Assembly: GCA_902763885.1 (NCBI GenBank)
Contig: CACWTU010000016.1
Location: forward strand, 1-51,462
Direction: 5' to 3'
Length of the DNA: 51,462 nt
DNA from: an uncultured Bacteroidales bacterium
GTDB taxonomy: Bacteria > Bacteroidota > Bacteroidia > Bacteroidales > Bacteroidaceae
Shown: in pieces, positions 1 to 51,462 of the stretch
Layout: each line of letters starts with the position of its first letter
Numbering within the stretch: the stretch's first letter is position 1
Made by a program: the position numbers and the translations under genes
The notes under the pieces: generated by a model
What the model was told of the DNA's origin: nothing
Seen by the model: the letters and a program-made list of their open reading frames with translations, nothing else
The model's database searches: none

Positions 1-1
1 G

Positions 2-1021
2 TATATGGTCACCTGGCCCGATGTGGGTACACTCAATACCGGCCTTGCTGTGACGGATAACGTGAGTATTGATGAGAGGCAGTCTCTGCGCCTGTCAGGC
101 AAGTTGGCATGGCAGCAGCAGCGTCTCAACAATGAGGAGGGGTATAGCGGTCAGAAAGTATTCTTTCCACTCATGACCGACTCCTACCATCAGACCACCG
201 GCCGCATAGCCGCTAGCTATCAATTCTCAATTTTCAATTCTCCGCTCGACCCGAAGGGGCGCTTTCACAAAGCGAAGCGACTGAAAGAATTCTCAATTGG
301 AACAGGTTGGGGAAGTCGTGCACCCACAGTAACTGAGGCCTACGGCTATTACCTGAACAATACCTTTGACCAGTATGACTACATAGGCAACCCTCACCTC
401 AAGAACGAGTCCGCCTTTGAACTCAACACTAATTTTCAATTCTCAATTTTCAATTTTCAATTTGGAGTTGATGCCAACGTCTTCCTGTTCAAAGACTACA
501 TCATAGGCCGCCTGGACGACCGTCTCTCAGCCATGACCGTGGGTGCTGAGGGTGTCAAGGTTTACCGTAACCTGGATCATGCCACCATAGCCAATCTGTC
601 ACTTACTGCCGATTGGCAGCTCACTGATAGGCTTGTCTGGAGTGGCAGGGTTAGCTACAGCCTGGGACGTGATGATGAGGATAATCCGCTGCCTCTGATA
701 TCACCCGTGTCATGGCGTACGGAACTGGAGTACAGTTACCGCCATCTCCAGGCCAGAGTGGAGGTTAAGGGCAATGCAGACCAGACTGATTATGCACCCC
801 GATACGGTGAGACTAAGACTCCCGCCTGGACCATAGTAAACCTCTCTGCATCCTATCAGTTTTCAATTCATAATTCTCAATTTTCAATTTTCAATTCTCA
901 ATTTTCAATTCGAGCCGGTGTAGAGAATCTGTTTGACAAGAAATACTCATCATACTCTGATTGGAACAATATCCCCCAAAAGGGTCGTAATATTTACTTA
1001 AATTTGTCATTTGAACTGTAA
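2..1021 (+). CDS. TonB-dependent receptor, C-terminal part (5' end outside window)
   Basis: This is the C-terminal part of an outer-membrane beta-barrel that imports a ligand using TonB energy. The reading frame is open to the window edge, so the signal peptide and plug domain are missing. Alternating hydrophobic strands run throughout. The tail has the usual TonB-receptor ending: 'GVENLFDKKY', then 'NIPQKGRN' and a short last strand ending in L. Three stretches of barrel sequence (near residues 74-80, 143-153 and 285-303) are encoded by TTYTCAA heptamer repeats and read as QFSIFN-like peptides. The substrate cannot be told from this fragment. The next gene, a carboxylate or amino-acid symporter, begins 10 bp downstream, so they may share a transcript. 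Confidence 0.88.
   Translation, partial: YMVTWPDVGTLNTGLAVTDNVSIDERQSLRLSGKLAWQQQRLNNEEGYSGQKVFFPLMTDSYHQTTGRIAASYQFSIFNSPLDPKGRFHKAKRLKEFSIGTGWGSRAPTVTEAYGYYLNNTFDQYDYIGNPHLKNESAFELNTNFQFSIFNFQFGVDANVFLFKDYIIGRLDDRLSAMTVGAEGVKVYRNLDHATIANLSLTADWQLTDRLVWSGRVSYSLGRDDEDNPLPLISPVSWRTELEYSYRHLQARVEVKGNADQTDYAPRYGETKTPAWTIVNLSASYQFSIHNSQFSIFNSQFSIRAGVENLFDKKYSSYSDWNNIPQKGRNIYLNLSFEL
224..237 (+). repeat. TTYTCAA heptamer repeat, copy 1 (2 units)
   Basis: Two tandem heptamers, TTCTCAA then TTTTCAA, lie in frame inside the TonB-receptor gene. They are followed by TTC and a GC-richer stretch (241-290) encoding an unusually charged loop. The same heptamer recurs at 433-460 and 860-908. Confidence 0.7.
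433..460 (+). repeat. TTYTCAA heptamer repeat, copy 2 (4 units)
   Basis: Four tandem units (TTTTCAA, TTCTCAA, TTTTCAA, TTTTCAA) lie inside the TonB-receptor gene and encode a QFSIFNFQF-like strand. A gain or loss of one 7-bp unit would shift the frame. Confidence 0.75.
860..908 (+). repeat. TTYTCAA heptamer repeat, copy 3 (7 units)
   Basis: Seven consecutive 7-bp units, one a variant (TTCATAA), lie in the coding region of the TonB receptor shortly before its conserved C-terminal strands. Three units make 21 bp, or seven residues, so the peptide repeats as a heptad. The length is suited to slipped-strand mispairing. Confidence 0.8.
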
Positions 1022-1031
1022 TAATACAGAT

Positions 1032-2234
1032 ATGAGAAGAACTTTGATTTGGATAGGAGCACTTGTGATTGGTGCCGTATTGGGGTTGTTTGGTATTGAA
1101 TGGCTGGACAACAGCATGGAGTATGTGGCTCTGGTATATACACGCTTGTTCCAATTGTTGGCCGTACCTACCATTGTGCTTGCCGTGATAACCACCTTTG
1201 CCACATTCGGATCCAACGGATCCGGAAAGATTTTCGGGCATACCATAACCTATACTTTGCTTACTACTGTTGCTGCCGCTGCAGTAGGAGCAATACTTTA
1301 TCTCCTTATTGCACCGGGTAATCTTCCTGCTTCTGTTATCAGTGACAGTTCTCAATTCTCCGCTCTTGATTCCCAATTATCATACTCTGACCATGTTGTC
1401 AGTATCATTCCGAACAACATCATCAGACCGTTTCTGGAGGGTAATGTGCTGTCACTGCTGCTGCTCTCTTTTGCCGTGGGTATAGGACTCTCCAAACTGC
1501 CTGATTCTGAGAACAAGGCCGTGGTTGTGAAAGGATTGCTGGGACTGCAGGATTTGCTGTTCCTGCTCATTCGCGGCCTTATCTGGACGCTGCCCCTTGG
1601 CATCGTGGCCTTCTCAGCGCAGCTTTCTGCACAGATATCGGCAGGGGTTATAGCCGATTCGATAGGCAAATACGTATTGGTGGTTCTTGGAGGCAACATT
1701 ATCCAATTCTTTGTAGTGCTGCCCCTGTTCCTGCTGGCGCGCGGTCTTAACCCCATTCATGTGCTGAGCCGCATGACTCCTGCGGTGCTTATGGCCCTCT
1801 TTACAAAGAGCAGTGCCGCTACTCTGCCCGTTACGATGGAATCGGCTGAGAACCGTCTGGGAGTGCGTAAGGAGGTGTCCCGTTTTGTGTTGCCCATCTG
1901 CACCACCATCAATATGAACGGTTGCGCGGCATTCATACTTGTAACGTCATTGTTTGTCATGCAGAACGGCGGTACACCGCTTACGCTTGGAACCATACTG
2001 CTGTGGATACTTATTTCAGTGGTATCGGCCGTAGGTAATGCGGGCGTTCCCATGGGCTGTTTCTTCCTCACGCTTTCGCTGATGTCAGGTATTGGCGCAC
2101 CGGTGGCCATCCTGGGTGTCATCCTTCCTATCTATACTGTAATTGATATGGTTGAGACGGCTGAGAATGTATGGTCAGACTCATGTGTGGCCTCTATGGT
2201 CAACCATGACGTTGCTGCACAGGAGAATAATTAG
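1032..2234 (+). CDS. Dicarboxylate/amino acid:cation symporter (DAACS family)
   Basis: This is a 400-residue inner-membrane transporter that takes up a dicarboxylate or acidic/neutral amino acid with Na+ or H+. The family is shown by the serine-rich re-entrant-loop motif 'KSSAATLP' (about residue 259), followed by 'TTINMNGCAAF', the counterpart of the family's NMDGTA segment, and by about eight hydrophobic segments. The ATG at 1032 gives the normal short N-terminus; an upstream TTG at 1011 would overlap the receptor gene and is less likely. A short stretch near 1345-1375 resembles the heptamer-linked sequence of the preceding gene. The substrate cannot be assigned from sequence alone. Confidence 0.9.
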   Translation: MRRTLIWIGALVIGAVLGLFGIEWLDNSMEYVALVYTRLFQLLAVPTIVLAVITTFATFGSNGSGKIFGHTITYTLLTTVAAAAVGAILYLLIAPGNLPASVISDSSQFSALDSQLSYSDHVVSIIPNNIIRPFLEGNVLSLLLLSFAVGIGLSKLPDSENKAVVVKGLLGLQDLLFLLIRGLIWTLPLGIVAFSAQLSAQISAGVIADSIGKYVLVVLGGNIIQFFVVLPLFLLARGLNPIHVLSRMTPAVLMALFTKSSAATLPVTMESAENRLGVRKEVSRFVLPICTTINMNGCAAFILVTSLFVMQNGGTPLTLGTILLWILISVVSAVGNAGVPMGCFFLTLSLMSGIGAPVAILGVILPIYTVIDMVETAENVWSDSCVASMVNHDVAAQENN

Positions 2235-2281
2235 CATTCACTTGCAAATAAGAGCCGGATGGAGTATTTTTGGGTTCTGAT

Positions 2282-3727
2282 ATGAATGTAGAACTCAGAG
2301 ATCTTTTCCGGCAGTATGCCGGGGCCGATGTAGAGTCTGCAACCCGTCTGACGGCTGCGGGCTCTAACCGTGTATATTACCGTCTGGGCTTATCGGACGG
2401 TAAAACCGTTGTAGGTGTGGAGGGTACCAATGCGGATGAGAACAGGGCGTTTCTGATCATAGGACGTCATTTGCGTGAGGCCGGCTTGCCGGTACCTGAG
2501 ATTCTGGCGGTGTCAGACAGCCGCATGTGCTATCTCCTGCAGGACCTTGGTGACAGCTCACTGTTCTCTCTTATGGAGAGTGCCCGTGAAAGCGGTGAGT
2601 ATGGTGCCGAGCAGATCGCCTTGCTTGAAAAGGTGATGCGTCTGCTGCCGGATCTCCAGTTCAAGGGTGGCGCAGGGCTGGATTACAGCGTCTGTTTTCC
2701 GTGTGAGTCATTTGACCGCCGCAGCATATTCTGGGATCTGAACTATTTCAAATACTCGTTCCTTAAGGCTACCGGACTTGAGTTCCATGAGGCCAGACTT
2801 GAGGATGATTTTGAGAGGTTTTCATCGGTCCTGCTTTCCGATGCCCCCTACGATACGTTCATGTACCGTGATTTCCAGGCACGTAATGTGATGGTATTGG
2901 ATGGTGAGCCTTGGTTTATAGATTTTCAGGGCGGCCGCCGCGGACCAGTGGAATATGATCTGGCATCGTTCCTTTGGCAGGCTCGTGCCGCATATCCGGC
3001 TTTATTGCGGAATCATCTGATTGATATCTATATTGAGTCATTGACCCGTTACCGTAAGGTTGACGTGGCATCGTTCCGCAAGGGGTTGATGCATTTTGTG
3101 CTGTTCCGCACTCTCCAGGTGCTTGGTGCATACGGATTCCGTGGGTATTTTGAACGAAAGCAGCATTTCATTGAGAGCATACCTGCCGCAATAAACAACC
3201 TTAAGGAGTTGCTTAATGCAGGTGTTGGAGCTAAAGAATACCCATATCTTGTTCAGGTCTTGAACGATATGGTGGACTTGCCGCAGTTTGCTCCGGCATC
3301 TGCTCCGGCTGACGGCAAACTTACAGTCCGTGTAATGAGTTTCAGTTACCGTAAGGGCGGAATACCTGAGGACCCCAGCGGCAACGGAGGCGGATTCGTG
3401 TTTGACTGCCGTGCCATGCATAACCCCGGCAAGTATGAGCAGTACAAGAAGATTACCGGGGCCGATGCTCCCGTGATAGAGTTCCTTGAATCTCAGGGTG
3501 AGGTACAGCGCTATCTGGAGCATGTCTATGGGTTGGTGGATCCGGCGGTTGACAAATACATTGAGCGCGGATTCCAGAACCTGATGGTTGCATTTGGCTG
3601 TACCGGTGGTCAGCATCGGTCATTATATTGCGCCAACCATCTGGCTGAGCACTTGAAAGAGAAGTACGCAGACAGGATTCATATAGTGCTTGAACATCGC
3701 GAACAGAAAGTACGTAAGGAGTTATGA
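2282..3727 (+). CDS. AmgK-like sugar kinase fused to a RapZ C-terminal domain
   Basis: This two-domain protein has 481 residues from the ATG at 2282. Residues 1-310 form an aminoglycoside-phosphotransferase fold: 'YLLQDLGDSSLF', then a catalytic-loop equivalent 'YRDFQARNVMV' and metal-binding 'FIDFQGGRRGP'. Such kinases next to MurU-type genes phosphorylate the anomeric position of MurNAc or GlcNAc in cell-wall recycling (AmgK). Residues about 345-481 match the RapZ/YvcJ C-terminal domain: 'SYRKGGIP', 'FDCRAMHNPG', 'GCTGGQHRS' and 'HRE'. In E. coli RapZ this part binds small RNA and senses glucosamine-6-phosphate. The RapZ N-terminal P-loop kinase is absent; the APH domain takes its place. 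The gene overlaps the next by ATGA. Confidence 0.85.
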   Translation: MNVELRDLFRQYAGADVESATRLTAAGSNRVYYRLGLSDGKTVVGVEGTNADENRAFLIIGRHLREAGLPVPEILAVSDSRMCYLLQDLGDSSLFSLMESARESGEYGAEQIALLEKVMRLLPDLQFKGGAGLDYSVCFPCESFDRRSIFWDLNYFKYSFLKATGLEFHEARLEDDFERFSSVLLSDAPYDTFMYRDFQARNVMVLDGEPWFIDFQGGRRGPVEYDLASFLWQARAAYPALLRNHLIDIYIESLTRYRKVDVASFRKGLMHFVLFRTLQVLGAYGFRGYFERKQHFIESIPAAINNLKELLNAGVGAKEYPYLVQVLNDMVDLPQFAPASAPADGKLTVRVMSFSYRKGGIPEDPSGNGGGFVFDCRAMHNPGKYEQYKKITGADAPVIEFLESQGEVQRYLEHVYGLVDPAVDKYIERGFQNLMVAFGCTGGQHRSLYCANHLAEHLKEKYADRIHIVLEHREQKVRKEL

Positions 3728-4470
3728 ATGCTCTTATTCTTGCCGCAGGGCTGGGCACACGCCTGGGTGAGCTTACATCAGACCGCCCCAAGGCACTGGT
3801 TGAAGTGGCCGGACGTACAATGCTTGAGCATCAACTTAAGCATTTGCATGCTGCCGGTTTTGATCATTTTGTAATCAACATACACCATTTTGCTGCTTCC
3901 GTGAGGGAGTATCTTGAGGCTCACGGCAATTTCGGGCTTGACATACGCCTGTCTGATGAGAGCGGTCTGCTGCTGGATACAGGTGGTGGCATCCGCAAGG
4001 CAATGCGTCTGTTTGATGATGACCAGCCTGTTCTAGTCCATAACGTTGACATCTTTTCATGCGTTGATTTGAAGGCTCTTTACTGCGGTCACATCAAGAG
4101 TGGGGCAGACTCTACCCTGTTGGTGGCTCAGCGCTCAACATCCCGTTACCTCTATTTTGATTCTGAGGGCTTGCTTCGCGGCTGGAGCAATGAGAAAACC
4201 GGCCAAGTGCGCTCCCCGTATCCGGGGTTTGACAAATCCCAGTTTACACCTTGCGCATTCCAAGGCATCCATGTGGTGTCACGTTCTTTGTTGCCGTTGC
4301 TTGACGCCATACCTGAACAAAAGTTCTCAATAACTGATTTCTATGTTGACAACGCCGCTCGTTTGAGACTGCGTTCGGTTTTATCGGACCCAAAGGATTG
4401 GGTGGATGCAGGAAAACCCGAGACCCTTGCAGCTGCGGCAGCGGTAACCCGTTTGTGGAAAGATGAGTAA
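3724..4470 (+). CDS. murU: MurU-like sugar-1-phosphate nucleotidyltransferase
   Basis: This 248-residue cytoplasmic enzyme has the NTP_transferase fold. The N-terminal 'LAAGLGTRLGELTSDRPKALVEV' region holds the GxGTR nucleotide loop and the PKAL lysine; 'LLDTGGGIRKA' and 'HNVDIFS' (metal-binding Asp) follow. MurU converts MurNAc-1-phosphate and UTP to UDP-MurNAc, bypassing de novo synthesis. The start codon overlaps the kinase stop (ATGA), so the two are translationally coupled, as expected if the kinase supplies its sugar-1-phosphate. Other sugar-1-phosphates such as mannose-1-phosphate are possible, so the symbol is tentative. Confidence 0.82.
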   Translation: MNALILAAGLGTRLGELTSDRPKALVEVAGRTMLEHQLKHLHAAGFDHFVINIHHFAASVREYLEAHGNFGLDIRLSDESGLLLDTGGGIRKAMRLFDDDQPVLVHNVDIFSCVDLKALYCGHIKSGADSTLLVAQRSTSRYLYFDSEGLLRGWSNEKTGQVRSPYPGFDKSQFTPCAFQGIHVVSRSLLPLLDAIPEQKFSITDFYVDNAARLRLRSVLSDPKDWVDAGKPETLAAAAAVTRLWKDE

Positions 4471-5170
4471 CATACTTAAAGAGCAGATAACTGCACATGC
4501 TGACCCGTCACAGGTTGAGGGCCTGATGCGTTTCTTCAAGACAGGCCCCGGCCAGTATGGTGAGGGTGATAAGTTCCTTGGCATCAAAGTGCCGGTAACG
4601 CGCTCCGTCGTTAAGGAGTGCTGGAAAGACGTGGGCTTTACTGAACTTGAGGAGTGCATAATGAGTGAGTATCATGAGATACGCTTGTCAGCGCTTTTGG
4701 CATTGGTGCAGATATTCGGTCATGCCAAGAAGAACCCGGCATTGCAGAAACAGTGCATAGACTTTTATCTGTCGCACACCGATTGCATAAACAACTGGGA
4801 TCTGGTTGACCTGTCATGCTATGAGCTTATAGGCACATGGCTGCTTGACAAGGACCGCACCCTGCTCTATGACCTGGCCCGCAACGGCCGCAACATCTGG
4901 GAGCAGCGCATAGGAATGGTCAGCACCATGCAGTTCATCCGCCACGGCCAGACTGCCGATACCTACGCCATAGCCGATATCCTGCTCAATCATAAGCATG
5001 ACCTCATCCAGAAAGCCGTAGGCTGGCTGCTCCGTGAAGCCGGCAAGCGCAATCCCGATGCCTTGCGTCAGTGGCTTGAGCCCCGCGCTCACACCATGCC
5101 TCGCACCGCCCTCCGTTACGCCATCGAGAAATTCCCCGACTCCGAGCGCCGTGCCTGGCTCTCAAAGTGA
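4463..5170 (+). CDS. DNA alkylation repair protein (AlkD-like)
   Basis: This 235-residue all-helical protein is built of HEAT-like repeats and matches the AlkD/AlkC DNA glycosylase family, which excises N3- and N7-alkylated purines. Typical segments are 'GIKVPVTRSVVKE' near the N-terminus, 'INNWDLVDLSCYELIGTWL' in the middle and 'LIQKAVGWLLREAGKRNPD' near the C-terminus. The start overlaps the end of the murU-like gene by 8 bp. The stop codon TGA (5168-5170) is the first triplet of a long palindromic element, so the original gene end may have been replaced by that element. Confidence 0.9.
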   Translation: MSNILKEQITAHADPSQVEGLMRFFKTGPGQYGEGDKFLGIKVPVTRSVVKECWKDVGFTELEECIMSEYHEIRLSALLALVQIFGHAKKNPALQKQCIDFYLSHTDCINNWDLVDLSCYELIGTWLLDKDRTLLYDLARNGRNIWEQRIGMVSTMQFIRHGQTADTYAIADILLNHKHDLIQKAVGWLLREAGKRNPDALRQWLEPRAHTMPRTALRYAIEKFPDSERRAWLSK

Positions 5171-5231
5171 CCCATTAGGGACAGTCCCCTTTGGGTCACA
5201 TGTCCCAAAGGGGACTGTCCCTAATGGGTCA
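5168..5231. repeat. REP-like perfect palindrome, 28-bp arms, 8-nt loop
   Basis: Arms at 5168-5195 and 5204-5231 are perfectly complementary. The element opens with the stop codon of the upstream alkylation-repair gene and is followed by a T-run (5232-5237). It lies between convergent genes, so it could end transcription from both sides. The outer 14 bp, ending in TCCCTAATGGGTCA, recur at 44345-44358. I place it with REP/RAYT-type palindromes from memory of similar elements; no RAYT transposase gene is in the window. Confidence 0.85.
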
Positions 5232-5257
5232 TTTTTTCCACTATTGTAAAGAACAGG

Positions 5258-7153
5258 TTATGTTGGTTGAGTATTTGAAAGCCATGTAACTTCTTCAACT
5301 CCTTCAATAGCCGAGATACTTGTTGTGACTTCTTTCAGTTCATAGGCAGAATGTACTGAGAATGATATACTACACTTTACTATGTTGTCAATTGTTTCGG
5401 TGTTGAGACGGTTTATTGATAGTTTATGATTGTCAACAATGCAGTTGAGTATCTCTTTGAGCAGATGATAACGGTCAATGCCGGTGATATCAATCCTGAC
5501 AGGATAGAGTATATCGGCTGATGCCTTGAAATCATCGATTGCTACAATGGAGTATCCTTTTTCTGAAGCGGTGCGGATAGCTTCCGGGCAATTGCGGCTG
5601 TGTATTGTGATTTTGCCGTCCGCATCCTTGAAACCGATAATCTCACTTTCCGGCATAGGATTACAGTGTGGACAAAGCTCGTATTGCGGTTTTGGCTGCT
5701 TGCTTAGATAGCTGTTAATGTTCTTTTTAGCCTTGTATGATACTACAGCCTGAAGCCAATCGGCAGCGGGGTGAATACCATTGTCGGTACCTATTTCAAC
5801 GCAGTCGCCGCGTTTGAGTTGAGTCTTGACTGATGCCAGACGACCGTTTATGCGGGCGAACTTGGCGTGGTCACCAATCTCAGAATGCACGGCGTAAGCA
5901 AAATCAAGCGCTGTAGCACCTTTAGGTAGTGTTATGGGTTCATTCTTGGGAGTGTAGGCTACCACATCCTCGTTGAAAAGTGAATAGCGTATGCCAAGCA
6001 TCATATCATCAGGATCCTTGGCCAGCTCATTCAGAACATCGGTCAGACGCTTGAGCCACTCCTCCTTGCTGTCCAGGACACAGCCATAGTAAGACTGCTC
6101 ACGCATGTTCTCAGAGCTGATATGGAACTCCTCAATGCCGCCGTAGGGATTCAGAAAACGGACATGGAGAGATTTGTATCCATTGGCCTTGGGCTGAGCC
6201 ATGAAGTTTGTAAAACTGCCGTTCTGTTCATGATACTTGGCTGCCAGCAGAGTGTAAATCTTCATGGCAGCTTCCTCTTCAGTTAACGGGCCACAGTTAG
6301 AATCAAAATAGATGTCCGATGGGTCGTAGACTGCACGGATATAGTGTTTGAACGGAACGTGATAGAAATCACACCCCAACTCCTGCATCTCGCGCCAGAT
6401 GGAGTAGGGCTTGCGGTAACGGATGTCCCAGCCAATGGAATCACCAAGTTCACGGCCTACTGTATGTAGTGCATCATACATGAATGATTCTGTTGCTGTT
6501 TTGGTGCGCGCCATGTCTTCATCAATAGCCTTCTGGATGTAAGAATACTCATTTGGGTTAAGGAACCTGAATGCCAGATTCTCCAACTCAGACTTGACCT
6601 TGTAAAGACCTAGCCTGCCAGCCAATGGAGCAAAGAAGAATTGAGTCTCAGATGCAATCTTCCACTGCTTTCGTGGAGGCAGTCCATCAAGGGTCCGCAT
6701 GTTGTGCAAACGATCTGATATCTTAAGTACCAACACACGTACATCGCCGTTTACTGAGGCTAGAATGTGCTGGAAATTATCCACCTGCTCCTTGTTGGGC
6801 TTGGTAACCGCATCAACCAGAAAAGCCACATCGGCCCCGAATTGAGAGCGTATCTGTTCAATAGTGACATCGGTGTCCTCAACAACATCGTGAAGTAGGG
6901 CAGCAGCAATAACGGCAGCATCAGTCTGACGCATTTCCTTGATGACTATGAGCGCCACAGCCAGCGGGTGCAGTATGTATGGAATGCCACTGTCCCTGGT
7001 CTGAAGCGCATGAGCATCACGGGCCATGATAATGGCCTTATGTATAAGTTCTCTCTCAGCCTTTCTGAGTCTTGCGGGGAGGTACATCTTCAATTCCTCT
7101 ACCGCATTGTTAATCATTTCATCGTGTGTCATAGCAGTTCTTTCTTTAAACAT
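5258..7153 (-). CDS. SpoT-like (p)ppGpp hydrolase with a degenerate synthetase domain
   Basis: This long RelA/SpoT homologue has 631 residues against a usual 700-740. The HD hydrolase domain appears intact: 'YILHPLAVAL', 'LLHDVVEDTD' and 'DRLHNMRTL'. The synthetase region keeps 'MAQPKANGYKSLH', but the usual 'YDLxAxR' segment reads 'PFKHYIRAVY', losing the metal-binding Asp, and the usual ExQIRT reads EFHISS. A TGS domain ('YTPKNEPITLPKGATALDFAY'), a Cys-His segment with 'ELCPHCNP' and a C-terminal ACT domain follow. I infer a hydrolase-dominant enzyme, with another Rel elsewhere making the alarmone. An internal ATG at 7132 is an equally plausible start. Confidence 0.88.
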   Translation of the reverse strand: MFKERTAMTHDEMINNAVEELKMYLPARLRKAERELIHKAIIMARDAHALQTRDSGIPYILHPLAVALIVIKEMRQTDAAVIAAALLHDVVEDTDVTIEQIRSQFGADVAFLVDAVTKPNKEQVDNFQHILASVNGDVRVLVLKISDRLHNMRTLDGLPPRKQWKIASETQFFFAPLAGRLGLYKVKSELENLAFRFLNPNEYSYIQKAIDEDMARTKTATESFMYDALHTVGRELGDSIGWDIRYRKPYSIWREMQELGCDFYHVPFKHYIRAVYDPSDIYFDSNCGPLTEEEAAMKIYTLLAAKYHEQNGSFTNFMAQPKANGYKSLHVRFLNPYGGIEEFHISSENMREQSYYGCVLDSKEEWLKRLTDVLNELAKDPDDMMLGIRYSLFNEDVVAYTPKNEPITLPKGATALDFAYAVHSEIGDHAKFARINGRLASVKTQLKRGDCVEIGTDNGIHPAADWLQAVVSYKAKKNINSYLSKQPKPQYELCPHCNPMPESEIIGFKDADGKITIHSRNCPEAIRTASEKGYSIVAIDDFKASADILYPVRIDITGIDRYHLLKEILNCIVDNHKLSINRLNTETIDNIVKCSISFSVHSAYELKEVTTSISAIEGVEEVTWLSNTQPT

Positions 7154-7234
7154 TTCACTAAATCTGAAACAGCTAAAAGAGAATGGGGCTAAAGTCTGGC
7201 TAAATAAAGCTATGTGACTTTAGCCCCCAAACAG

Positions 7235-7372
7235 TCAAGACTTTCTGTTCCGTCTCTTTTCCTCGATCTTTTTTTCAACCTCTTTTGAGAGGTATTTGCA
7301 GCCAAGAACGATGAGCGCATACATGGATCCGGATATTATCATAGCGCTAATGGTTAAAGTAATCGGACTCAC
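7235..7372 (-). CDS. Small single-pass membrane protein, 45 aa (GTG start)
   Basis: This short frame begins at GTG 7372 and ends at TGA 7235. It encodes about 20 hydrophobic residues ('TLTISAMIISGSMYALIVLG') followed by a highly charged tail, 'SKEVEKKIEEKRRNRKS'. That layout, one membrane helix and a basic cytoplasmic tail, is typical of real small membrane proteins. It lies upstream of the SpoT-like gene on the same strand and could be in its transcript. I do not recognise a family. The non-ATG start and small size limit confidence. Confidence 0.5.
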   Translation of the reverse strand: MSPITLTISAMIISGSMYALIVLGCKYLSKEVEKKIEEKRRNRKS

Positions 7373-7426
7373 TTTGTTTAATCAATCAACTGATATAAGG
7401 GGAATCCGTTGCCTTATGTCTGTTTT

Positions 7427-7552
7427 TTACACATGGGGCGCGGTGGCATTCCAATTTTCATAGCTTGTAAATACCGGCATCACCTTGTGGCTCTCTCCAT
7501 TACGCAAGTAGTAAAGCTTAATCTGGAGTTCTAATAATCTTTCGGTTTTCAT
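7427..7552 (-). CDS. Small protein, 41 aa, unknown
   Basis: An ATG at 7552 opens a 41-codon frame, 'MKTERLLELQIKLYYLRNGE' and onward, ending at TAA 7427. It has no membrane segment or signal. It precedes the 45-aa membrane peptide on the same strand, 54 bp away. The sequence just before the ATG (acgat) resembles that before the small peptide gene at 26970. No family is recognised; it could be a chance frame. Confidence 0.3.
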   Translation of the reverse strand: MKTERLLELQIKLYYLRNGESHKVMPVFTSYENWNATAPHV

Positions 7553-7739
7553 ATCGTATGGTTTTTAGTTAATCATTTACACTAGTAAAGAGGGATGGAA
7601 TTTGGAATTATATCATCAGTTGGGATGTTCGCCTAGTTCTTTAACGAATTTTATGAATGGCAATATTGTGGTTACAATAGATGAGTAGAGGTCAGCTAAC
7701 TGTTTTCTTGGTGTTAGAGGTTTTTCCTAAAAGTAAAAA

Positions 7740-7904
7740 ATGTCAAATAGACCATATGTTGCAGAAGTGGAAAAAGTTTTAAGAAGAATGTATTATACTG
7801 GTGCTTCGATTCTTAAAATGCCGGGAAAAAAATCAAAAGTTACTTCGAATCCTAATGGCTCCTGCTTTGCATTTATAATAGAAAATTCTATTGGATACAT
7901 ATAG
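7740..7904 (+). CDS. Short ORF, 54 aa, possible gene remnant
   Basis: The ATG at 7740 opens 'MSNRPYVAEVEKVLRRMYYT' and stops at TAG 7904. Its opening looks protein-like rather than random, yet no family is recognised. It is in the same frame as the 8016-8207 frame, with several stops between, which fits a decayed gene but does not show it. Confidence 0.25.
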   Translation: MSNRPYVAEVEKVLRRMYYTGASILKMPGKKSKVTSNPNGSCFAFIIENSIGYI

Positions 7905-8015
7905 GATAGATAATGGATTTTATTTCTATCATTACTACTGATGCGTTATGTCTTTAAAATATAGTTGGCTCTCTGACATTTTGATTTTGAATGAGTGGTT
8001 GTGGTTTTATAGGAA

Positions 8016-8207
8016 TTGGTTCGTACAGTTGAAATCTCTCACACGGTAATCTCCTTTGTACTTGTCAACAAGCCTAAGGAAAATCTGCCTGGGAATGAAA
8101 CTTGTTACTTGGGTGAACACATAATTGCCTTCATTCATAATCAGTGGGATAAAGCCCACGAAATTACGAACTCATTTCAAATCGAAGTTATCAAAGAACG
8201 CGCTTAA
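8016..8207 (+). pseudogene. 63-codon frame without ATG, possible decayed gene end
   Basis: This frame has only a TTG start directly after a TAG. It encodes a protein-like stretch including 'CYLGEHIIAFIHNQWDKAHE' and ends 'QIEVIKERA'. A perfect hairpin follows 30 bp later. It may be the C-terminal remnant of a lost gene. No family is recognised. Confidence 0.25.
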
Positions 8208-8237
8208 TATGTATTATTATTAATTAGTTACAAGCGT

Positions 8238-8259
8238 TGATGCGTCGCTAAACGCATCA
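8238..8259. other. Perfect 8-bp hairpin with 6-nt loop
   Basis: TGATGCGT (8238-8245) pairs with ACGCATCA (8252-8259). No T-run follows, so it is not a standard intrinsic terminator. It may be a terminator relic or a protein-binding palindrome. Confidence 0.4.
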
Positions 8260-8576
8260 CTAGTATTCTATCATCAAAAAGCTGAACCCTGTTTGCCGAT
8301 AACTTTTTTTTGCTATTTATTACATGTTATTACACACATTTAAATAAATTTGTAAAACCAACACGTTCAATATTGTCGAATTCTAATAGATATGTACACT
8401 TTTGGCAACATATGTTCGTAGCTGGGGACACAAGATTGAATTTGGGAAGATGTTTCTTTAGTTTGATTGTGTTAAAAATCAGATGCAAGAAAAAACTTAG
8501 TGTCCTGTTATATGAATTAAAAGAATGAGAATAATAATCTTCTAGTTCAAGCCAAACGATAAAAGTATGTAATGTA

Positions 8577-11500
8577 ATGAAGATACAAAGGAAAATACAA
8601 GAGTTTTGGAATTCTATGTTTGAAACACCATCAGATGAGTGTGGAAATCTTTTAGGTTACTCATATTATGCATTTATCAGCTATACTGAAAAAGATGAGA
8701 AATGGGCAGAATGGTTGCAATGGGAACTAGAACATTATTGTATCCCCACAAAAGTAAGAAGTGAATACAAAGAGTTGCCGGCTAGAATAAGACCTGTTTT
8801 TTTTTACAAAAACGATTTGGCAGGGGCGCATCTAAGTGGAGCAATTAAGAAAGAATTGGAACAATCAAAATACTTGATTGTTGTTTGTTCTCAAGCGAGT
8901 GCAAATAAAGAATGGGTTAATGATGAAGTTCATATATTTAAAGAAGAATTAGGTCGTGGGGATAAAATAATTCCTTTTGTAGTTGATGGCGAGATAAATA
9001 CGGATAATATTGAACAAGAATGTCTTCCTCGACCGATTAGAAATTTGCCTAGGGAAAAACAATTACGTTGCATAGATGTACGTGACTATGGGAAGAACAA
9101 AGCACTCGTCAATATTGTATCTACTTTATTAGATATTCGTTTCGATATTTTATGGAATCGATTTAAACGTGAGCAACATCAACGTTTTGCTATTCGTTGT
9201 GCAGTATTTGCATTGTTAACTGTCGTGTTGTTTGGTTGCTTGGACTATTTTTTACATACAAAATATGATTTTTTTATTGATATAGCTGACTGTTATGGCA
9301 TGCCTACCGGAATTATGCAGATTAACAAAGATGAGGCTAAAGGTCATTATAGGCTATACCGTTTTGAAAAGCGAAGAGGATTGTTGCGTCGAGTAGTCTA
9401 TGTTGACTGCGATGGGAATCCTCAGAATCACACAAATTCGGAATTGGCAGATCGTCCATGTATTCAAGAACTGTTATATAACAATGGTGAACTTGCAGTA
9501 ATAAATTGTAAAGATGCAACAAATAAAACTTTGTATATAATGCATCTTTCTAAAGATAAACTAGCCGCAGACCTAAAGGATGAAGATGAGAATCTATCTG
9601 CCAACTTTATTTATTCATCAACATCTGTTGACCAGGGAAAATCTCTCTTTCAACAAACAACCTTTTTAGATCAATTTCTTAAAACGCCGTCTAAAATAGG
9701 ACGATATATTTATGAGAGAGATGATGAAGGGTATATAACAAAAAAAATATATGCTAGACATAGTGCAGATAATGATATTGGTATGGATGCGAATGGCATA
9801 TCTGGTTTTGAATATGAGAGAGATTCTCTTCATCGAGTGACAAGAATTCGTTTTTTGGACAACCATTATGAATATAAAAGTAACAACCTAGGTGTGGCTG
9901 GAAAAAAATACGAATATGATATATACGGAAATCTGACTGTTGCTGAGTATGTGGATAAAGGCGGGAATCTTAAATACAATGAACACCATTGGGCTAAAGC
10001 TATAGACAAATATGATGCTAAAGGTTATTGCATAGAAGAACGTTTGTTTGGAACAGATGGAGAACCATGTTTCTCTGCTTATGGATATCATAAAATGGTA
10101 GTTTCTACAAATGGAAATAAGGAATCTTTTTTTTTCTATGATATCCATAATAATCCTTCTTATACATTGCCACTTGGAGAAGAACCGGGAGGCTACTCTG
10201 TACGGACAAATATTAGGAATAAGAAGGGACAAATAGTCGAAATGCAATTCATGGACTCACAGGGTAAGCCTTGCTATAATCAAAACCATCAGGCTATTAT
10301 AAAAGTTGAATATGATGATAACGGATTGGTTACAGATATACGTAACTATGATACGGAAAACCGTCCTTGCTCTAATAATAATGGTTTTTTTCATCAGAAA
10401 ATGTCATATAATCAAAAAGGTAATTTGACTGAAACATGTATTTATAATAACAGCGAGAGACCTGTTCAGAATATTATAGGTATCCATAAAATACAAAATA
10501 AATATGACAGTTCGGGGTATAGAATTGTAGAATCTCATGCTTACAATCAAGAAAATATGCCTATGAATTGTTATTTGTTTAATGGTGCCGCATGGGTGAA
10601 ATTTGGATATCATGGAAGTTCTAACTGGGTATCCGATTTATCATTTTATGGAGTTGACAATGAACCGATTGAAACCGTTACAGGTGCAAGAGTTAGTTTC
10701 GAAAGAGATTTAGATGGGCAAGTCAGAGTATGCAAGTATTATAATTATTGCAATGGTAATTATGAACTATATTCTAATTATAATCATTGTGCTATTATGG
10801 AGATTGAATATAATGAAATGGGAATGATGATTAATCGCTGTTTCTATGATGAAAATAAAAACCCGACATTACAATCTGGAGTGTTTCAAATAAGCTTGTC
10901 TTATACAAAAACGGGCCAAGTAGAGAAAATATGTCTATATGATACGTTACATGTTTTATATCTTGGTCCAGAAGGTTGGGCCATGCAAAAGTTCAATTAC
11001 AAAAATGGTGTCATAAGCTCAAACTCTTATTATGGAGAAGGAGGAGATGATGATAGTATTGAAATTATGGGTGTGTTTAGATACCAATATGAGATTGATG
11101 AATGTGGATATGTTCTTTCTCAAAGTGCTTTTAACAAAGTAATGAGACCAACAATTAACTTGCAAATTGGTGCACATAAAGTAGTTAATATTTATGATGA
11201 AAATAGACGGAATATAGGAAGAGATTATTATGATGCTGTAAATTTGAAACCTTTTGTTCGCATTAGACTTAAGTTGAATCAAAGAGGTTTGCAAACTGAA
11301 CAAACTGCATATAATACCCAAAATGAACTTGTCGAATCTCCACTTAACATGGGAGTCGCGAAGATTCAGTCAAGATATGATAATCAAGATAGGGTTATTT
11401 ATATGTGTGCTACCGACAAAAATGGAGAGAAAATGAATACTGTTGATGGCTTTGCGGAATGTATTTTCTCTTATGATAATGATATATATGAAACTGTTTA

Positions 11501-11861
11501 TTTAGATTCAAACCGAAATGTTGTAAATAACAATAGTTTGAATGATCCCTTTGGATATATGTTATTATATATTACTGAAACAGGTCAACGCTTGTTTCGT
11601 AAGACTATAAAGTTATCATATGATAATGAGAAGGAGACTGTTCGTGAAGCATACAGTTTCGATAAACAGAACGAAAAAATCCATATGGCTATTCAACTGG
11701 ATGACTGGCAAGTTCAAGTCTATGATGTCTCAAACAATAAGCAGATTAACTTCTATTCATTTGAAGATGAGTACGATGAATATGTTCATATTGTTGATAG
11801 TATACAAAACGATATTGAGATGAAATATGGGAAGCCTAAGCTTTATAAATATGTTGAATAA
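8577..11861 (+). CDS. TIR domain - transmembrane - long YD/GN-repeat protein
   Basis: This is a 1094-residue protein. A TIR domain lies at about residues 29-140: 'YYAFISYTEKDEKWAEW', 'LIVVCSQASANKEWVNDE'. W113 and E117 form the WxxxE motif that carries the catalytic Glu in many bacterial TIR NADases. A membrane helix follows at about 205-225. From about residue 370 to 1010, roughly 40-50-residue repeats each contain an aromatic-Asp-x-x-Gly/Asn turn ('YDIYGNL', 'YDAKGYC', 'YDENRRN') and a following D-x-x-x-x-P segment, similar to RHS-type repeats. I infer a membrane-tethered TIR enzyme with a large repeat ectodomain acting as sensor. A 29-codon frame overlaps its end. Confidence 0.85.
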   Translation: MKIQRKIQEFWNSMFETPSDECGNLLGYSYYAFISYTEKDEKWAEWLQWELEHYCIPTKVRSEYKELPARIRPVFFYKNDLAGAHLSGAIKKELEQSKYLIVVCSQASANKEWVNDEVHIFKEELGRGDKIIPFVVDGEINTDNIEQECLPRPIRNLPREKQLRCIDVRDYGKNKALVNIVSTLLDIRFDILWNRFKREQHQRFAIRCAVFALLTVVLFGCLDYFLHTKYDFFIDIADCYGMPTGIMQINKDEAKGHYRLYRFEKRRGLLRRVVYVDCDGNPQNHTNSELADRPCIQELLYNNGELAVINCKDATNKTLYIMHLSKDKLAADLKDEDENLSANFIYSSTSVDQGKSLFQQTTFLDQFLKTPSKIGRYIYERDDEGYITKKIYARHSADNDIGMDANGISGFEYERDSLHRVTRIRFLDNHYEYKSNNLGVAGKKYEYDIYGNLTVAEYVDKGGNLKYNEHHWAKAIDKYDAKGYCIEERLFGTDGEPCFSAYGYHKMVVSTNGNKESFFFYDIHNNPSYTLPLGEEPGGYSVRTNIRNKKGQIVEMQFMDSQGKPCYNQNHQAIIKVEYDDNGLVTDIRNYDTENRPCSNNNGFFHQKMSYNQKGNLTETCIYNNSERPVQNIIGIHKIQNKYDSSGYRIVESHAYNQENMPMNCYLFNGAAWVKFGYHGSSNWVSDLSFYGVDNEPIETVTGARVSFERDLDGQVRVCKYYNYCNGNYELYSNYNHCAIMEIEYNEMGMMINRCFYDENKNPTLQSGVFQISLSYTKTGQVEKICLYDTLHVLYLGPEGWAMQKFNYKNGVISSNSYYGEGGDDDSIEIMGVFRYQYEIDECGYVLSQSAFNKVMRPTINLQIGAHKVVNIYDENRRNIGRDYYDAVNLKPFVRIRLKLNQRGLQTEQTAYNTQNELVESPLNMGVAKIQSRYDNQDRVIYMCATDKNGEKMNTVDGFAECIFSYDNDIYETVYLDSNRNVVNNNSLNDPFGYMLLYITETGQRLFRKTIKLSYDNEKETVREAYSFDKQNEKIHMAIQLDDWQVQVYDVSNNKQINFYSFEDEYDEYVHIVDSIQNDIEMKYGKPKLYKYVE

Positions 11862-11940
11862 AAAACTTTTGTGGATGACTACAACCATCATCGTAGGCAT
11901 CATTGTATCAACCATATGGTTTCCGGTAATATATACCTGA
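11851..11940 (+). CDS. Tiny membrane peptide ORF, 29 aa
   Basis: An ATG at 11851, inside the last codons of the TIR-repeat gene, opens 29 codons, mostly one hydrophobic helix ('MTTTIIVGIIVSTIWFPVIY') after a short basic start (MLNKK). The start-stop overlap suggests translational coupling. No family is recognised; the frame is very short. Confidence 0.35.
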   Translation: MLNKKLLWMTTTIIVGIIVSTIWFPVIYT

Positions 11941-12001
11941 AAGAGGTAGCCTAATTAACTAATAACAAACAGGTAATTGTTTAAAAACGAGATTATTAAA
12001 T

Positions 12002-13525
12002 ATGAATATTAAACTATTTGCATCAAGAACAGATAAAGGTAAAGAATTGGCAAGTCTTTTGTCTGAAAGACTGCCTATGATTATTCATGCACTGGTGTCG
12101 AGTGAACCGGTTGATATTGAAGTTATTTATCCTGGTGATTTCAGATTTGGTCAACTGTTTTTCTTTTCATATGAAAGAAAAGCAGACCTTGTCATCTATG
12201 ATGCCTCAATTGAAGATGATGGCGGAGAAATAAAAATAGGAGAGAATTATGCATGTGCTCCTCATGCTCCGTATATGAATGATAATGTGTTGGTCGTTAG
12301 TAGAACTGTTTTGCCATTAAACTTTATTCCTCACACAACTAATGTTCTGCCTTTTGGAGAAGATTATATGTATGACGGGAGTCTGAAATATATTCGTTCT
12401 TATGACAATAATGATATAGTATTATGGGTAATAGAGCAAATAAAAAAGAGATATAAAGAGGGAAATCTCTTGAGGAAAAACAAAAAGAATGACTCATTGA
12501 CTCGAGATCCAGTAAAAAAAGATCCCAATCTTTTTATTCATGACGGAAGGAAAGTTGCATTTGTCAGTTATCGGAGTTATTATAATGAACCCCACAAATG
12601 CGGTCAATGTTCAGTCCAAGATTTAGAACGTATAATACTTGATTATCATAAAAAGATTAATCCTAACGAAGAGTGGCGAGTGCTATTTTATCCCCCTGGT
12701 TCTTTGTCCCAAGATTGTCCAACTGAAGATTTGAGATGGTCGTTAATGTGTTATGTGCAGAATGTATTTATACATGTTGATGAAGTTTGGATTTTCAATA
12801 GTGATAAAGAAGACGTATGTTCATACTGGGATTCATGGTTTACACAAGGTGAGTTTATATCATTAATGATTATAAATCAAGGGCTTAATGATTGTATGCC
12901 TAAGGTGTATATGTTTAATCCACATGATGGATTATTCAAGGAAATAAAAGATTTTCCTCATCTTTCAGATGAAGCTAGAACAGAATTGGGGGCAATTACT
13001 GCAAATTCAGATAATTTGTGGGGAGATAGGGCTGCTATGAAAAAGTTGATTTGGACTTTTGAGCATAAGTCAGAATTGTCGTTTTTAAAACGTGCCAAGT
13101 TAAAAGTTAATGGTTATTTGAATAAAAAAATATTGAAGGTGGCATCCTATTCCGAGATGGAAAAGTTGCATGCGTATAAATCCTCGTTTCTGACAAGTCG
13201 CGTTTTCTCCTGTAAAAAATGTTCAAAGAAAGGGATCTGTATGGATGATTTAAAAAATGATTCTTTTATACATGATTTCATTCATATCGGTGATGAATCA
13301 GAGCCCCAGGCAAGTCATAATAGAGAAAACGGGATTTTTGTCGTAAAGAAAGAGGATTTTTCAAAATGTATAGAACAGGGATATGTACAATGTCCTAACT
13401 GTCACTCTATAATCAAGATTAAACATGCTCCAGAACAATCTTTTTTCTTATGGCAAAGATACATACCCGATAATCCGTACGGTGATGCATTGATAGAAAA
13501 GGTTGAGGCATATAATGTGATTTAA
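12002..13525 (+). CDS. Unknown protein with a TIR-like middle and C-terminal zinc ribbon
   Basis: This is a 507-residue soluble protein not matched to a named family. Residues 1-120 look alpha/beta ('KADLVIYDAS'). Residues 184-292 resemble a TIR fold: 'KVAFVSYRSYY' as the first strand, 'VDEVWIFNSDKED' as the strand-loop, and 'YWDSWFTQGE' at the place of the WxxxE helix, though spacing there is WxxxxE from W279. The C-terminus has C404-x2-C407 and C464-x2-C467 pairs, plus C413, which suggests a zinc ribbon. It lies between two TIR genes on the same strand, so I infer an additional effector or adaptor. The TIR reading is tentative. Confidence 0.5.
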   Translation: MNIKLFASRTDKGKELASLLSERLPMIIHALVSSEPVDIEVIYPGDFRFGQLFFFSYERKADLVIYDASIEDDGGEIKIGENYACAPHAPYMNDNVLVVSRTVLPLNFIPHTTNVLPFGEDYMYDGSLKYIRSYDNNDIVLWVIEQIKKRYKEGNLLRKNKKNDSLTRDPVKKDPNLFIHDGRKVAFVSYRSYYNEPHKCGQCSVQDLERIILDYHKKINPNEEWRVLFYPPGSLSQDCPTEDLRWSLMCYVQNVFIHVDEVWIFNSDKEDVCSYWDSWFTQGEFISLMIINQGLNDCMPKVYMFNPHDGLFKEIKDFPHLSDEARTELGAITANSDNLWGDRAAMKKLIWTFEHKSELSFLKRAKLKVNGYLNKKILKVASYSEMEKLHAYKSSFLTSRVFSCKKCSKKGICMDDLKNDSFIHDFIHIGDESEPQASHNRENGIFVVKKEDFSKCIEQGYVQCPNCHSIIKIKHAPEQSFFLWQRYIPDNPYGDALIEKVEAYNVI

Positions 13526-13801
13526 ATAATTGATTTAAGGTTTTAGAAGCCGGTTATTGTGTGGAATCTCAGATGTGATAGGATTAAAGGACTAACGTAT
13601 TACTTTACAAACGAGATGCTTACTAAGGAATGTCCGGACAGAGTCGTGCACTAATCTCTGCTATTTGAACTAAAAAACAGCCTATGAGGCTGGGAAGTGC
13701 TATGAAATGTGTAACTTTTACAAGTCAACGTGGAAGAATACAAAGAATAGTCACTGCTTCGATTCAACTTAGAACAATAAACGGCAAATCCCTAAATAGC
13801 T
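13526..13801. promoter_or_regulatory. 276-bp spacer with two palindromes
   Basis: No gene is visible. It contains the perfect 10-bp palindrome TGTCCGGACA (13631-13640) and the hairpin CAGCCT-atg-AGGCTG (13678-13692). Neither is followed by a T-run. They could be operator sites for the downstream TPR-TIR gene pair. Confidence 0.35.
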
Positions 13802-16513
13802 ATGAATTACTATAAGTCTGCTCTAACTATATTGATTACAATATTGAGCCTGTCTTTGTACGGACAGACTCAGAAGGCGATTGTAAAGACAAGAGGCCGC
13901 ATGGTCAATGGAGAGCTTGTTCCGGGGGAAGGACTTAAAGATGCCACTGTAGATATTCAGGATGGCAATACCTACCTTGTCCAGAATGAAGATGGCTCGT
14001 TCTCTTTTCCTGTACAATCACAGTCTTTTGCGATAAAGTCTGTTCGTAAAAAAGACTACCAGTTAATTGATCCGGATATTCTAAAAAGGCTTCATCACTA
14101 TTCCAGTAATCCGCTCTACATAGTGATGGAAAAACCGGAGCAGCAAATGCAGGACCTTTTGGAATCTGAGCGCGACATCCGTCGTACCTTGCGGATTGAG
14201 ATACAAAAGCGGGAAGAAGAGTTGGATTCACTTAAAGAAGTGCACAAAATAACTATAGAAGAATACCAAAACGCATTACAGAAACTGTATGCCACTCAAA
14301 AGGATAATGAAAAACTAATTTCTGATATGGTCAGAGAGTATGCCATGATAGACTATGATCAGATGACAGATTTGAATCGGCGTATTCATTACGCGATTTC
14401 AAATGGAAGATTGGCCGAAGCTGATTCGTTGATTCATACCAAAGGCAGCATAAAGAGCCGCATCGAAAAGGTCAAGCATGAAGAGCAGATTTTGAAAGAA
14501 AGAGAAATCGAGATAGAGAATGCAAAAAGAGAACATGATGATGCAAAGGTCGGTATGATAAAAGAAAAGGAGGAAATTGAAGATTTTTGCATAACGCTTA
14601 ACAAGTTATTTATGCTTAAACTTAATATTGATTCTGCCGCATATTATATTGAGCAATTATTAAATCTAGATTCAACCGATGTATATTATATTGCCAAAGT
14701 AGCATCTTTCTATCATGGCATCTTCAATTTTGAGAAAGCAGAGAGTTATTATTTAAGGGCAATGCATATCTGTCAACAATCATTTGATGATTATGCATAT
14801 GAGATATGTTCATTTAATGTCAGTTTGGCAAATATTTACCAACACTACGAGGATTACAAAAAGGCGGAATTATTATTAAAAGAAAACATTGAAATAGTTA
14901 AACGCGCAGGAGGCAAGATTAGGTCAAAAATTGATGAAGAGAGAGATATCGATGAATTTACAAATCAAATTAGTCTTGCAGGATTATATACGACAATGAA
15001 ACAATATCCAAAAGCGGATTCTTTATTTATGAATATTATAAAGTTGTTGCAAAATGGTTATTATAAGTATGATGAAAATAAAATACTATCTTGTACAGCT
15101 TACATCTATAACATATTAGGAATAAATTACTTTTATGAAAATGAGTTTGAAAAGAGTGATAGTTTATTCTCGGAATCGATTATCATCGACCGCAGATTGA
15201 TTCTAAGGGATTCATGTTACTATGACCACCTTGGAACTGATCTATTTCTATTTGCTTTTTATAAAATAGGTAAAGGTTACTATAAAGAAAGTGAACCATT
15301 ATTGTTAGAAGCGTTGGATGCTATCAATAACTCTTCAAGAGAAGACAAAGAAATAGTTATCGCTCAAATCCATTCTAGTTTAGGAAAAGTTTGCAAGTAT
15401 ACAGGAAGGCCTTTTGAAAGCGAGATATGGTATAAAGAAGCCTTGACAGTACTTCGACAATATGCCCAGGCTATTCCAGAAGAATACAACAAAATTTTGA
15501 GTACCCCAGTCGAAGAATTTGCCGGTCTTTATAAAGATATGGGGCGTATTGATGAGAGTGAGACTCTTTATGAGGAAGCACTTAAAATTTACCGTTATTT
15601 GACACTCAGAGTTTCGAAAGGTTATATTCAATCAGTTGCATCCATAGAAAATGAATTAGGTAAAATAAAAGTATTACGAAAGCAATATGATGAAGCAGAT
15701 TCTCTGTTTAATGGGGCACTAAAAAAATTTGAACGATTGGCTAAAGATGACCAAACATACGATGCTTGTGTCATTCAGATTTTGGAGAATATATGTTCAC
15801 TATATTTTACAATAGGAGATGCGCTATATAAGGCTCACAATTTTTCAGAATCTGAAACATGGTTTTTAAAAATCTTGGAGATACAATCTGAGTTGTTTTC
15901 AAAGAATCCAGATTTTTACGAAATCAGTCTAACTTCGGTTTTGGAATATATGGGTGATTTCTATTGGGATGCACTACGTTTCCAAGAGGCAGAAGCCATG
16001 TATGACAGATGTCTGGAATTTTCAAAAAAATATGCAGAGAAGGATTCGGGTCATCAACTTAACTATACCAACTTTGTATACAAATTAAGCCAATTGTATC
16101 CCAAGATCAACAATTATAATGCCGCCTATAAGGTTGGCAACGAATGGCTTCCTCTCATAAAAAAACAATCAGAAGATTATCCTGATCTAATGCTTAAAGA
16201 TTATGTTGAAAGTCTTGGCAATCAGTCTTTTTACGCCATTTTTCAGACTAAGTACGCAGAAGCAGAGCAATTAGCTCGTGACGGGTTGGAAATAGATTCA
16301 ACTTTTCATTGGATAGCTGCCAATCTGGCATCTTCTCTTCTTTTCCAAGGCAAGTACAAGGATGCAAAAAAAATCTATCTTAAATACAAAGATGAGTTAA
16401 AGGATACATTTTTAGAAGATCTCAGCCAGTTTGATAAGGCCGGAGTTATTCCCAAAAAGAGAAAGAAAGATGTAGAAATAATAAAGAAACTTCTCACACA
16501 AGAAGACAATTGA
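13802..16513 (+). CDS. Exported coiled-coil/TPR protein, partner of TIR gene
   Basis: This is a 903-residue protein with an N-terminal signal or anchor ('SALTILITILSLSLYGQ'). A carboxypeptidase-regulatory-like beta domain follows (about 25-115, with 'RGRMVNGELVPGEGLKDATV' and 'SSNPLYIVME'), then a coiled coil (about 115-250) and TPR-like helix pairs to the end, with repeated 'A(D/E)SLF/YxxAL' patterns. From memory, the opening 'PLYxVMExPEQQMQD' and coiled-coil layout recur in Bacteroidales proteins encoded just upstream of TIR-TM proteins, as here (1-bp gap). I infer a periplasm-facing sensor or scaffold for the TIR protein. Its function is not established here. Confidence 0.75.
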   Translation: MNYYKSALTILITILSLSLYGQTQKAIVKTRGRMVNGELVPGEGLKDATVDIQDGNTYLVQNEDGSFSFPVQSQSFAIKSVRKKDYQLIDPDILKRLHHYSSNPLYIVMEKPEQQMQDLLESERDIRRTLRIEIQKREEELDSLKEVHKITIEEYQNALQKLYATQKDNEKLISDMVREYAMIDYDQMTDLNRRIHYAISNGRLAEADSLIHTKGSIKSRIEKVKHEEQILKEREIEIENAKREHDDAKVGMIKEKEEIEDFCITLNKLFMLKLNIDSAAYYIEQLLNLDSTDVYYIAKVASFYHGIFNFEKAESYYLRAMHICQQSFDDYAYEICSFNVSLANIYQHYEDYKKAELLLKENIEIVKRAGGKIRSKIDEERDIDEFTNQISLAGLYTTMKQYPKADSLFMNIIKLLQNGYYKYDENKILSCTAYIYNILGINYFYENEFEKSDSLFSESIIIDRRLILRDSCYYDHLGTDLFLFAFYKIGKGYYKESEPLLLEALDAINNSSREDKEIVIAQIHSSLGKVCKYTGRPFESEIWYKEALTVLRQYAQAIPEEYNKILSTPVEEFAGLYKDMGRIDESETLYEEALKIYRYLTLRVSKGYIQSVASIENELGKIKVLRKQYDEADSLFNGALKKFERLAKDDQTYDACVIQILENICSLYFTIGDALYKAHNFSESETWFLKILEIQSELFSKNPDFYEISLTSVLEYMGDFYWDALRFQEAEAMYDRCLEFSKKYAEKDSGHQLNYTNFVYKLSQLYPKINNYNAAYKVGNEWLPLIKKQSEDYPDLMLKDYVESLGNQSFYAIFQTKYAEAEQLARDGLEIDSTFHWIAANLASSLLFQGKYKDAKKIYLKYKDELKDTFLEDLSQFDKAGVIPKKRKKDVEIIKKLLTQEDN

Positions 16514-16514
16514 T

Positions 16515-17699
16515 ATGGAACAAAAAGAATACAGATTCTTTGCGTTCATCAGCTATAAGTCTGATGACCTGAAAGATGCTTGGAGACTCAAGAAGAAACT
16601 TGACAGTTACAAGCTACCTACACTATTATGCAAACAATTTAAAAAGGAAAAAAAACCAACTTATGAGGTCTTCCTTGATAAAACCAATATTCAGCCGGGC
16701 AATCTTACGAACGAGTTGAGGGAGAAGCTGGACAGATCACATTATCTTATTGTGGTTTGCTCTCCCCGTTCCGCTCAGTCGGAGTATGTAAAGGCGGAGA
16801 TTGACTGGTTTACTCGCAACGGAAGAGAAAACCAGGTATTCCTCTTCATTATAGAAAGCAATCCCAGTAATATAGAGGCAAGTTTTAATCCAGCCATCAA
16901 AGAGGTCCAAGAAAGATGGGCTGAGCATGACTGTGAAAAAAAGGAGATACTGGGTGTTAACATTAAGGAAAAGGGGGTGGACAAGATGTCGTTCTTATAT
17001 AGGTGGCCGATAATCGGCTCAATCCTACAGCGGGAACGAGCTTATATGCAACTGATTTCAGGTCTTCTAAATTTAGAGTTTAAACAACTTTGGTCATATC
17101 AAAAGATAAGATTTGCCGAAAAAGTCATTACATGGACGGTTGGAGTGATATTGTCTTTTAGCGCAATTGCATATACCTGGTGGGTAAATCAACCAGTAGA
17201 AATTGCCGTGAAATTAAATGAAGCAACCGTTCAAAACTCAATGTTACCTCCACTGAAAAATGCTGTAGTGAACATTATGTTTGACAACAAGACAGAAACG
17301 AATACCATTAGCTCAATAGAATCAAAAGCAGTATTTACAAATATTCCGCATAGTTTTTTGAATAAAGAAGTACATGTAAAAGTAAGATGCCAGAACTATC
17401 TGGATTTGGACACATCACTTGTGTTGACAAAGTTTTTTGTTCTTAACATTAATCGTAATCCATCTGTCTTTGGCAATATACATTTCCGTTTATATAACTC
17501 AAGTGTGGAAAAAGTTGTAACAGATGCTGAAGTTGAAATTGCGGGATACAAAACCGTTTCTGACGATAAGGGAATTGTGGATTTATTTATCCCTTTAGAG
17601 CAACAACGACCTTCATATCACATCGTAACAACAATCCCGTTGTATAATGACAAGATAGTCATGCCCTGCAGCTCAGATGTTGTTGTATTGACATATTAA
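16515..17699 (+). CDS. TIR domain - transmembrane protein
   Basis: This is a 394-residue protein. The TIR domain spans about residues 6-115: 'RFFAFISYKSDD', 'LIVVCSPRSAQSEYVKAE'. The WxxxE motif is altered to YxxxE, but E95 is kept, so NADase chemistry remains possible. A membrane helix lies at about 203-225, followed by a beta-rich extracytoplasmic region (about 230-394) that looks like two Ig- or carboxypeptidase-regulatory-like folds ('DAEVEIAGYKTVSDDKGIVD'). Together with the TPR gene 1 bp upstream it probably forms a membrane sensor-effector pair. Activity is inferred only. Confidence 0.85.
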   Translation: MEQKEYRFFAFISYKSDDLKDAWRLKKKLDSYKLPTLLCKQFKKEKKPTYEVFLDKTNIQPGNLTNELREKLDRSHYLIVVCSPRSAQSEYVKAEIDWFTRNGRENQVFLFIIESNPSNIEASFNPAIKEVQERWAEHDCEKKEILGVNIKEKGVDKMSFLYRWPIIGSILQRERAYMQLISGLLNLEFKQLWSYQKIRFAEKVITWTVGVILSFSAIAYTWWVNQPVEIAVKLNEATVQNSMLPPLKNAVVNIMFDNKTETNTISSIESKAVFTNIPHSFLNKEVHVKVRCQNYLDLDTSLVLTKFFVLNINRNPSVFGNIHFRLYNSSVEKVVTDAEVEIAGYKTVSDDKGIVDLFIPLEQQRPSYHIVTTIPLYNDKIVMPCSSDVVVLTY

Positions 17700-17789
17700 A
17701 CAGATAAAGAGGATACGAGGTGGATGATTGCGGCCTGACTAACATTTTGGGTTTTAACGAGTTGAAGCAATAGTTTATATAACTGGTAT

Positions 17790-18899
17790 ATGGAAGATAA
17801 AGAAAAGGAAATATGGATATTTCTATCCCATTCAAGTGCTGATTTTGATAAAGTTCGTCTTATAAGGAATTATTTGGAGGAGAAATCTTATAGACCATTA
17901 ATGTTCTATCTTAAATGCCTTGAGACTGAAGAAGAAACATTTGATCTAATCAAAAGAGAAATAGATGTCAGGACTCGTTTTATACTTTGTAATAGTAAAA
18001 ATGCTCAAAATTCTGATTGGGTAAGAAAAGAGATGGATTACATAAAAAATGCGAGGCCAAAACGCTCATATGAAGTCATCGATCTCTCAAAACCATTAGA
18101 ACAATTGAAACCTGAGTTAGATAAGTATATGGATAAGACCAATGTTTTTATATCTTATTCATTGCTGAGGCAACATGTTTTTGATATGATTAATGAGCGT
18201 TTATCAAAATATGATATTCGTGTTTTTTATCCGGATAAGGATGCCAAATTACGGGAATCATTGGGTGACCAAGATATAAAAAATACAATAACATATGTGT
18301 CCAGTTATGGATATTATATATTATTGGCAGATGATGACTCCATAAAAGGTGAGTGGGCTATTCGGGAATTAGAGCAGGCTATTGAGATGGATGCAAAGAT
18401 TTTTGTTATTGCATTATCTGAGAATGCATTAGAATGGTGTCGTTATAACAACAAAAATATTCCCAAGAGTCATATAGTAAAAATATCAGTAAATCCTTTA
18501 TATGATAGTTATACGGCTGATGAAATTACAGATATAATCCTTTCTAAAGTATTAACACCAGGTGCAATAATTACTCATGGAGATAATTTCAGGACGGGAA
18601 AGAATGCCGCAGTTGATGAAAAAGAGGCCAATCGCCTAAATGAAATACTTATTCGTATTGCAAAAGAGACACATAGTCCGGATACTAAAGTGTTTTTAGT
18701 TGATAGTTATTCAAAAGGTCTTCATGGCTTTCCAAAAGATTTAAATAAAGCTCAAAAGTATATTTCGAAACGTAAATCTTCTATTGTTGATGATAATATA
18801 GCCCATTATTTAAATATTACTCAGGAAAGAATACGCAAGAAACTGACTCGTTCTATCAAAAGACATTCTGGCTTGGGAGATCGAGACAAAAAAATCTAA
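17790..18899 (+). CDS. Tandem TIR-domain protein
   Basis: This is a 369-residue soluble protein with two TIR domains. The first, about residues 6-95, has 'EIWIFLSHSSADFDKV' and 'SDWVRKE' (W77, E81). The second, about 117-235, has 'TNVFISYSLLRQHVF' and 'GEWAIRE' (W189, E193). Both keep WxxxE. The C-terminal 120 residues are helical and unassigned. There is no membrane helix, unlike the other two clear TIR genes, which suggests a cytoplasmic role. Two intact TIR domains in one chain fit the known need for TIR self-association in NADases. It is 90 bp after the TIR-TM gene. Confidence 0.8.
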   Translation: MEDKEKEIWIFLSHSSADFDKVRLIRNYLEEKSYRPLMFYLKCLETEEETFDLIKREIDVRTRFILCNSKNAQNSDWVRKEMDYIKNARPKRSYEVIDLSKPLEQLKPELDKYMDKTNVFISYSLLRQHVFDMINERLSKYDIRVFYPDKDAKLRESLGDQDIKNTITYVSSYGYYILLADDDSIKGEWAIRELEQAIEMDAKIFVIALSENALEWCRYNNKNIPKSHIVKISVNPLYDSYTADEITDIILSKVLTPGAIITHGDNFRTGKNAAVDEKEANRLNEILIRIAKETHSPDTKVFLVDSYSKGLHGFPKDLNKAQKYISKRKSSIVDDNIAHYLNITQERIRKKLTRSIKRHSGLGDRDKKI

Positions 18900-18955
18900 T
18901 TGTGAGATAAAGTGATAGAAACAATAGAAAAATGACTCTATATTTGAAGAAAAAA

Positions 18956-18963
18956 TATCTTTG
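18956..18963 (+). promoter_or_regulatory. Bacteroidota -7 promoter box (TATCTTTG)
   Basis: TATCTTTG matches the Bacteroidota -7 consensus TAnnTTTG and lies 22 bp before the ATG of the sigma-like gene. No clear TTTG -33 box is at the usual spacing. It suggests the sigma-like gene can be transcribed by the housekeeping sigma. Confidence 0.4.
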
Positions 18964-18985
18964 CTAACAAAAAAGTATTAAGAAT

Positions 18986-19849
18986 ATGAAATTTAGACAT
19001 GAGACCTTAGAAGATGATATGGTGTACCGAGACCATGTTGTTGAGAATGAAAGAGAATATGTTAATGACTTCTTGGGCCCTTTCTCAAAAGATATCCTTC
19101 AGTATGTTGGAAAGTATTTTATGATAGTGCAACCATCAGTTGTTTATAATCAAGTGAATAAGTCTTACTATGAGGATTATGCATCGCCTATGAAAAGTGA
19201 TTTTTATATGTTTATAGCTAAACCTTTTTTTGTAGGCGATGATAATGTGAATATGTCAAATCCGATTCCTCAATGGAATAATTTGAGGAAGTATGAAGCA
19301 AAAAACAATTGTAAGTTACACTCCTTTGTATATACGATAACTTTTCGAGAATTTTATAAAAGAGCAAAAACACTTCAAAAGTCACCTGATGTTGGAACAG
19401 TTTTTACAGAAGAGGTTTTTAATTTTTTTGAGCAACTATTTTATGATCAGGATGTGTCTTCTGACGATTTTGGTGCTGAAATTCAAACTGATTTAAGGAA
19501 TGCATTAACTGATTTAAGGAACATCAATACTAATACTGTTAACGAAGATAATGTTAGGTATAAATTTGATGGTGAGAAAGACTATCGCGTTTTGGAACTA
19601 TGCATTATGTATGAATATGATTGGGAAGATGTTGCTGATGAGCTAAGAGATTACTTTAAGAAACCATTTTCTGGTCCATTATCAGAGATTCCAACTGAAG
19701 AGAAGAAAGACATACAAAGTAGAATTGCTCAGTGGAAAAAAAGAGCGATACTTCACCTTACTGATATGGTTTGCGATAGTGACAAATATATCAATTTAAA
19801 GAGAGCTATTAGACAGAATAAGATAAACGGAACTCTTAAAACTAAATGA
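18986..19849 (+). CDS. Divergent ECF-like sigma factor
   Basis: This 287-residue protein fits a stretched sigma-70/ECF layout. Residues about 25-130 include 'NCKLHSFVYTITFREFYKRA', like the 'L.sWLytIa.n...r..r' end of region 2. Residues about 165-262 include 'RVLELCIMYEYDWEDVADEL', like the region-4 helix-turn-helix, followed by 'RIAQWKKRAILHL'. Between them the linker is longer than in common ECFs. The next gene overlaps by ATGA and starts with an anti-sigma-like segment, which supports the reading. Without a profile search this remains a moderate call. Confidence 0.55.
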   Translation: MKFRHETLEDDMVYRDHVVENEREYVNDFLGPFSKDILQYVGKYFMIVQPSVVYNQVNKSYYEDYASPMKSDFYMFIAKPFFVGDDNVNMSNPIPQWNNLRKYEAKNNCKLHSFVYTITFREFYKRAKTLQKSPDVGTVFTEEVFNFFEQLFYDQDVSSDDFGAEIQTDLRNALTDLRNINTNTVNEDNVRYKFDGEKDYRVLELCIMYEYDWEDVADELRDYFKKPFSGPLSEIPTEEKKDIQSRIAQWKKRAILHLTDMVCDSDKYINLKRAIRQNKINGTLKTK

Positions 19850-20889
19850 TTAATATGGTTAGAGACGAAGAAATAGCTGCTTATCTGGAAGGAAGATTAT
19901 CCAGAGCAGAGATAGGGGACTTGAAAAAAAGACTTGACGAGAATGGCGAATCTGGTCTACTTACTCATTTGTTATACTCAGAAGCTCTATATTTGGACGA
20001 GTTGGATTTTGGTGAAGAGAGGGGCGTTGTTGATAATCAGAAAAAAATAATATCTATTTCCATTCCTTTAAATAAAAATGAAAGTAGAATTTTGGCTCTT
20101 GACCCGATGCGTCTAGCAGCAGCAAAAACTGACGGCTATTTGTGCGACCTTGAATGTGAAGAATACATTTTGTTGTCATTGGGATATGATGTTAATAAAA
20201 AGACCTTATTAGATGAAGCATATAAGAACAAATGGATGAAAGAAAAGGGTATGCCTATTTACCAGATAGGTCGCCTGTTGGAGAAGTATAAACTATCAGT
20301 TGCCCGCAAATACAATCAATATACAATAGAAGATATTGAAGGATGTCTGGAACAAGGTAATAAACTTATTGCTGTTGTTAATGCGCAAAAACTGTTGTTG
20401 AAGGATAATCTCAATCAACAAGAATCTGAAGAGAAAAATCCCAATCATGCGGTTGTTATTATTTCTCTTTCTGTTAGTGAAAACAAAGTCTACCTTTTTG
20501 ATCCGCAAACAGGGAATGCTCAGGACGAATGCTCTTTAGATGATTTTGTTCAAGCATGGAGTGATTCTCAGAATTTTCTTGTTGTATCAAACACTCGTGA
20601 TAATTTTGAATATGATCCACAACCAATTAATGTTGATGATATCAAGTTGGATCCTTCGCTTGGCGAACTTGTTGAGATTCTGGCAGAAAATAACCATGAA
20701 ATATGGGCCTCAGATCGCAAAAAGGAAGGTTGGACATATGGACCTAAGAGAAATGATGATAAGAAAGAAAACCCAGATATGCGTCCGTATTCTGATTTAG
20801 AAGATAAAGAAAAAGAATATGATCGCAAAATGGCAATAAATACTTTGAAGCTAGCACAAAAGATTGGATATAAGATTGTTAAGGAATAA
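19846..20889 (+). CDS. Anti-sigma-like head + C39-like cysteine peptidase + RyR domain
   Basis: This 347-residue protein has three parts. Residues 1-55 ('DEEIAAYLEGRLSRAEIGDL') look like the N-terminus of an anti-sigma factor. Residues about 85-250 look like a papain-fold C39-type peptidase: C100 in 'LCDLECEEYILLSLGY', H201 in 'NPNHAVVI' and D219 in 'LFDPQTG' are the probable triad. Residues about 268-345 are a ryanodine-receptor (RyR) repeat: 'NNHEIWASDRKKEGWTYGP', then 'EKEYDRKMAINTLK'. The gene overlaps the sigma-like gene by ATGA and is followed by a terminator. I infer a regulator whose peptidase is gated by a ligand at the RyR domain. Confidence 0.72.
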   Translation: MINMVRDEEIAAYLEGRLSRAEIGDLKKRLDENGESGLLTHLLYSEALYLDELDFGEERGVVDNQKKIISISIPLNKNESRILALDPMRLAAAKTDGYLCDLECEEYILLSLGYDVNKKTLLDEAYKNKWMKEKGMPIYQIGRLLEKYKLSVARKYNQYTIEDIEGCLEQGNKLIAVVNAQKLLLKDNLNQQESEEKNPNHAVVIISLSVSENKVYLFDPQTGNAQDECSLDDFVQAWSDSQNFLVVSNTRDNFEYDPQPINVDDIKLDPSLGELVEILAENNHEIWASDRKKEGWTYGPKRNDDKKENPDMRPYSDLEDKEKEYDRKMAINTLKLAQKIGYKIVKE

Positions 20890-20910
20890 ATTACCTATAA
20901 AAATAACATG

Positions 20911-20944
20911 AAATGTGAAAGGTTTTCTTATACCTTTCACATTT
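20911..20944 (+). terminator. Intrinsic terminator after block 1
   Basis: AAATGTGAAAGGT (20911-20923) pairs with ACCTTTCACATTT (20932-20944), with an 8-nt loop and a following T-run. It closes the TIR/sigma block and separates it from the RyR/peptidase block. Confidence 0.85.
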
Positions 20945-21033
20945 TTTTTGTTATCTATAATGATAGAATAAACAACTTGTTGCCTCATATAGATACAATA
21001 CAAACAATTATCAACCTTTAATCAATTAAAACT

Positions 21034-21180
21034 ATGGGACCTATTGTATCACAAATTGGAACTGCTTCCGTTCAGGTTGTTCAACAGATTCTGCAATCAC
21101 CTCACACAAGGTATATGTGCGTTAAGGCTACTGAAGCAATTATTAAGAATCTGAAACAGAGAATCTCTATTGTAAGTTGA
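21034..21180 (+). CDS. Small protein, 48 aa, unknown
   Basis: The ATG at 21034 opens 48 codons beginning 'MGPIVSQIGTASVQVVQQIL' and ending at TGA 21180. It has an amphipathic first half and a basic second half ('AIIKNLKQRISIVS'). It is the first frame after the block-1 terminator and precedes the free RyR gene by 25 bp. I do not recognise it. It may be a peptide substrate or leader for the neighbouring cysteine peptidase, but it has no double-glycine leader, so this is speculation. Confidence 0.45.
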   Translation: MGPIVSQIGTASVQVVQQILQSPHTRYMCVKATEAIIKNLKQRISIVS

Positions 21181-21205
21181 TTGTTTATAATCAAGTTAGT
21201 TACTT

Positions 21206-21502
21206 ATGAAAAAGAGGGATACTTATGTGCCAAAGGTGGTTGATGTCGCGGATATACAACTACCGGAAGAATTAACTCCTTTGGTGGAGAAGATGGCGAA
21301 GAATGTTCATGATGTATGGGCGGCGTCTCGCATAAAAGAGGGGTGGACCTATGGTCCTTTTCGAGATGATAAAACGAAAACAAATCCATGCTTGGTTCCT
21401 TATGAGAACTTACCAGACAATGAGAGAACCTATGATCGGAACACTGCCTTGGGAACTCTTAAACTCATCATTAAGTTGGGTTTTAAGATATCGGTGAATT
21501 GA
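21206..21502 (+). CDS. Stand-alone RyR-domain protein
   Basis: This 98-residue protein is almost entirely one ryanodine-receptor repeat (about residues 22-96): 'NVHDVWAASRIKEGWTYGP' is near-identical in pattern to the RyR part of the upstream fusion, followed by 'NPCLVPYENLPDNERTYDRN' and 'ALGTLKLIIKLGFKI'. Bacterial RyR domains are thought to be ligand-binding modules. Here it is detached from any other domain and sits 80 bp before a free C39-like peptidase, so the two genes supply in trans what the upstream fusion joins in one chain. Confidence 0.85.
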   Translation: MKKRDTYVPKVVDVADIQLPEELTPLVEKMAKNVHDVWAASRIKEGWTYGPFRDDKTKTNPCLVPYENLPDNERTYDRNTALGTLKLIIKLGFKISVN

Positions 21503-21582
21503 TGATAGAATTCTTGAATAGAGAACTCTAAATAAAAAAAGAGAATAATTAATTGATTGTTTAACAAAAAAGAGAGAATGTT

Positions 21583-22182
21583 ATGAACACTACTTTTGAA
21601 ATCGGCTTTGCCGAAGCCAATCATGATTTTGGCTTACCTTCTGAAAATGTAAACATTCCCAGTATGATTCAGCATACAGATGATGGTTGTGCTTTTCATT
21701 CAGAAGCCACTATTCTTCATGAGTTTGGAATCAATGTTTCTGAAGAGCAGCTTCAGCGTGAAGGCGCAGAAGAAGGATGGTATCGTCAGGGACATGGTAC
21801 TCCGTTACAGTATATGGGAAGCCATTTAGAGAACCACGGAGTTCCCGTTAATGTTACAGAAGGTAATGGTATTGATAACCTTATTAATGAGTTCTCACAG
21901 GGGCATCGTGTTATTGTTGCATTGGATTCTGGTGAAATATGGTATCCTGGTTTACAGGAACATATGGAAGATCTCATTTATGGCGGTTGTCCTGATCATG
22001 CTCTTATTGTAGATGGAATAAACACATCGGACAACACCATTACCTTGACAGATTCAGGTACAGGTAATTTCAGAATGGAATATCCTTTGGATACATTTAT
22101 GGACGCATGGGAGGATTCCAATTGTCTGATGGTTGCAACAGCTGTCTCTCCTGAGGAATTTTTGGCTCAAGGTGGTGTTTGA
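21583..22182 (+). CDS. C39-like papain-fold cysteine peptidase
   Basis: This 199-residue protein has the C39-type core: C36 in 'HTDDGCAFHSEATILHEFGI', H139 in 'CPDHALIVDG' and D157 in 'LTDSGTGNF' are the likely catalytic residues. A helical middle includes 'GTPLQYMGSHLENHGV'. Its active-site helix aligns with that of the upstream fusion (C, then x3-C/S-E, then IL). No signal peptide or transporter domain is present, so it is not a bacteriocin exporter; it likely acts in the cytoplasm. It ends near a GG pair (AQGGV). The substrate is unknown. Confidence 0.72.
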   Translation: MNTTFEIGFAEANHDFGLPSENVNIPSMIQHTDDGCAFHSEATILHEFGINVSEEQLQREGAEEGWYRQGHGTPLQYMGSHLENHGVPVNVTEGNGIDNLINEFSQGHRVIVALDSGEIWYPGLQEHMEDLIYGGCPDHALIVDGINTSDNTITLTDSGTGNFRMEYPLDTFMDAWEDSNCLMVATAVSPEEFLAQGGV

Positions 22183-22233
22183 CATACAACTCAACAATCT
22201 AACCAAACATTTTTAACCTAAATACTCCACATC

Positions 22234-22887
22234 ATGAATGCTATAGAAACAAAACAAAACTATACTCTTCTCAGGTTGCTTTTCATGAAAAAAGGCCGGG
22301 ATCTTTCAAATCTTATTGCTGCACGTATAGACTCTAAAGCAGATGATATGTTGTGCCAGATGATGCATGATATAGAATGGTGTGGAGATCCTAAAGGTTT
22401 TTATGAGAAGGAGATCCCTTTTCGCATAGAAAATCAGCTAAGGAAAGATATGCAGCAGATACCAGAGCTGATAGCTCAGCAATATGCTACAAATTTGACA
22501 TGGTTGCAGGGCAACCTTAAAAGGCTTGGATGTCAGAACTTCACTATTCCATTAACTGGATACAATATGACTGGTTCTGAACAATGTCAAGATAAACTTA
22601 ATCTGATAGATATCCACAGAGTTCGTCTATGCTCAAGATTAGGAACACTATTTGTAGCATTATGCTTATCCGGTTTTGGATTGGGCGCGTTTGTGGGTAG
22701 TATGTTGTGCGGAACAGGAGCAGAGGAACTACTTATATCAAAGAGCAAATCATCCAAAGAGATTATAAAACAAGTTGTGCCAACAATTGTAGACAATTAC
22801 AGGTTGCAGTTAAAGTCTCATGTATTAGGGGTCTTGGCAGAAGTTGACTCAAACATTATGAACGAACTAAAAAAGATAGAGTTATGA
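22234..22887 (+). CDS. Helical membrane protein, dynamin-stalk-like, no GTPase (A)
   Basis: This 217-residue mostly helical protein has one glycine-rich hydrophobic segment at about 136-160 ('LFVALCLSGFGLGAFVGSML') flanked by amphipathic helices. This resembles the membrane-paddle region of bacterial dynamin-like proteins, but the protein is short and has no P-loop. It overlaps the next gene, which has the same plan, by ATGA, so the two probably act as a pair. I infer a membrane-acting component, perhaps pore or bilayer-remodelling. No family is firmly recognised. Confidence 0.5.
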   Translation: MNAIETKQNYTLLRLLFMKKGRDLSNLIAARIDSKADDMLCQMMHDIEWCGDPKGFYEKEIPFRIENQLRKDMQQIPELIAQQYATNLTWLQGNLKRLGCQNFTIPLTGYNMTGSEQCQDKLNLIDIHRVRLCSRLGTLFVALCLSGFGLGAFVGSMLCGTGAEELLISKSKSSKEIIKQVVPTIVDNYRLQLKSHVLGVLAEVDSNIMNELKKIEL

Positions 22888-23711
22888 AGACAACAAATTA
22901 TCCGGCATCCATCATCGACGATGGCGCACACATAATTATTGAACAAATTGAGGAAGAATGTAGAGCTATCCATTCTCATGCAGAATCATCTGCGCTTGCT
23001 TTATTTAGTAACCTTTCATCCAAAATACCAGGATGGATTAACGGGTACAGGTGTCATAATCATGTTGACAATATCTTTAAAATGCAAAGTCAGGTCAAGG
23101 CATATACAGAGGAACTGACAGGTTACCTTCAAGATGATATAAAAAGAGAAACACAAGATTGGGTTTCAAATAGCTTTGTTCCAATGATTCAAAGAGAAAT
23201 AACCACATTATCTAAGGCTGTTGATGCCCGTACTGATGAATATTATGGTAAGTTAAGCAAATTGTCTTTGTCTGTAGATGTCAATAAGAATGATATTGTC
23301 ATAAGAACAACTCCCAGTAAACGTAACCGTATCCTTAGTACGGGTGCTTGTATCCTTATTGGAGATCTTGGTGGCGCTATCATGGGGGGCGCAGGTGGAA
23401 GCGACGCAATGTTCAAGACATTGGGATGTGAGTTCGGGGCAGGAATAGTATTGGGAATAATATCATTGTTTACGCCAGTAGGTCTGGCTGCTATGGTATG
23501 CAGTGCTATAATTTCAGCATTTATAGGTGGATCATGGGCTCTTAATTCCGTGGAGAAAAACATACGTAAGACTCTTGTTGAAAAATGTCGTGAAAGTATT
23601 AACTCTTCAGAAAGAAAAAACAGATTAATTAGAGATATAGATACTAAGATAGATTCATACTTAAATATCATTCTTGAGGATGTAAGGTGGAATCTTAAGC
23701 AATGCTCTTAA
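22884..23711 (+). CDS. Helical membrane protein, dynamin-stalk-like, no GTPase (B)
   Basis: This is a 275-residue protein. A helical N-terminal half (1-130) is followed by a long glycine-rich hydrophobic region at about 150-220 ('DLGGAIMGGAGGSDAMF', 'GIISLFTPVGLAAMVCSAII') and a charged helical tail. That layout matches the C-terminal half of bacterial dynamin-like GTPases, without the GTPase. It is coupled to the preceding gene by an ATGA overlap. The partner ATPase could be the AAA protein encoded next. Confidence 0.5.
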   Translation: MKTTNYPASIIDDGAHIIIEQIEEECRAIHSHAESSALALFSNLSSKIPGWINGYRCHNHVDNIFKMQSQVKAYTEELTGYLQDDIKRETQDWVSNSFVPMIQREITTLSKAVDARTDEYYGKLSKLSLSVDVNKNDIVIRTTPSKRNRILSTGACILIGDLGGAIMGGAGGSDAMFKTLGCEFGAGIVLGIISLFTPVGLAAMVCSAIISAFIGGSWALNSVEKNIRKTLVEKCRESINSSERKNRLIRDIDTKIDSYLNIILEDVRWNLKQCS

Positions 23712-23767
23712 CCTGATTTCGTTACCAATAAATGGCGTTTTAATAAATTAACACTTGTTCTTGAAAG

Positions 23768-23820
23768 AAATTGTCTTGGTGGACTCTCTTTTTAATTGAG
23801 ATGTGAAACCGAGACAATTT
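23768..23820 (+). promoter_or_regulatory. 13-bp stem just upstream of the AAA gene start
   Basis: AAATTGTCTTGGT (23768-23780) pairs with ACCGAGACAATTT (23808-23820) with one G-T wobble and a 27-nt loop. It ends 5 nt before the likely ATG at 23826, so it would cover the ribosome-binding region when folded. There is no T-run. It may control translation or be a protein-binding site. Confidence 0.5.
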
Positions 23821-23825
23821 GTTTT

Positions 23826-25259
23826 ATGCAGAATAGTATGGAAAGTGGACTACTGATTTACCAAAGCAATGGCTCGATAGAATCAACCATTGCTGTGCTT
23901 CCTAATCTAAAGGAGCAGAAGGTTAAATCACTCGTGATTGGCCCGATAAATTGTGGGAAATACAAAACTGAGAGTTACAGAAAACTGATCAATGAAGCTC
24001 ATTCCTTAAATATTAAGGTTATTCAGAAAGCAACTATTGAGTCACGCAGTATGATTAATACATCCTGCATGGCGTTAGTACAGTTCTTTACTCTGATAAT
24101 AACTTTGGGTGTTGATGCCATTCTGTTTGATAACATTGGAATGATACCTAAAAGGAATCTTAAAAAAATGATATCCAGTTTTAAGAGGCTTAATCCTGAT
24201 TTTAGTTTTTATGGCACTGTTGCTGTCAATGACAAGGGCTTAATCGTTCTGCCGGAGGAACTGACGTTCTGGGAGCGCCTGTATTACTTCTTCAAGGGCA
24301 GGACAATAGGGGCAGTATCACGTAGGTATTCAAGCTTGTTGGACGGCATGATAGATGAAACAAAACTTTTGTCATTAAATGATAAGGTTCCGGAAAACGC
24401 TGAACAATCCGAGCATGAAAAGGAAGAACCAAACCGCATACATCTCTCTGTTGACGATATGGTGATGAGTGATAAAGAGAGAGAAGATATAAATGAAATC
24501 TTGTCGGTAGTACAAAACGTACCGGAAATAGTGGGTCGGTACAGCACGAGTAAGAGTTTGCTCAAGGAGTTGAACGGATGTTTCCTATTCGTACTTGTTG
24601 GACCTCCCGGATCAGGTAAGACGCTTAGAGCCCAGATGCTGGCAGATGTTTTGGGGCGAGAGTATATTGAAGTCAGTTTAGCTAATATTCTTGGGCGTTT
24701 GGTTGGAGACAGCGAAAAGCACTTGAGTGAGTTGTTTGCAACAGCTGAGAAGGAGCACCAGATTTTGATTTTCAATGAAGGCGATGCATTGTTCTGCTCT
24801 CGTTCAAACTCAGACTCGGCAGCTGCCGATAACAAACTAGTCTCTCATGCTCTGACGCTCTTGGAGAATAGTAGGGTTGATTGCTTTATAACAACTAATC
24901 GTGCTGATGCAATTGACTTTGCGGTGAAGAGCCGTATAATGCGTACAATAAAGGTTAATGCACCATCGGCTGAATGCTTGGGACAATTGTATGAGAAGAA
25001 TCTACATGAATTCCCATTTCTGGATAGGAACATTGATTATTTGAAACTGGGAGAAGCATCAGAGGATTTCTCATACAGAGATGTAAACAAAACAATTTTG
25101 ATTGCCCTTGGCAAGATGGCTGCCTCATCCAAATATGTACTTACACAGTCCATGCTAGAGGATGCAATAAGAGAGAGAGTAAACAAGCCAAATGTTTCGG
25201 AAGAGAGTTTGGCACAATTTGTAGAACACACACAAAGAAATAACCAATTAATTCATTAA
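23826..25259 (+). CDS. AAA+ ATPase with alpha/beta N-terminal domain and altered Walker B
   Basis: This protein has 477 residues from the ATG at 23826 (a TTG at 23796 is less likely because it lies in the hairpin). Residues about 1-140 alternate strands and helices like a TIM barrel ('VKSLVIGPI', 'LNIKVIQKA', 'GVDAILFDNIGMI'). The AAA core has Walker A 'GPPGSGKT' at about 259-266. The Walker B reads 'ILIFNEGDALF' at about 313-323, with Asn in place of the usual Asp. A sensor/arginine region, 'TTNRADAIDFAVKSRI', follows. It sits after the paired membrane proteins and 4 bp before a membrane-protein gene. Confidence 0.8.
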   Translation: MQNSMESGLLIYQSNGSIESTIAVLPNLKEQKVKSLVIGPINCGKYKTESYRKLINEAHSLNIKVIQKATIESRSMINTSCMALVQFFTLIITLGVDAILFDNIGMIPKRNLKKMISSFKRLNPDFSFYGTVAVNDKGLIVLPEELTFWERLYYFFKGRTIGAVSRRYSSLLDGMIDETKLLSLNDKVPENAEQSEHEKEEPNRIHLSVDDMVMSDKEREDINEILSVVQNVPEIVGRYSTSKSLLKELNGCFLFVLVGPPGSGKTLRAQMLADVLGREYIEVSLANILGRLVGDSEKHLSELFATAEKEHQILIFNEGDALFCSRSNSDSAAADNKLVSHALTLLENSRVDCFITTNRADAIDFAVKSRIMRTIKVNAPSAECLGQLYEKNLHEFPFLDRNIDYLKLGEASEDFSYRDVNKTILIALGKMAASSKYVLTQSMLEDAIRERVNKPNVSEESLAQFVEHTQRNNQLIH

Positions 25260-25263
25260 AGAT

Positions 25264-25671
25264 ATGTTTATAGAAATTGTTTCTTTAATTGCATTGTCTG
25301 TGATAACAGCAATAGTGTTTTCGGCCTTGTTAGTGGCTGCTATAATGGCAATAATAACTTTTAGCGAGTATATCGCTAATCAGTTGTCAGGCTGGTTCCG
25401 CCTTCTTAAGATTTGGTATAGGGAACGTAACGGTAAGATACGTTCGGCTGTAATAGTTATTCGAGGCCGTGATGAGAAAAAACTGACTTATAAACTAAAA
25501 GTAGATGAGAAGGTTTATGTAGAATCAGATGTGCCTGAATTTAAAGAAATGTTAGACCAGGCTGAGAACAAAAAATCATTTATTGAAATAGAGGGTAGGA
25601 AGGTCGCGGCCGTCCATGTTGACAAAGATGCCGAAGAACAGGCTCTTAATCAAAATAATAACAACTTTTAA
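25264..25671 (+). CDS. Small membrane protein with soluble C-terminal domain
   Basis: This is a 135-residue protein. A hydrophobic helix or hairpin at about residues 3-35 ('LIALSVITAIVFSALLVAAI') is followed by a basic stretch and a soluble beta-rich part ('RSAVIVIRGRDEKKLTYKL'). The acidic tail ends in an Asn run. It starts 4 bp after the AAA gene, so the two are probably co-translated. No family is recognised. Confidence 0.65.
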   Translation: MFIEIVSLIALSVITAIVFSALLVAAIMAIITFSEYIANQLSGWFRLLKIWYRERNGKIRSAVIVIRGRDEKKLTYKLKVDEKVYVESDVPEFKEMLDQAENKKSFIEIEGRKVAAVHVDKDAEEQALNQNNNNF

Positions 25672-25685
25672 TCATATATAAGGAT

Positions 25686-26354
25686 ATGAATACAATATCA
25701 TTGAATAATGAGCCAAATTCTATGAAAGAGATTAGGATGCTCAGTCATGTTACATGGAAAGAGTTAGTTGCAATGCTTGTGCGTACAGATGAGGAGTTCC
25801 TTCATGATGTATTTGGAGAATATGATCCGTTACGCCAGAATCATGCTGTAAGGTTTATCATTTTGCAGAAGGATGATCGCTATTTTGTTACTTTGGAGTT
25901 TGTCTGGCGTGAAGGTGAAAAATATTACAGATCACAGAATACTCAGGAATTCTTTAGCTTGGAGTATTTACCCCAGTTTGTATGGGATGGCCTTCAAGGA
26001 CCGAATCAAGCATATTCCGTTATGCTTCATGCGTCGGAAATAAGCGAATACAAAACCCTAGTATTGAACTATAAGGACAATAAGGTCAAGATTATTGATA
26101 GTGTTGATGGCCTTATTGAACTGGTTCGTTCCCAACTTAAAAAATCTAAAGCTGACTCCGGTTCTTATTCTGTGGAGATAATCCCGCAAAAGCTGCTCAC
26201 AAAAGTTGTTGTCTATTATGATGGCTTCAATCGTTATGAGTGTCTGTCTTTCTATACTGTTTATGCCAATGACTTGGATTATGATCAAAAAAATGATCTG
26301 GCAGATGGCAAGACAGTTACTGTTAATCTGGTTTACAAGAAAACTCTGTTCTAA
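25686..26354 (+). CDS. Unknown soluble protein, 222 aa
   Basis: I do not recognise this protein. It has mixed alpha/beta composition, no signal peptide and no membrane helix. A helical opening ('VTWKELVAMLVRTDEEFLHD') is followed by strands ('AVRFIILQKDDRYFVTLEFV'). It shares its last base with the start of the next gene (TAATG), so it is part of the same operon. Confidence 0.65.
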   Translation: MNTISLNNEPNSMKEIRMLSHVTWKELVAMLVRTDEEFLHDVFGEYDPLRQNHAVRFIILQKDDRYFVTLEFVWREGEKYYRSQNTQEFFSLEYLPQFVWDGLQGPNQAYSVMLHASEISEYKTLVLNYKDNKVKIIDSVDGLIELVRSQLKKSKADSGSYSVEIIPQKLLTKVVVYYDGFNRYECLSFYTVYANDLDYDQKNDLADGKTVTVNLVYKKTLF

Positions 26355-26770
26355 TGTACTACATTGATATTATTAGACGCCAATACCCATACGAGATGAT
26401 GGGAATGGATAAGGATGAGTCTTACGAGTTTTATCGTAACAAACTTTTGGAACACTACATGCCAGGCCTCAACGGCCAGTGTATGTCAGAGGGCAAAGCA
26501 ATAGAGGCTGCTGGTATTGTACTAAATGAGATGGTGGCTCTTCATGAGGATCGTTGTGATCACATTAATTCTGACCTTGAGATACATCTATATGCAGAAT
26601 GGCTTAAAATAAATCGTCACCAGTTTTGGTCTTTCAATATAGACAATCTTGCAAGAATCTTGGGAAATGGAATTTATACATGGTGCAGAAATCACAAAAA
26701 AGAAAATAGCTTGATCATCAGTGAAAGCCTTCTTATTGCGATAGAACAACTACCTTGGATCCATAGATAG
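26354..26770 (+). CDS. Unknown helical protein, 138 aa
   Basis: I do not recognise this protein. It is predicted mainly helical, with no signal or membrane segment, and contains 'AIEAAGIVLNEMVALHEDRC' and a Trp-rich part ('WLKINRHQFWSFNIDNL'). The start overlaps the previous stop by one base. A strong terminator follows 12 bp after its stop, so it is the last gene of block 2. Confidence 0.65.
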   Translation: MYYIDIIRRQYPYEMMGMDKDESYEFYRNKLLEHYMPGLNGQCMSEGKAIEAAGIVLNEMVALHEDRCDHINSDLEIHLYAEWLKINRHQFWSFNIDNLARILGNGIYTWCRNHKKENSLIISESLLIAIEQLPWIHR

Positions 26771-26782
26771 GCTGAAAAAAAA

Positions 26783-26817
26783 GAGCTGAGACATGATGAA
26801 TCTCAGCTCCTTTTTTT
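26783..26817. terminator. Bidirectional intrinsic terminator after block 2
   Basis: GAGCTGAGA (26783-26791) pairs with TCTCAGCTC (26801-26809), with an A-run before and a T-run (26811-26817) after. It sits between the convergent block-2 operon and a minus-strand small-peptide gene, and can serve both. Confidence 0.9.
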
Positions 26818-26829
26818 GATGTGTCTCCA

Positions 26830-26970
26830 TTAATCATCAGGACGATTCCAGGTTTGAACTGCTCCGGCAATTGTGGCAACTTTGATTGCTGGAGTAAGTG
26901 CGGGGCAAGCAGCGCAAAGAGCGACTCCGCCTAAAAACATTCCCACTGCTAAAATCTTGTTCTTGCTCAT
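26830..26970 (-). CDS. Small hydrophobic peptide, 46 aa
   Basis: The ATG at 26970 opens 'MSKNKILAVGMFLGGVALCA' and the frame ends 'NRPDD' at TAA 26830. It has a basic N-terminus, one Gly/Ala-rich hydrophobic helix with FLGG, and two Cys. It lies alone on the minus strand facing a bidirectional terminator. It could be a small membrane protein, or a peptide with a GG-type processing site, since C39-type peptidases are encoded nearby. I cannot assign a function. Confidence 0.5.
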   Translation of the reverse strand: MSKNKILAVGMFLGGVALCAACPALTPAIKVATIAGAVQTWNRPDD

Positions 26971-27265
26971 ATCGTTTGTTTTTTGTGGTTTACATCTATA
27001 AAGAGTCGACATCTTTTAAATTATATCATTTAATTCCAACTTTTTTGATGGTATTCTGTTTTTCTTCAAATATCATATTGCTTTATATCCTAAGTGTTAA
27101 TCCTGTCAGAGGGTCGATTACTTTTTCATTTTCTCTCATGGCATGTTCTCAAATATAAGGACAAGAGATTCATTATGTGAATAAATGATATTTTTTTATG
27201 CTTTTCAGATAGAAAAGTAGGTTTTCATTCCTCTTGTATAGTGTAGGACCCCAAAACAGGAGATT

Positions 27266-28255
27266 ATGAAAACAGATTCAAGCATAGAAAGAGAGTGGCT
27301 CCGTAGGATGAATTCAAAGAATCCTGCGGTCAGAGATAATAGCAAGGAGGCTCCCCTTAAGGCGGCGGTTGAGACTGCTGAATCTGCTAAACCAGAGCCC
27401 CAGAAAGGTAATGGATTCAGTGATGTGGCCGGAATGGATGAACTTAAGCGTCTTGTCACTGAGGGATTCATCAATGTTCTCAATAACCGCGAATGTGCAC
27501 AGGCATACGGCATTACACCGCCCAGTCTGCTTTTTTACGGTCCTGCAGGATGTGGTAAAACCTACTTCATAGAAAAAATATCGGAGGAGGTCCACATAAA
27601 TTATATAAAAGTCGTGCCTGATGACTTGGCATCGACGCTTATTCACGGTACTCAGGAGAAAATCGGTGAGTTGTTCCGTCAGGCAGAGAAGAAGGCTCCT
27701 ACGCTGTTGTTCTTTGATGAATTTGATGCAATGGTTCCTACCAGGACCAATGATGAACGAAACTACCAGAACGGTGAAGTAAACGAATTCCTTTGTATGC
27801 TGAACAATGCATCACAGAAGGGGGTGTATGTGCTTGCTGCCACTAACCATCCGGAGCGTATAGATAAAGCTGTCTTGCGCTCGGGTCGCATTGATGAGAT
27901 AATCTATGTGGATATGCCAGATGTGAAGGCGCGTGAGAGTCTTTTCCGGCTGGAACTTTCAAAACGTCCGGTGTCTGATGACATTGATTATGCGCGGTTG
28001 GCAATTCTCTCGGAGGGTTATAACTGTAGCGACATAAGCTATATCGTGAAAGAGTCTTCACGTAAGATGTTCAATGAGAGTATCAGGGACAAGGAAAAGC
28101 CATATTGTCTGATTTCCCAAACAATATTGGAAGAGTCCATTGCGGCTAAGGTTCCGTCGGTTAGCAGCCGTGACCTGAAGGAGTTTGAGCGGCTGCGTAT
28201 GGAGTTCTCTCCAAAGGATGAGGGGTGTAGACGTAAGGCTGTGGGATTTGTATGA
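27266..28255 (+). CDS. Classical AAA ATPase
   Basis: This is a 329-residue AAA protein of the VPS4/FtsH-like classical type. A 50-residue charged N-terminal tail precedes the 'FSDVAGMDELKRLV' segment. Walker A is 'GPAGCGKT' (92-99), Walker B 'LLFFDEFD' (147-154), and the second region of homology is 'NHPERIDKAVLRSGRIDE'. All catalytic features look intact. No protease or membrane domain is fused. It heads a same-strand set with two YbjN-like proteins, a membrane protein, a WG-repeat protein and a vWA protein. I infer a chaperone-like ATPase serving that module. Confidence 0.88.
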   Translation: MKTDSSIEREWLRRMNSKNPAVRDNSKEAPLKAAVETAESAKPEPQKGNGFSDVAGMDELKRLVTEGFINVLNNRECAQAYGITPPSLLFYGPAGCGKTYFIEKISEEVHINYIKVVPDDLASTLIHGTQEKIGELFRQAEKKAPTLLFFDEFDAMVPTRTNDERNYQNGEVNEFLCMLNNASQKGVYVLAATNHPERIDKAVLRSGRIDEIIYVDMPDVKARESLFRLELSKRPVSDDIDYARLAILSEGYNCSDISYIVKESSRKMFNESIRDKEKPYCLISQTILEESIAAKVPSVSSRDLKEFERLRMEFSPKDEGCRRKAVGFV

Positions 28256-28293
28256 GCTGTAATGACACGTTATTAACTTAAAGATGATCGGTT

Positions 28294-28713
28294 ATGAAAG
28301 AGGAAGTACTGAATACGCTCAAGAAGATGGGATTTGAGCTTGATGAATTAGGCGAACTGGGCTATGGCTTTGAGTATGAAGGTCACCGTCTGGTCTATAT
28401 GTTTAGTGAAAACGACGAGACATTTCTGAACATTGCAGTTCCATATGCTCAGGAGATAGATACGGATAATGAACTACCGTATTACCAGATAATGGATCAT
28501 ATCAACTCCAAACTCAAGTATGTCAAGGCATATAGGATTGGTGATGATATATGGTTGTTTGTGGAACGTGAGTTGTTTGAGGGTGAGAACCTGAATGATT
28601 CACTTATTAGCGTAATTAACCATCTTGATGCAGGCTTGAACATACTTCATAGAACAATGGAGATGTTAAAGGATGAGGATGATTCTGATGATACCGGTGA
28701 TTCTGATGAGTGA
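28294..28713 (+). CDS. YbjN-like small acidic protein (paralogue 1)
   Basis: This is a 139-residue protein with the helix-strand pattern of YbjN/type-III-chaperone-like folds: 'LKKMGFELDELGELGYGFEY', then 'ETFLNIAVPYAQEID', a helical middle and an Asp-rich tail (DEDDSDDTGDSDE). It shares pattern and length with the next gene. I infer an adaptor or chaperone for the AAA or vWA proteins of this block. The family call is by resemblance only. Confidence 0.55.
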   Translation: MKEEVLNTLKKMGFELDELGELGYGFEYEGHRLVYMFSENDETFLNIAVPYAQEIDTDNELPYYQIMDHINSKLKYVKAYRIGDDIWLFVERELFEGENLNDSLISVINHLDAGLNILHRTMEMLKDEDDSDDTGDSDE

Positions 28714-28749
28714 TGACAGATATGTGTAATTAATTGAATCAATTGCGTT

Positions 28750-29151
28750 ATGACAAAGAAAGAAGAGATAATTGCAGCATTGAAAAGAATGGGATACAGT
28801 CCTGAATCAGATGATGAGGGGGATATAGTTCTCATGTATCAGATGAAGATACTGTATCTGTTTCCCGGAAATGAGGATGAATCATACGTGTCCGTTATGC
28901 TCCCCAGGTTTCATGATATAAAGGAGGATGAAGAGTCTTTGACATTAGCGGTTTGCAATAAACTAAACCGTGAACTGAAGGTTGTCAAGACTTATCTGGA
29001 TGAGGGCTTCAAGTCTATAACGGCTGTGTGCGAATTCTATTATAATGATGATGATTCACTGGAGAACGGCATTAAGAAATCTCTTAATGTAATAGGTGTA
29101 ATACGGACTTTCTTCAGGAGAGCTATTGAAGATTTATCTGATGACACTTGA
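28750..29151 (+). CDS. YbjN-like small acidic protein (paralogue 2)
   Basis: This is a 133-residue paralogue of the preceding gene: 'LKRMGYSPESDDEGDIVLMY', then 'SYVSVMLPRFHDIKEDEE', the 'LNRELKVVKTY' segment matching 'LNSKLKYVKAY'-like spacing in its neighbour, and an acidic end. Duplicate copies in tandem suggest a heterodimer. The same caution applies to the family call. Confidence 0.55.
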   Translation: MTKKEEIIAALKRMGYSPESDDEGDIVLMYQMKILYLFPGNEDESYVSVMLPRFHDIKEDEESLTLAVCNKLNRELKVVKTYLDEGFKSITAVCEFYYNDDDSLENGIKKSLNVIGVIRTFFRRAIEDLSDDT

Positions 29152-29201
29152 TAGATTGTAAATTATGTACTCTCTATATAATAAACGGACTTAAAAACTA
29201 A

Positions 29202-29642
29202 ATGATTATGATTACGATTTGTCTTTTGATTCTTGCCTTCTGGTTCTTGGGTAAACCGGTAGGCCATTTGGTAAGTAAACTGGGTGATGTAGACTGGAAA
29301 AACCTGACCCATACCGCTTGGGATAACATAGTGAAGTACTCCAAGAAAGCTGGTAGGCAGGCTACACGGATGGCACTCTATTTCTACTACACTATGACGG
29401 AGGGTGAACTCACTACAGGTGAAAAGGCTCTGGTTTACGGAGGTATAATCTATGTGATGGTTCCAAATGATCTGTTACCACGAAAGGTACTGGGACTGCT
29501 GGGCGTTGCTGATGATGCTGCTATAGCTGCATTTGTCTATAACAAGATAAAGAACAACATCACCCCCGATATTGAGGCCAGAGTAGGAGAGACGCTGGAC
29601 CGTTGGTTCGGGTATGAGATAATATCTGATGTTAAAGCTTAA
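29202..29642 (+). CDS. DUF1232 membrane protein
   Basis: This is a 146-residue protein. An N-terminal membrane helix ('MITICLLILAFWFLG') is followed by a soluble linker and then the DUF1232 (YkvA) core: 'GEKALVYGGIIYVMVPNDLL' and 'LGVADDAAIAAFVYNKIK', with the conserved P-x-D-x-[LI]-P and D-D pairs. The family's function is unknown. A second ATG six bases downstream is an alternative start. Confidence 0.8.
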   Translation: MIMITICLLILAFWFLGKPVGHLVSKLGDVDWKNLTHTAWDNIVKYSKKAGRQATRMALYFYYTMTEGELTTGEKALVYGGIIYVMVPNDLLPRKVLGLLGVADDAAIAAFVYNKIKNNITPDIEARVGETLDRWFGYEIISDVKA

Positions 29643-29652
29643 ATAACATATT

Positions 29653-30489
29653 ATGAATAAGATTGATGAGATATACGAGTATCTGAGACAATACGCTTAT
29701 CCGTATTATGAGGGGGCTCGCGGTTCTTACAGGTTGGATATGGAGGATTCGGCATTCAGAGGCGTATTGGATTCTCTGTCTATCGATGAGCTTAAAGAGT
29801 TGCACTCCAAGATGGATGGCGACGGTTGCCCTTACAGGCTTTATCTTAAGGTCAAGGGTTTGCTAAAAAAGAAAGAATCTGATAAGATGCAGCTTATTCC
29901 CACTGTGTGTCTGCTGGATTGGTATGTAACAAACAGCCGTCCGTTCAAGGCTAAGGCTATCGATGAACTTAAAAAGAGATATGGCAATGAGGAACACACT
30001 ATGAGATGTGACATTCTCAAGGCGTTCATGGCTGGTAGGGTCAAGGAGATGGAATGGGCGGCACGCAAGCTGCGTGACAACTGGATTGAGTCTTTCTCTG
30101 AGTCGGTTCGCCAGCGTTGGGAACAGTCGCATAACCAACAACTAGGGTATGTGATACTGCGTCATTTCCCGGATTCTTACATCCTTGAACAGCAGGAAGA
30201 GCTGGCTGAAGCAACCAAATACGCATATGTGTGTGCTAAGGTAGGCTCTACACCGGGTTTTGAGATTGATACAAACAAGTTGAGCATACCGGACCAGTTT
30301 TATGTGGCTGCCAAGCTGGACCTGCCGGTCAAATCGGAGAACATGGAGAAACTCCTTAACAAATACATGAGAGGATCATTTGTGTCTCCGATTGATTTCG
30401 GACTGATTTGCTGGGCTCTTGGTAAGATGGGAATGACTTATCTACTGATGCGGTGCGGGGCTAAACTGGTAAATAATAACAAACAATGA
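29653..30489 (+). CDS. Unknown soluble helical protein, 278 aa
   Basis: I do not recognise this protein. It is predicted mostly helical, with no signal or membrane segment. It contains 'IDELKELHSKMDGDGCPYRL', 'AIDELKKRYGNEEHTMRCDI' and a C-terminal 'PIDFGLICWALGKMGMTYLL'. It overlaps the next gene by ATGA, so it is translationally coupled to the WG-repeat protein. Confidence 0.65.
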   Translation: MNKIDEIYEYLRQYAYPYYEGARGSYRLDMEDSAFRGVLDSLSIDELKELHSKMDGDGCPYRLYLKVKGLLKKKESDKMQLIPTVCLLDWYVTNSRPFKAKAIDELKKRYGNEEHTMRCDILKAFMAGRVKEMEWAARKLRDNWIESFSESVRQRWEQSHNQQLGYVILRHFPDSYILEQQEELAEATKYAYVCAKVGSTPGFEIDTNKLSIPDQFYVAAKLDLPVKSENMEKLLNKYMRGSFVSPIDFGLICWALGKMGMTYLLMRCGAKLVNNNKQ

Positions 30490-31568
30490 ATAGTATAACT
30501 ATGAAAAAGAATCTGAAAGATGTACTAAACATCACCTGGAAGGCGGGTGTTAGTTTGATTGGACTTCTTGTGCTTATCCTACTGGTAAGGATAGGATCAA
30601 GATGGTGTCATTATTATACGGGGCGTGCCGAATGGCGGGATAAGACTTTATCGGCCAATATTGTGGTGCGTGCCTACAACAGTGGTAAGGTACGTGTTTA
30701 CAATAAACAAACAAAGCGGTACACAACCCCTAAACTGTGTTGGGTGGCGGGCACCCCTAAGCGGGATAGCTTGACTGTGTTCTGTGACCGGGACGGGTAT
30801 CGTGGTTTCCTCAATGTGAATACAGGGGAGATTGTGATTCCGGCACAGTACGGTAAGGCTTGGGTATTCTCTGAAGGGCTGGCAGCGGTAGAGTATGATA
30901 AGAAGAAACTGGGATTCATAAACCATGACAATGAAATGGTTATTGAAGATGTGGCTCATGAATCCGGATTCTTTGACTATGTGTTCAAGGACGGATTCTG
31001 CACGGTTATGATTTGGGATGACAAGACCGATGAAAGGATATATTCAGTTTACAGCAGAAAGACATTGGGAAAAGTTGGCGAGTATCATTATATCAACCAA
31101 CTTGAAAGGAGTAGCTATATGATAGCGCGCAGTGATGAAGGTTACTGGCTGTTGGACAGTGTATATGAGAGTGTGTTTGATGAACCTTATGATTACATGG
31201 AGGAGGTAAACGCTGCAGACGGTGTCTTTGCAACGCGTAACTATGTGAAACAATACTTTGATTTTGACGGGACATTGTTGGAACCGTTTGTGATAGACGG
31301 TATAGAGAGGCTGAATTATGTAACCGGACTTACGGATGCCAGTTCGGAATATGACCAGGATGTAGTTCTGGAATTTGAGCCGGATCTGGTAGCATATAGG
31401 GTGAATGACAATTACGGATTGATGAACGCCCACACCGGAAAGATTATCACACTGGCCAGATATGGCGAAATATACATGATCTCAAAAGAGCTGTTGCGCG
31501 CAGAAGTGAATTACAGCAACAATGAAAGTGTGCTGTTGGACAGGAACGGTAAAGAGATATCAGAGTAA
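30486..31568 (+). CDS. Membrane-anchored WG-repeat protein
   Basis: This is a 360-residue protein with one N-terminal membrane helix (about residues 20-40, 'AGVSLIGLLVLILLVRIG') and WG/KWG-type beta repeats over about 95-355: 'GYRGFLNVNTGEIVIPAQYG', 'LGFINHDNEMVIE', 'YGLMNAHTGKIITLARYG'. WG repeats usually form beta-propeller-like interaction surfaces. An internal ATG at 30501 is an alternative start, but the ATGA overlap favours 30486. It probably displays a sensor or binding domain outside the cytoplasm. Confidence 0.8.
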   Translation: MNSITMKKNLKDVLNITWKAGVSLIGLLVLILLVRIGSRWCHYYTGRAEWRDKTLSANIVVRAYNSGKVRVYNKQTKRYTTPKLCWVAGTPKRDSLTVFCDRDGYRGFLNVNTGEIVIPAQYGKAWVFSEGLAAVEYDKKKLGFINHDNEMVIEDVAHESGFFDYVFKDGFCTVMIWDDKTDERIYSVYSRKTLGKVGEYHYINQLERSSYMIARSDEGYWLLDSVYESVFDEPYDYMEEVNAADGVFATRNYVKQYFDFDGTLLEPFVIDGIERLNYVTGLTDASSEYDQDVVLEFEPDLVAYRVNDNYGLMNAHTGKIITLARYGEIYMISKELLRAEVNYSNNESVLLDRNGKEISE

Positions 31569-31602
31569 GTGGTTAATAAATTAAATTATAATTAAACGAA
31601 CT

Positions 31603-32340
31603 ATGGAAAAGGAAGAGAAGAAAAAGACCAGGACACAGGTATATAATGTGATAATAATGGATAAGAGCGGATCTATGGAAAGTATCCGTGATGCCGCAAT
31701 TAGCGGGTTTAATGAAACTCTGGCGGGAATTAAGAAGGCTCAAGAGAAGTTTTCCGATACTCAGGATCATTTTGTGTCCTTGCTCACCTTCTGTGACTGT
31801 GAGAGAAAATATGTTTTTGATAAGGTTCCGGTGTCAGATGCGCATCCATTGACCAGAGATGATTATGAGCCATGCTGTTGCACACCGTTATATGATGCAA
31901 TGGGATTCACTCTGACCACTACGCATAACTACGTAAAGAACATAGAAGATTGCGTTATCGTGGTTACAATAATAACAGATGGAATGGAAAACGCATCAAA
32001 AGAATACACTGGCCAGAATGTGAAGCAGTTGGTGGAAAGGCTCAAGGGGGAAGGCTGGACATTTACCTATATGGGCGCTAATCAGGATTCATTCTATGTC
32101 GCATCCAATCTGGCGTTGCGTAATGCACGTAACTTTGACTATTCAGAGGAGGGGACTATAGACAGTATGAAAAAGGACGCAAAGGCTAGAATGAATTTCT
32201 TCTCCCGTTTGGCTAACTTCAAAATCAATGAATTCAATATGTATATGGATGATGAACCACCGATGGATGCTACCGAGCGTAGAAACCGCTATACTGCGAT
32301 GGCAGATGAGGCTTTTGATGAGGAAGAGAAGAAGAATTGA
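31603..32340 (+). CDS. vWA-domain protein
   Basis: This is a 245-residue von Willebrand A domain protein. The MIDAS residues are present: D20-K-S22-G-S24 ('IIMDKSGSME'), T94 ('CTPLYDA') and D126 ('ITDGMEN'). The domain fills about residues 12-190, followed by a charged helical tail. No signal peptide is seen, so it is likely cytoplasmic. vWA proteins paired with AAA ATPases (for example MoxR) act in complex assembly and in several conflict systems; here it ends the AAA/YbjN/WG block. Confidence 0.88.
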   Translation: MEKEEKKKTRTQVYNVIIMDKSGSMESIRDAAISGFNETLAGIKKAQEKFSDTQDHFVSLLTFCDCERKYVFDKVPVSDAHPLTRDDYEPCCCTPLYDAMGFTLTTTHNYVKNIEDCVIVVTIITDGMENASKEYTGQNVKQLVERLKGEGWTFTYMGANQDSFYVASNLALRNARNFDYSEEGTIDSMKKDAKARMNFFSRLANFKINEFNMYMDDEPPMDATERRNRYTAMADEAFDEEEKKN

Positions 32341-32414
32341 ATAGTATTATTTCTTGTGGTAAAGATTCTAAGCTAGACAGCAATAACACAGGAGCTGTAA
32401 CTGGTAATAACTAG

Positions 32415-33200
32415 TCAAAAGATAAAGGTTTTAGGACGGGATTGCTTCTTCTTTTGGGCAATCTCGTCTTGCATGCGGGCTGTTGCTTTCTTAAAGAAAT
32501 AAGATATCAGATACTCGTCTGTGCCTTCTGTTCTGATAGCTCTGAGTGCTTCAATGTAAGCTGATTTGTCCTGTTGGGGGATGATTATGATGGGATGACC
32601 CATCTTTTGGAGAATAAAGTTCGAGAACAGACGGCCCAACCTGCCGTTACCGTCACGGAACGGATGCAGATACTCATAGAAACCGTGGAATCTTGCTGCT
32701 ATTATCACAGGGTGTATTGTGGCGGCATCAATCTGTTTCTGGGTCGATGCCAACAAATCGGGAACCTTAGCTACCAGTAACTCATGCTGGCCGAACACAG
32801 TATCTCCGGCAGCCATATCCTTATCTGTATATTGGCCCGGAACAGCGCCCGGATGCCGGTATGAGATAGTGTGCAGAGTAAGCAACCTGTGAGTTTCCTT
32901 AAGTAGTTCTTCTGATAAAGTGTAATCCAAGTGTGAGAACAAATACTCATAAGCCTGGAAATGGTCCAGAATCTCAAATGCCTCAAACAGAGTCTTACCC
33001 TTGGGAATAAGCCCCAACCCCTTCTCCTTGAGCTCGCGGGTATCATTAACAGTGAAAGAGTTTCCCTCTATGGCGCAACTATGAGCAGAGAACAGAACCT
33101 CATTGTACTGCCTCAAGTCCTCAACGGACATTCTATCAGATATGTAACTCCGATAGATATCCAGTAGTTCATTATATTGGGCTATCTCTTTCTCAAACAT
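32415..33200 (-). CDS. Fic-domain protein with N-terminal inhibitory motif (class II)
   Basis: This is a 261-residue protein. The Fic core has 'HPFRDGNGRLGR' (179-190), matching HPFx[D/E]GN[G/K]R with the catalytic His. Near the N-terminus, 'SCAIEGN' (41-47) fits the [S/T]xxxE[G/N] inhibitory motif, whose Glu blocks ATP binding until relieved. Fic enzymes transfer AMP, or less often other phosphate groups, to proteins. It faces the vWA gene convergently and is therefore its own transcription unit. It has a near-core codon look and may be part of the island edge. Confidence 0.9.
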   Translation of the reverse strand: MFEKEIAQYNELLDIYRSYISDRMSVEDLRQYNEVLFSAHSCAIEGNSFTVNDTRELKEKGLGLIPKGKTLFEAFEILDHFQAYEYLFSHLDYTLSEELLKETHRLLTLHTISYRHPGAVPGQYTDKDMAAGDTVFGQHELLVAKVPDLLASTQKQIDAATIHPVIIAARFHGFYEYLHPFRDGNGRLGRLFSNFILQKMGHPIIIIPQQDKSAYIEALRAIRTEGTDEYLISYFFKKATARMQDEIAQKKKQSRPKTFIF

Positions 33201-33247
33201 GTTTGCAAATTAAGGTAAAGTCTTGCAAATAACAAAATACTGCCCCA

Positions 33248-35434
33248 TTAGTAGAATCTGCCCAGTGTAGTGCCAGGATAGTAGTGCTGCAGGATTTCGC
33301 GGTAGGTGTAGCCCTTGGCGGCCATGACGGCGGCACCAATCTGGCATAAGCCAGCTCCGTGTCCCCAGCCTGCTCCGTGCAGTGTGAAACCTTTAATATT
33401 GCCGTTTTCATCGGTGTTTTTCTCAACTACGAACGCGCTGCTGAATAGATGACTTTCAGATAGTGTGCGTCTTATCTCCAGTTCCTTGCCGATGGTAACG
33501 GTACTCTTGGTGCCTTCAATCTCCAGCTCATAGATACGTCCTGAGGGACCGCGCTTTATAGGCCTTAAATCAACTATGTCACCTATATCCAAGCCTGATT
33601 TGCGGCGGAAAATATCAGAAACCTGTTCTGTGGAGTATTCTACTTTCCAACGGTAATAATCAGGTGTTTCAAGGTCATAGCCGTTCAGTGACTGGGCCAG
33701 GATGTTGCCGTCAGCTGAATTGCAGAATGACTTGGGTTCTGACATGATCCACTGGCGGGCGTTCTCCTCAATAGAGAGGTCGGGCAGGGCGCCTTCGTTA
33801 ATGCTGCTGTCACGCAGGGCAATGAGATAGGGTTTGTGCTCATCCTGCCAGCAGGTCTCAAACTGCTCGGTGACGCCGCCGCAGCATTTGCTGAAACGTG
33901 CGTCACACAGGTGACCGTCATACACCAGGGTCTGTCCCATGGTCTCCTTTACTGCGGCCTCGGCTGCAGCGCTGATAATGCGGGTGCGGCCTTGGTAACG
34001 CTGGCAGTGGTCATCGGCACAGACATCAAACAGCGTGTGCTGGTCATGGTCATACCATTTGATTATGCGGTTCAGGATATGGCTGCCGGCAAACGGTACT
34101 GAGGTTTGGGCGGTATCAGCATCCATGACTTTGCGGCGTGGGGAGCGCAGTTGAGCCAGAACCCAGCTGCGTGAAATGACGGCGTGGGCACGCAGGAATT
34201 CGCGGCTGGCGGTGGGTTTCATCTCCGATGATATCACGCTTGCCAGATAATCTTCTACAGGCAGTATGTTGATGGCACGTACCATGCCGTTTTCTACAAT
34301 GAACCTGAGCCATCCTGAGAATGTCTGGTCCTCCTTACGCTCCCAGTGGAATCCGATGCCTATGGTTACGTCATGCAGCGTGAATGTGCTGCCGTGTTCA
34401 TGAGGCTTGAGAGTGAGGCTGTCCAGGAGTATGCCGTTCCAGTTCAAACGGCCTTGGACAGCGTTTATGCTCATCTCACCCTCAAAACTGTTGTGGCCGT
34501 CTGTGTAGCTGTCATTAAGGCAGAAACGTATCTCCTGAGCGGCCATGATGCCCACCTTGATCTTGGGCTGTTGCGGGGTGACCTGACGATATATGTCAAG
34601 CACCTGGCGCTCTGTGAGACTGTCAAAATCTTCTTTGCGCGGAGTGATTACCAGTCCGAACATATCAACTGCACCTGGGCTGACCATAATTTTGCCCATT
34701 TCATCGGCATAATAGCAGTCCGGGCGGTGCTTACTGCGTGGTATGATGGCGGTTATCACCTGACCGTTACGGTTGAATGAGAGCACGTTCATGCGCGGCT
34801 CATAATCTCCGTCATAAATGGTCATGTCGCTCACGTAATCCCACAGCTTGGAGGGATCAGAACCTTTGATTACTATAACCGGGAACCCGAAAGGCTGGAT
34901 AGTTACAGGCTCGTCTTTTGCTGACGGCTCGTTCTCACGCAGTTTGTCCACCAACGGAATGCCTTCAGAACGCCCTATCTGCATGTGCAGATGGTCCGGG
35001 GCCGATGCTCCGCTGCGTGGCCCGTTATAGAAAATCATATAGCCCGGCTCAAGCTCAGAGGCAATCTGAAGCATCTTCTCATAGCAATCTTTGAATGCCT
35101 GCTTGCGGTGCTCTCGGCTCACCACACAGAAATGCTCCCTGAGTATAGGATAGGGGTTGAGCAAGAGGTCAAATCCATCACCTGCATCAAAGGCAATCTG
35201 CTCTTGAGGACGGTTTTCACTGCAAAGGAAACAGGGGCGTACGGTAGTCTCTGCCGGTTGAACCTTAGCTGTGGTTGAAATTATGCGTGCAGGGTTGTGC
35301 TGGAGTGCAAGTCCCGATGATGAGAGTACACGTGTCTGTACCTGCTCCAGGTTGCTGAATGCCTCACGTGCCGCAGGCCATACGTTGAGTTGCTGTTCCA
35401 GGCAGATATCCAGATGCTTGAAAATGTTATCCAT
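33248..35434 (-). CDS. DUF4922 (nucleotidyltransferase-like) - SpoIID/LytB fusion
   Basis: This is a 728-residue two-domain protein. Residues about 1-300 match DUF4922, related to HIT-type ATP adenylyltransferase/GDP-galactose phosphorylase folds ('PCFLCSENRPQEQ', 'NPYPILREHF', 'APDHLHMQIG' with the HxH of the HIT fold). Residues about 310-728 match SpoIID/LytB: 'VEDYLASVISSEMKPTASRE', 'AHAVISRSWVL' and 'LHGAGWGHGAGLCQIGA'. SpoIID-type proteins act on peptidoglycan glycan strands outside the membrane, yet no signal peptide is seen. It starts 3 bp after the glycosyltransferase gene in the same operon. Confidence 0.85.
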   Translation of the reverse strand: MDNIFKHLDICLEQQLNVWPAAREAFSNLEQVQTRVLSSSGLALQHNPARIISTTAKVQPAETTVRPCFLCSENRPQEQIAFDAGDGFDLLLNPYPILREHFCVVSREHRKQAFKDCYEKMLQIASELEPGYMIFYNGPRSGASAPDHLHMQIGRSEGIPLVDKLRENEPSAKDEPVTIQPFGFPVIVIKGSDPSKLWDYVSDMTIYDGDYEPRMNVLSFNRNGQVITAIIPRSKHRPDCYYADEMGKIMVSPGAVDMFGLVITPRKEDFDSLTERQVLDIYRQVTPQQPKIKVGIMAAQEIRFCLNDSYTDGHNSFEGEMSINAVQGRLNWNGILLDSLTLKPHEHGSTFTLHDVTIGIGFHWERKEDQTFSGWLRFIVENGMVRAINILPVEDYLASVISSEMKPTASREFLRAHAVISRSWVLAQLRSPRRKVMDADTAQTSVPFAGSHILNRIIKWYDHDQHTLFDVCADDHCQRYQGRTRIISAAAEAAVKETMGQTLVYDGHLCDARFSKCCGGVTEQFETCWQDEHKPYLIALRDSSINEGALPDLSIEENARQWIMSEPKSFCNSADGNILAQSLNGYDLETPDYYRWKVEYSTEQVSDIFRRKSGLDIGDIVDLRPIKRGPSGRIYELEIEGTKSTVTIGKELEIRRTLSESHLFSSAFVVEKNTDENGNIKGFTLHGAGWGHGAGLCQIGAAVMAAKGYTYREILQHYYPGTTLGRFY

Positions 35435-35437
35435 CAG

Positions 35438-36775
35438 TTAAAGGCTGTTGTTCTTGATTCTTCTCTCCAGCTCGGCGGTTCGTAAGGAGTCCTTGTAGAG
35501 ATTGTTGGCGTTTACTTTCTCTGCACTCAGGGCAGCGTCACTGTTGCCCTCCCAGCGGCGGCACAGGTAGAGCTCGTCAAAGATACGGCCCAGACGGTAT
35601 TCACCGGTTATGCGTATGGCTACGGCATAATCCTCACCGTAACTCACGTTGGGGAATCCAATCTGCCGTACAACAGGTGTGTAGAATGCGCGAGGAGCAC
35701 CCAGTCCGTTTATGCGCAGTGCGTTGTTGGGGCCGTTCTCATCGGTCCACTCCTTATGGTCAATGATGCCGGGAGGCAAGGTCTCAAGGTTGAAGTTGCA
35801 CATGCGGTAACTGCCTATCACCATGGCATAACCTCCCTCACGGAACTTGTCAACCACTTTCTGTAAGGTATCGGGACCGCTGTAAAGGTCATCACTGTCC
35901 AACTGTACTGCATATCGGCCGCAATGGGCATCATTGATGGCCAGGTTCCAGCATCCGCCAATGCCTAAGTCTGTGCGCTCAGGTATGATATGTACCAGAC
36001 GTGAATCATCAAGAGCCAGTTTGTTCAGAATCTCCGTGGTGCCGTCAGTGGAGTAGTTGTCAACGACAATTACATTGAATGTGCTGTCTATCTGCTGGTT
36101 GAGTGCGGACTTGACGGCATCGGCTATGGTACGGGCGCGGTTCCTCACGGGAATTATGACCGATGCCTCAACCGGGAAATCACCGCTATAGGATTCCACT
36201 TTCTTGCCGAATCCGGGCTTCAGATAGCCGTCTATATGTTTGAGATGCTCCGTGCATATCTTTTCCATCTCAATCTGGATGGAGCGGTTGCTGGGATTCA
36301 CGTAGTCAAACTGTTTCTGTCCGGATGTGCGTAGATCAGTCTCAGTCAAGGTGTAGAGCGGCTGGGGAACACGTACTATAGGCAGAACGCATTGGATGGC
36401 CAGTCTCATCTGGTAGAATCCGCCGCACTCTGACTCATACAGTCCTGTACGCGCCAGATATGCGTCAATACCGGCACGGGTAACCAGAACTACGGCACCA
36501 AAGTCAAAATCATCACGCAGGCTGCCACTTTGTATGTCAATGAGCGGTGCAGGGATTATTGAATCCGGGCCGGTCATCTTGATATAATCAGAATAGACCA
36601 TTCCTGCTCCGGTGGCCTTGGCGGCATCAAGCATGCGTGCCAGAGCCTCATCGATCAGGCTGACTTCTCTGCCGCTGATGTTGAACAGCAGGTATTCTGC
36701 ATTCGTGGAACTCAATATCTCCCTTACTGCTGCAGTTGAGGAGACGTATTTGGGTAAATCTATCGTTTCTATCAT
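35438..36775 (-). CDS. Glycosyltransferase family 2
   Basis: This protein has 445 residues from the ATG at 36775. The GT-A core lies at about residues 200-330: '[20 protein letters not shown]', '[12 protein letters not shown]' and the metal-binding '[13 protein letters not shown]'. The first 190 residues include a second degenerate GT-like region ('[10 protein letters not shown]'). It likely transfers a sugar from a nucleotide-sugar to an unknown acceptor. A longer frame upstream of 36775 would run across the divergent promoter and is not accepted. It is co-transcribed with the DUF4922-SpoIID gene. Confidence 0.85.
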
Positions 36776-36813
36776 AGCAAGCCCGAAGATACTGAAAAAA
36801 TAATAATTTGCAC

Positions 36814-36821
36814 TATCTTTG
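36814..36821 (+). promoter_or_regulatory. Bacteroidota -7 promoter box for the rlmN operon
   Basis: TATCTTTG fits TAnnTTTG and lies 19 bp before the rlmN ATG. No clear -33 TTTG at the usual spacing is seen. The 65-bp gap also carries the start of the divergent glycosyltransferase gene. Confidence 0.55.
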
Positions 36822-36840
36822 CACGTAATAATATAGCTGT

Positions 36841-37875
36841 ATGAGTAAGAAGAATCTGGTTGGAATGACATTGGCGGAACTGCAGCAGGTGGCTGTTGAG
36901 GTGGGTATGCCCATGTTCGCGGCCAAGCAGATGGCAGACTGGCTGTATGTCAAGCAGGTCAGTTCCATAGACCAGATGACCAATATATCGCTTAAACTGC
37001 GTGAGCGCCTTGCAGAAAACTATGAGGTAGGGCTTTCTGCTCCGCAGCACAAGGTTGCATCTACAGACGGTACGGTCAAATACCTGTTCCCTGTTCAGGA
37101 TGGACATTTTGTTGAGGCCGTATATATCCCTGATGATGACCGCGCCACTCTCTGCATATCCAGTCAGGTAGGCTGCAAGATGGGCTGTGTGTTCTGCATG
37201 ACTGGCCGTCAGCATTATACCGCCAGCCTTACTGCGGGTGAGATACTTAATCAGATACTCTCCCTGCCGGAAAAGCAGAACCTTACCAATGTAGTCTTTA
37301 TGGGCATGGGCGAGCCGCTTGACAACCTCAGGAACGTGCTTGCAGTGCAGGAGATCATGACCGCTCCGTGGGGATTCGGCTGGAGCCCCAAACGCATCAC
37401 CATATCAACGGTGGGCCTGCTTCGTGAGCTCAAACAGCTTGTTGAGGGCTGTGAGTGCCACATTGCGGTCAGTCTGCATGCACCCACACCGGAGAAACGC
37501 CGTGAGCTTATTCCGGCAGAGAAGGCATTCTCAATGACTGAGATGCTTGAGGTGCTGCGCAGGTATGATTTCAGCCATCAGCGCCGTCTCTCATTTGAGT
37601 ACACCATGTTTGACGGTGTCAATGACTCTGCCGATGATGCCCGCCTGCTTGTCAAAGCCCTGAATGGACTAAGTTGCAGGGTAAACCTGATACGTTTCCA
37701 TGCCATTCCTGACAGCCCGCTCAAGCCTGTGCCGGAGTCAAGGATGGTGGAATTCCGTGACTGGCTTACCGCTCACGGTGTGTTTGCCACCATACGTGCA
37801 TCACGCGGTGAGGATATCTGGGCAGCCTGCGGAATGTTGAGTACAGCAAAAAACAATAAATCTGTTACGATATGA
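36841..37875 (+). CDS. rlmN: 23S rRNA/tRNA (adenine-C2) methyltransferase RlmN
   Basis: This is a 344-residue radical-SAM enzyme methylating A2503 of 23S rRNA and A37 of some tRNAs. The CxxxCxxC cluster motif is C112-K-M-G-C116-V-F-C119, followed by '[16 protein letters not shown]', '[12 protein letters not shown]' and 'ISTVGL'. The C-terminal catalytic Cys is in 'WAACGMLS'. The length is normal. Its stop overlaps the next gene start (ATGA). Confidence 0.96.
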
Positions 37876-39062
37876 GAAAGAACATCCTTTTCAAAGTTTG
37901 CGTTGCTATGCTTGCGGCTATGGTAATGATAGCCTGCGGAAAGGGAAAGCAACAGAGTGGTACGTCTGATGACGATACCAAGACTGAGGTGTCTGCCTCA
38001 AAGTCAGGAAAATCCAAGAAATCAAAAAAGAAGAGCAAGGATATAAAGACAAAAGGCAGAAAGAAGAAGAAATCCATTCTCACACCTACATCGTCCGGTT
38101 CTCCTTATGAGATTCTTTTGGTGGCCGCAGAGGATGATTTCCATAACGGTGTGGTGGATTCCCTTTATGCAGTCCTTACTGATGATGTGTTAGGCGTTGC
38201 CCAGTCCGAGCCCAGCTTCAAGGTTGTTAAGATAACCCAGAACAATTTCTCCAAGACCTTGCGGATGTGCCGTAACGTCGTTGTGGTCAAGATTGATCCC
38301 TCCACATACAACAAGTGCAGGTTCAAGTATTCAAGGGATGTGTATGCCGCACCTCAGATCATAATGACTATCCAGGCTCCCAGCGCCTCCAAGTTCAAGG
38401 ATTTTGTGACTGATAACAGGGATGCCATCGTTGATTTCTTCAATAAGGCAGAACTGAACCGTGCGTGTGAACTGCTGCAGGAAGACTATCAGCCGTATAT
38501 TCAGGAAGAGGTCAAGAAAATGTTCGGATGTGATTTCTTGGCCCCGACAGAGTTGACCAAGATTACCAAGGGAAAGAACTTCCTGTGGGCGCACAGTGAG
38601 AAATTCGTAAGGAGGGTGGAACAGGACCTGAATATCGTAATATATTCATTCCCATACCGCGATTTGAATACATTCACGGAGGAGTATTTTGTGAAAAAGC
38701 GTGATTCAGTGATGAAGGCCAATATACCCGGCCCGCGTGAAGGCCAGTACATGATGACCTCAATGCCGTATATATTCGTATCCGATGAGGAGGTACACGG
38801 CGGGTATGCCCAGGTGGTTCGTGGCCTCTGGAACGTCAAGGACTATGATATGGGCGGCCCGTTCGTATCGGTAAGCCGTGTTGATGAGAAATACCAGCGG
38901 GTGATTGTGGCAGAGGCATTCGTCTATTATCCAAACCAGCCTAAGCGCAATGTCCTCAAGAAACTTGAGGCTGCCCTGTACACTTTACGCCTCCCTGATG
39001 AACTTGACCTGGCCAGATTCAGCTATGATCTGGATGAGATAATTATTGTACCCGAAGAATAA
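37872..39062 (+). CDS. DUF4837 lipoprotein
   Basis: This is a 396-residue lipoprotein. The signal peptide ends at a lipobox, 'VMIACGKG', with the lipidated Cys at about residue 22. A long Lys/Ser-rich linker (about 30-70) follows, then the DUF4837 domain common in Bacteroidales ('PYEILLVAAEDDFHN', 'FFNKAELNRACELLQED', 'GLWNVKDYDMGGPFVSVSRV'). Function is unknown. It is translationally coupled to rlmN and 15 bp before pdxA. Confidence 0.85.
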   Translation: MRKNILFKVCVAMLAAMVMIACGKGKQQSGTSDDDTKTEVSASKSGKSKKSKKKSKDIKTKGRKKKKSILTPTSSGSPYEILLVAAEDDFHNGVVDSLYAVLTDDVLGVAQSEPSFKVVKITQNNFSKTLRMCRNVVVVKIDPSTYNKCRFKYSRDVYAAPQIIMTIQAPSASKFKDFVTDNRDAIVDFFNKAELNRACELLQEDYQPYIQEEVKKMFGCDFLAPTELTKITKGKNFLWAHSEKFVRRVEQDLNIVIYSFPYRDLNTFTEEYFVKKRDSVMKANIPGPREGQYMMTSMPYIFVSDEEVHGGYAQVVRGLWNVKDYDMGGPFVSVSRVDEKYQRVIVAEAFVYYPNQPKRNVLKKLEAALYTLRLPDELDLARFSYDLDEIIIVPEE

Positions 39063-39077
39063 AACAGAGATAATATA

Positions 39078-40169
39078 ATGAGTGAAAGATTGATAGTAGG
39101 CATCACCCAGGGTGATGTGAACGGAATAGGATATGAGGTGATCCTTAAGACATTCTCAGATCCCACTATGTTTGAGTTCTGTACTCCTGTAGTCTATGGA
39201 TCACCCAAGGTGATGACATATCATCGCAAGACCATAGACTCACCAACCAATTTCAATGTGGTGGATTCTGCTTCTGATGCACAGCCGGACCGTCTGAATG
39301 TGGTCAACTGCAATAAGGAGGATGTCAAGGTAGATTTTGGCCTGCCTACAGAGGAGAGCGGCCAGGCTGCATTCCAGGCGCTGGAACGTGCAGTCAAGGA
39401 GTATCGTGAGGGTAAGATTGACGTGCTGGTTACCGCACCTATCAACAAGAAGACAATCCATTCTGATGCATTCCATTTCCCGGGACACACTGAGTATATC
39501 GAGTCAGAACTTGGTGATGGCAACAAGGCACTCATGATCCTTATGAACAGCTCCATGAGAGTGGCGCTTGCCACCGTGCATGAGCCTATCTCCAAGGTGG
39601 CTTCACTGCTCAACAAGGACCTCATAAAGGAAAAACTGAGAATACTCAATAAGTCACTCAAGATAGACTTTGGCATAGAGATCCCGCGTATAGCCGTGCT
39701 TGCATTGAACCCTCATGCCAGTGATGACGGCCTTATCGGCAAGGAGGAGAATGAGATAATCAAACCCGCCATTGATGAGATGGCTGCTGACAAGGTACAG
39801 TGCTTTGGCCCGTTCTCTGCCGATGGCTTCTTTGGGAGCGGTGAGTATCGCAAGTTTGATGCCGTGCTGGCCATGTATCATGACCAGGGGCTTATCCCTC
39901 TCAAGGCTCTTGACATGGACGGCGGAGTGAACTATACAGCCGGCCTGCCGGTTGTACGCACATCACCTGACCATGGTACTGCATATGATATCGCAGGGCA
40001 GGGGCTGGCCAACGAGGAGTCAATGCGTCAGGCAATATATGCAGCAATTGACATTTACCGTTCACGCCGCAAGGAGGAGGAGATCAGTGTCAATCCGCTT
40101 GGCAAGCTCTTCTTTGACCGTCGCGATGACAGCGACAAGCTTAAGCATTTAGATACGGGTAAGGAGTAA
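39078..40169 (+). CDS. pdxA: 4-hydroxythreonine-4-phosphate dehydrogenase PdxA
   Basis: This is a 363-residue enzyme of the DXP-dependent vitamin B6 pathway; it oxidises 4-phosphohydroxy-threonine with NAD. Family landmarks are 'GITQGDVNGIGYEVI' at the start, 'TAPINKKTI' and 'FPGHTEYI' in the middle, and the metal-binding 'MYHDQGLIPLK' and 'RTSPDHGTAYDIAG'. The length is normal. It lies mid-operon, 19 bp before the nucleotidyltransferase gene. Confidence 0.95.
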   Translation: MSERLIVGITQGDVNGIGYEVILKTFSDPTMFEFCTPVVYGSPKVMTYHRKTIDSPTNFNVVDSASDAQPDRLNVVNCNKEDVKVDFGLPTEESGQAAFQALERAVKEYREGKIDVLVTAPINKKTIHSDAFHFPGHTEYIESELGDGNKALMILMNSSMRVALATVHEPISKVASLLNKDLIKEKLRILNKSLKIDFGIEIPRIAVLALNPHASDDGLIGKEENEIIKPAIDEMAADKVQCFGPFSADGFFGSGEYRKFDAVLAMYHDQGLIPLKALDMDGGVNYTAGLPVVRTSPDHGTAYDIAGQGLANEESMRQAIYAAIDIYRSRRKEEEISVNPLGKLFFDRRDDSDKLKHLDTGKE

Positions 40170-40188
40170 AATCCTCTCCAGAAGGATT

Positions 40189-40884
40189 ATGCGTTTCGGC
40201 ATCATATCGGCAGGCAAGGGAAACCGTCTGGTAGCAGAAGGGTACGGACAGCCTAAACCGCTGGTGCCTGTAAACGGTGTTCCCATGATTGAACGCCTGG
40301 CACGTATCATGATGCGTTGCGGGGCCGATAGGATTGCCGTCATAGTGAATGCCGATAATCGTGAAACAGTAGATTTCGTGACGTGTCTCTCCCGTGAGCT
40401 GCCCATAGACCTCACGGTCAAAAGTACGCCGTCTCCCATGCATAGCCTCATGGAGCTTGCTCCGTATCTGGGTAATGACCGGTTTTGCGTTACAACCGTT
40501 GATACCGTCTTTTCTGAGAGCCGTTTCCGAGCCATGATGGATGAGTTTGCCCTTATTCCTTATGACGGAATGATGGGCGTCACATCATTTGTTGATGATG
40601 AGAAGCCTCTATATGTGGATGTTGATGGAGAGATGATGATACGGGGATTTCTCGATGAAATGGCCCATTCCCGTTTTGTGTCAGCCGGTATCTATGCTCT
40701 CAATGCATCCGCTTTTGATGTGCTTGAGGGATGTTTGGGGAGCGGACAGACTAGGATGCGCTATTTTCAGCGTCAGCTCCTGGAATCAGGCCTCAGACTC
40801 AAGGCTTTTGACATGGGGGGGGTGGTAGATGTTGATCACGCAGATGATGTGGCAAAGGCTCAACAGATAGCATCAGAGCTATGA
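40189..40884 (+). CDS. Sugar/polyol-phosphate nucleotidyltransferase
   Basis: This is a 231-residue NTP_transferase protein: 'IISAGKGNRLVAEG' is the nucleotide loop, 'GQPKPLVPVNGVPMIERL' holds the PKPL lysine, and 'TTVDTVF' supplies a metal-binding Asp. It heads a group of overlapping genes that includes a CDP-alcohol phosphotransferase, so I infer a cytidylyltransferase activating a phosphorylated polyol (inositol-phosphate-like) or alternatively a sugar phosphate. It overlaps the next gene by ATGA. Confidence 0.8.
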   Translation: MRFGIISAGKGNRLVAEGYGQPKPLVPVNGVPMIERLARIMMRCGADRIAVIVNADNRETVDFVTCLSRELPIDLTVKSTPSPMHSLMELAPYLGNDRFCVTTVDTVFSESRFRAMMDEFALIPYDGMMGVTSFVDDEKPLYVDVDGEMMIRGFLDEMAHSRFVSAGIYALNASAFDVLEGCLGSGQTRMRYFQRQLLESGLRLKAFDMGGVVDVDHADDVAKAQQIASEL

Positions 40885-41711
40885 GGTATCTTGGAGTTAG
40901 CCGAGCTGAACTGTATTCACCCGGACGTGTATCGGGTGATACTGCCGTGTTCCGCGCCGTGGCGGCAGAGCTGGAACGTCATGGTAATGAAGTGGTCTGT
41001 ATGACCGAGCAGGATTTGGTCTGTAACGGCATACCGGCCCGTGTGGACGGCATATTCCAGATGGCAAGGAGCCGTGAGGCTCTGGCTGTTCTTGATGGGG
41101 CCCGTATTCCGGTAATCAACAGCGTTCAGGCCGTAAGGAACTGTGGCCGTGCGGCTCAGACGGAACTGTTGCAGGGAACAGGATTGATTCCTGAGAGTAT
41201 CATTTGTTCAACAGCGGGAGTGCCGGATGGCTGGAAAAGATATCCCTGCTGGATTAAACGGGCCGACAGCCATGCCGTGGAGCAGGATGACGTCCGATAT
41301 GTAGAGAATGCCGCCCGGTGTGCTGCTGCTATGTGCGGGCTTGCCGGACGTGGATTGGGCGAGTGTGTGCTGCAGGCACATGTCAAGGGATGGCTGGTCA
41401 AGTTCTATGGCGTAAGAGGCATGGGGCTGACAGATTACTATGCCGCGTCTCCTTCAAACGGAAAGTTTGGTCTGGAACGTTATAATGACCAGCCAGACTG
41501 TGCCAGTGTAGATATTCAGGCTTTGACCGCTGTGGCTGAGCGTATATCGGAAATATTGGGAGTAGATATTTATGGCGGCGATGCCGTGGTAGGGGCAGAC
41601 GGAGCAATTACTGTTGTTGATTTCAATGACTGGCCAAGTTTCCGTTCATGTACCGTAGGAGCGGCGCAGAAGATAGCCACGTTGATAATGAAAAAAACAG
41701 ATGACAGATAG
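40881..41711 (+). CDS. ATP-grasp family protein
   Basis: This is a 276-residue protein with ATP-grasp features: 'PCWIKRADSHAVEQDDVRYV' carries the ATP-binding Lys, 'ECVLQAHVKGWLVKFYGV' the hinge and following strand, and 'VVDFNDWPSF' the Mg-binding D-x-N. It probably makes a carboxylate-amine or similar bond. Its place between the nucleotidyltransferase and the CDP-alcohol enzyme suggests it modifies a head-group precursor; that is inference. It overlaps both neighbours. Confidence 0.78.
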   Translation: MRYLGVSRAELYSPGRVSGDTAVFRAVAAELERHGNEVVCMTEQDLVCNGIPARVDGIFQMARSREALAVLDGARIPVINSVQAVRNCGRAAQTELLQGTGLIPESIICSTAGVPDGWKRYPCWIKRADSHAVEQDDVRYVENAARCAAAMCGLAGRGLGECVLQAHVKGWLVKFYGVRGMGLTDYYAASPSNGKFGLERYNDQPDCASVDIQALTAVAERISEILGVDIYGGDAVVGADGAITVVDFNDWPSFRSCTVGAAQKIATLIMKKTDDR

Positions 41712-42630
41712 TAAGCGTAAAAGTGCGGTTGAGGCTACATATAAGTCAAAGGATACTGAGGAGTGGCTTGATATCTGGTTCACAAGACCGGTAGGATATC
41801 TCTTTGCCAAAGCTTTTGGCGCTCTTGGCGTGCATCCAAACGTTGTAACCATAATATCAATCATACTTGGCGTATTTGCCGGTTACTGCTGGTGGCACAC
41901 TACAATGGGCTGGACAATACTTGGCATAGCCATGCTTATGCTGGCCAATTTCCTGGACAGCGCCGATGGGCAGTTGGCCCGTATGACCGGTAAGAAGACC
42001 CTTTGGGGACGCCTGCTTGACGGACTGGCCGGCGATGCGTGGTTCTTTTCAATATCTTTCTTTCTCTCATTAAGGCTATATGATGAACCTATACCTTTTG
42101 CTGACGGAAGGACTTGGGGCATATGGATATTCGTGCTGTTTTTTGGTTCAGGCTTTATATTCCATGCCCGTCAGGCAGGTCTGGCTGACTATTACCGTAA
42201 CATATACCTGCTTTTCCATGGTGACCACTCTGAACTGAATGACAGCCGTGAACTGGCAGAGCAGCAGGCATCGACGCCATGGCGCAAACGCTGGTTCTGG
42301 AAAATCTGGCTCTTTTTCTATCAGAATTATACTGCCTGGCAGGAGGGCATGACGCCGTTCTTCCAGCAGTTCCGTGCCGCCGTCAATGACAAGTACGGCA
42401 GTACAATACCTGTTGAGCTGGGCCAGGAGTTCTGCCGCCGCACCTATCATCTGCTCAAATGGACAAACATACTTACGTTCAATACCCGCGCCATTGCGCT
42501 ATACATATTCTTGCTGATAGGAGAACCGTGGCTCTATCCCATATTTGAAATCACGGTGATGAATATCATATTCCTGTGCATGAGGGTATCGCATGAAAAG
42601 GTATGTTATGATATGATGAATGAGATATGA
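41701..42630 (+). CDS. CDP-alcohol phosphotransferase, membrane
   Basis: This is a 309-residue integral membrane enzyme. The CDP-alcohol signature D-x2-D-G-x2-A-R-x8-G-x3-D-x3-D is complete, beginning 'DSADGQLARMTGKKTLWG' and ending 'DGLAGD' (about residues 81-107). Several membrane helices follow. It transfers a phospho-alcohol between a CDP-linked donor and a lipid or polyol acceptor, the step that fixes a phospholipid head group. It overlaps the ATP-grasp gene by 11 bp and the next by ATGA. Confidence 0.9.
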   Translation: MTDSKRKSAVEATYKSKDTEEWLDIWFTRPVGYLFAKAFGALGVHPNVVTIISIILGVFAGYCWWHTTMGWTILGIAMLMLANFLDSADGQLARMTGKKTLWGRLLDGLAGDAWFFSISFFLSLRLYDEPIPFADGRTWGIWIFVLFFGSGFIFHARQAGLADYYRNIYLLFHGDHSELNDSRELAEQQASTPWRKRWFWKIWLFFYQNYTAWQEGMTPFFQQFRAAVNDKYGSTIPVELGQEFCRRTYHLLKWTNILTFNTRAIALYIFLLIGEPWLYPIFEITVMNIIFLCMRVSHEKVCYDMMNEI

Positions 42631-43637
42631 ACAAACGCTGGCGTAACATATTCTTCCTGTGCGGAGTAGCTGCCGTGGTGCTGATGCTCCTCTCTTTTGA
42701 TGCGGATTGGATACGCGTCAAGGAGGTGCTGGCGCAGGCGGGAATATGGTTTCCGGTCATTGTCCTGCTCTGGGGTATTATATACCTTATCAATGCGTGC
42801 TCATTTGGCCTTATCATCAATGACGGAACGGGTAGGAGAGTACCGTTTGGCAAAGTATTTCAGCTCACCGTATCGGGTTATGCGCTGAACTATGTCACTC
42901 CGCTTGGACTAATGGGTGGTGAGCCGTACCGCATTCTGGAGTTGTCAAACTATGTGGGCGGCAGGAAAGCCATATCATCGGTTATCCTGTATTCCATGAT
43001 GCATATATGCTCGCATTTCTGTTTCTGGCTGTCAGCGGTGGCGCTCTATGTAGTGCTGCATTTTACGGTTGGTGGCGCTTATGGACTTGATGTGTGGATG
43101 AGCTTAATGCTGGGCATTATGACTGTTGTCTTTATCGCAGTTCTCTGGCTGTTCTCATTGGGCTATCGCAAGGGTTTTGTGCTCAAGGTATTCGGATTGC
43201 TGAGCCGTATTCCGTTGGTCAGGAAGTGGGCTGCCGGTTATCTGGAGAGGCATCGTACTGACCTTGAGGAGGTAGATAGCCAGATTGCGTTTTTGCACGG
43301 TGAGCGCTGTACTCCATTCTGGTGGTCGTTGCTGCTTGAGTATGCGGCACGCGTGGTATCGTGCCTGGAGTACTGGCTGCTGATAGGTATGTTCGTACCG
43401 GGATTCACCTTTTGGGACAGCATACTTGTCATGGCGTTCTCATCACTCTTCAGCAACCTGATATTCTTTTCACCTATGCAGATGGGTGGCTATGAGGGCG
43501 GCATGGCTCTGGCTGCAGGCGGAGTACAGGTACCCGGCGCATACGGCCTTTACACCGCCCTTGTGGCCCGCATACGCCAATTGGTATGGACAGTGATTGG
43601 TATCATAATAATGAAAACCGGACGTAAGCATGATTAA
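42627..43637 (+). CDS. LPG-synthase-like/UPF0104 membrane protein
   Basis: This is a 336-residue protein with about eight membrane helices matching the lysylphosphatidylglycerol-synthase transmembrane (UPF0104) family: 'LTVSGYALNYVTPLGLMGGEPYR' region near residue 80, then 'FFSPMQMGGYEGGMALAAGG' near the end. The family includes lipid flippase-like and transferase proteins. It likely translocates or modifies the product of the preceding enzyme. It overlaps the HAD gene by 8 bp. Confidence 0.85.
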   Translation: MNKRWRNIFFLCGVAAVVLMLLSFDADWIRVKEVLAQAGIWFPVIVLLWGIIYLINACSFGLIINDGTGRRVPFGKVFQLTVSGYALNYVTPLGLMGGEPYRILELSNYVGGRKAISSVILYSMMHICSHFCFWLSAVALYVVLHFTVGGAYGLDVWMSLMLGIMTVVFIAVLWLFSLGYRKGFVLKVFGLLSRIPLVRKWAAGYLERHRTDLEEVDSQIAFLHGERCTPFWWSLLLEYAARVVSCLEYWLLIGMFVPGFTFWDSILVMAFSSLFSNLIFFSPMQMGGYEGGMALAAGGVQVPGAYGLYTALVARIRQLVWTVIGIIIMKTGRKHD

Positions 43638-44310
43638 GGGCATACTCATAGACTTTGGCGGAACCATTGATTCCGATGGCGTTCATTGGTTTGATGCTTT
43701 CAGTGAGGCATACGCCCTTGTGGCCGATATCCCTGAGCCCTTGCTGCGTGAAGCATACGTCCATACGGAGCGCACTTTAGGCACCAATCCCATCATCGCC
43801 CCTGATTACTCATTCTGTAAGACGCTTCAGACCAAGATTGCATTACAGACAGAGTATATGCAATCAAAGGGTCTTGTCTTTACTAAGCAGGATACCGTTC
43901 TGGATTACTGCTACAACAAGGTGGTAAAGCATATTTCCACCGTCTCCAAGCCTGTGTTGGAAAAACTGAGCAGAAAGTATCCTATGGTATTGGTGACCAA
44001 TTTTTACGGCAATATGCACACGGTCCTTGATGAGTTCGGCTTGAACCATCTGTTCAAGGATGTAATTGAATCGGCCGTAGTAGGAATCCGCAAACCTGAT
44101 CCTGAAATATTCCGCCTTGGCGTCCGCGCCCTGGGCCTGGAACCGCAAGAAACCATTATGATAGGCGACAGCCTTGAAAAAGACATCCTTCCCGCCCAAT
44201 CCATCGGCTGCCAAACCTTCTGCCTCCGCAGAACACCAGGGGCACAAAAGGGACGGTTCTTTTTGTGCCCCTATTGTGAAACATTGAGAGAACTCTCGTC
44301 TTTGTTATAA
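43630..44310 (+). CDS. HAD-family hydrolase with a REP-derived tail
   Basis: This is a 226-residue HAD protein. Motif I reads 'LIDFGGTIDSDG': the nucleophile Asp is kept but the usual second Asp (DxD) is Gly, so phosphatase activity is uncertain. 'VLVTNFYGN' is motif II, 'VGIRKPDPEIF' motif III and 'MIGDSLEKDI' motif IV. About 12 residues near the end ('GAQKGRFFLCPY') come from the left arm of a palindromic element inserted in frame; the last residues ('CETLRELSSLL') lie between its two arms. The gene ends the lipid head-group operon. Confidence 0.88.
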   Translation: MIKGILIDFGGTIDSDGVHWFDAFSEAYALVADIPEPLLREAYVHTERTLGTNPIIAPDYSFCKTLQTKIALQTEYMQSKGLVFTKQDTVLDYCYNKVVKHISTVSKPVLEKLSRKYPMVLVTNFYGNMHTVLDEFGLNHLFKDVIESAVVGIRKPDPEIFRLGVRALGLEPQETIMIGDSLEKDILPAQSIGCQTFCLRRTPGAQKGRFFLCPYCETLRELSSLL

Positions 44311-44342
44311 GGGCACAAAAAGAACCGTCCCTTTTGTGCCCC
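44239..44342. repeat. REP-like inverted pair, 32-bp perfect arms
   Basis: Arms at 44239-44270 and 44311-44342 are perfect reverse complements, with a 40-nt spacer. Each arm itself begins GGGCACAAAA and ends TTTTTGTGCCC (or the converse), so each folds alone. The left arm is inside the HAD coding frame, the right arm starts directly after its stop codon. It lies between convergent genes and could act as a terminator. Confidence 0.85.
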
Positions 44343-44344
44343 AA

Positions 44345-44358
44345 TCCCTAATGGGTCA
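44345..44358. repeat. Partial copy of the 5.2-kb palindromic element
   Basis: TCCCTAATGGGTCA here equals the last 14 bp of the palindrome at 5168-5231. On the minus strand it supplies TGA, the stop codon of the AraC gene, exactly as the other copy supplies the stop of the alkylation-repair gene. Confidence 0.7.
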
Positions 44359-45441
44359 TTTTGAATAGCGGGTGGGGGAGACGCCGGTCTCTTTCTTGAA
44401 AACTGAGTGGAAATGGGTGCGGCTTATACCGCAGTGGTCTGCTACGTATTCTATGGAGTAGTCAGGGTGCTCTGCGAGCAGGCGCTTGGCCTCTTCAATG
44501 CGCAGGGTGGTTATCCATCGGGTGAATGATTCGTAGCCCGATGCCTTAACCCATGCAAGCAGGTGTGAACGCGGTATCTTAAGGCCCTTGGCCACATCGG
44601 CGCTCTTTATGTCATGATGGAGATAACCGCCTTGAGCCACCCATTTCTCAACAACCTTGTCAAGCCTGTCAGGTTTTATGCTCTTGACCTTGGCCTCCTC
44701 TGACTCAGTTTCGCTCTCACTCTCCTCGGCCTCCTTGATATGGCTGGCGGCGCTTGTCTGGACATAGCGGCAGAAACAGAACCAGTGATAGAAAATGGTA
44801 CCCAAAACCAGCACCCCGTAGGCAGCCAGCGGCCAACCGCTGGAGAAAATTACCACCGGTGCAGTCAATGCCACAAGCGTCAGTGCTATTACGCTTATCA
44901 GCATCCAGTTGAGCAATCCGTACATCTCATGGTCATAGAAATCGGCCAGCATCTGTCTCATTCGTTTGAACTGGTGTGCAATGCGGGCGGTGTAATAGAT
45001 CTGCATAAGGGTATAAAGTGCACTTGCCATTATCTCTGCCCAGAGCAAGTTTGGTGAATCATGCATGAACGGTTTTCCGCCAGTGAGTGCGGTTATGCCT
45101 ATGATAAGCATGGCAATCACCCATGTGGGCAGTAAGATGAGACGGTCGCACAAATTGAGATTACCCTGACGTTGCAGGTTAAGCACGCTAATTGACATCA
45201 GGGCCGCTGTAGGTATGAAAAGCATCAGGTTCAAGGCTACGGCCTTAATAGGGCTTGTGGAGCGCAAACCTAATGTATATTGCAGCAGGAACTGGATGCA
45301 CAATAAAACCAGCCCCATTGTCATGACTGTACGCGACAACTGGAGTACTTTGTCCTCTTTAACCTTACGTGGCATAAGAAACATCAATGCCACAGACATA
45401 AGCGCCGTCAAAAGGACGGCCGAAAACTGCATCTCTCTCAT
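44356..45441 (-). CDS. AraC-family regulator with multi-pass membrane N-terminus
   Basis: This protein has 361 residues from the ATG at 45441. Six or seven membrane helices fill about residues 1-215 ('VLLTALMSVALMFLM' and others). An acidic linker rich in Glu and Ser follows, then an AraC-type double helix-turn-helix at about 255-361: 'SADVAKGLKIPRSHLLAWV' and 'SIEYVADHCGISRTHFHSVF'. It is a one-component, membrane-tethered transcription factor. A longer frame from 45489 would overlap its own promoter region. Three 21-bp-spaced repeats just upstream are probably its binding sites. Confidence 0.88.
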   Translation of the reverse strand: MREMQFSAVLLTALMSVALMFLMPRKVKEDKVLQLSRTVMTMGLVLLCIQFLLQYTLGLRSTSPIKAVALNLMLFIPTAALMSISVLNLQRQGNLNLCDRLILLPTWVIAMLIIGITALTGGKPFMHDSPNLLWAEIMASALYTLMQIYYTARIAHQFKRMRQMLADFYDHEMYGLLNWMLISVIALTLVALTAPVVIFSSGWPLAAYGVLVLGTIFYHWFCFCRYVQTSAASHIKEAEESESETESEEAKVKSIKPDRLDKVVEKWVAQGGYLHHDIKSADVAKGLKIPRSHLLAWVKASGYESFTRWITTLRIEEAKRLLAEHPDYSIEYVADHCGISRTHFHSVFKKETGVSPTRYSK

Positions 45442-45482
45442 TTGTACTGCAAAAATACAAAAAAAATATTGTCTCATTTCGC

Positions 45483-45537
45483 GAATCAAGACACCATTTT
45501 TTGTGAATCAAGACACCCCTTTGCAAATTAAGACAAA
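45483..45537 (+). promoter_or_regulatory. Triple direct repeat, 21-bp period (probable AraC operator)
   Basis: GAATCAAGACACC occurs at 45483-45495 and 45504-45516, and a related AAATTAAGACAAA at 45525-45537. The start-to-start distance is 21 bp both times, two helical turns, so all sites face the same side. The third copy ends 19 bp before a TACTTTTG promoter box, where a -33 element would be expected. This suits an AraC activator contacting RNA polymerase. Confidence 0.75.
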
Positions 45538-45556
45538 CCGATATGCTCATGCGTTA

Positions 45557-45564
45557 TACTTTTG
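45557..45564 (+). promoter_or_regulatory. Bacteroidota -7 promoter box (TACTTTTG)
   Basis: TACTTTTG fits TAnnTTTG and lies 29 bp before the ATG of the 39-aa membrane peptide gene. No -33 TTTG is present; the operator repeats occupy that place. Confidence 0.55.
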
Positions 45565-45593
45565 CGCCCGATTAAAATAGTCCGGATAGTCCG

Positions 45594-45713
45594 ATGGATT
45601 TTAAAACTTTTATTTACGGTTCACCTATGTGGGTTGTCATCTTGGTCGGCATCATATATGCAGCCCTGGTTGTGGCCGCCATTGTCATTATCTGGCGCTG
45701 CCTTAGTAAATGA
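45594..45713 (+). CDS. Small membrane protein, 39 aa
   Basis: The ATG at 45594 opens 'MDFKTFIYGSPMWVVILVGI' and ends 'WRCLSK' at TGA 45713. It is nearly all one membrane helix with a basic cytoplasmic end. It follows a promoter box and the AraC operator-like repeats, and precedes the large surface-protein gene by 40 bp. It could be a regulator or accessory peptide of that export system, or feed back on the membrane AraC protein. No family is recognised. Confidence 0.6.
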   Translation: MDFKTFIYGSPMWVVILVGIIYAALVVAAIVIIWRCLSK

Positions 45714-45753
45714 CCGCTTAACCTGAAAACAATGATAAAAAAATATGATTAAC

Positions 45754-48700
45754 ATGAGTAAAAACAGAAAAAAACTTAAATTGAGTGCCGTAATGGTACT
45801 GTTTCCGTTGCTGTTCACAACCATTCCAGGAATAGCTGAAACAGTTATATTTGATTCACAAGTCCAAGAATTAGTTCTGAACGATGGCGATGTTCTTACA
45901 GGCACTTTGGAAAGTAACTGCAAAATCAAGATTGCCAATGGTGCAACTGTGACACTCAATGGTGTAAGCATAAATGCTAATGATGAATTGACCGGCGGTT
46001 GCGCCGGCATTACCTGTCTTGGCAACGCTACCATCGTACTGGCCGACGGCACTGTGAATACGGTAAAGGGAATGAAGCCTTCGATGGATGAAGTGCTTTT
46101 TGGATATTCCGGCATATTGCCCGGTGGTTCCGGTACTACTCTCACAATCCGTGGTACCGGCACACTGAACGCAATAGGCCAGTCTGGTGGCGCTGGAATT
46201 GGTGCGTACAATAGTCCATGCGGTAACATTGTGATTGAAGGCGGCATTATCAATGCTACTGGTGGAGAAAATTGTGCGGGCATAGGCTCTGGAGAAGGAT
46301 ACCAACTCGGTAATCCTCAAACTTTAGACGTTATCGATTATATAGTGCAGTGCGGCGACATAACCATAACAGGTGGAACGGTAACCGCTATTGGTAACGG
46401 TGGTGCTGCCGGTATAGGTACCGGCATGAAGAACAGCACCTGCGGTAACATCATCATCACCGATGGCGCCCTCTGCGTGACTGCTACAAAGGGCAGCGGC
46501 GCCACCAACTTCATTGGAGCAAGTGGAGGGACTGGTTGCAGTAGCGGCACAGTGACAATCGACGGAGTTGAAAATGCCACCTATGAAAGTACCTTTACAA
46601 ACTTTGCTTCTATCATAACAAACGATTATGACACCTGGAAACTTACCAATATCTATCAACCCATCACATTAAGTTCACTGCCCGATGGCGTGACAGGTAC
46701 GGTAACTCCTGAAAAAGCTAAGTTTGGTGATAAAGTCACCATCAGCTTTGACGGCATTCCTGACGGCATGGCCCCTGAATTATCTATAACACATCGTTAT
46801 GGAGATTCTGATTATATTGTTTTTTTCGAAGATGAAGGCAATGGAACGTATAGTTTTTCAATGGAAAATAGTCCAGTCACTGTTTCCGTGAGCTTAAAGA
46901 AAGATATCAATAGCTGCACTGCCACTGTACCTGACCAGTCGTTGGGTGACAATAGCTACATTTTCTATAAGTTTGAGAGTGCAAACTATGGTAATGTAAC
47001 TATTGGCGAAGAGGTCTATGATGGCAATACCAAGCTAACCCTTAAAACTGACTACGAGTTTGGCAGTGTGAAATATTTAGATGGCACTTCAGGCACTGCT
47101 AAAACAAATGAACCCGGTGAAGAGATGCTTGTGGAGATTATAGGTATAGGCAACTACGCTGGCAGTAAGTGGGTAAATTTCATGATTACCACACCCGATG
47201 AAAGTGGCGAATGGGGCGACCTGACATGGAACCTCCATGAAGGCACGCTCACCATCAATAAGAAAGATGGCGTAGAGGGTAATGTAGTTATGGCAGCCAC
47301 AAACCAAGGCGGGTATCCTTGGTTCCAATATGGACAGTATATCACCTCTATTTCTATAGGCGAGGGTGTCAGTAACATTGCCGACAATGCCTTTGCCGGC
47401 TCACATAATGTGAATACCTATGGTAATGTAAAATCCGTATCATTCCCCTCAACACTCACTGAAATAGGAGAGGACGCCTTTGCTTACTGTACAGGTGCGA
47501 CCATCGATATAGACCAAATCATAACGATCTTTAAAAACAATAACTCCGGCATAGAGAATATAGATCCAACAGCTTTTTATCAGGTGAGATGCGTTTCCTG
47601 CACAATGGAATCGTCTGATAATACTGCTATTATAGGACTTATTTCAGGCACCCAGACAGCCAATGTCACCATAAATGGTCGCACGCTAAAGAAAGACGGT
47701 AGTTGGAACACTCTGTGCCTGCCATTTGACATTGACCTTCTTGCCCAAAACGATAACGACGAATATATCTGTCCGCTGAACGGTGCTGTCATCATGGAGA
47801 TGGACGATACAAGCGATGGCACGAACTTTGATTCAGGGACCGGTGTTTTGAAACTCAAGTTCAAATCAATCATCGGTAATGAAATGACACATGGTAAGCC
47901 CTATCTCGTTAAATGGACAAAGCCAGATGGATATGATGATAATCCCGCAAGCTTTGACATTGTTAATCCTACCTTTACAGGTGTAACAAATATAGGAAAC
48001 AACTTGACAGTGGTCACCAGCAAAGACGGCAGCGTTACCTTTAATGGTACGTATTTACCGTACACAGGCAGCGTTGAAGCCCTCCTTAAGGAGAGCGACA
48101 ATTCCACAGCTCTGGATGCTTTCCATGCATTTGTCAAAGTTTATGACAAGTCAACCTATATAGTTGAGGGTGTTTATGAAGACGAACAATTCCAAACCAG
48201 TGCCATCACCCTTAAGGAATTAGACCAGGACAACATCATGAAATATTACGCCAAGTTAAATGTGGCAGCTCCCGTCGCCACTTATTATGTCGATGAAAAC
48301 GGTACTACTCATAACGTGGATGCCTATGAACTTGAAGAGTCAAGAACTACACTGACTACCGGAACATATGTTGTAAACAGAGACATCACCTTTGAAAATA
48401 CGGTGAAACTTGATGGTGACGTGACGCTGATTCTCTCCGACGGACACAAAATGCAGATTGGCAAGACTGGTCAGAACCTGTTTGATGGCATTGTTTTTGA
48501 AGGTGAAAATGATGAAAGCCTCACCATCTACGGCCAGAGTGATGGTACCGGTAAGCTGGTTATCGATATTGTAAAAGAGAACGGCTATTGTATTGCCGCT
48601 AATAACATATCTATCAACAGCGGCACAGTAGATGTCAAGAACCTGGGTTCAGGTTATGATATCTATGGTAATGATGTTCAGATAAAAGGTGGTCAGGTCA

Positions 48701-51198
48701 ATGCTACCGGCTCTATGGAAAACATATACAGCAATGGTCCGTTAACCATCAGTGGTGGCACCGTGACTGTGGCTAGTATTGCTCCCGGCAGTGGTAATTT
48801 GACATGTGTTCATGCTCAAAATATCACTATCAGCGGTGGTATTGTGACTATAACACCTTCTGATGAGACATTGGCTACTTATATAGGCTTGAATTCAAAA
48901 CAAGATATCATCATAAGCGGTGGTCAGGTGACGGTTAATGCAAATACTAATCCCGCATTCAGAAGCATCTATGCTCCGAATGGCACAATAACCTTGGGCT
49001 ATACCAGATCTGACGACTTTGTCTGGGCAAACAGTTTCAGTGCAGTGACTATAGCCCAAGGTAAGACCATGTCAGACGGTACTGATACCTACTCTGGCGC
49101 ACTGGGATATGGAACTATAGATGGTAAGACGATGCGTCCGTACAAGGATGCCCTCAGCCTTGCTGTTGACGCCGACAACACTCAATCCATAAACGGGTGG
49201 AACGGAGGAATTACAAATGTCACTCTTACAGGGCTTACTCTCTACAAAGATGGCAAATGGCACACGCTTTGTCTGCCGTTTGATGTGAAGGATAGCGACT
49301 ATGACCCCGATAAAGTATGGTATAACGTTCCCGGTGGTTGGGATGAAAAAGCCCTCACAGACTCGCCACTTGAAGGCTGCACGCTGATGGAACTTGAGTA
49401 CGAAGGTTTCTATTATGGAAATACACGTTATACGTATGATGAAGGAAAAGGTGGTTATTATGATGAAGATGGATACGATTATGGTGGCGATGTTGCAGAA
49501 TTGCGTCATACTGGTCTTAACACCGATGGTACACTACGCCTTTGCTTTATAAAAGCCTACGAGATTAAGGCGGGTAAGCCATACCTTATCAAGTGGGATT
49601 CCGGCGAAAACATTGAGAATCCTACCTTCAGCAAAGTGCTCATCAACAATACGGTTGACGATAATGTAGTCAGCCAGGATGGTGAGGTGATGTTCGTGGG
49701 CTCTTACAAACCATATGTCAGCACCGGAGATGCATTCCTGACGGATGCTGATGTTTCTCACAGTGCTTTCCATGCGGCCATCATTGCTCCGCAACGCACC
49801 GGATATGTATTTGGTGGCTGGTTTGCAGAACCTGGGTATAATAACAATAACACTGTAAATGAGATTTCTTTATCAGAAAATAATTCTGTTGAACTCTATC
49901 CTTTATGGACTCTGATAACCAGAGGTAATTGCGGTCAGACGGGAACAGATGGCAGTTATGTTACATGGAGTTATGATGAATCATCCAAGACCATTACAAT
50001 AAGCGGTACCGGAGCTATGATGTATTATGGACTTACCGATGATTATAATCACAGCACATCGCCCTGGAGCCATTTTGATGATGTACTGGAGCATGTCGTT
50101 ATCAATGACGGTGTAACAAGCGTTGGCGCATACGCATTTGCCATGTGTAGTAAACTGACCGATGTGGCCTTGCCGGCATCGGTGTTCCAGATAGACCAGG
50201 CCGCTTTCTATACAAGCAGTCTTAATCGCATAATTATTCCACGCACTGAGGCTGTATCAGTTGCACAATATGCTTTTGATAATTGCCCGGAAGGACTCTC
50301 TATTGTAGTGCCCTCCACACTTTTAAAAACTTATAAAAACGCTGATAACTGGAGTACATACAGTGATAAGCTTGTAGGCTCGCTCAGTGAAGTCACAGGA
50401 TTCAACACCACAGATTTTGTTTCTGGCAGATATGAATTCAAGCGTACGTTCAAGTGTGGCGTCTCATCGACCATCTGCCTGCCGTTCGCTGTTCCGGCAG
50501 CCCAGGCTGCATCGGTAGGAAAGTTCTACAGCTTTGACGGAATAGACAAGAGCGGCCAGCAGTGGACAGTCATCATGAAGGAGAATGTGAATGAAGTGAC
50601 AAATGGCCTTGAAGCCAACAAGCCCTATCTGTTCGTTCCGTATATTTTTGACGGCATGAGTCATGGCGATGCGTTTGAGTTTACTTTCAGCGGCAGTGTA
50701 AGTTCTCCTGATATAGCAGGTTCAGTCATAAAGCAAGCTGATGCTGATGGCAGTTTCTGGACATTCCAAGGCGTGTTCTACAACATACTGTGGGATGAAA
50801 CGCATAATTCTGGAATGCTTGGCAAGGTGTATGGATTTGCAGCCAACAGCTATAGTCCCGATGATAACAGTTATACCGTCAATCCCGGTGATTTTGTAAA
50901 GGCCGGCGAAGGTGCCAGCATCCCATCCTTCCGCGCATTCCTGCAATACACAGGCTCATCGGCTCAGAATGCCCCCATGCGTGGCGGAACACGTGCTGAT
51001 GTGTCATTGCCCAACAGTATGAAGGTTAAGCTGATTGATGCTAACGGTACCATAACGGCAACCGGCGAGATCAGTACAGAGACAGCTGACTTTATCATTG
51101 ACACATGGTATGATATGAACGGCCATATATTGCCCGACGCCCCAACAACCCCAGGCATGTATATCCACAATGGCAATCAAGTTTTAATCAAGTATTAA
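45754..51198 (+). CDS. Large BspA-like surface protein
   Basis: This protein has 1814 residues from the ATG at 45754 (an ATG at 45745 adds three). A signal peptide ('KLSAVMVLFPLLFTTIPGIA') leads into beta-helix-like repeats similar to the Cthe_2159 carbohydrate-binding type ('GVSINANDELTGGCAGITCL', and again 'INSGTVDVKNLGSGYDIYGN'). BspA leucine-rich LRR_5 units ('SIGEGVSNIADNAFAGS', 'VVINDGVTSVGAYAFAMC') and an InlB-type segment ('YVFGGWFAEPGY') follow. The blocks 'TLCLPFDIDLL' and 'TLCLPFDVKDS' recur. The tail 'TWYDMNGHILP...GMYIHNGNQVLIKY' is the common Bacteroidales surface-protein ending. It likely binds host or dietary polymers. Confidence 0.85.
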   Translation: MSKNRKKLKLSAVMVLFPLLFTTIPGIAETVIFDSQVQELVLNDGDVLTGTLESNCKIKIANGATVTLNGVSINANDELTGGCAGITCLGNATIVLADGTVNTVKGMKPSMDEVLFGYSGILPGGSGTTLTIRGTGTLNAIGQSGGAGIGAYNSPCGNIVIEGGIINATGGENCAGIGSGEGYQLGNPQTLDVIDYIVQCGDITITGGTVTAIGNGGAAGIGTGMKNSTCGNIIITDGALCVTATKGSGATNFIGASGGTGCSSGTVTIDGVENATYESTFTNFASIITNDYDTWKLTNIYQPITLSSLPDGVTGTVTPEKAKFGDKVTISFDGIPDGMAPELSITHRYGDSDYIVFFEDEGNGTYSFSMENSPVTVSVSLKKDINSCTATVPDQSLGDNSYIFYKFESANYGNVTIGEEVYDGNTKLTLKTDYEFGSVKYLDGTSGTAKTNEPGEEMLVEIIGIGNYAGSKWVNFMITTPDESGEWGDLTWNLHEGTLTINKKDGVEGNVVMAATNQGGYPWFQYGQYITSISIGEGVSNIADNAFAGSHNVNTYGNVKSVSFPSTLTEIGEDAFAYCTGATIDIDQIITIFKNNNSGIENIDPTAFYQVRCVSCTMESSDNTAIIGLISGTQTANVTINGRTLKKDGSWNTLCLPFDIDLLAQNDNDEYICPLNGAVIMEMDDTSDGTNFDSGTGVLKLKFKSIIGNEMTHGKPYLVKWTKPDGYDDNPASFDIVNPTFTGVTNIGNNLTVVTSKDGSVTFNGTYLPYTGSVEALLKESDNSTALDAFHAFVKVYDKSTYIVEGVYEDEQFQTSAITLKELDQDNIMKYYAKLNVAAPVATYYVDENGTTHNVDAYELEESRTTLTTGTYVVNRDITFENTVKLDGDVTLILSDGHKMQIGKTGQNLFDGIVFEGENDESLTIYGQSDGTGKLVIDIVKENGYCIAANNISINSGTVDVKNLGSGYDIYGNDVQIKGGQVNATGSMENIYSNGPLTISGGTVTVASIAPGSGNLTCVHAQNITISGGIVTITPSDETLATYIGLNSKQDIIISGGQVTVNANTNPAFRSIYAPNGTITLGYTRSDDFVWANSFSAVTIAQGKTMSDGTDTYSGALGYGTIDGKTMRPYKDALSLAVDADNTQSINGWNGGITNVTLTGLTLYKDGKWHTLCLPFDVKDSDYDPDKVWYNVPGGWDEKALTDSPLEGCTLMELEYEGFYYGNTRYTYDEGKGGYYDEDGYDYGGDVAELRHTGLNTDGTLRLCFIKAYEIKAGKPYLIKWDSGENIENPTFSKVLINNTVDDNVVSQDGEVMFVGSYKPYVSTGDAFLTDADVSHSAFHAAIIAPQRTGYVFGGWFAEPGYNNNNTVNEISLSENNSVELYPLWTLITRGNCGQTGTDGSYVTWSYDESSKTITISGTGAMMYYGLTDDYNHSTSPWSHFDDVLEHVVINDGVTSVGAYAFAMCSKLTDVALPASVFQIDQAAFYTSSLNRIIIPRTEAVSVAQYAFDNCPEGLSIVVPSTLLKTYKNADNWSTYSDKLVGSLSEVTGFNTTDFVSGRYEFKRTFKCGVSSTICLPFAVPAAQAASVGKFYSFDGIDKSGQQWTVIMKENVNEVTNGLEANKPYLFVPYIFDGMSHGDAFEFTFSGSVSSPDIAGSVIKQADADGSFWTFQGVFYNILWDETHNSGMLGKVYGFAANSYSPDDNSYTVNPGDFVKAGEGASIPSFRAFLQYTGSSAQNAPMRGGTRADVSLPNSMKVKLIDANGTITATGEISTETADFIIDTWYDMNGHILPDAPTTPGMYIHNGNQVLIKY

Positions 51199-51218
51199 TT
51201 CCAAAACAGTAATCAGAT

Positions 51219-51368
51219 ATGAAAAAGAAATATAGCAAACCGGAATCAAAGGTGGTAGAGATAGAGTTATCACGCATTCTCTGTGGAAGTGGTGAACCAC
51301 CAGTGTATCGTGACGTGTTTGGTCAGATTCCAGGAGTTACCCAGGATTCAGAGAACCATCTGTCATAA
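51219..51368 (+). CDS. Short 'KPxxxVVxI' peptide, 49 aa
   Basis: The ATG at 51219 opens 'MKKKYSKPESKVVEIELSRI' and continues 'LCGSGEPPVY', ending at TAA 51368. From memory, short Bacteroidales genes with a K-x-Y-x-K-P-x3-V-V start and a CGSG or AGSG step are common next to surface proteins; their role is unknown. It lies 20 bp after the BspA-like gene and before a terminator, so it is likely co-transcribed. Confidence 0.7.
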   Translation: MKKKYSKPESKVVEIELSRILCGSGEPPVYRDVFGQIPGVTQDSENHLS

Positions 51369-51393
51369 CTTTTCCAATAAAAACTCAAAAAAA

Positions 51394-51426
51394 GGAGGGG
51401 CGGTCAGTTACCGTCCCTCCTTATCT
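51394..51426. terminator. Intrinsic terminator after the surface-protein operon
   Basis: GGAGGGGCGGT (51394-51404) pairs with ACCGTCCCTCC (51410-51420), loop CAGTT, with A-run before and T-rich sequence after. It sits between convergent genes and may work for both. Confidence 0.88.
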
Positions 51427-51430
51427 TTAT

Positions 51431-51462
51431 TTAAACAGCTTGCCGTCAACATTCATGGTGTA
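51431..51462 (-). CDS. C-terminal end of a minus-strand gene (partial)
   Basis: On the minus strand the window edge reads 'YTMNVDGKLFK' followed by TAA (51433-51431), just after the shared terminator. It looks like the last residues of a convergent gene. Nothing more can be said. Confidence 0.35.

Follow-up and report, generated by a model that had tools for sequence, protein, structure and literature searches.

The window analysed here is a stretch of 51,462 nucleotides from an uncultured Bacteroidales bacterium (NCBI assembly GCA_902763885.1, contig CACWTU010000016.1). It contains an AT-rich island in which three TIR genes, a fusion of a C39-like domain with a ryanodine receptor (RyR) domain, a standalone RyR gene, and a second C39-like gene all lie on one strand. 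Many unrelated genes are also present in this island. The features are as follows.

8577..11861, + strand: TIR-TM protein, 1094 aa, with a long C-terminal tail (Pfam TIR_2, E 2.9e-15; hydrophobic segment 204-222)
13802..16513, + strand: TPR protein, 903 aa (Pfam TPR_12, E 1.1e-32)
16515..17699, + strand: TIR protein, 394 aa (Pfam TIR_2, E 7.7e-10)
17790..18899, + strand: double-TIR protein, 369 aa (Pfam TIR_2, E 1.1e-17, two stretches)
18986..19849, + strand: unannotated protein, 287 aa, in the place of the sigma-like gene of relatives
19846..20889, + strand: fusion of an anti-sigma-like helix, a C39-like papain fold, and an RyR domain, 347 aa (Pfam, alignment, AF2 model, Foldseek)
20611-20880, + strand: RyR domain within this fusion, residues 256-345 (Pfam PF02026, E 2.2e-30)
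21206..21502, + strand: standalone RyR protein, 98 aa (Pfam PF02026, E 3e-34)
21583..22182, + strand: C39-like protein, 199 aa (weak Pfam C39-like match)
22234..23711, + strand: two overlapping membrane-protein genes (22234-22887 and 22884-23711), outside the RyR circuit

The TPR gene ends 1 nt before the TIR gene at 16515..17699, and its product belongs to a sequence cluster found in 11 of 106 bacterial RyR loci. The first-pass annotation had placed the TIR genes directly beside the RyR genes. This describes the double-TIR gene at 17790..18899 fairly well, since it lies 946 nt from the C39-RyR gene, with only the 287-aa gene (overlapping the C39-RyR gene by 4 nt) in between; it does not describe the gene at 8577..11861, an outlying member that ends about 8 kb upstream of the fusion. 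A known-RNA search of positions 7000-33500 gave no match, a scan for Bacteroides-type promoters gave a single loose match located inside a gene, and neither the two RyR genes nor the C39-like gene at 21583 had a match in PADLOC.

Pfam TIR_2 confirmed that the three TIR genes of the window encode four TIR domains, as had been proposed. A Glu residue, which we take to be the catalytic one, is aligned in all 107 TIR domains of the survey, the four of the window included, and from their sequences these proteins look catalytic. The double-TIR protein matches ThsB in PADLOC (E 2.2e-13), and in NCBIfam another weak hit links one of the TIR genes to a Thoeris type III protein (15 bits, far below the cut-off of 220 bits). 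The TIR-TM protein is a candidate NAD-consuming signal producer.

Both RyR domains recognized earlier were also recovered, at 105.2 bits (fusion) and 117.6 bits (98-aa protein) against a curated cut-off of 27.4 for PF02026. The 98-aa protein has a relative in the PDB (PDB code: 3nrt; phmmer E 3.8e-33); this RyR-like protein of Bacteroides thetaiotaomicron (3nrt, 4n05, 6uag), compared as a structure only, is likewise a standalone bacterial RyR. According to the accessible part of a preprint (PMC13232231), phage RyR proteins bind or cleave 2'/3'cADPR: residues H75, W78, H100, and D117 of the phage protein RyDEP contact 3'cADPR, with H100 contacting the phosphates; six of eight phage homologues bind, and two phage RyR homologues do so with nanomolar constants for 2'/3'cADPR; and the signal is cleaved by RyDEP, but by none of the eight homologues tested. 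Both window domains keep three of these four contact residues with the same spacing and have Asn at the position of H100; in the 98-aa protein, H35, W38, and D77 match H75, W78, and D117, and N60 replaces H100. The pocket H, W, and D are present in 97/97 standalone rows with letters and in 32/32 fusions, whereas the H100 position is non-His in 17 of these 32. Aligned members of both channel-like families also keep the three residues (H is missing in one family A row). The ligand of the window RyR domains may be a TIR product.

The C39-like domain of the fusion matches Peptidase_C39_2 over the Pfam cut-off (E 7e-7), and its AF2 model matches 3erv and PCAT1 in Foldseek. C100 and H201 are found in 22/22 C39-RyR fusions and the Asp in 18/22, including that of the window; in the RyR fusions of L055 and L056, both beside a TIR gene, the C39 His is apparently lost as judged by eye. 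The Gln six residues before the Cys, the usual oxyanion Gln, is absent in all 22 fusions. The window protein has no membrane segment. Where the fusion has an upstream gene, a sigma-like gene precedes it in 19 of 20 cases, and the remaining case is the window itself, whose 287-aa protein had no significant NCBIfam or Pfam match, sigma models included, and only a weak hhalign match to the sigma profile of the relatives (E 0.032, probability 1.6). L152 holds a distant relative of this protein (272 aa), separated by 1 nt from a following 93-aa gene that resembles the C39-RyR N-terminus, and this relative too has weak sigma matches (TIGR02937, E 0.0068; hhalign, E 0.01); all TIGR02937 (NCBIfam) matches are below the curated cut-off of that model. 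Since a sigma-like gene precedes nearly all of the fusions, the RyR-fused C39 domain does not appear to be a plain effector peptidase and fits better as a component of an anti-sigma factor. Given this context and the missing oxyanion Gln, an RyR-switched peptidase would be only one possible output, and the peptidase activity of the fusion is putative.

The association of TIR and RyR genes was surveyed across genomes, with Bacteroidaceae sampled separately from the rest of the order. In the order-wide sample, a PF13676 match lies within 5 kb of 14 of 33 RyR clusters (0.23 expected; p 3.5e-23). The family sample gave 12 of 28 (0.33 expected), or 10 of 26 without the source genome (0.29 expected). 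Among 101 de-duplicated bacterial RyR loci (two 46-aa TIR fragments were left out of the TIR counts, as was L106 4848-5126, which is an RyR), a TIR gene lies within 5 kb in 55, 49 of these on the same strand and 22 within 100 nt, and the nearest TIR is at 5-10 kb in none. TIR and RyR genes overlap by 1-4 nt in three loci, and at least five TIR sequence clusters take part. The co-occurrence anticipated by the first-pass annotation was thus found: TIR-RyR linkage is real, recurrent, and far above chance. Ten of 50 RyR genomes searched (4/21 and 6/29) had no PF13676 match at all, and one of 14 viral contigs shows the linkage.

The C39-RyR fusions follow the same pattern, with a TIR gene within 5 kb in 14 of 22 and none in the other eight; RyR-peptidase genes that mostly occur without TIR genes were therefore not found. 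Sigma-C39 pairs that lack RyR served as a natural control, and TIR is nearby in 0/14 of their loci (Fisher p 9e-5 against the fusions); within the family alone, where 6/7 RyR fusions have TIR, the difference persists (p 1.3e-4). TIR thus goes along with RyR and not with the sigma pair. A tree of 135 RyR domains, in which 78 of 132 inner branches are unresolved, was used for two purposes only: 26 fusion rows form one group (SH-aLRT 98), and the TIR label requires 38 changes, a number inflated by the poor resolution.

It is very improbable that TIR and RyR genes merely share defence or conflict islands and have no joint function. The window region is indeed an AT-rich island with many unrelated genes, and some genomes have their TIR genes grouped together (in G124, a single contig carries nine matches); however, the abrupt fall of the counts beyond 5 kb, the shared strand, the gene overlaps, and the variety of the TIR clusters involved do not agree with it, and island coincidence was rejected on the basis of genome density, the 5-10 kb ring, and the RyR-less sister pairs.

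On balance, we lean towards a modular signalling system in which TIR proteins convert NAD to an ADP-ribose-type nucleotide and this signal is read by RyR domains, which switch the sigma/anti-sigma-C39 pair as well as channels. In the window, the likely producer would be the double-TIR protein. The C39-RyR protein would be a cytoplasmic regulator whose N-terminal helix holds the sigma-like factor encoded at 18986-19849 and whose RyR domain binds the TIR product; the C39-like domain would convert this binding into sigma release, either by cleaving itself or through a conformational change. The standalone 98-aa protein may form the second half of a two-fold RyR dimer with the fusion, or it may bind and remove the signal. 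We infer both the TIR-to-RyR direction and the sigma release.

The order may also be reversed, with RyR sensing an adenine nucleotide (ATP, ADP, NAD, or one made by phage) and the sigma pair turning on NAD-destroying TIR effectors, although this appears unlikely. Since human RyR3 Repeat12 has been crystallised with ATP, ADP, and AMP-PCP (titles of PDB entries), other adenine nucleotides may be the RyR ligand; a sigma/anti-sigma arrangement suits expression control of an operon, and 46 of the 101 bacterial loci lack a TIR gene at this distance of up to 5 kb. On the other hand, the RyR-less sigma-C39 loci without TIR, the 16 of 93 standalone RyR genes that directly adjoin a same-strand TIR gene, and the nanomolar binding reported in the accessible part of the phage preprint favour the TIR-to-RyR order. 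We give an equally small chance to the standalone RyR being an off-switch rather than a receptor, which like phage RyDEP would hydrolyse or soak up the TIR product and protect the host. Its H35 and D77 are equivalent to the RyDEP catalytic pair, with the same spacing of 42 residues, it has no effector domain, and it stands last in the gene run in several loci (by eye). However, RyR is also fused to PrsW proteases and channel-like parts besides C39, which suits a reader better, and none of the eight phage homologues cleaved the signal in the same source. Such a role can be compatible with the signalling system that we favour.

PrsW proteases and predicted channels are other possible RyR outputs suggested by these fusions. 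An RyR-type domain forms the C-terminal end of a predicted RCK channel family, which has one member (L004:7612-9789) in the source genome; these channels belong to sister loci and not to the window itself. The L004 model (pLDDT 86.8) has a two-helix pore and two RCK domains, features shared with its Foldseek matches GsuK, Slo1, and CASTOR/DMI1, but unlike these it carries a C-terminal RyR-type domain that keeps the pocket residues. In such loci, the reader would be placed directly on a predicted RCK-gated channel.

The system resembles known ones in part. In Thoeris (types I, II, and IV), as described in the accessible part of PMC12847820, a TIR-made ADP-ribose-type signal acts on a nucleotide-binding effector of the same operon, which in type IV is a caspase-like protease responding to N7-cADPR. 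The window likewise has TIR proteins with a presumed catalytic Glu, but the reader would be RyR, the effector place would be taken by a sigma/anti-sigma-C39 regulator and, in sister loci, by a predicted RCK channel, and any anti-phage function would be putative; no SIR2-SLOG, TM-macro, or caspase-like domain was found by Pfam or PADLOC in the genes at 19846, 21206, and 21583. As in ECF sigma/anti-sigma pairs, the sigma-like gene touches or overlaps the gene of its presumed inhibitor, which has a short N-terminal helical segment; unlike in those pairs, this inhibitor has a C39-like fold and RyR, and no membrane segment in the window. Burroughs et al. 2015 reportedly discussed TIR-linked nucleotide readers, and an earlier mention of bacterial RyR is possible. 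The phage RyR proteins and those of the window belong to one Pfam family (PF02026) and agree in three of the four pocket residues named above; however, as far as the accessible part of PMC13232231 tells, they inactivate host signals, whereas the window RyR genes are host genes that accompany TIR and are fused to regulators. Among the matches listed, no bacterial TIR-RyR operon was found besides that preprint and, in the parts of the sources at hand, no assay of a bacterial host RyR with cADPR; the accessible parts of PMC7016017, PMC9503650, PMC7159879, and PMC8195603 hold nothing on bacterial RyR.

It has long been asked whether cADPR binds to RyR repeats and where such a link originated. Since TIR genes often lie beside RyR genes in gut bacteria, an animal-style link from an NAD-derived messenger to the ryanodine receptor domain may already exist in bacteria. 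A full forerunner of animal cADPR signalling, with a TIR-made cADPR isomer and RyR receptors on an RCK channel, a sigma inhibitor, and proteases, is conceivable but rather doubtful; if true, the Repeat domains of the animal ryanodine receptor would derive from a reader of nucleotides that had a channel under its control before. Judging from its accessible part, the RyDEP preprint (PMC13232231) answers the question of binding only for phage proteins, and the present loci offer small soluble host RyR proteins beside a putative producing enzyme. The sigma/anti-sigma switch and the predicted RCK channel would widen the range of outputs known for TIR signalling. Phage RyR proteins may be copies of a host receptor, which suggests a reason why phages carry RyR.

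A C39-like partner had been proposed for each RyR gene. This stands for the fusion, but the gene at 21583-22182 probably belongs to another module. Its C39-like Pfam match (E 1.2e-3, 19.9 bits) is under the cut-off of 24 bits, it matches the C39-RyR protein (phmmer, about 1e-12), and by eye it has the Cys, His, and Asp together with the Gln six residues before the Cys. Its closest relative adjoins a membrane-protein pair (L040/L154), as in the window, and other relatives adjoin GTPase-like genes; therefore, its membership in the RyR circuit is unlikely. L040, where the closest relative lies, is itself an RyR locus.

The window makes up contig 16 of its source genome (2.71 Mb in total) and carries an AT-rich island at about 8 to 32 kb, with a G+C content of 0.32-0.44 versus 0.43-0.52 outside. 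The TIR, RyR, and C39-like genes named in the first-pass annotation are all present:

8577, + strand, TIR gene, strong profile match
16515, + strand, TIR gene, strong profile match
17790, + strand, TIR gene with two domains, strong profile matches
19846, + strand, C39-like domain (profile match) fused to an RyR domain (strong profile match)
21206, + strand, standalone RyR gene (98 aa), strong profile match
21583, + strand, second C39-like gene, weak profile match

From 17790 onward, with the 287-aa gene between 17790 and 19846 counted, the intergenic gaps on the + strand are 86, -4, 316, and 80 nt.

It had been proposed that the TIR product binds RyR and switches the C39-like peptidase. A survey of TIR (PF13676) and RyR (PF02026) co-occurrence, which the annotation had suggested, shows that the linkage is recurrent. 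A PF02026 match is carried by 23 of the 151 genomes from the same family and by 30 of the 344 from the order, the source genome being counted in both. PF13676 positions were taken from RyR-positive genomes (21 for the family and 29 for the order), with all matches at E <= 0.001; RyR rows under the Pfam cut-off were excluded (4 of 38 and 1 of 41, respectively), as were three RyR rows of the source genome from the order count. In the family, 12 of 28 RyR clusters have a TIR domain within 5 kb versus 0.33 expected from TIR density (10 of 26 versus 0.29 without the source genome). The 29 genomes of other families gave 14 of 33 versus 0.23 expected (p 3.5e-23), several of the order-wide RyR rows being frames of 476-925 aa, i.e. 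channel-like proteins rather than standalone RyR.

TIR-RyR linkage, shown at the level of sequence, was also counted in 101 de-duplicated bacterial loci, 27 from the family and 74 from a genome collection; the latter are biased to window-like RyRs since they are the best-scoring of 552 confirmed relatives. A TIR gene lies within 5 kb in 55 loci (on the same strand in 49), within 2 kb in 33, within 100 nt in 22, and at 5-10 kb in none. The 55 of 101 is a lower bound because contig ends cut many of the loci to less than 20 kb; since loci are related, these counts are not independent events. TIR is absent within 5 kb in 46 loci, and 10 of 50 RyR genomes have no TIR match at all. Five sequence clusters of TIR genes are represented, each in five or more loci, and the TIR label is scattered over the poorly resolved RyR tree with 38 changes. 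Among 14 viral contigs, two of them duplicates, one has TIR beside RyR (L149:5345-7754, 19 nt apart), and it may be host DNA.

Judged from the alignments, the TIR catalytic residues are intact and most of the RyR pocket residues are retained. At the position of the W/YxxxE motif of the window, 107 of 107 aligned TIR domains (duplicates and viral loci included, one further row dropped as a mis-hit) carry Glu, and this Glu is presumably the NADase residue (SARM1 E642). In 35 of the 81 TIR genes within 5 kb of RyR, the TIR domain is N-terminal and a hydrophobic segment comes after it. According to a preprint (PMC13232231), the phage RyR protein RyDEP contacts 3'cADPR through H75, W78, H100, and D117, of which H75 and D117 are catalytic; six of eight homologues bound and none of the eight cleaved. 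That the standalone RyR removes the signal is compatible with part of the data, and it is considered unlikely. The 98-aa RyR protein has H35, W38, N60, and D77 at the RyDEP spacing. The pocket H, W, and D are kept in 97 of 97 standalone rows with letters and in 32 of 32 fusions; at the H100 position, 85 of 98 standalone rows (one gapped) carry His, as do 15 of 32 fusions, and both RyR domains of the window have Asn. Part of the data would also fit an RyR that senses ordinary adenine nucleotides with TIR as the output, a rather improbable arrangement.

Under the preferred reading, in which RyR binds the TIR product, the neighbours of RyR may be its effectors. De novo clustering over 106 loci, duplicates included, yielded two channel-like families of about 720-780 aa, A (42 loci) and B (28 loci). 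Slo-like RCK matches occur in 12 of the 26 family A members aligned (of 42), and PDB profile matches are to DMI1, CASTOR, the TrkA-domain channel 4gx0/4gx5, KCNT1, and MthK (5e-4 to 3e-2). One member belongs to the source genome:

L004:7612-9789 (contig 5), family A member, directly before the third RyR gene, which is 0.8 kb from a TIR

Its model (mean pLDDT 86.8, pTM 0.84) shows pore helices and two RCK-type domains, the C-terminus being formed by a helical RyR-type domain, with Foldseek matches to GsuK, Slo1, and CASTOR; it is predicted to adopt a channel fold. An RyR assignment of family A is weakly suggested by faint matches (Pfam E 7e-5 at best, in 3 of 26 members; 3nrt at E 0.77) and by kept residues: of the H, W, H, D pattern, W, the second H, and D occur in every aligned row, and the first H in all rows but one. 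The RyR domain of family B is at or above the Pfam cut-off, and all four residues are invariant in the 17 of 28 members aligned. Overall, 84 of 101 loci have a TIR or channel-like gene within 5 kb, and 28 have both; the direct same-strand neighbour is a TIR gene for 16 of 93 standalone RyR genes and a channel-like gene for 28. Thirteen RyR loci contain PrsW-type proteases, one of which is fused to RyR:

L045:9204-10274, - strand, PrsW-type intramembrane protease-RyR fusion (356 aa), adjoining a second RyR gene and an RyR channel-like gene

The C39-RyR fusion appears to be a sigma-linked regulator, the linkage being evident in its relatives. Of 22 fusions, the window's included, two lack any gene upstream on their contigs, and one sigma-like family precedes 17 of the other 20, at gaps of -59 to +6 nt (starts set mechanically). 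A representative matches NCBIfam TIGR02937 at E 1.3e-9, below the model's cut-off, as do the upstream genes in L044 (5.5e-9) and L053 (1.2e-8), the latter also aligning with the sigma-like profile (hhalign 4.5e-10). The twentieth, the 287-aa gene of the window, has no significant profile match. A distant relative was found in one of 151 family genomes (G020; 272 aa, E 2e-4, 27% identical). Behind it, 1 nt away, comes a 93-aa gene with 41% identity to the N-terminal part of the window C39-RyR protein (pair E 1e-13). Sigma factors and their inhibitors are arranged in this way, which indirectly supports the 287-aa gene as a putative sigma factor.

C39-like cysteine peptidases usually have a Gln six residues before the Cys (oxyanion). 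Cys and His are present in 22 of 22 fusions and Asp in 18, and this Gln is found in none; therefore, peptidase activity of the fusions is uncertain. The AlphaFold model of the window protein (mean pLDDT 77, below 50 between residues 45 and 97) is helical at the N-terminus and contains, by Foldseek, a C39 fold (3erv, E 1e-5) and an RyR fold (6uam and 3nrt, E 1e-7). In L055:9510-10181 and L056:3002-3700, RyR is joined to a shortened C39-like domain whose His is apparently lost (by eye), overlapping or adjoining a TIR gene.

Sigma and C39 pairs without RyR serve as a natural control. With the second C39 gene as query, 14 such family loci were obtained (L173-L186, two genomes contributing two each), all with a sigma-like gene overlapping or within 27 nt. 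TIR is present in none of them (fetched stretches of 3 to 20 kb) versus within 5 kb of 14 of 22 RyR fusions (Fisher p 9e-5), so that RyR-peptidase genes are mostly found with TIR; within one family the values are 0 of 14 versus 6 of 7 (p 1.3e-4). Therefore, it is the RyR domain, rather than the sigma pair, that associates with TIR. No description of such soluble anti-sigma/C39-like pairs was found among the best 10 of 411 literature matches.

The second C39 gene (21583), initially placed in the circuit, is probably not part of it because its closest kin (L040 and L154) sit beside a membrane-protein pair like that at 22234-23711, and other relatives adjoin GTPase-like genes (by eye; L154-L159), although L040 also counts as an RyR locus. 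At 21583-25259, this gene and the membrane pair are followed by an AAA ATPase with a PADLOC IetA match (E 1.2e-19).

In the preferred mechanism, TIR would make a cADPR-type product and RyR would bind it; C39-RyR would let go of the sigma factor, and the channel would open. A more far-reaching reading, given somewhat less than even confidence, is a bacterial forerunner of animal cADPR signalling, with a cADPR isomer made by TIR and read by RyR on an RCK channel, a sigma-factor inhibitor, and proteases. TIR-to-protease signalling is already known from type IV Thoeris, as described in PMC12847820. Neither a bacterial TIR-RyR operon, an RyR-bearing bacterial channel, nor a C39-RyR anti-sigma protein is described among the literature matches listed, which covered few subscription papers.

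Some further genes were noted. L101:9476-10291 encodes a 271-aa protein ending in an RyR domain; its N-terminal domain is unrelated and, judged by eye, phage-like. In the window, a 507-aa gene (12002-13525) with no significant Pfam or NCBIfam match lies between two TIR genes. The second half of the island (26354-32340) contains an AAA ATPase, a DUF1232 gene, a WG-repeat protein whose sequence cluster is present in 17 of 106 RyR loci, and a VWA-like gene. On the left side of the island, a RelA/SpoT-like gene (5258-7153) has, among the matches listed from 37 genus genomes, an 88% identity match in G508 only, its other near-full-length relatives being at most 51% identical.
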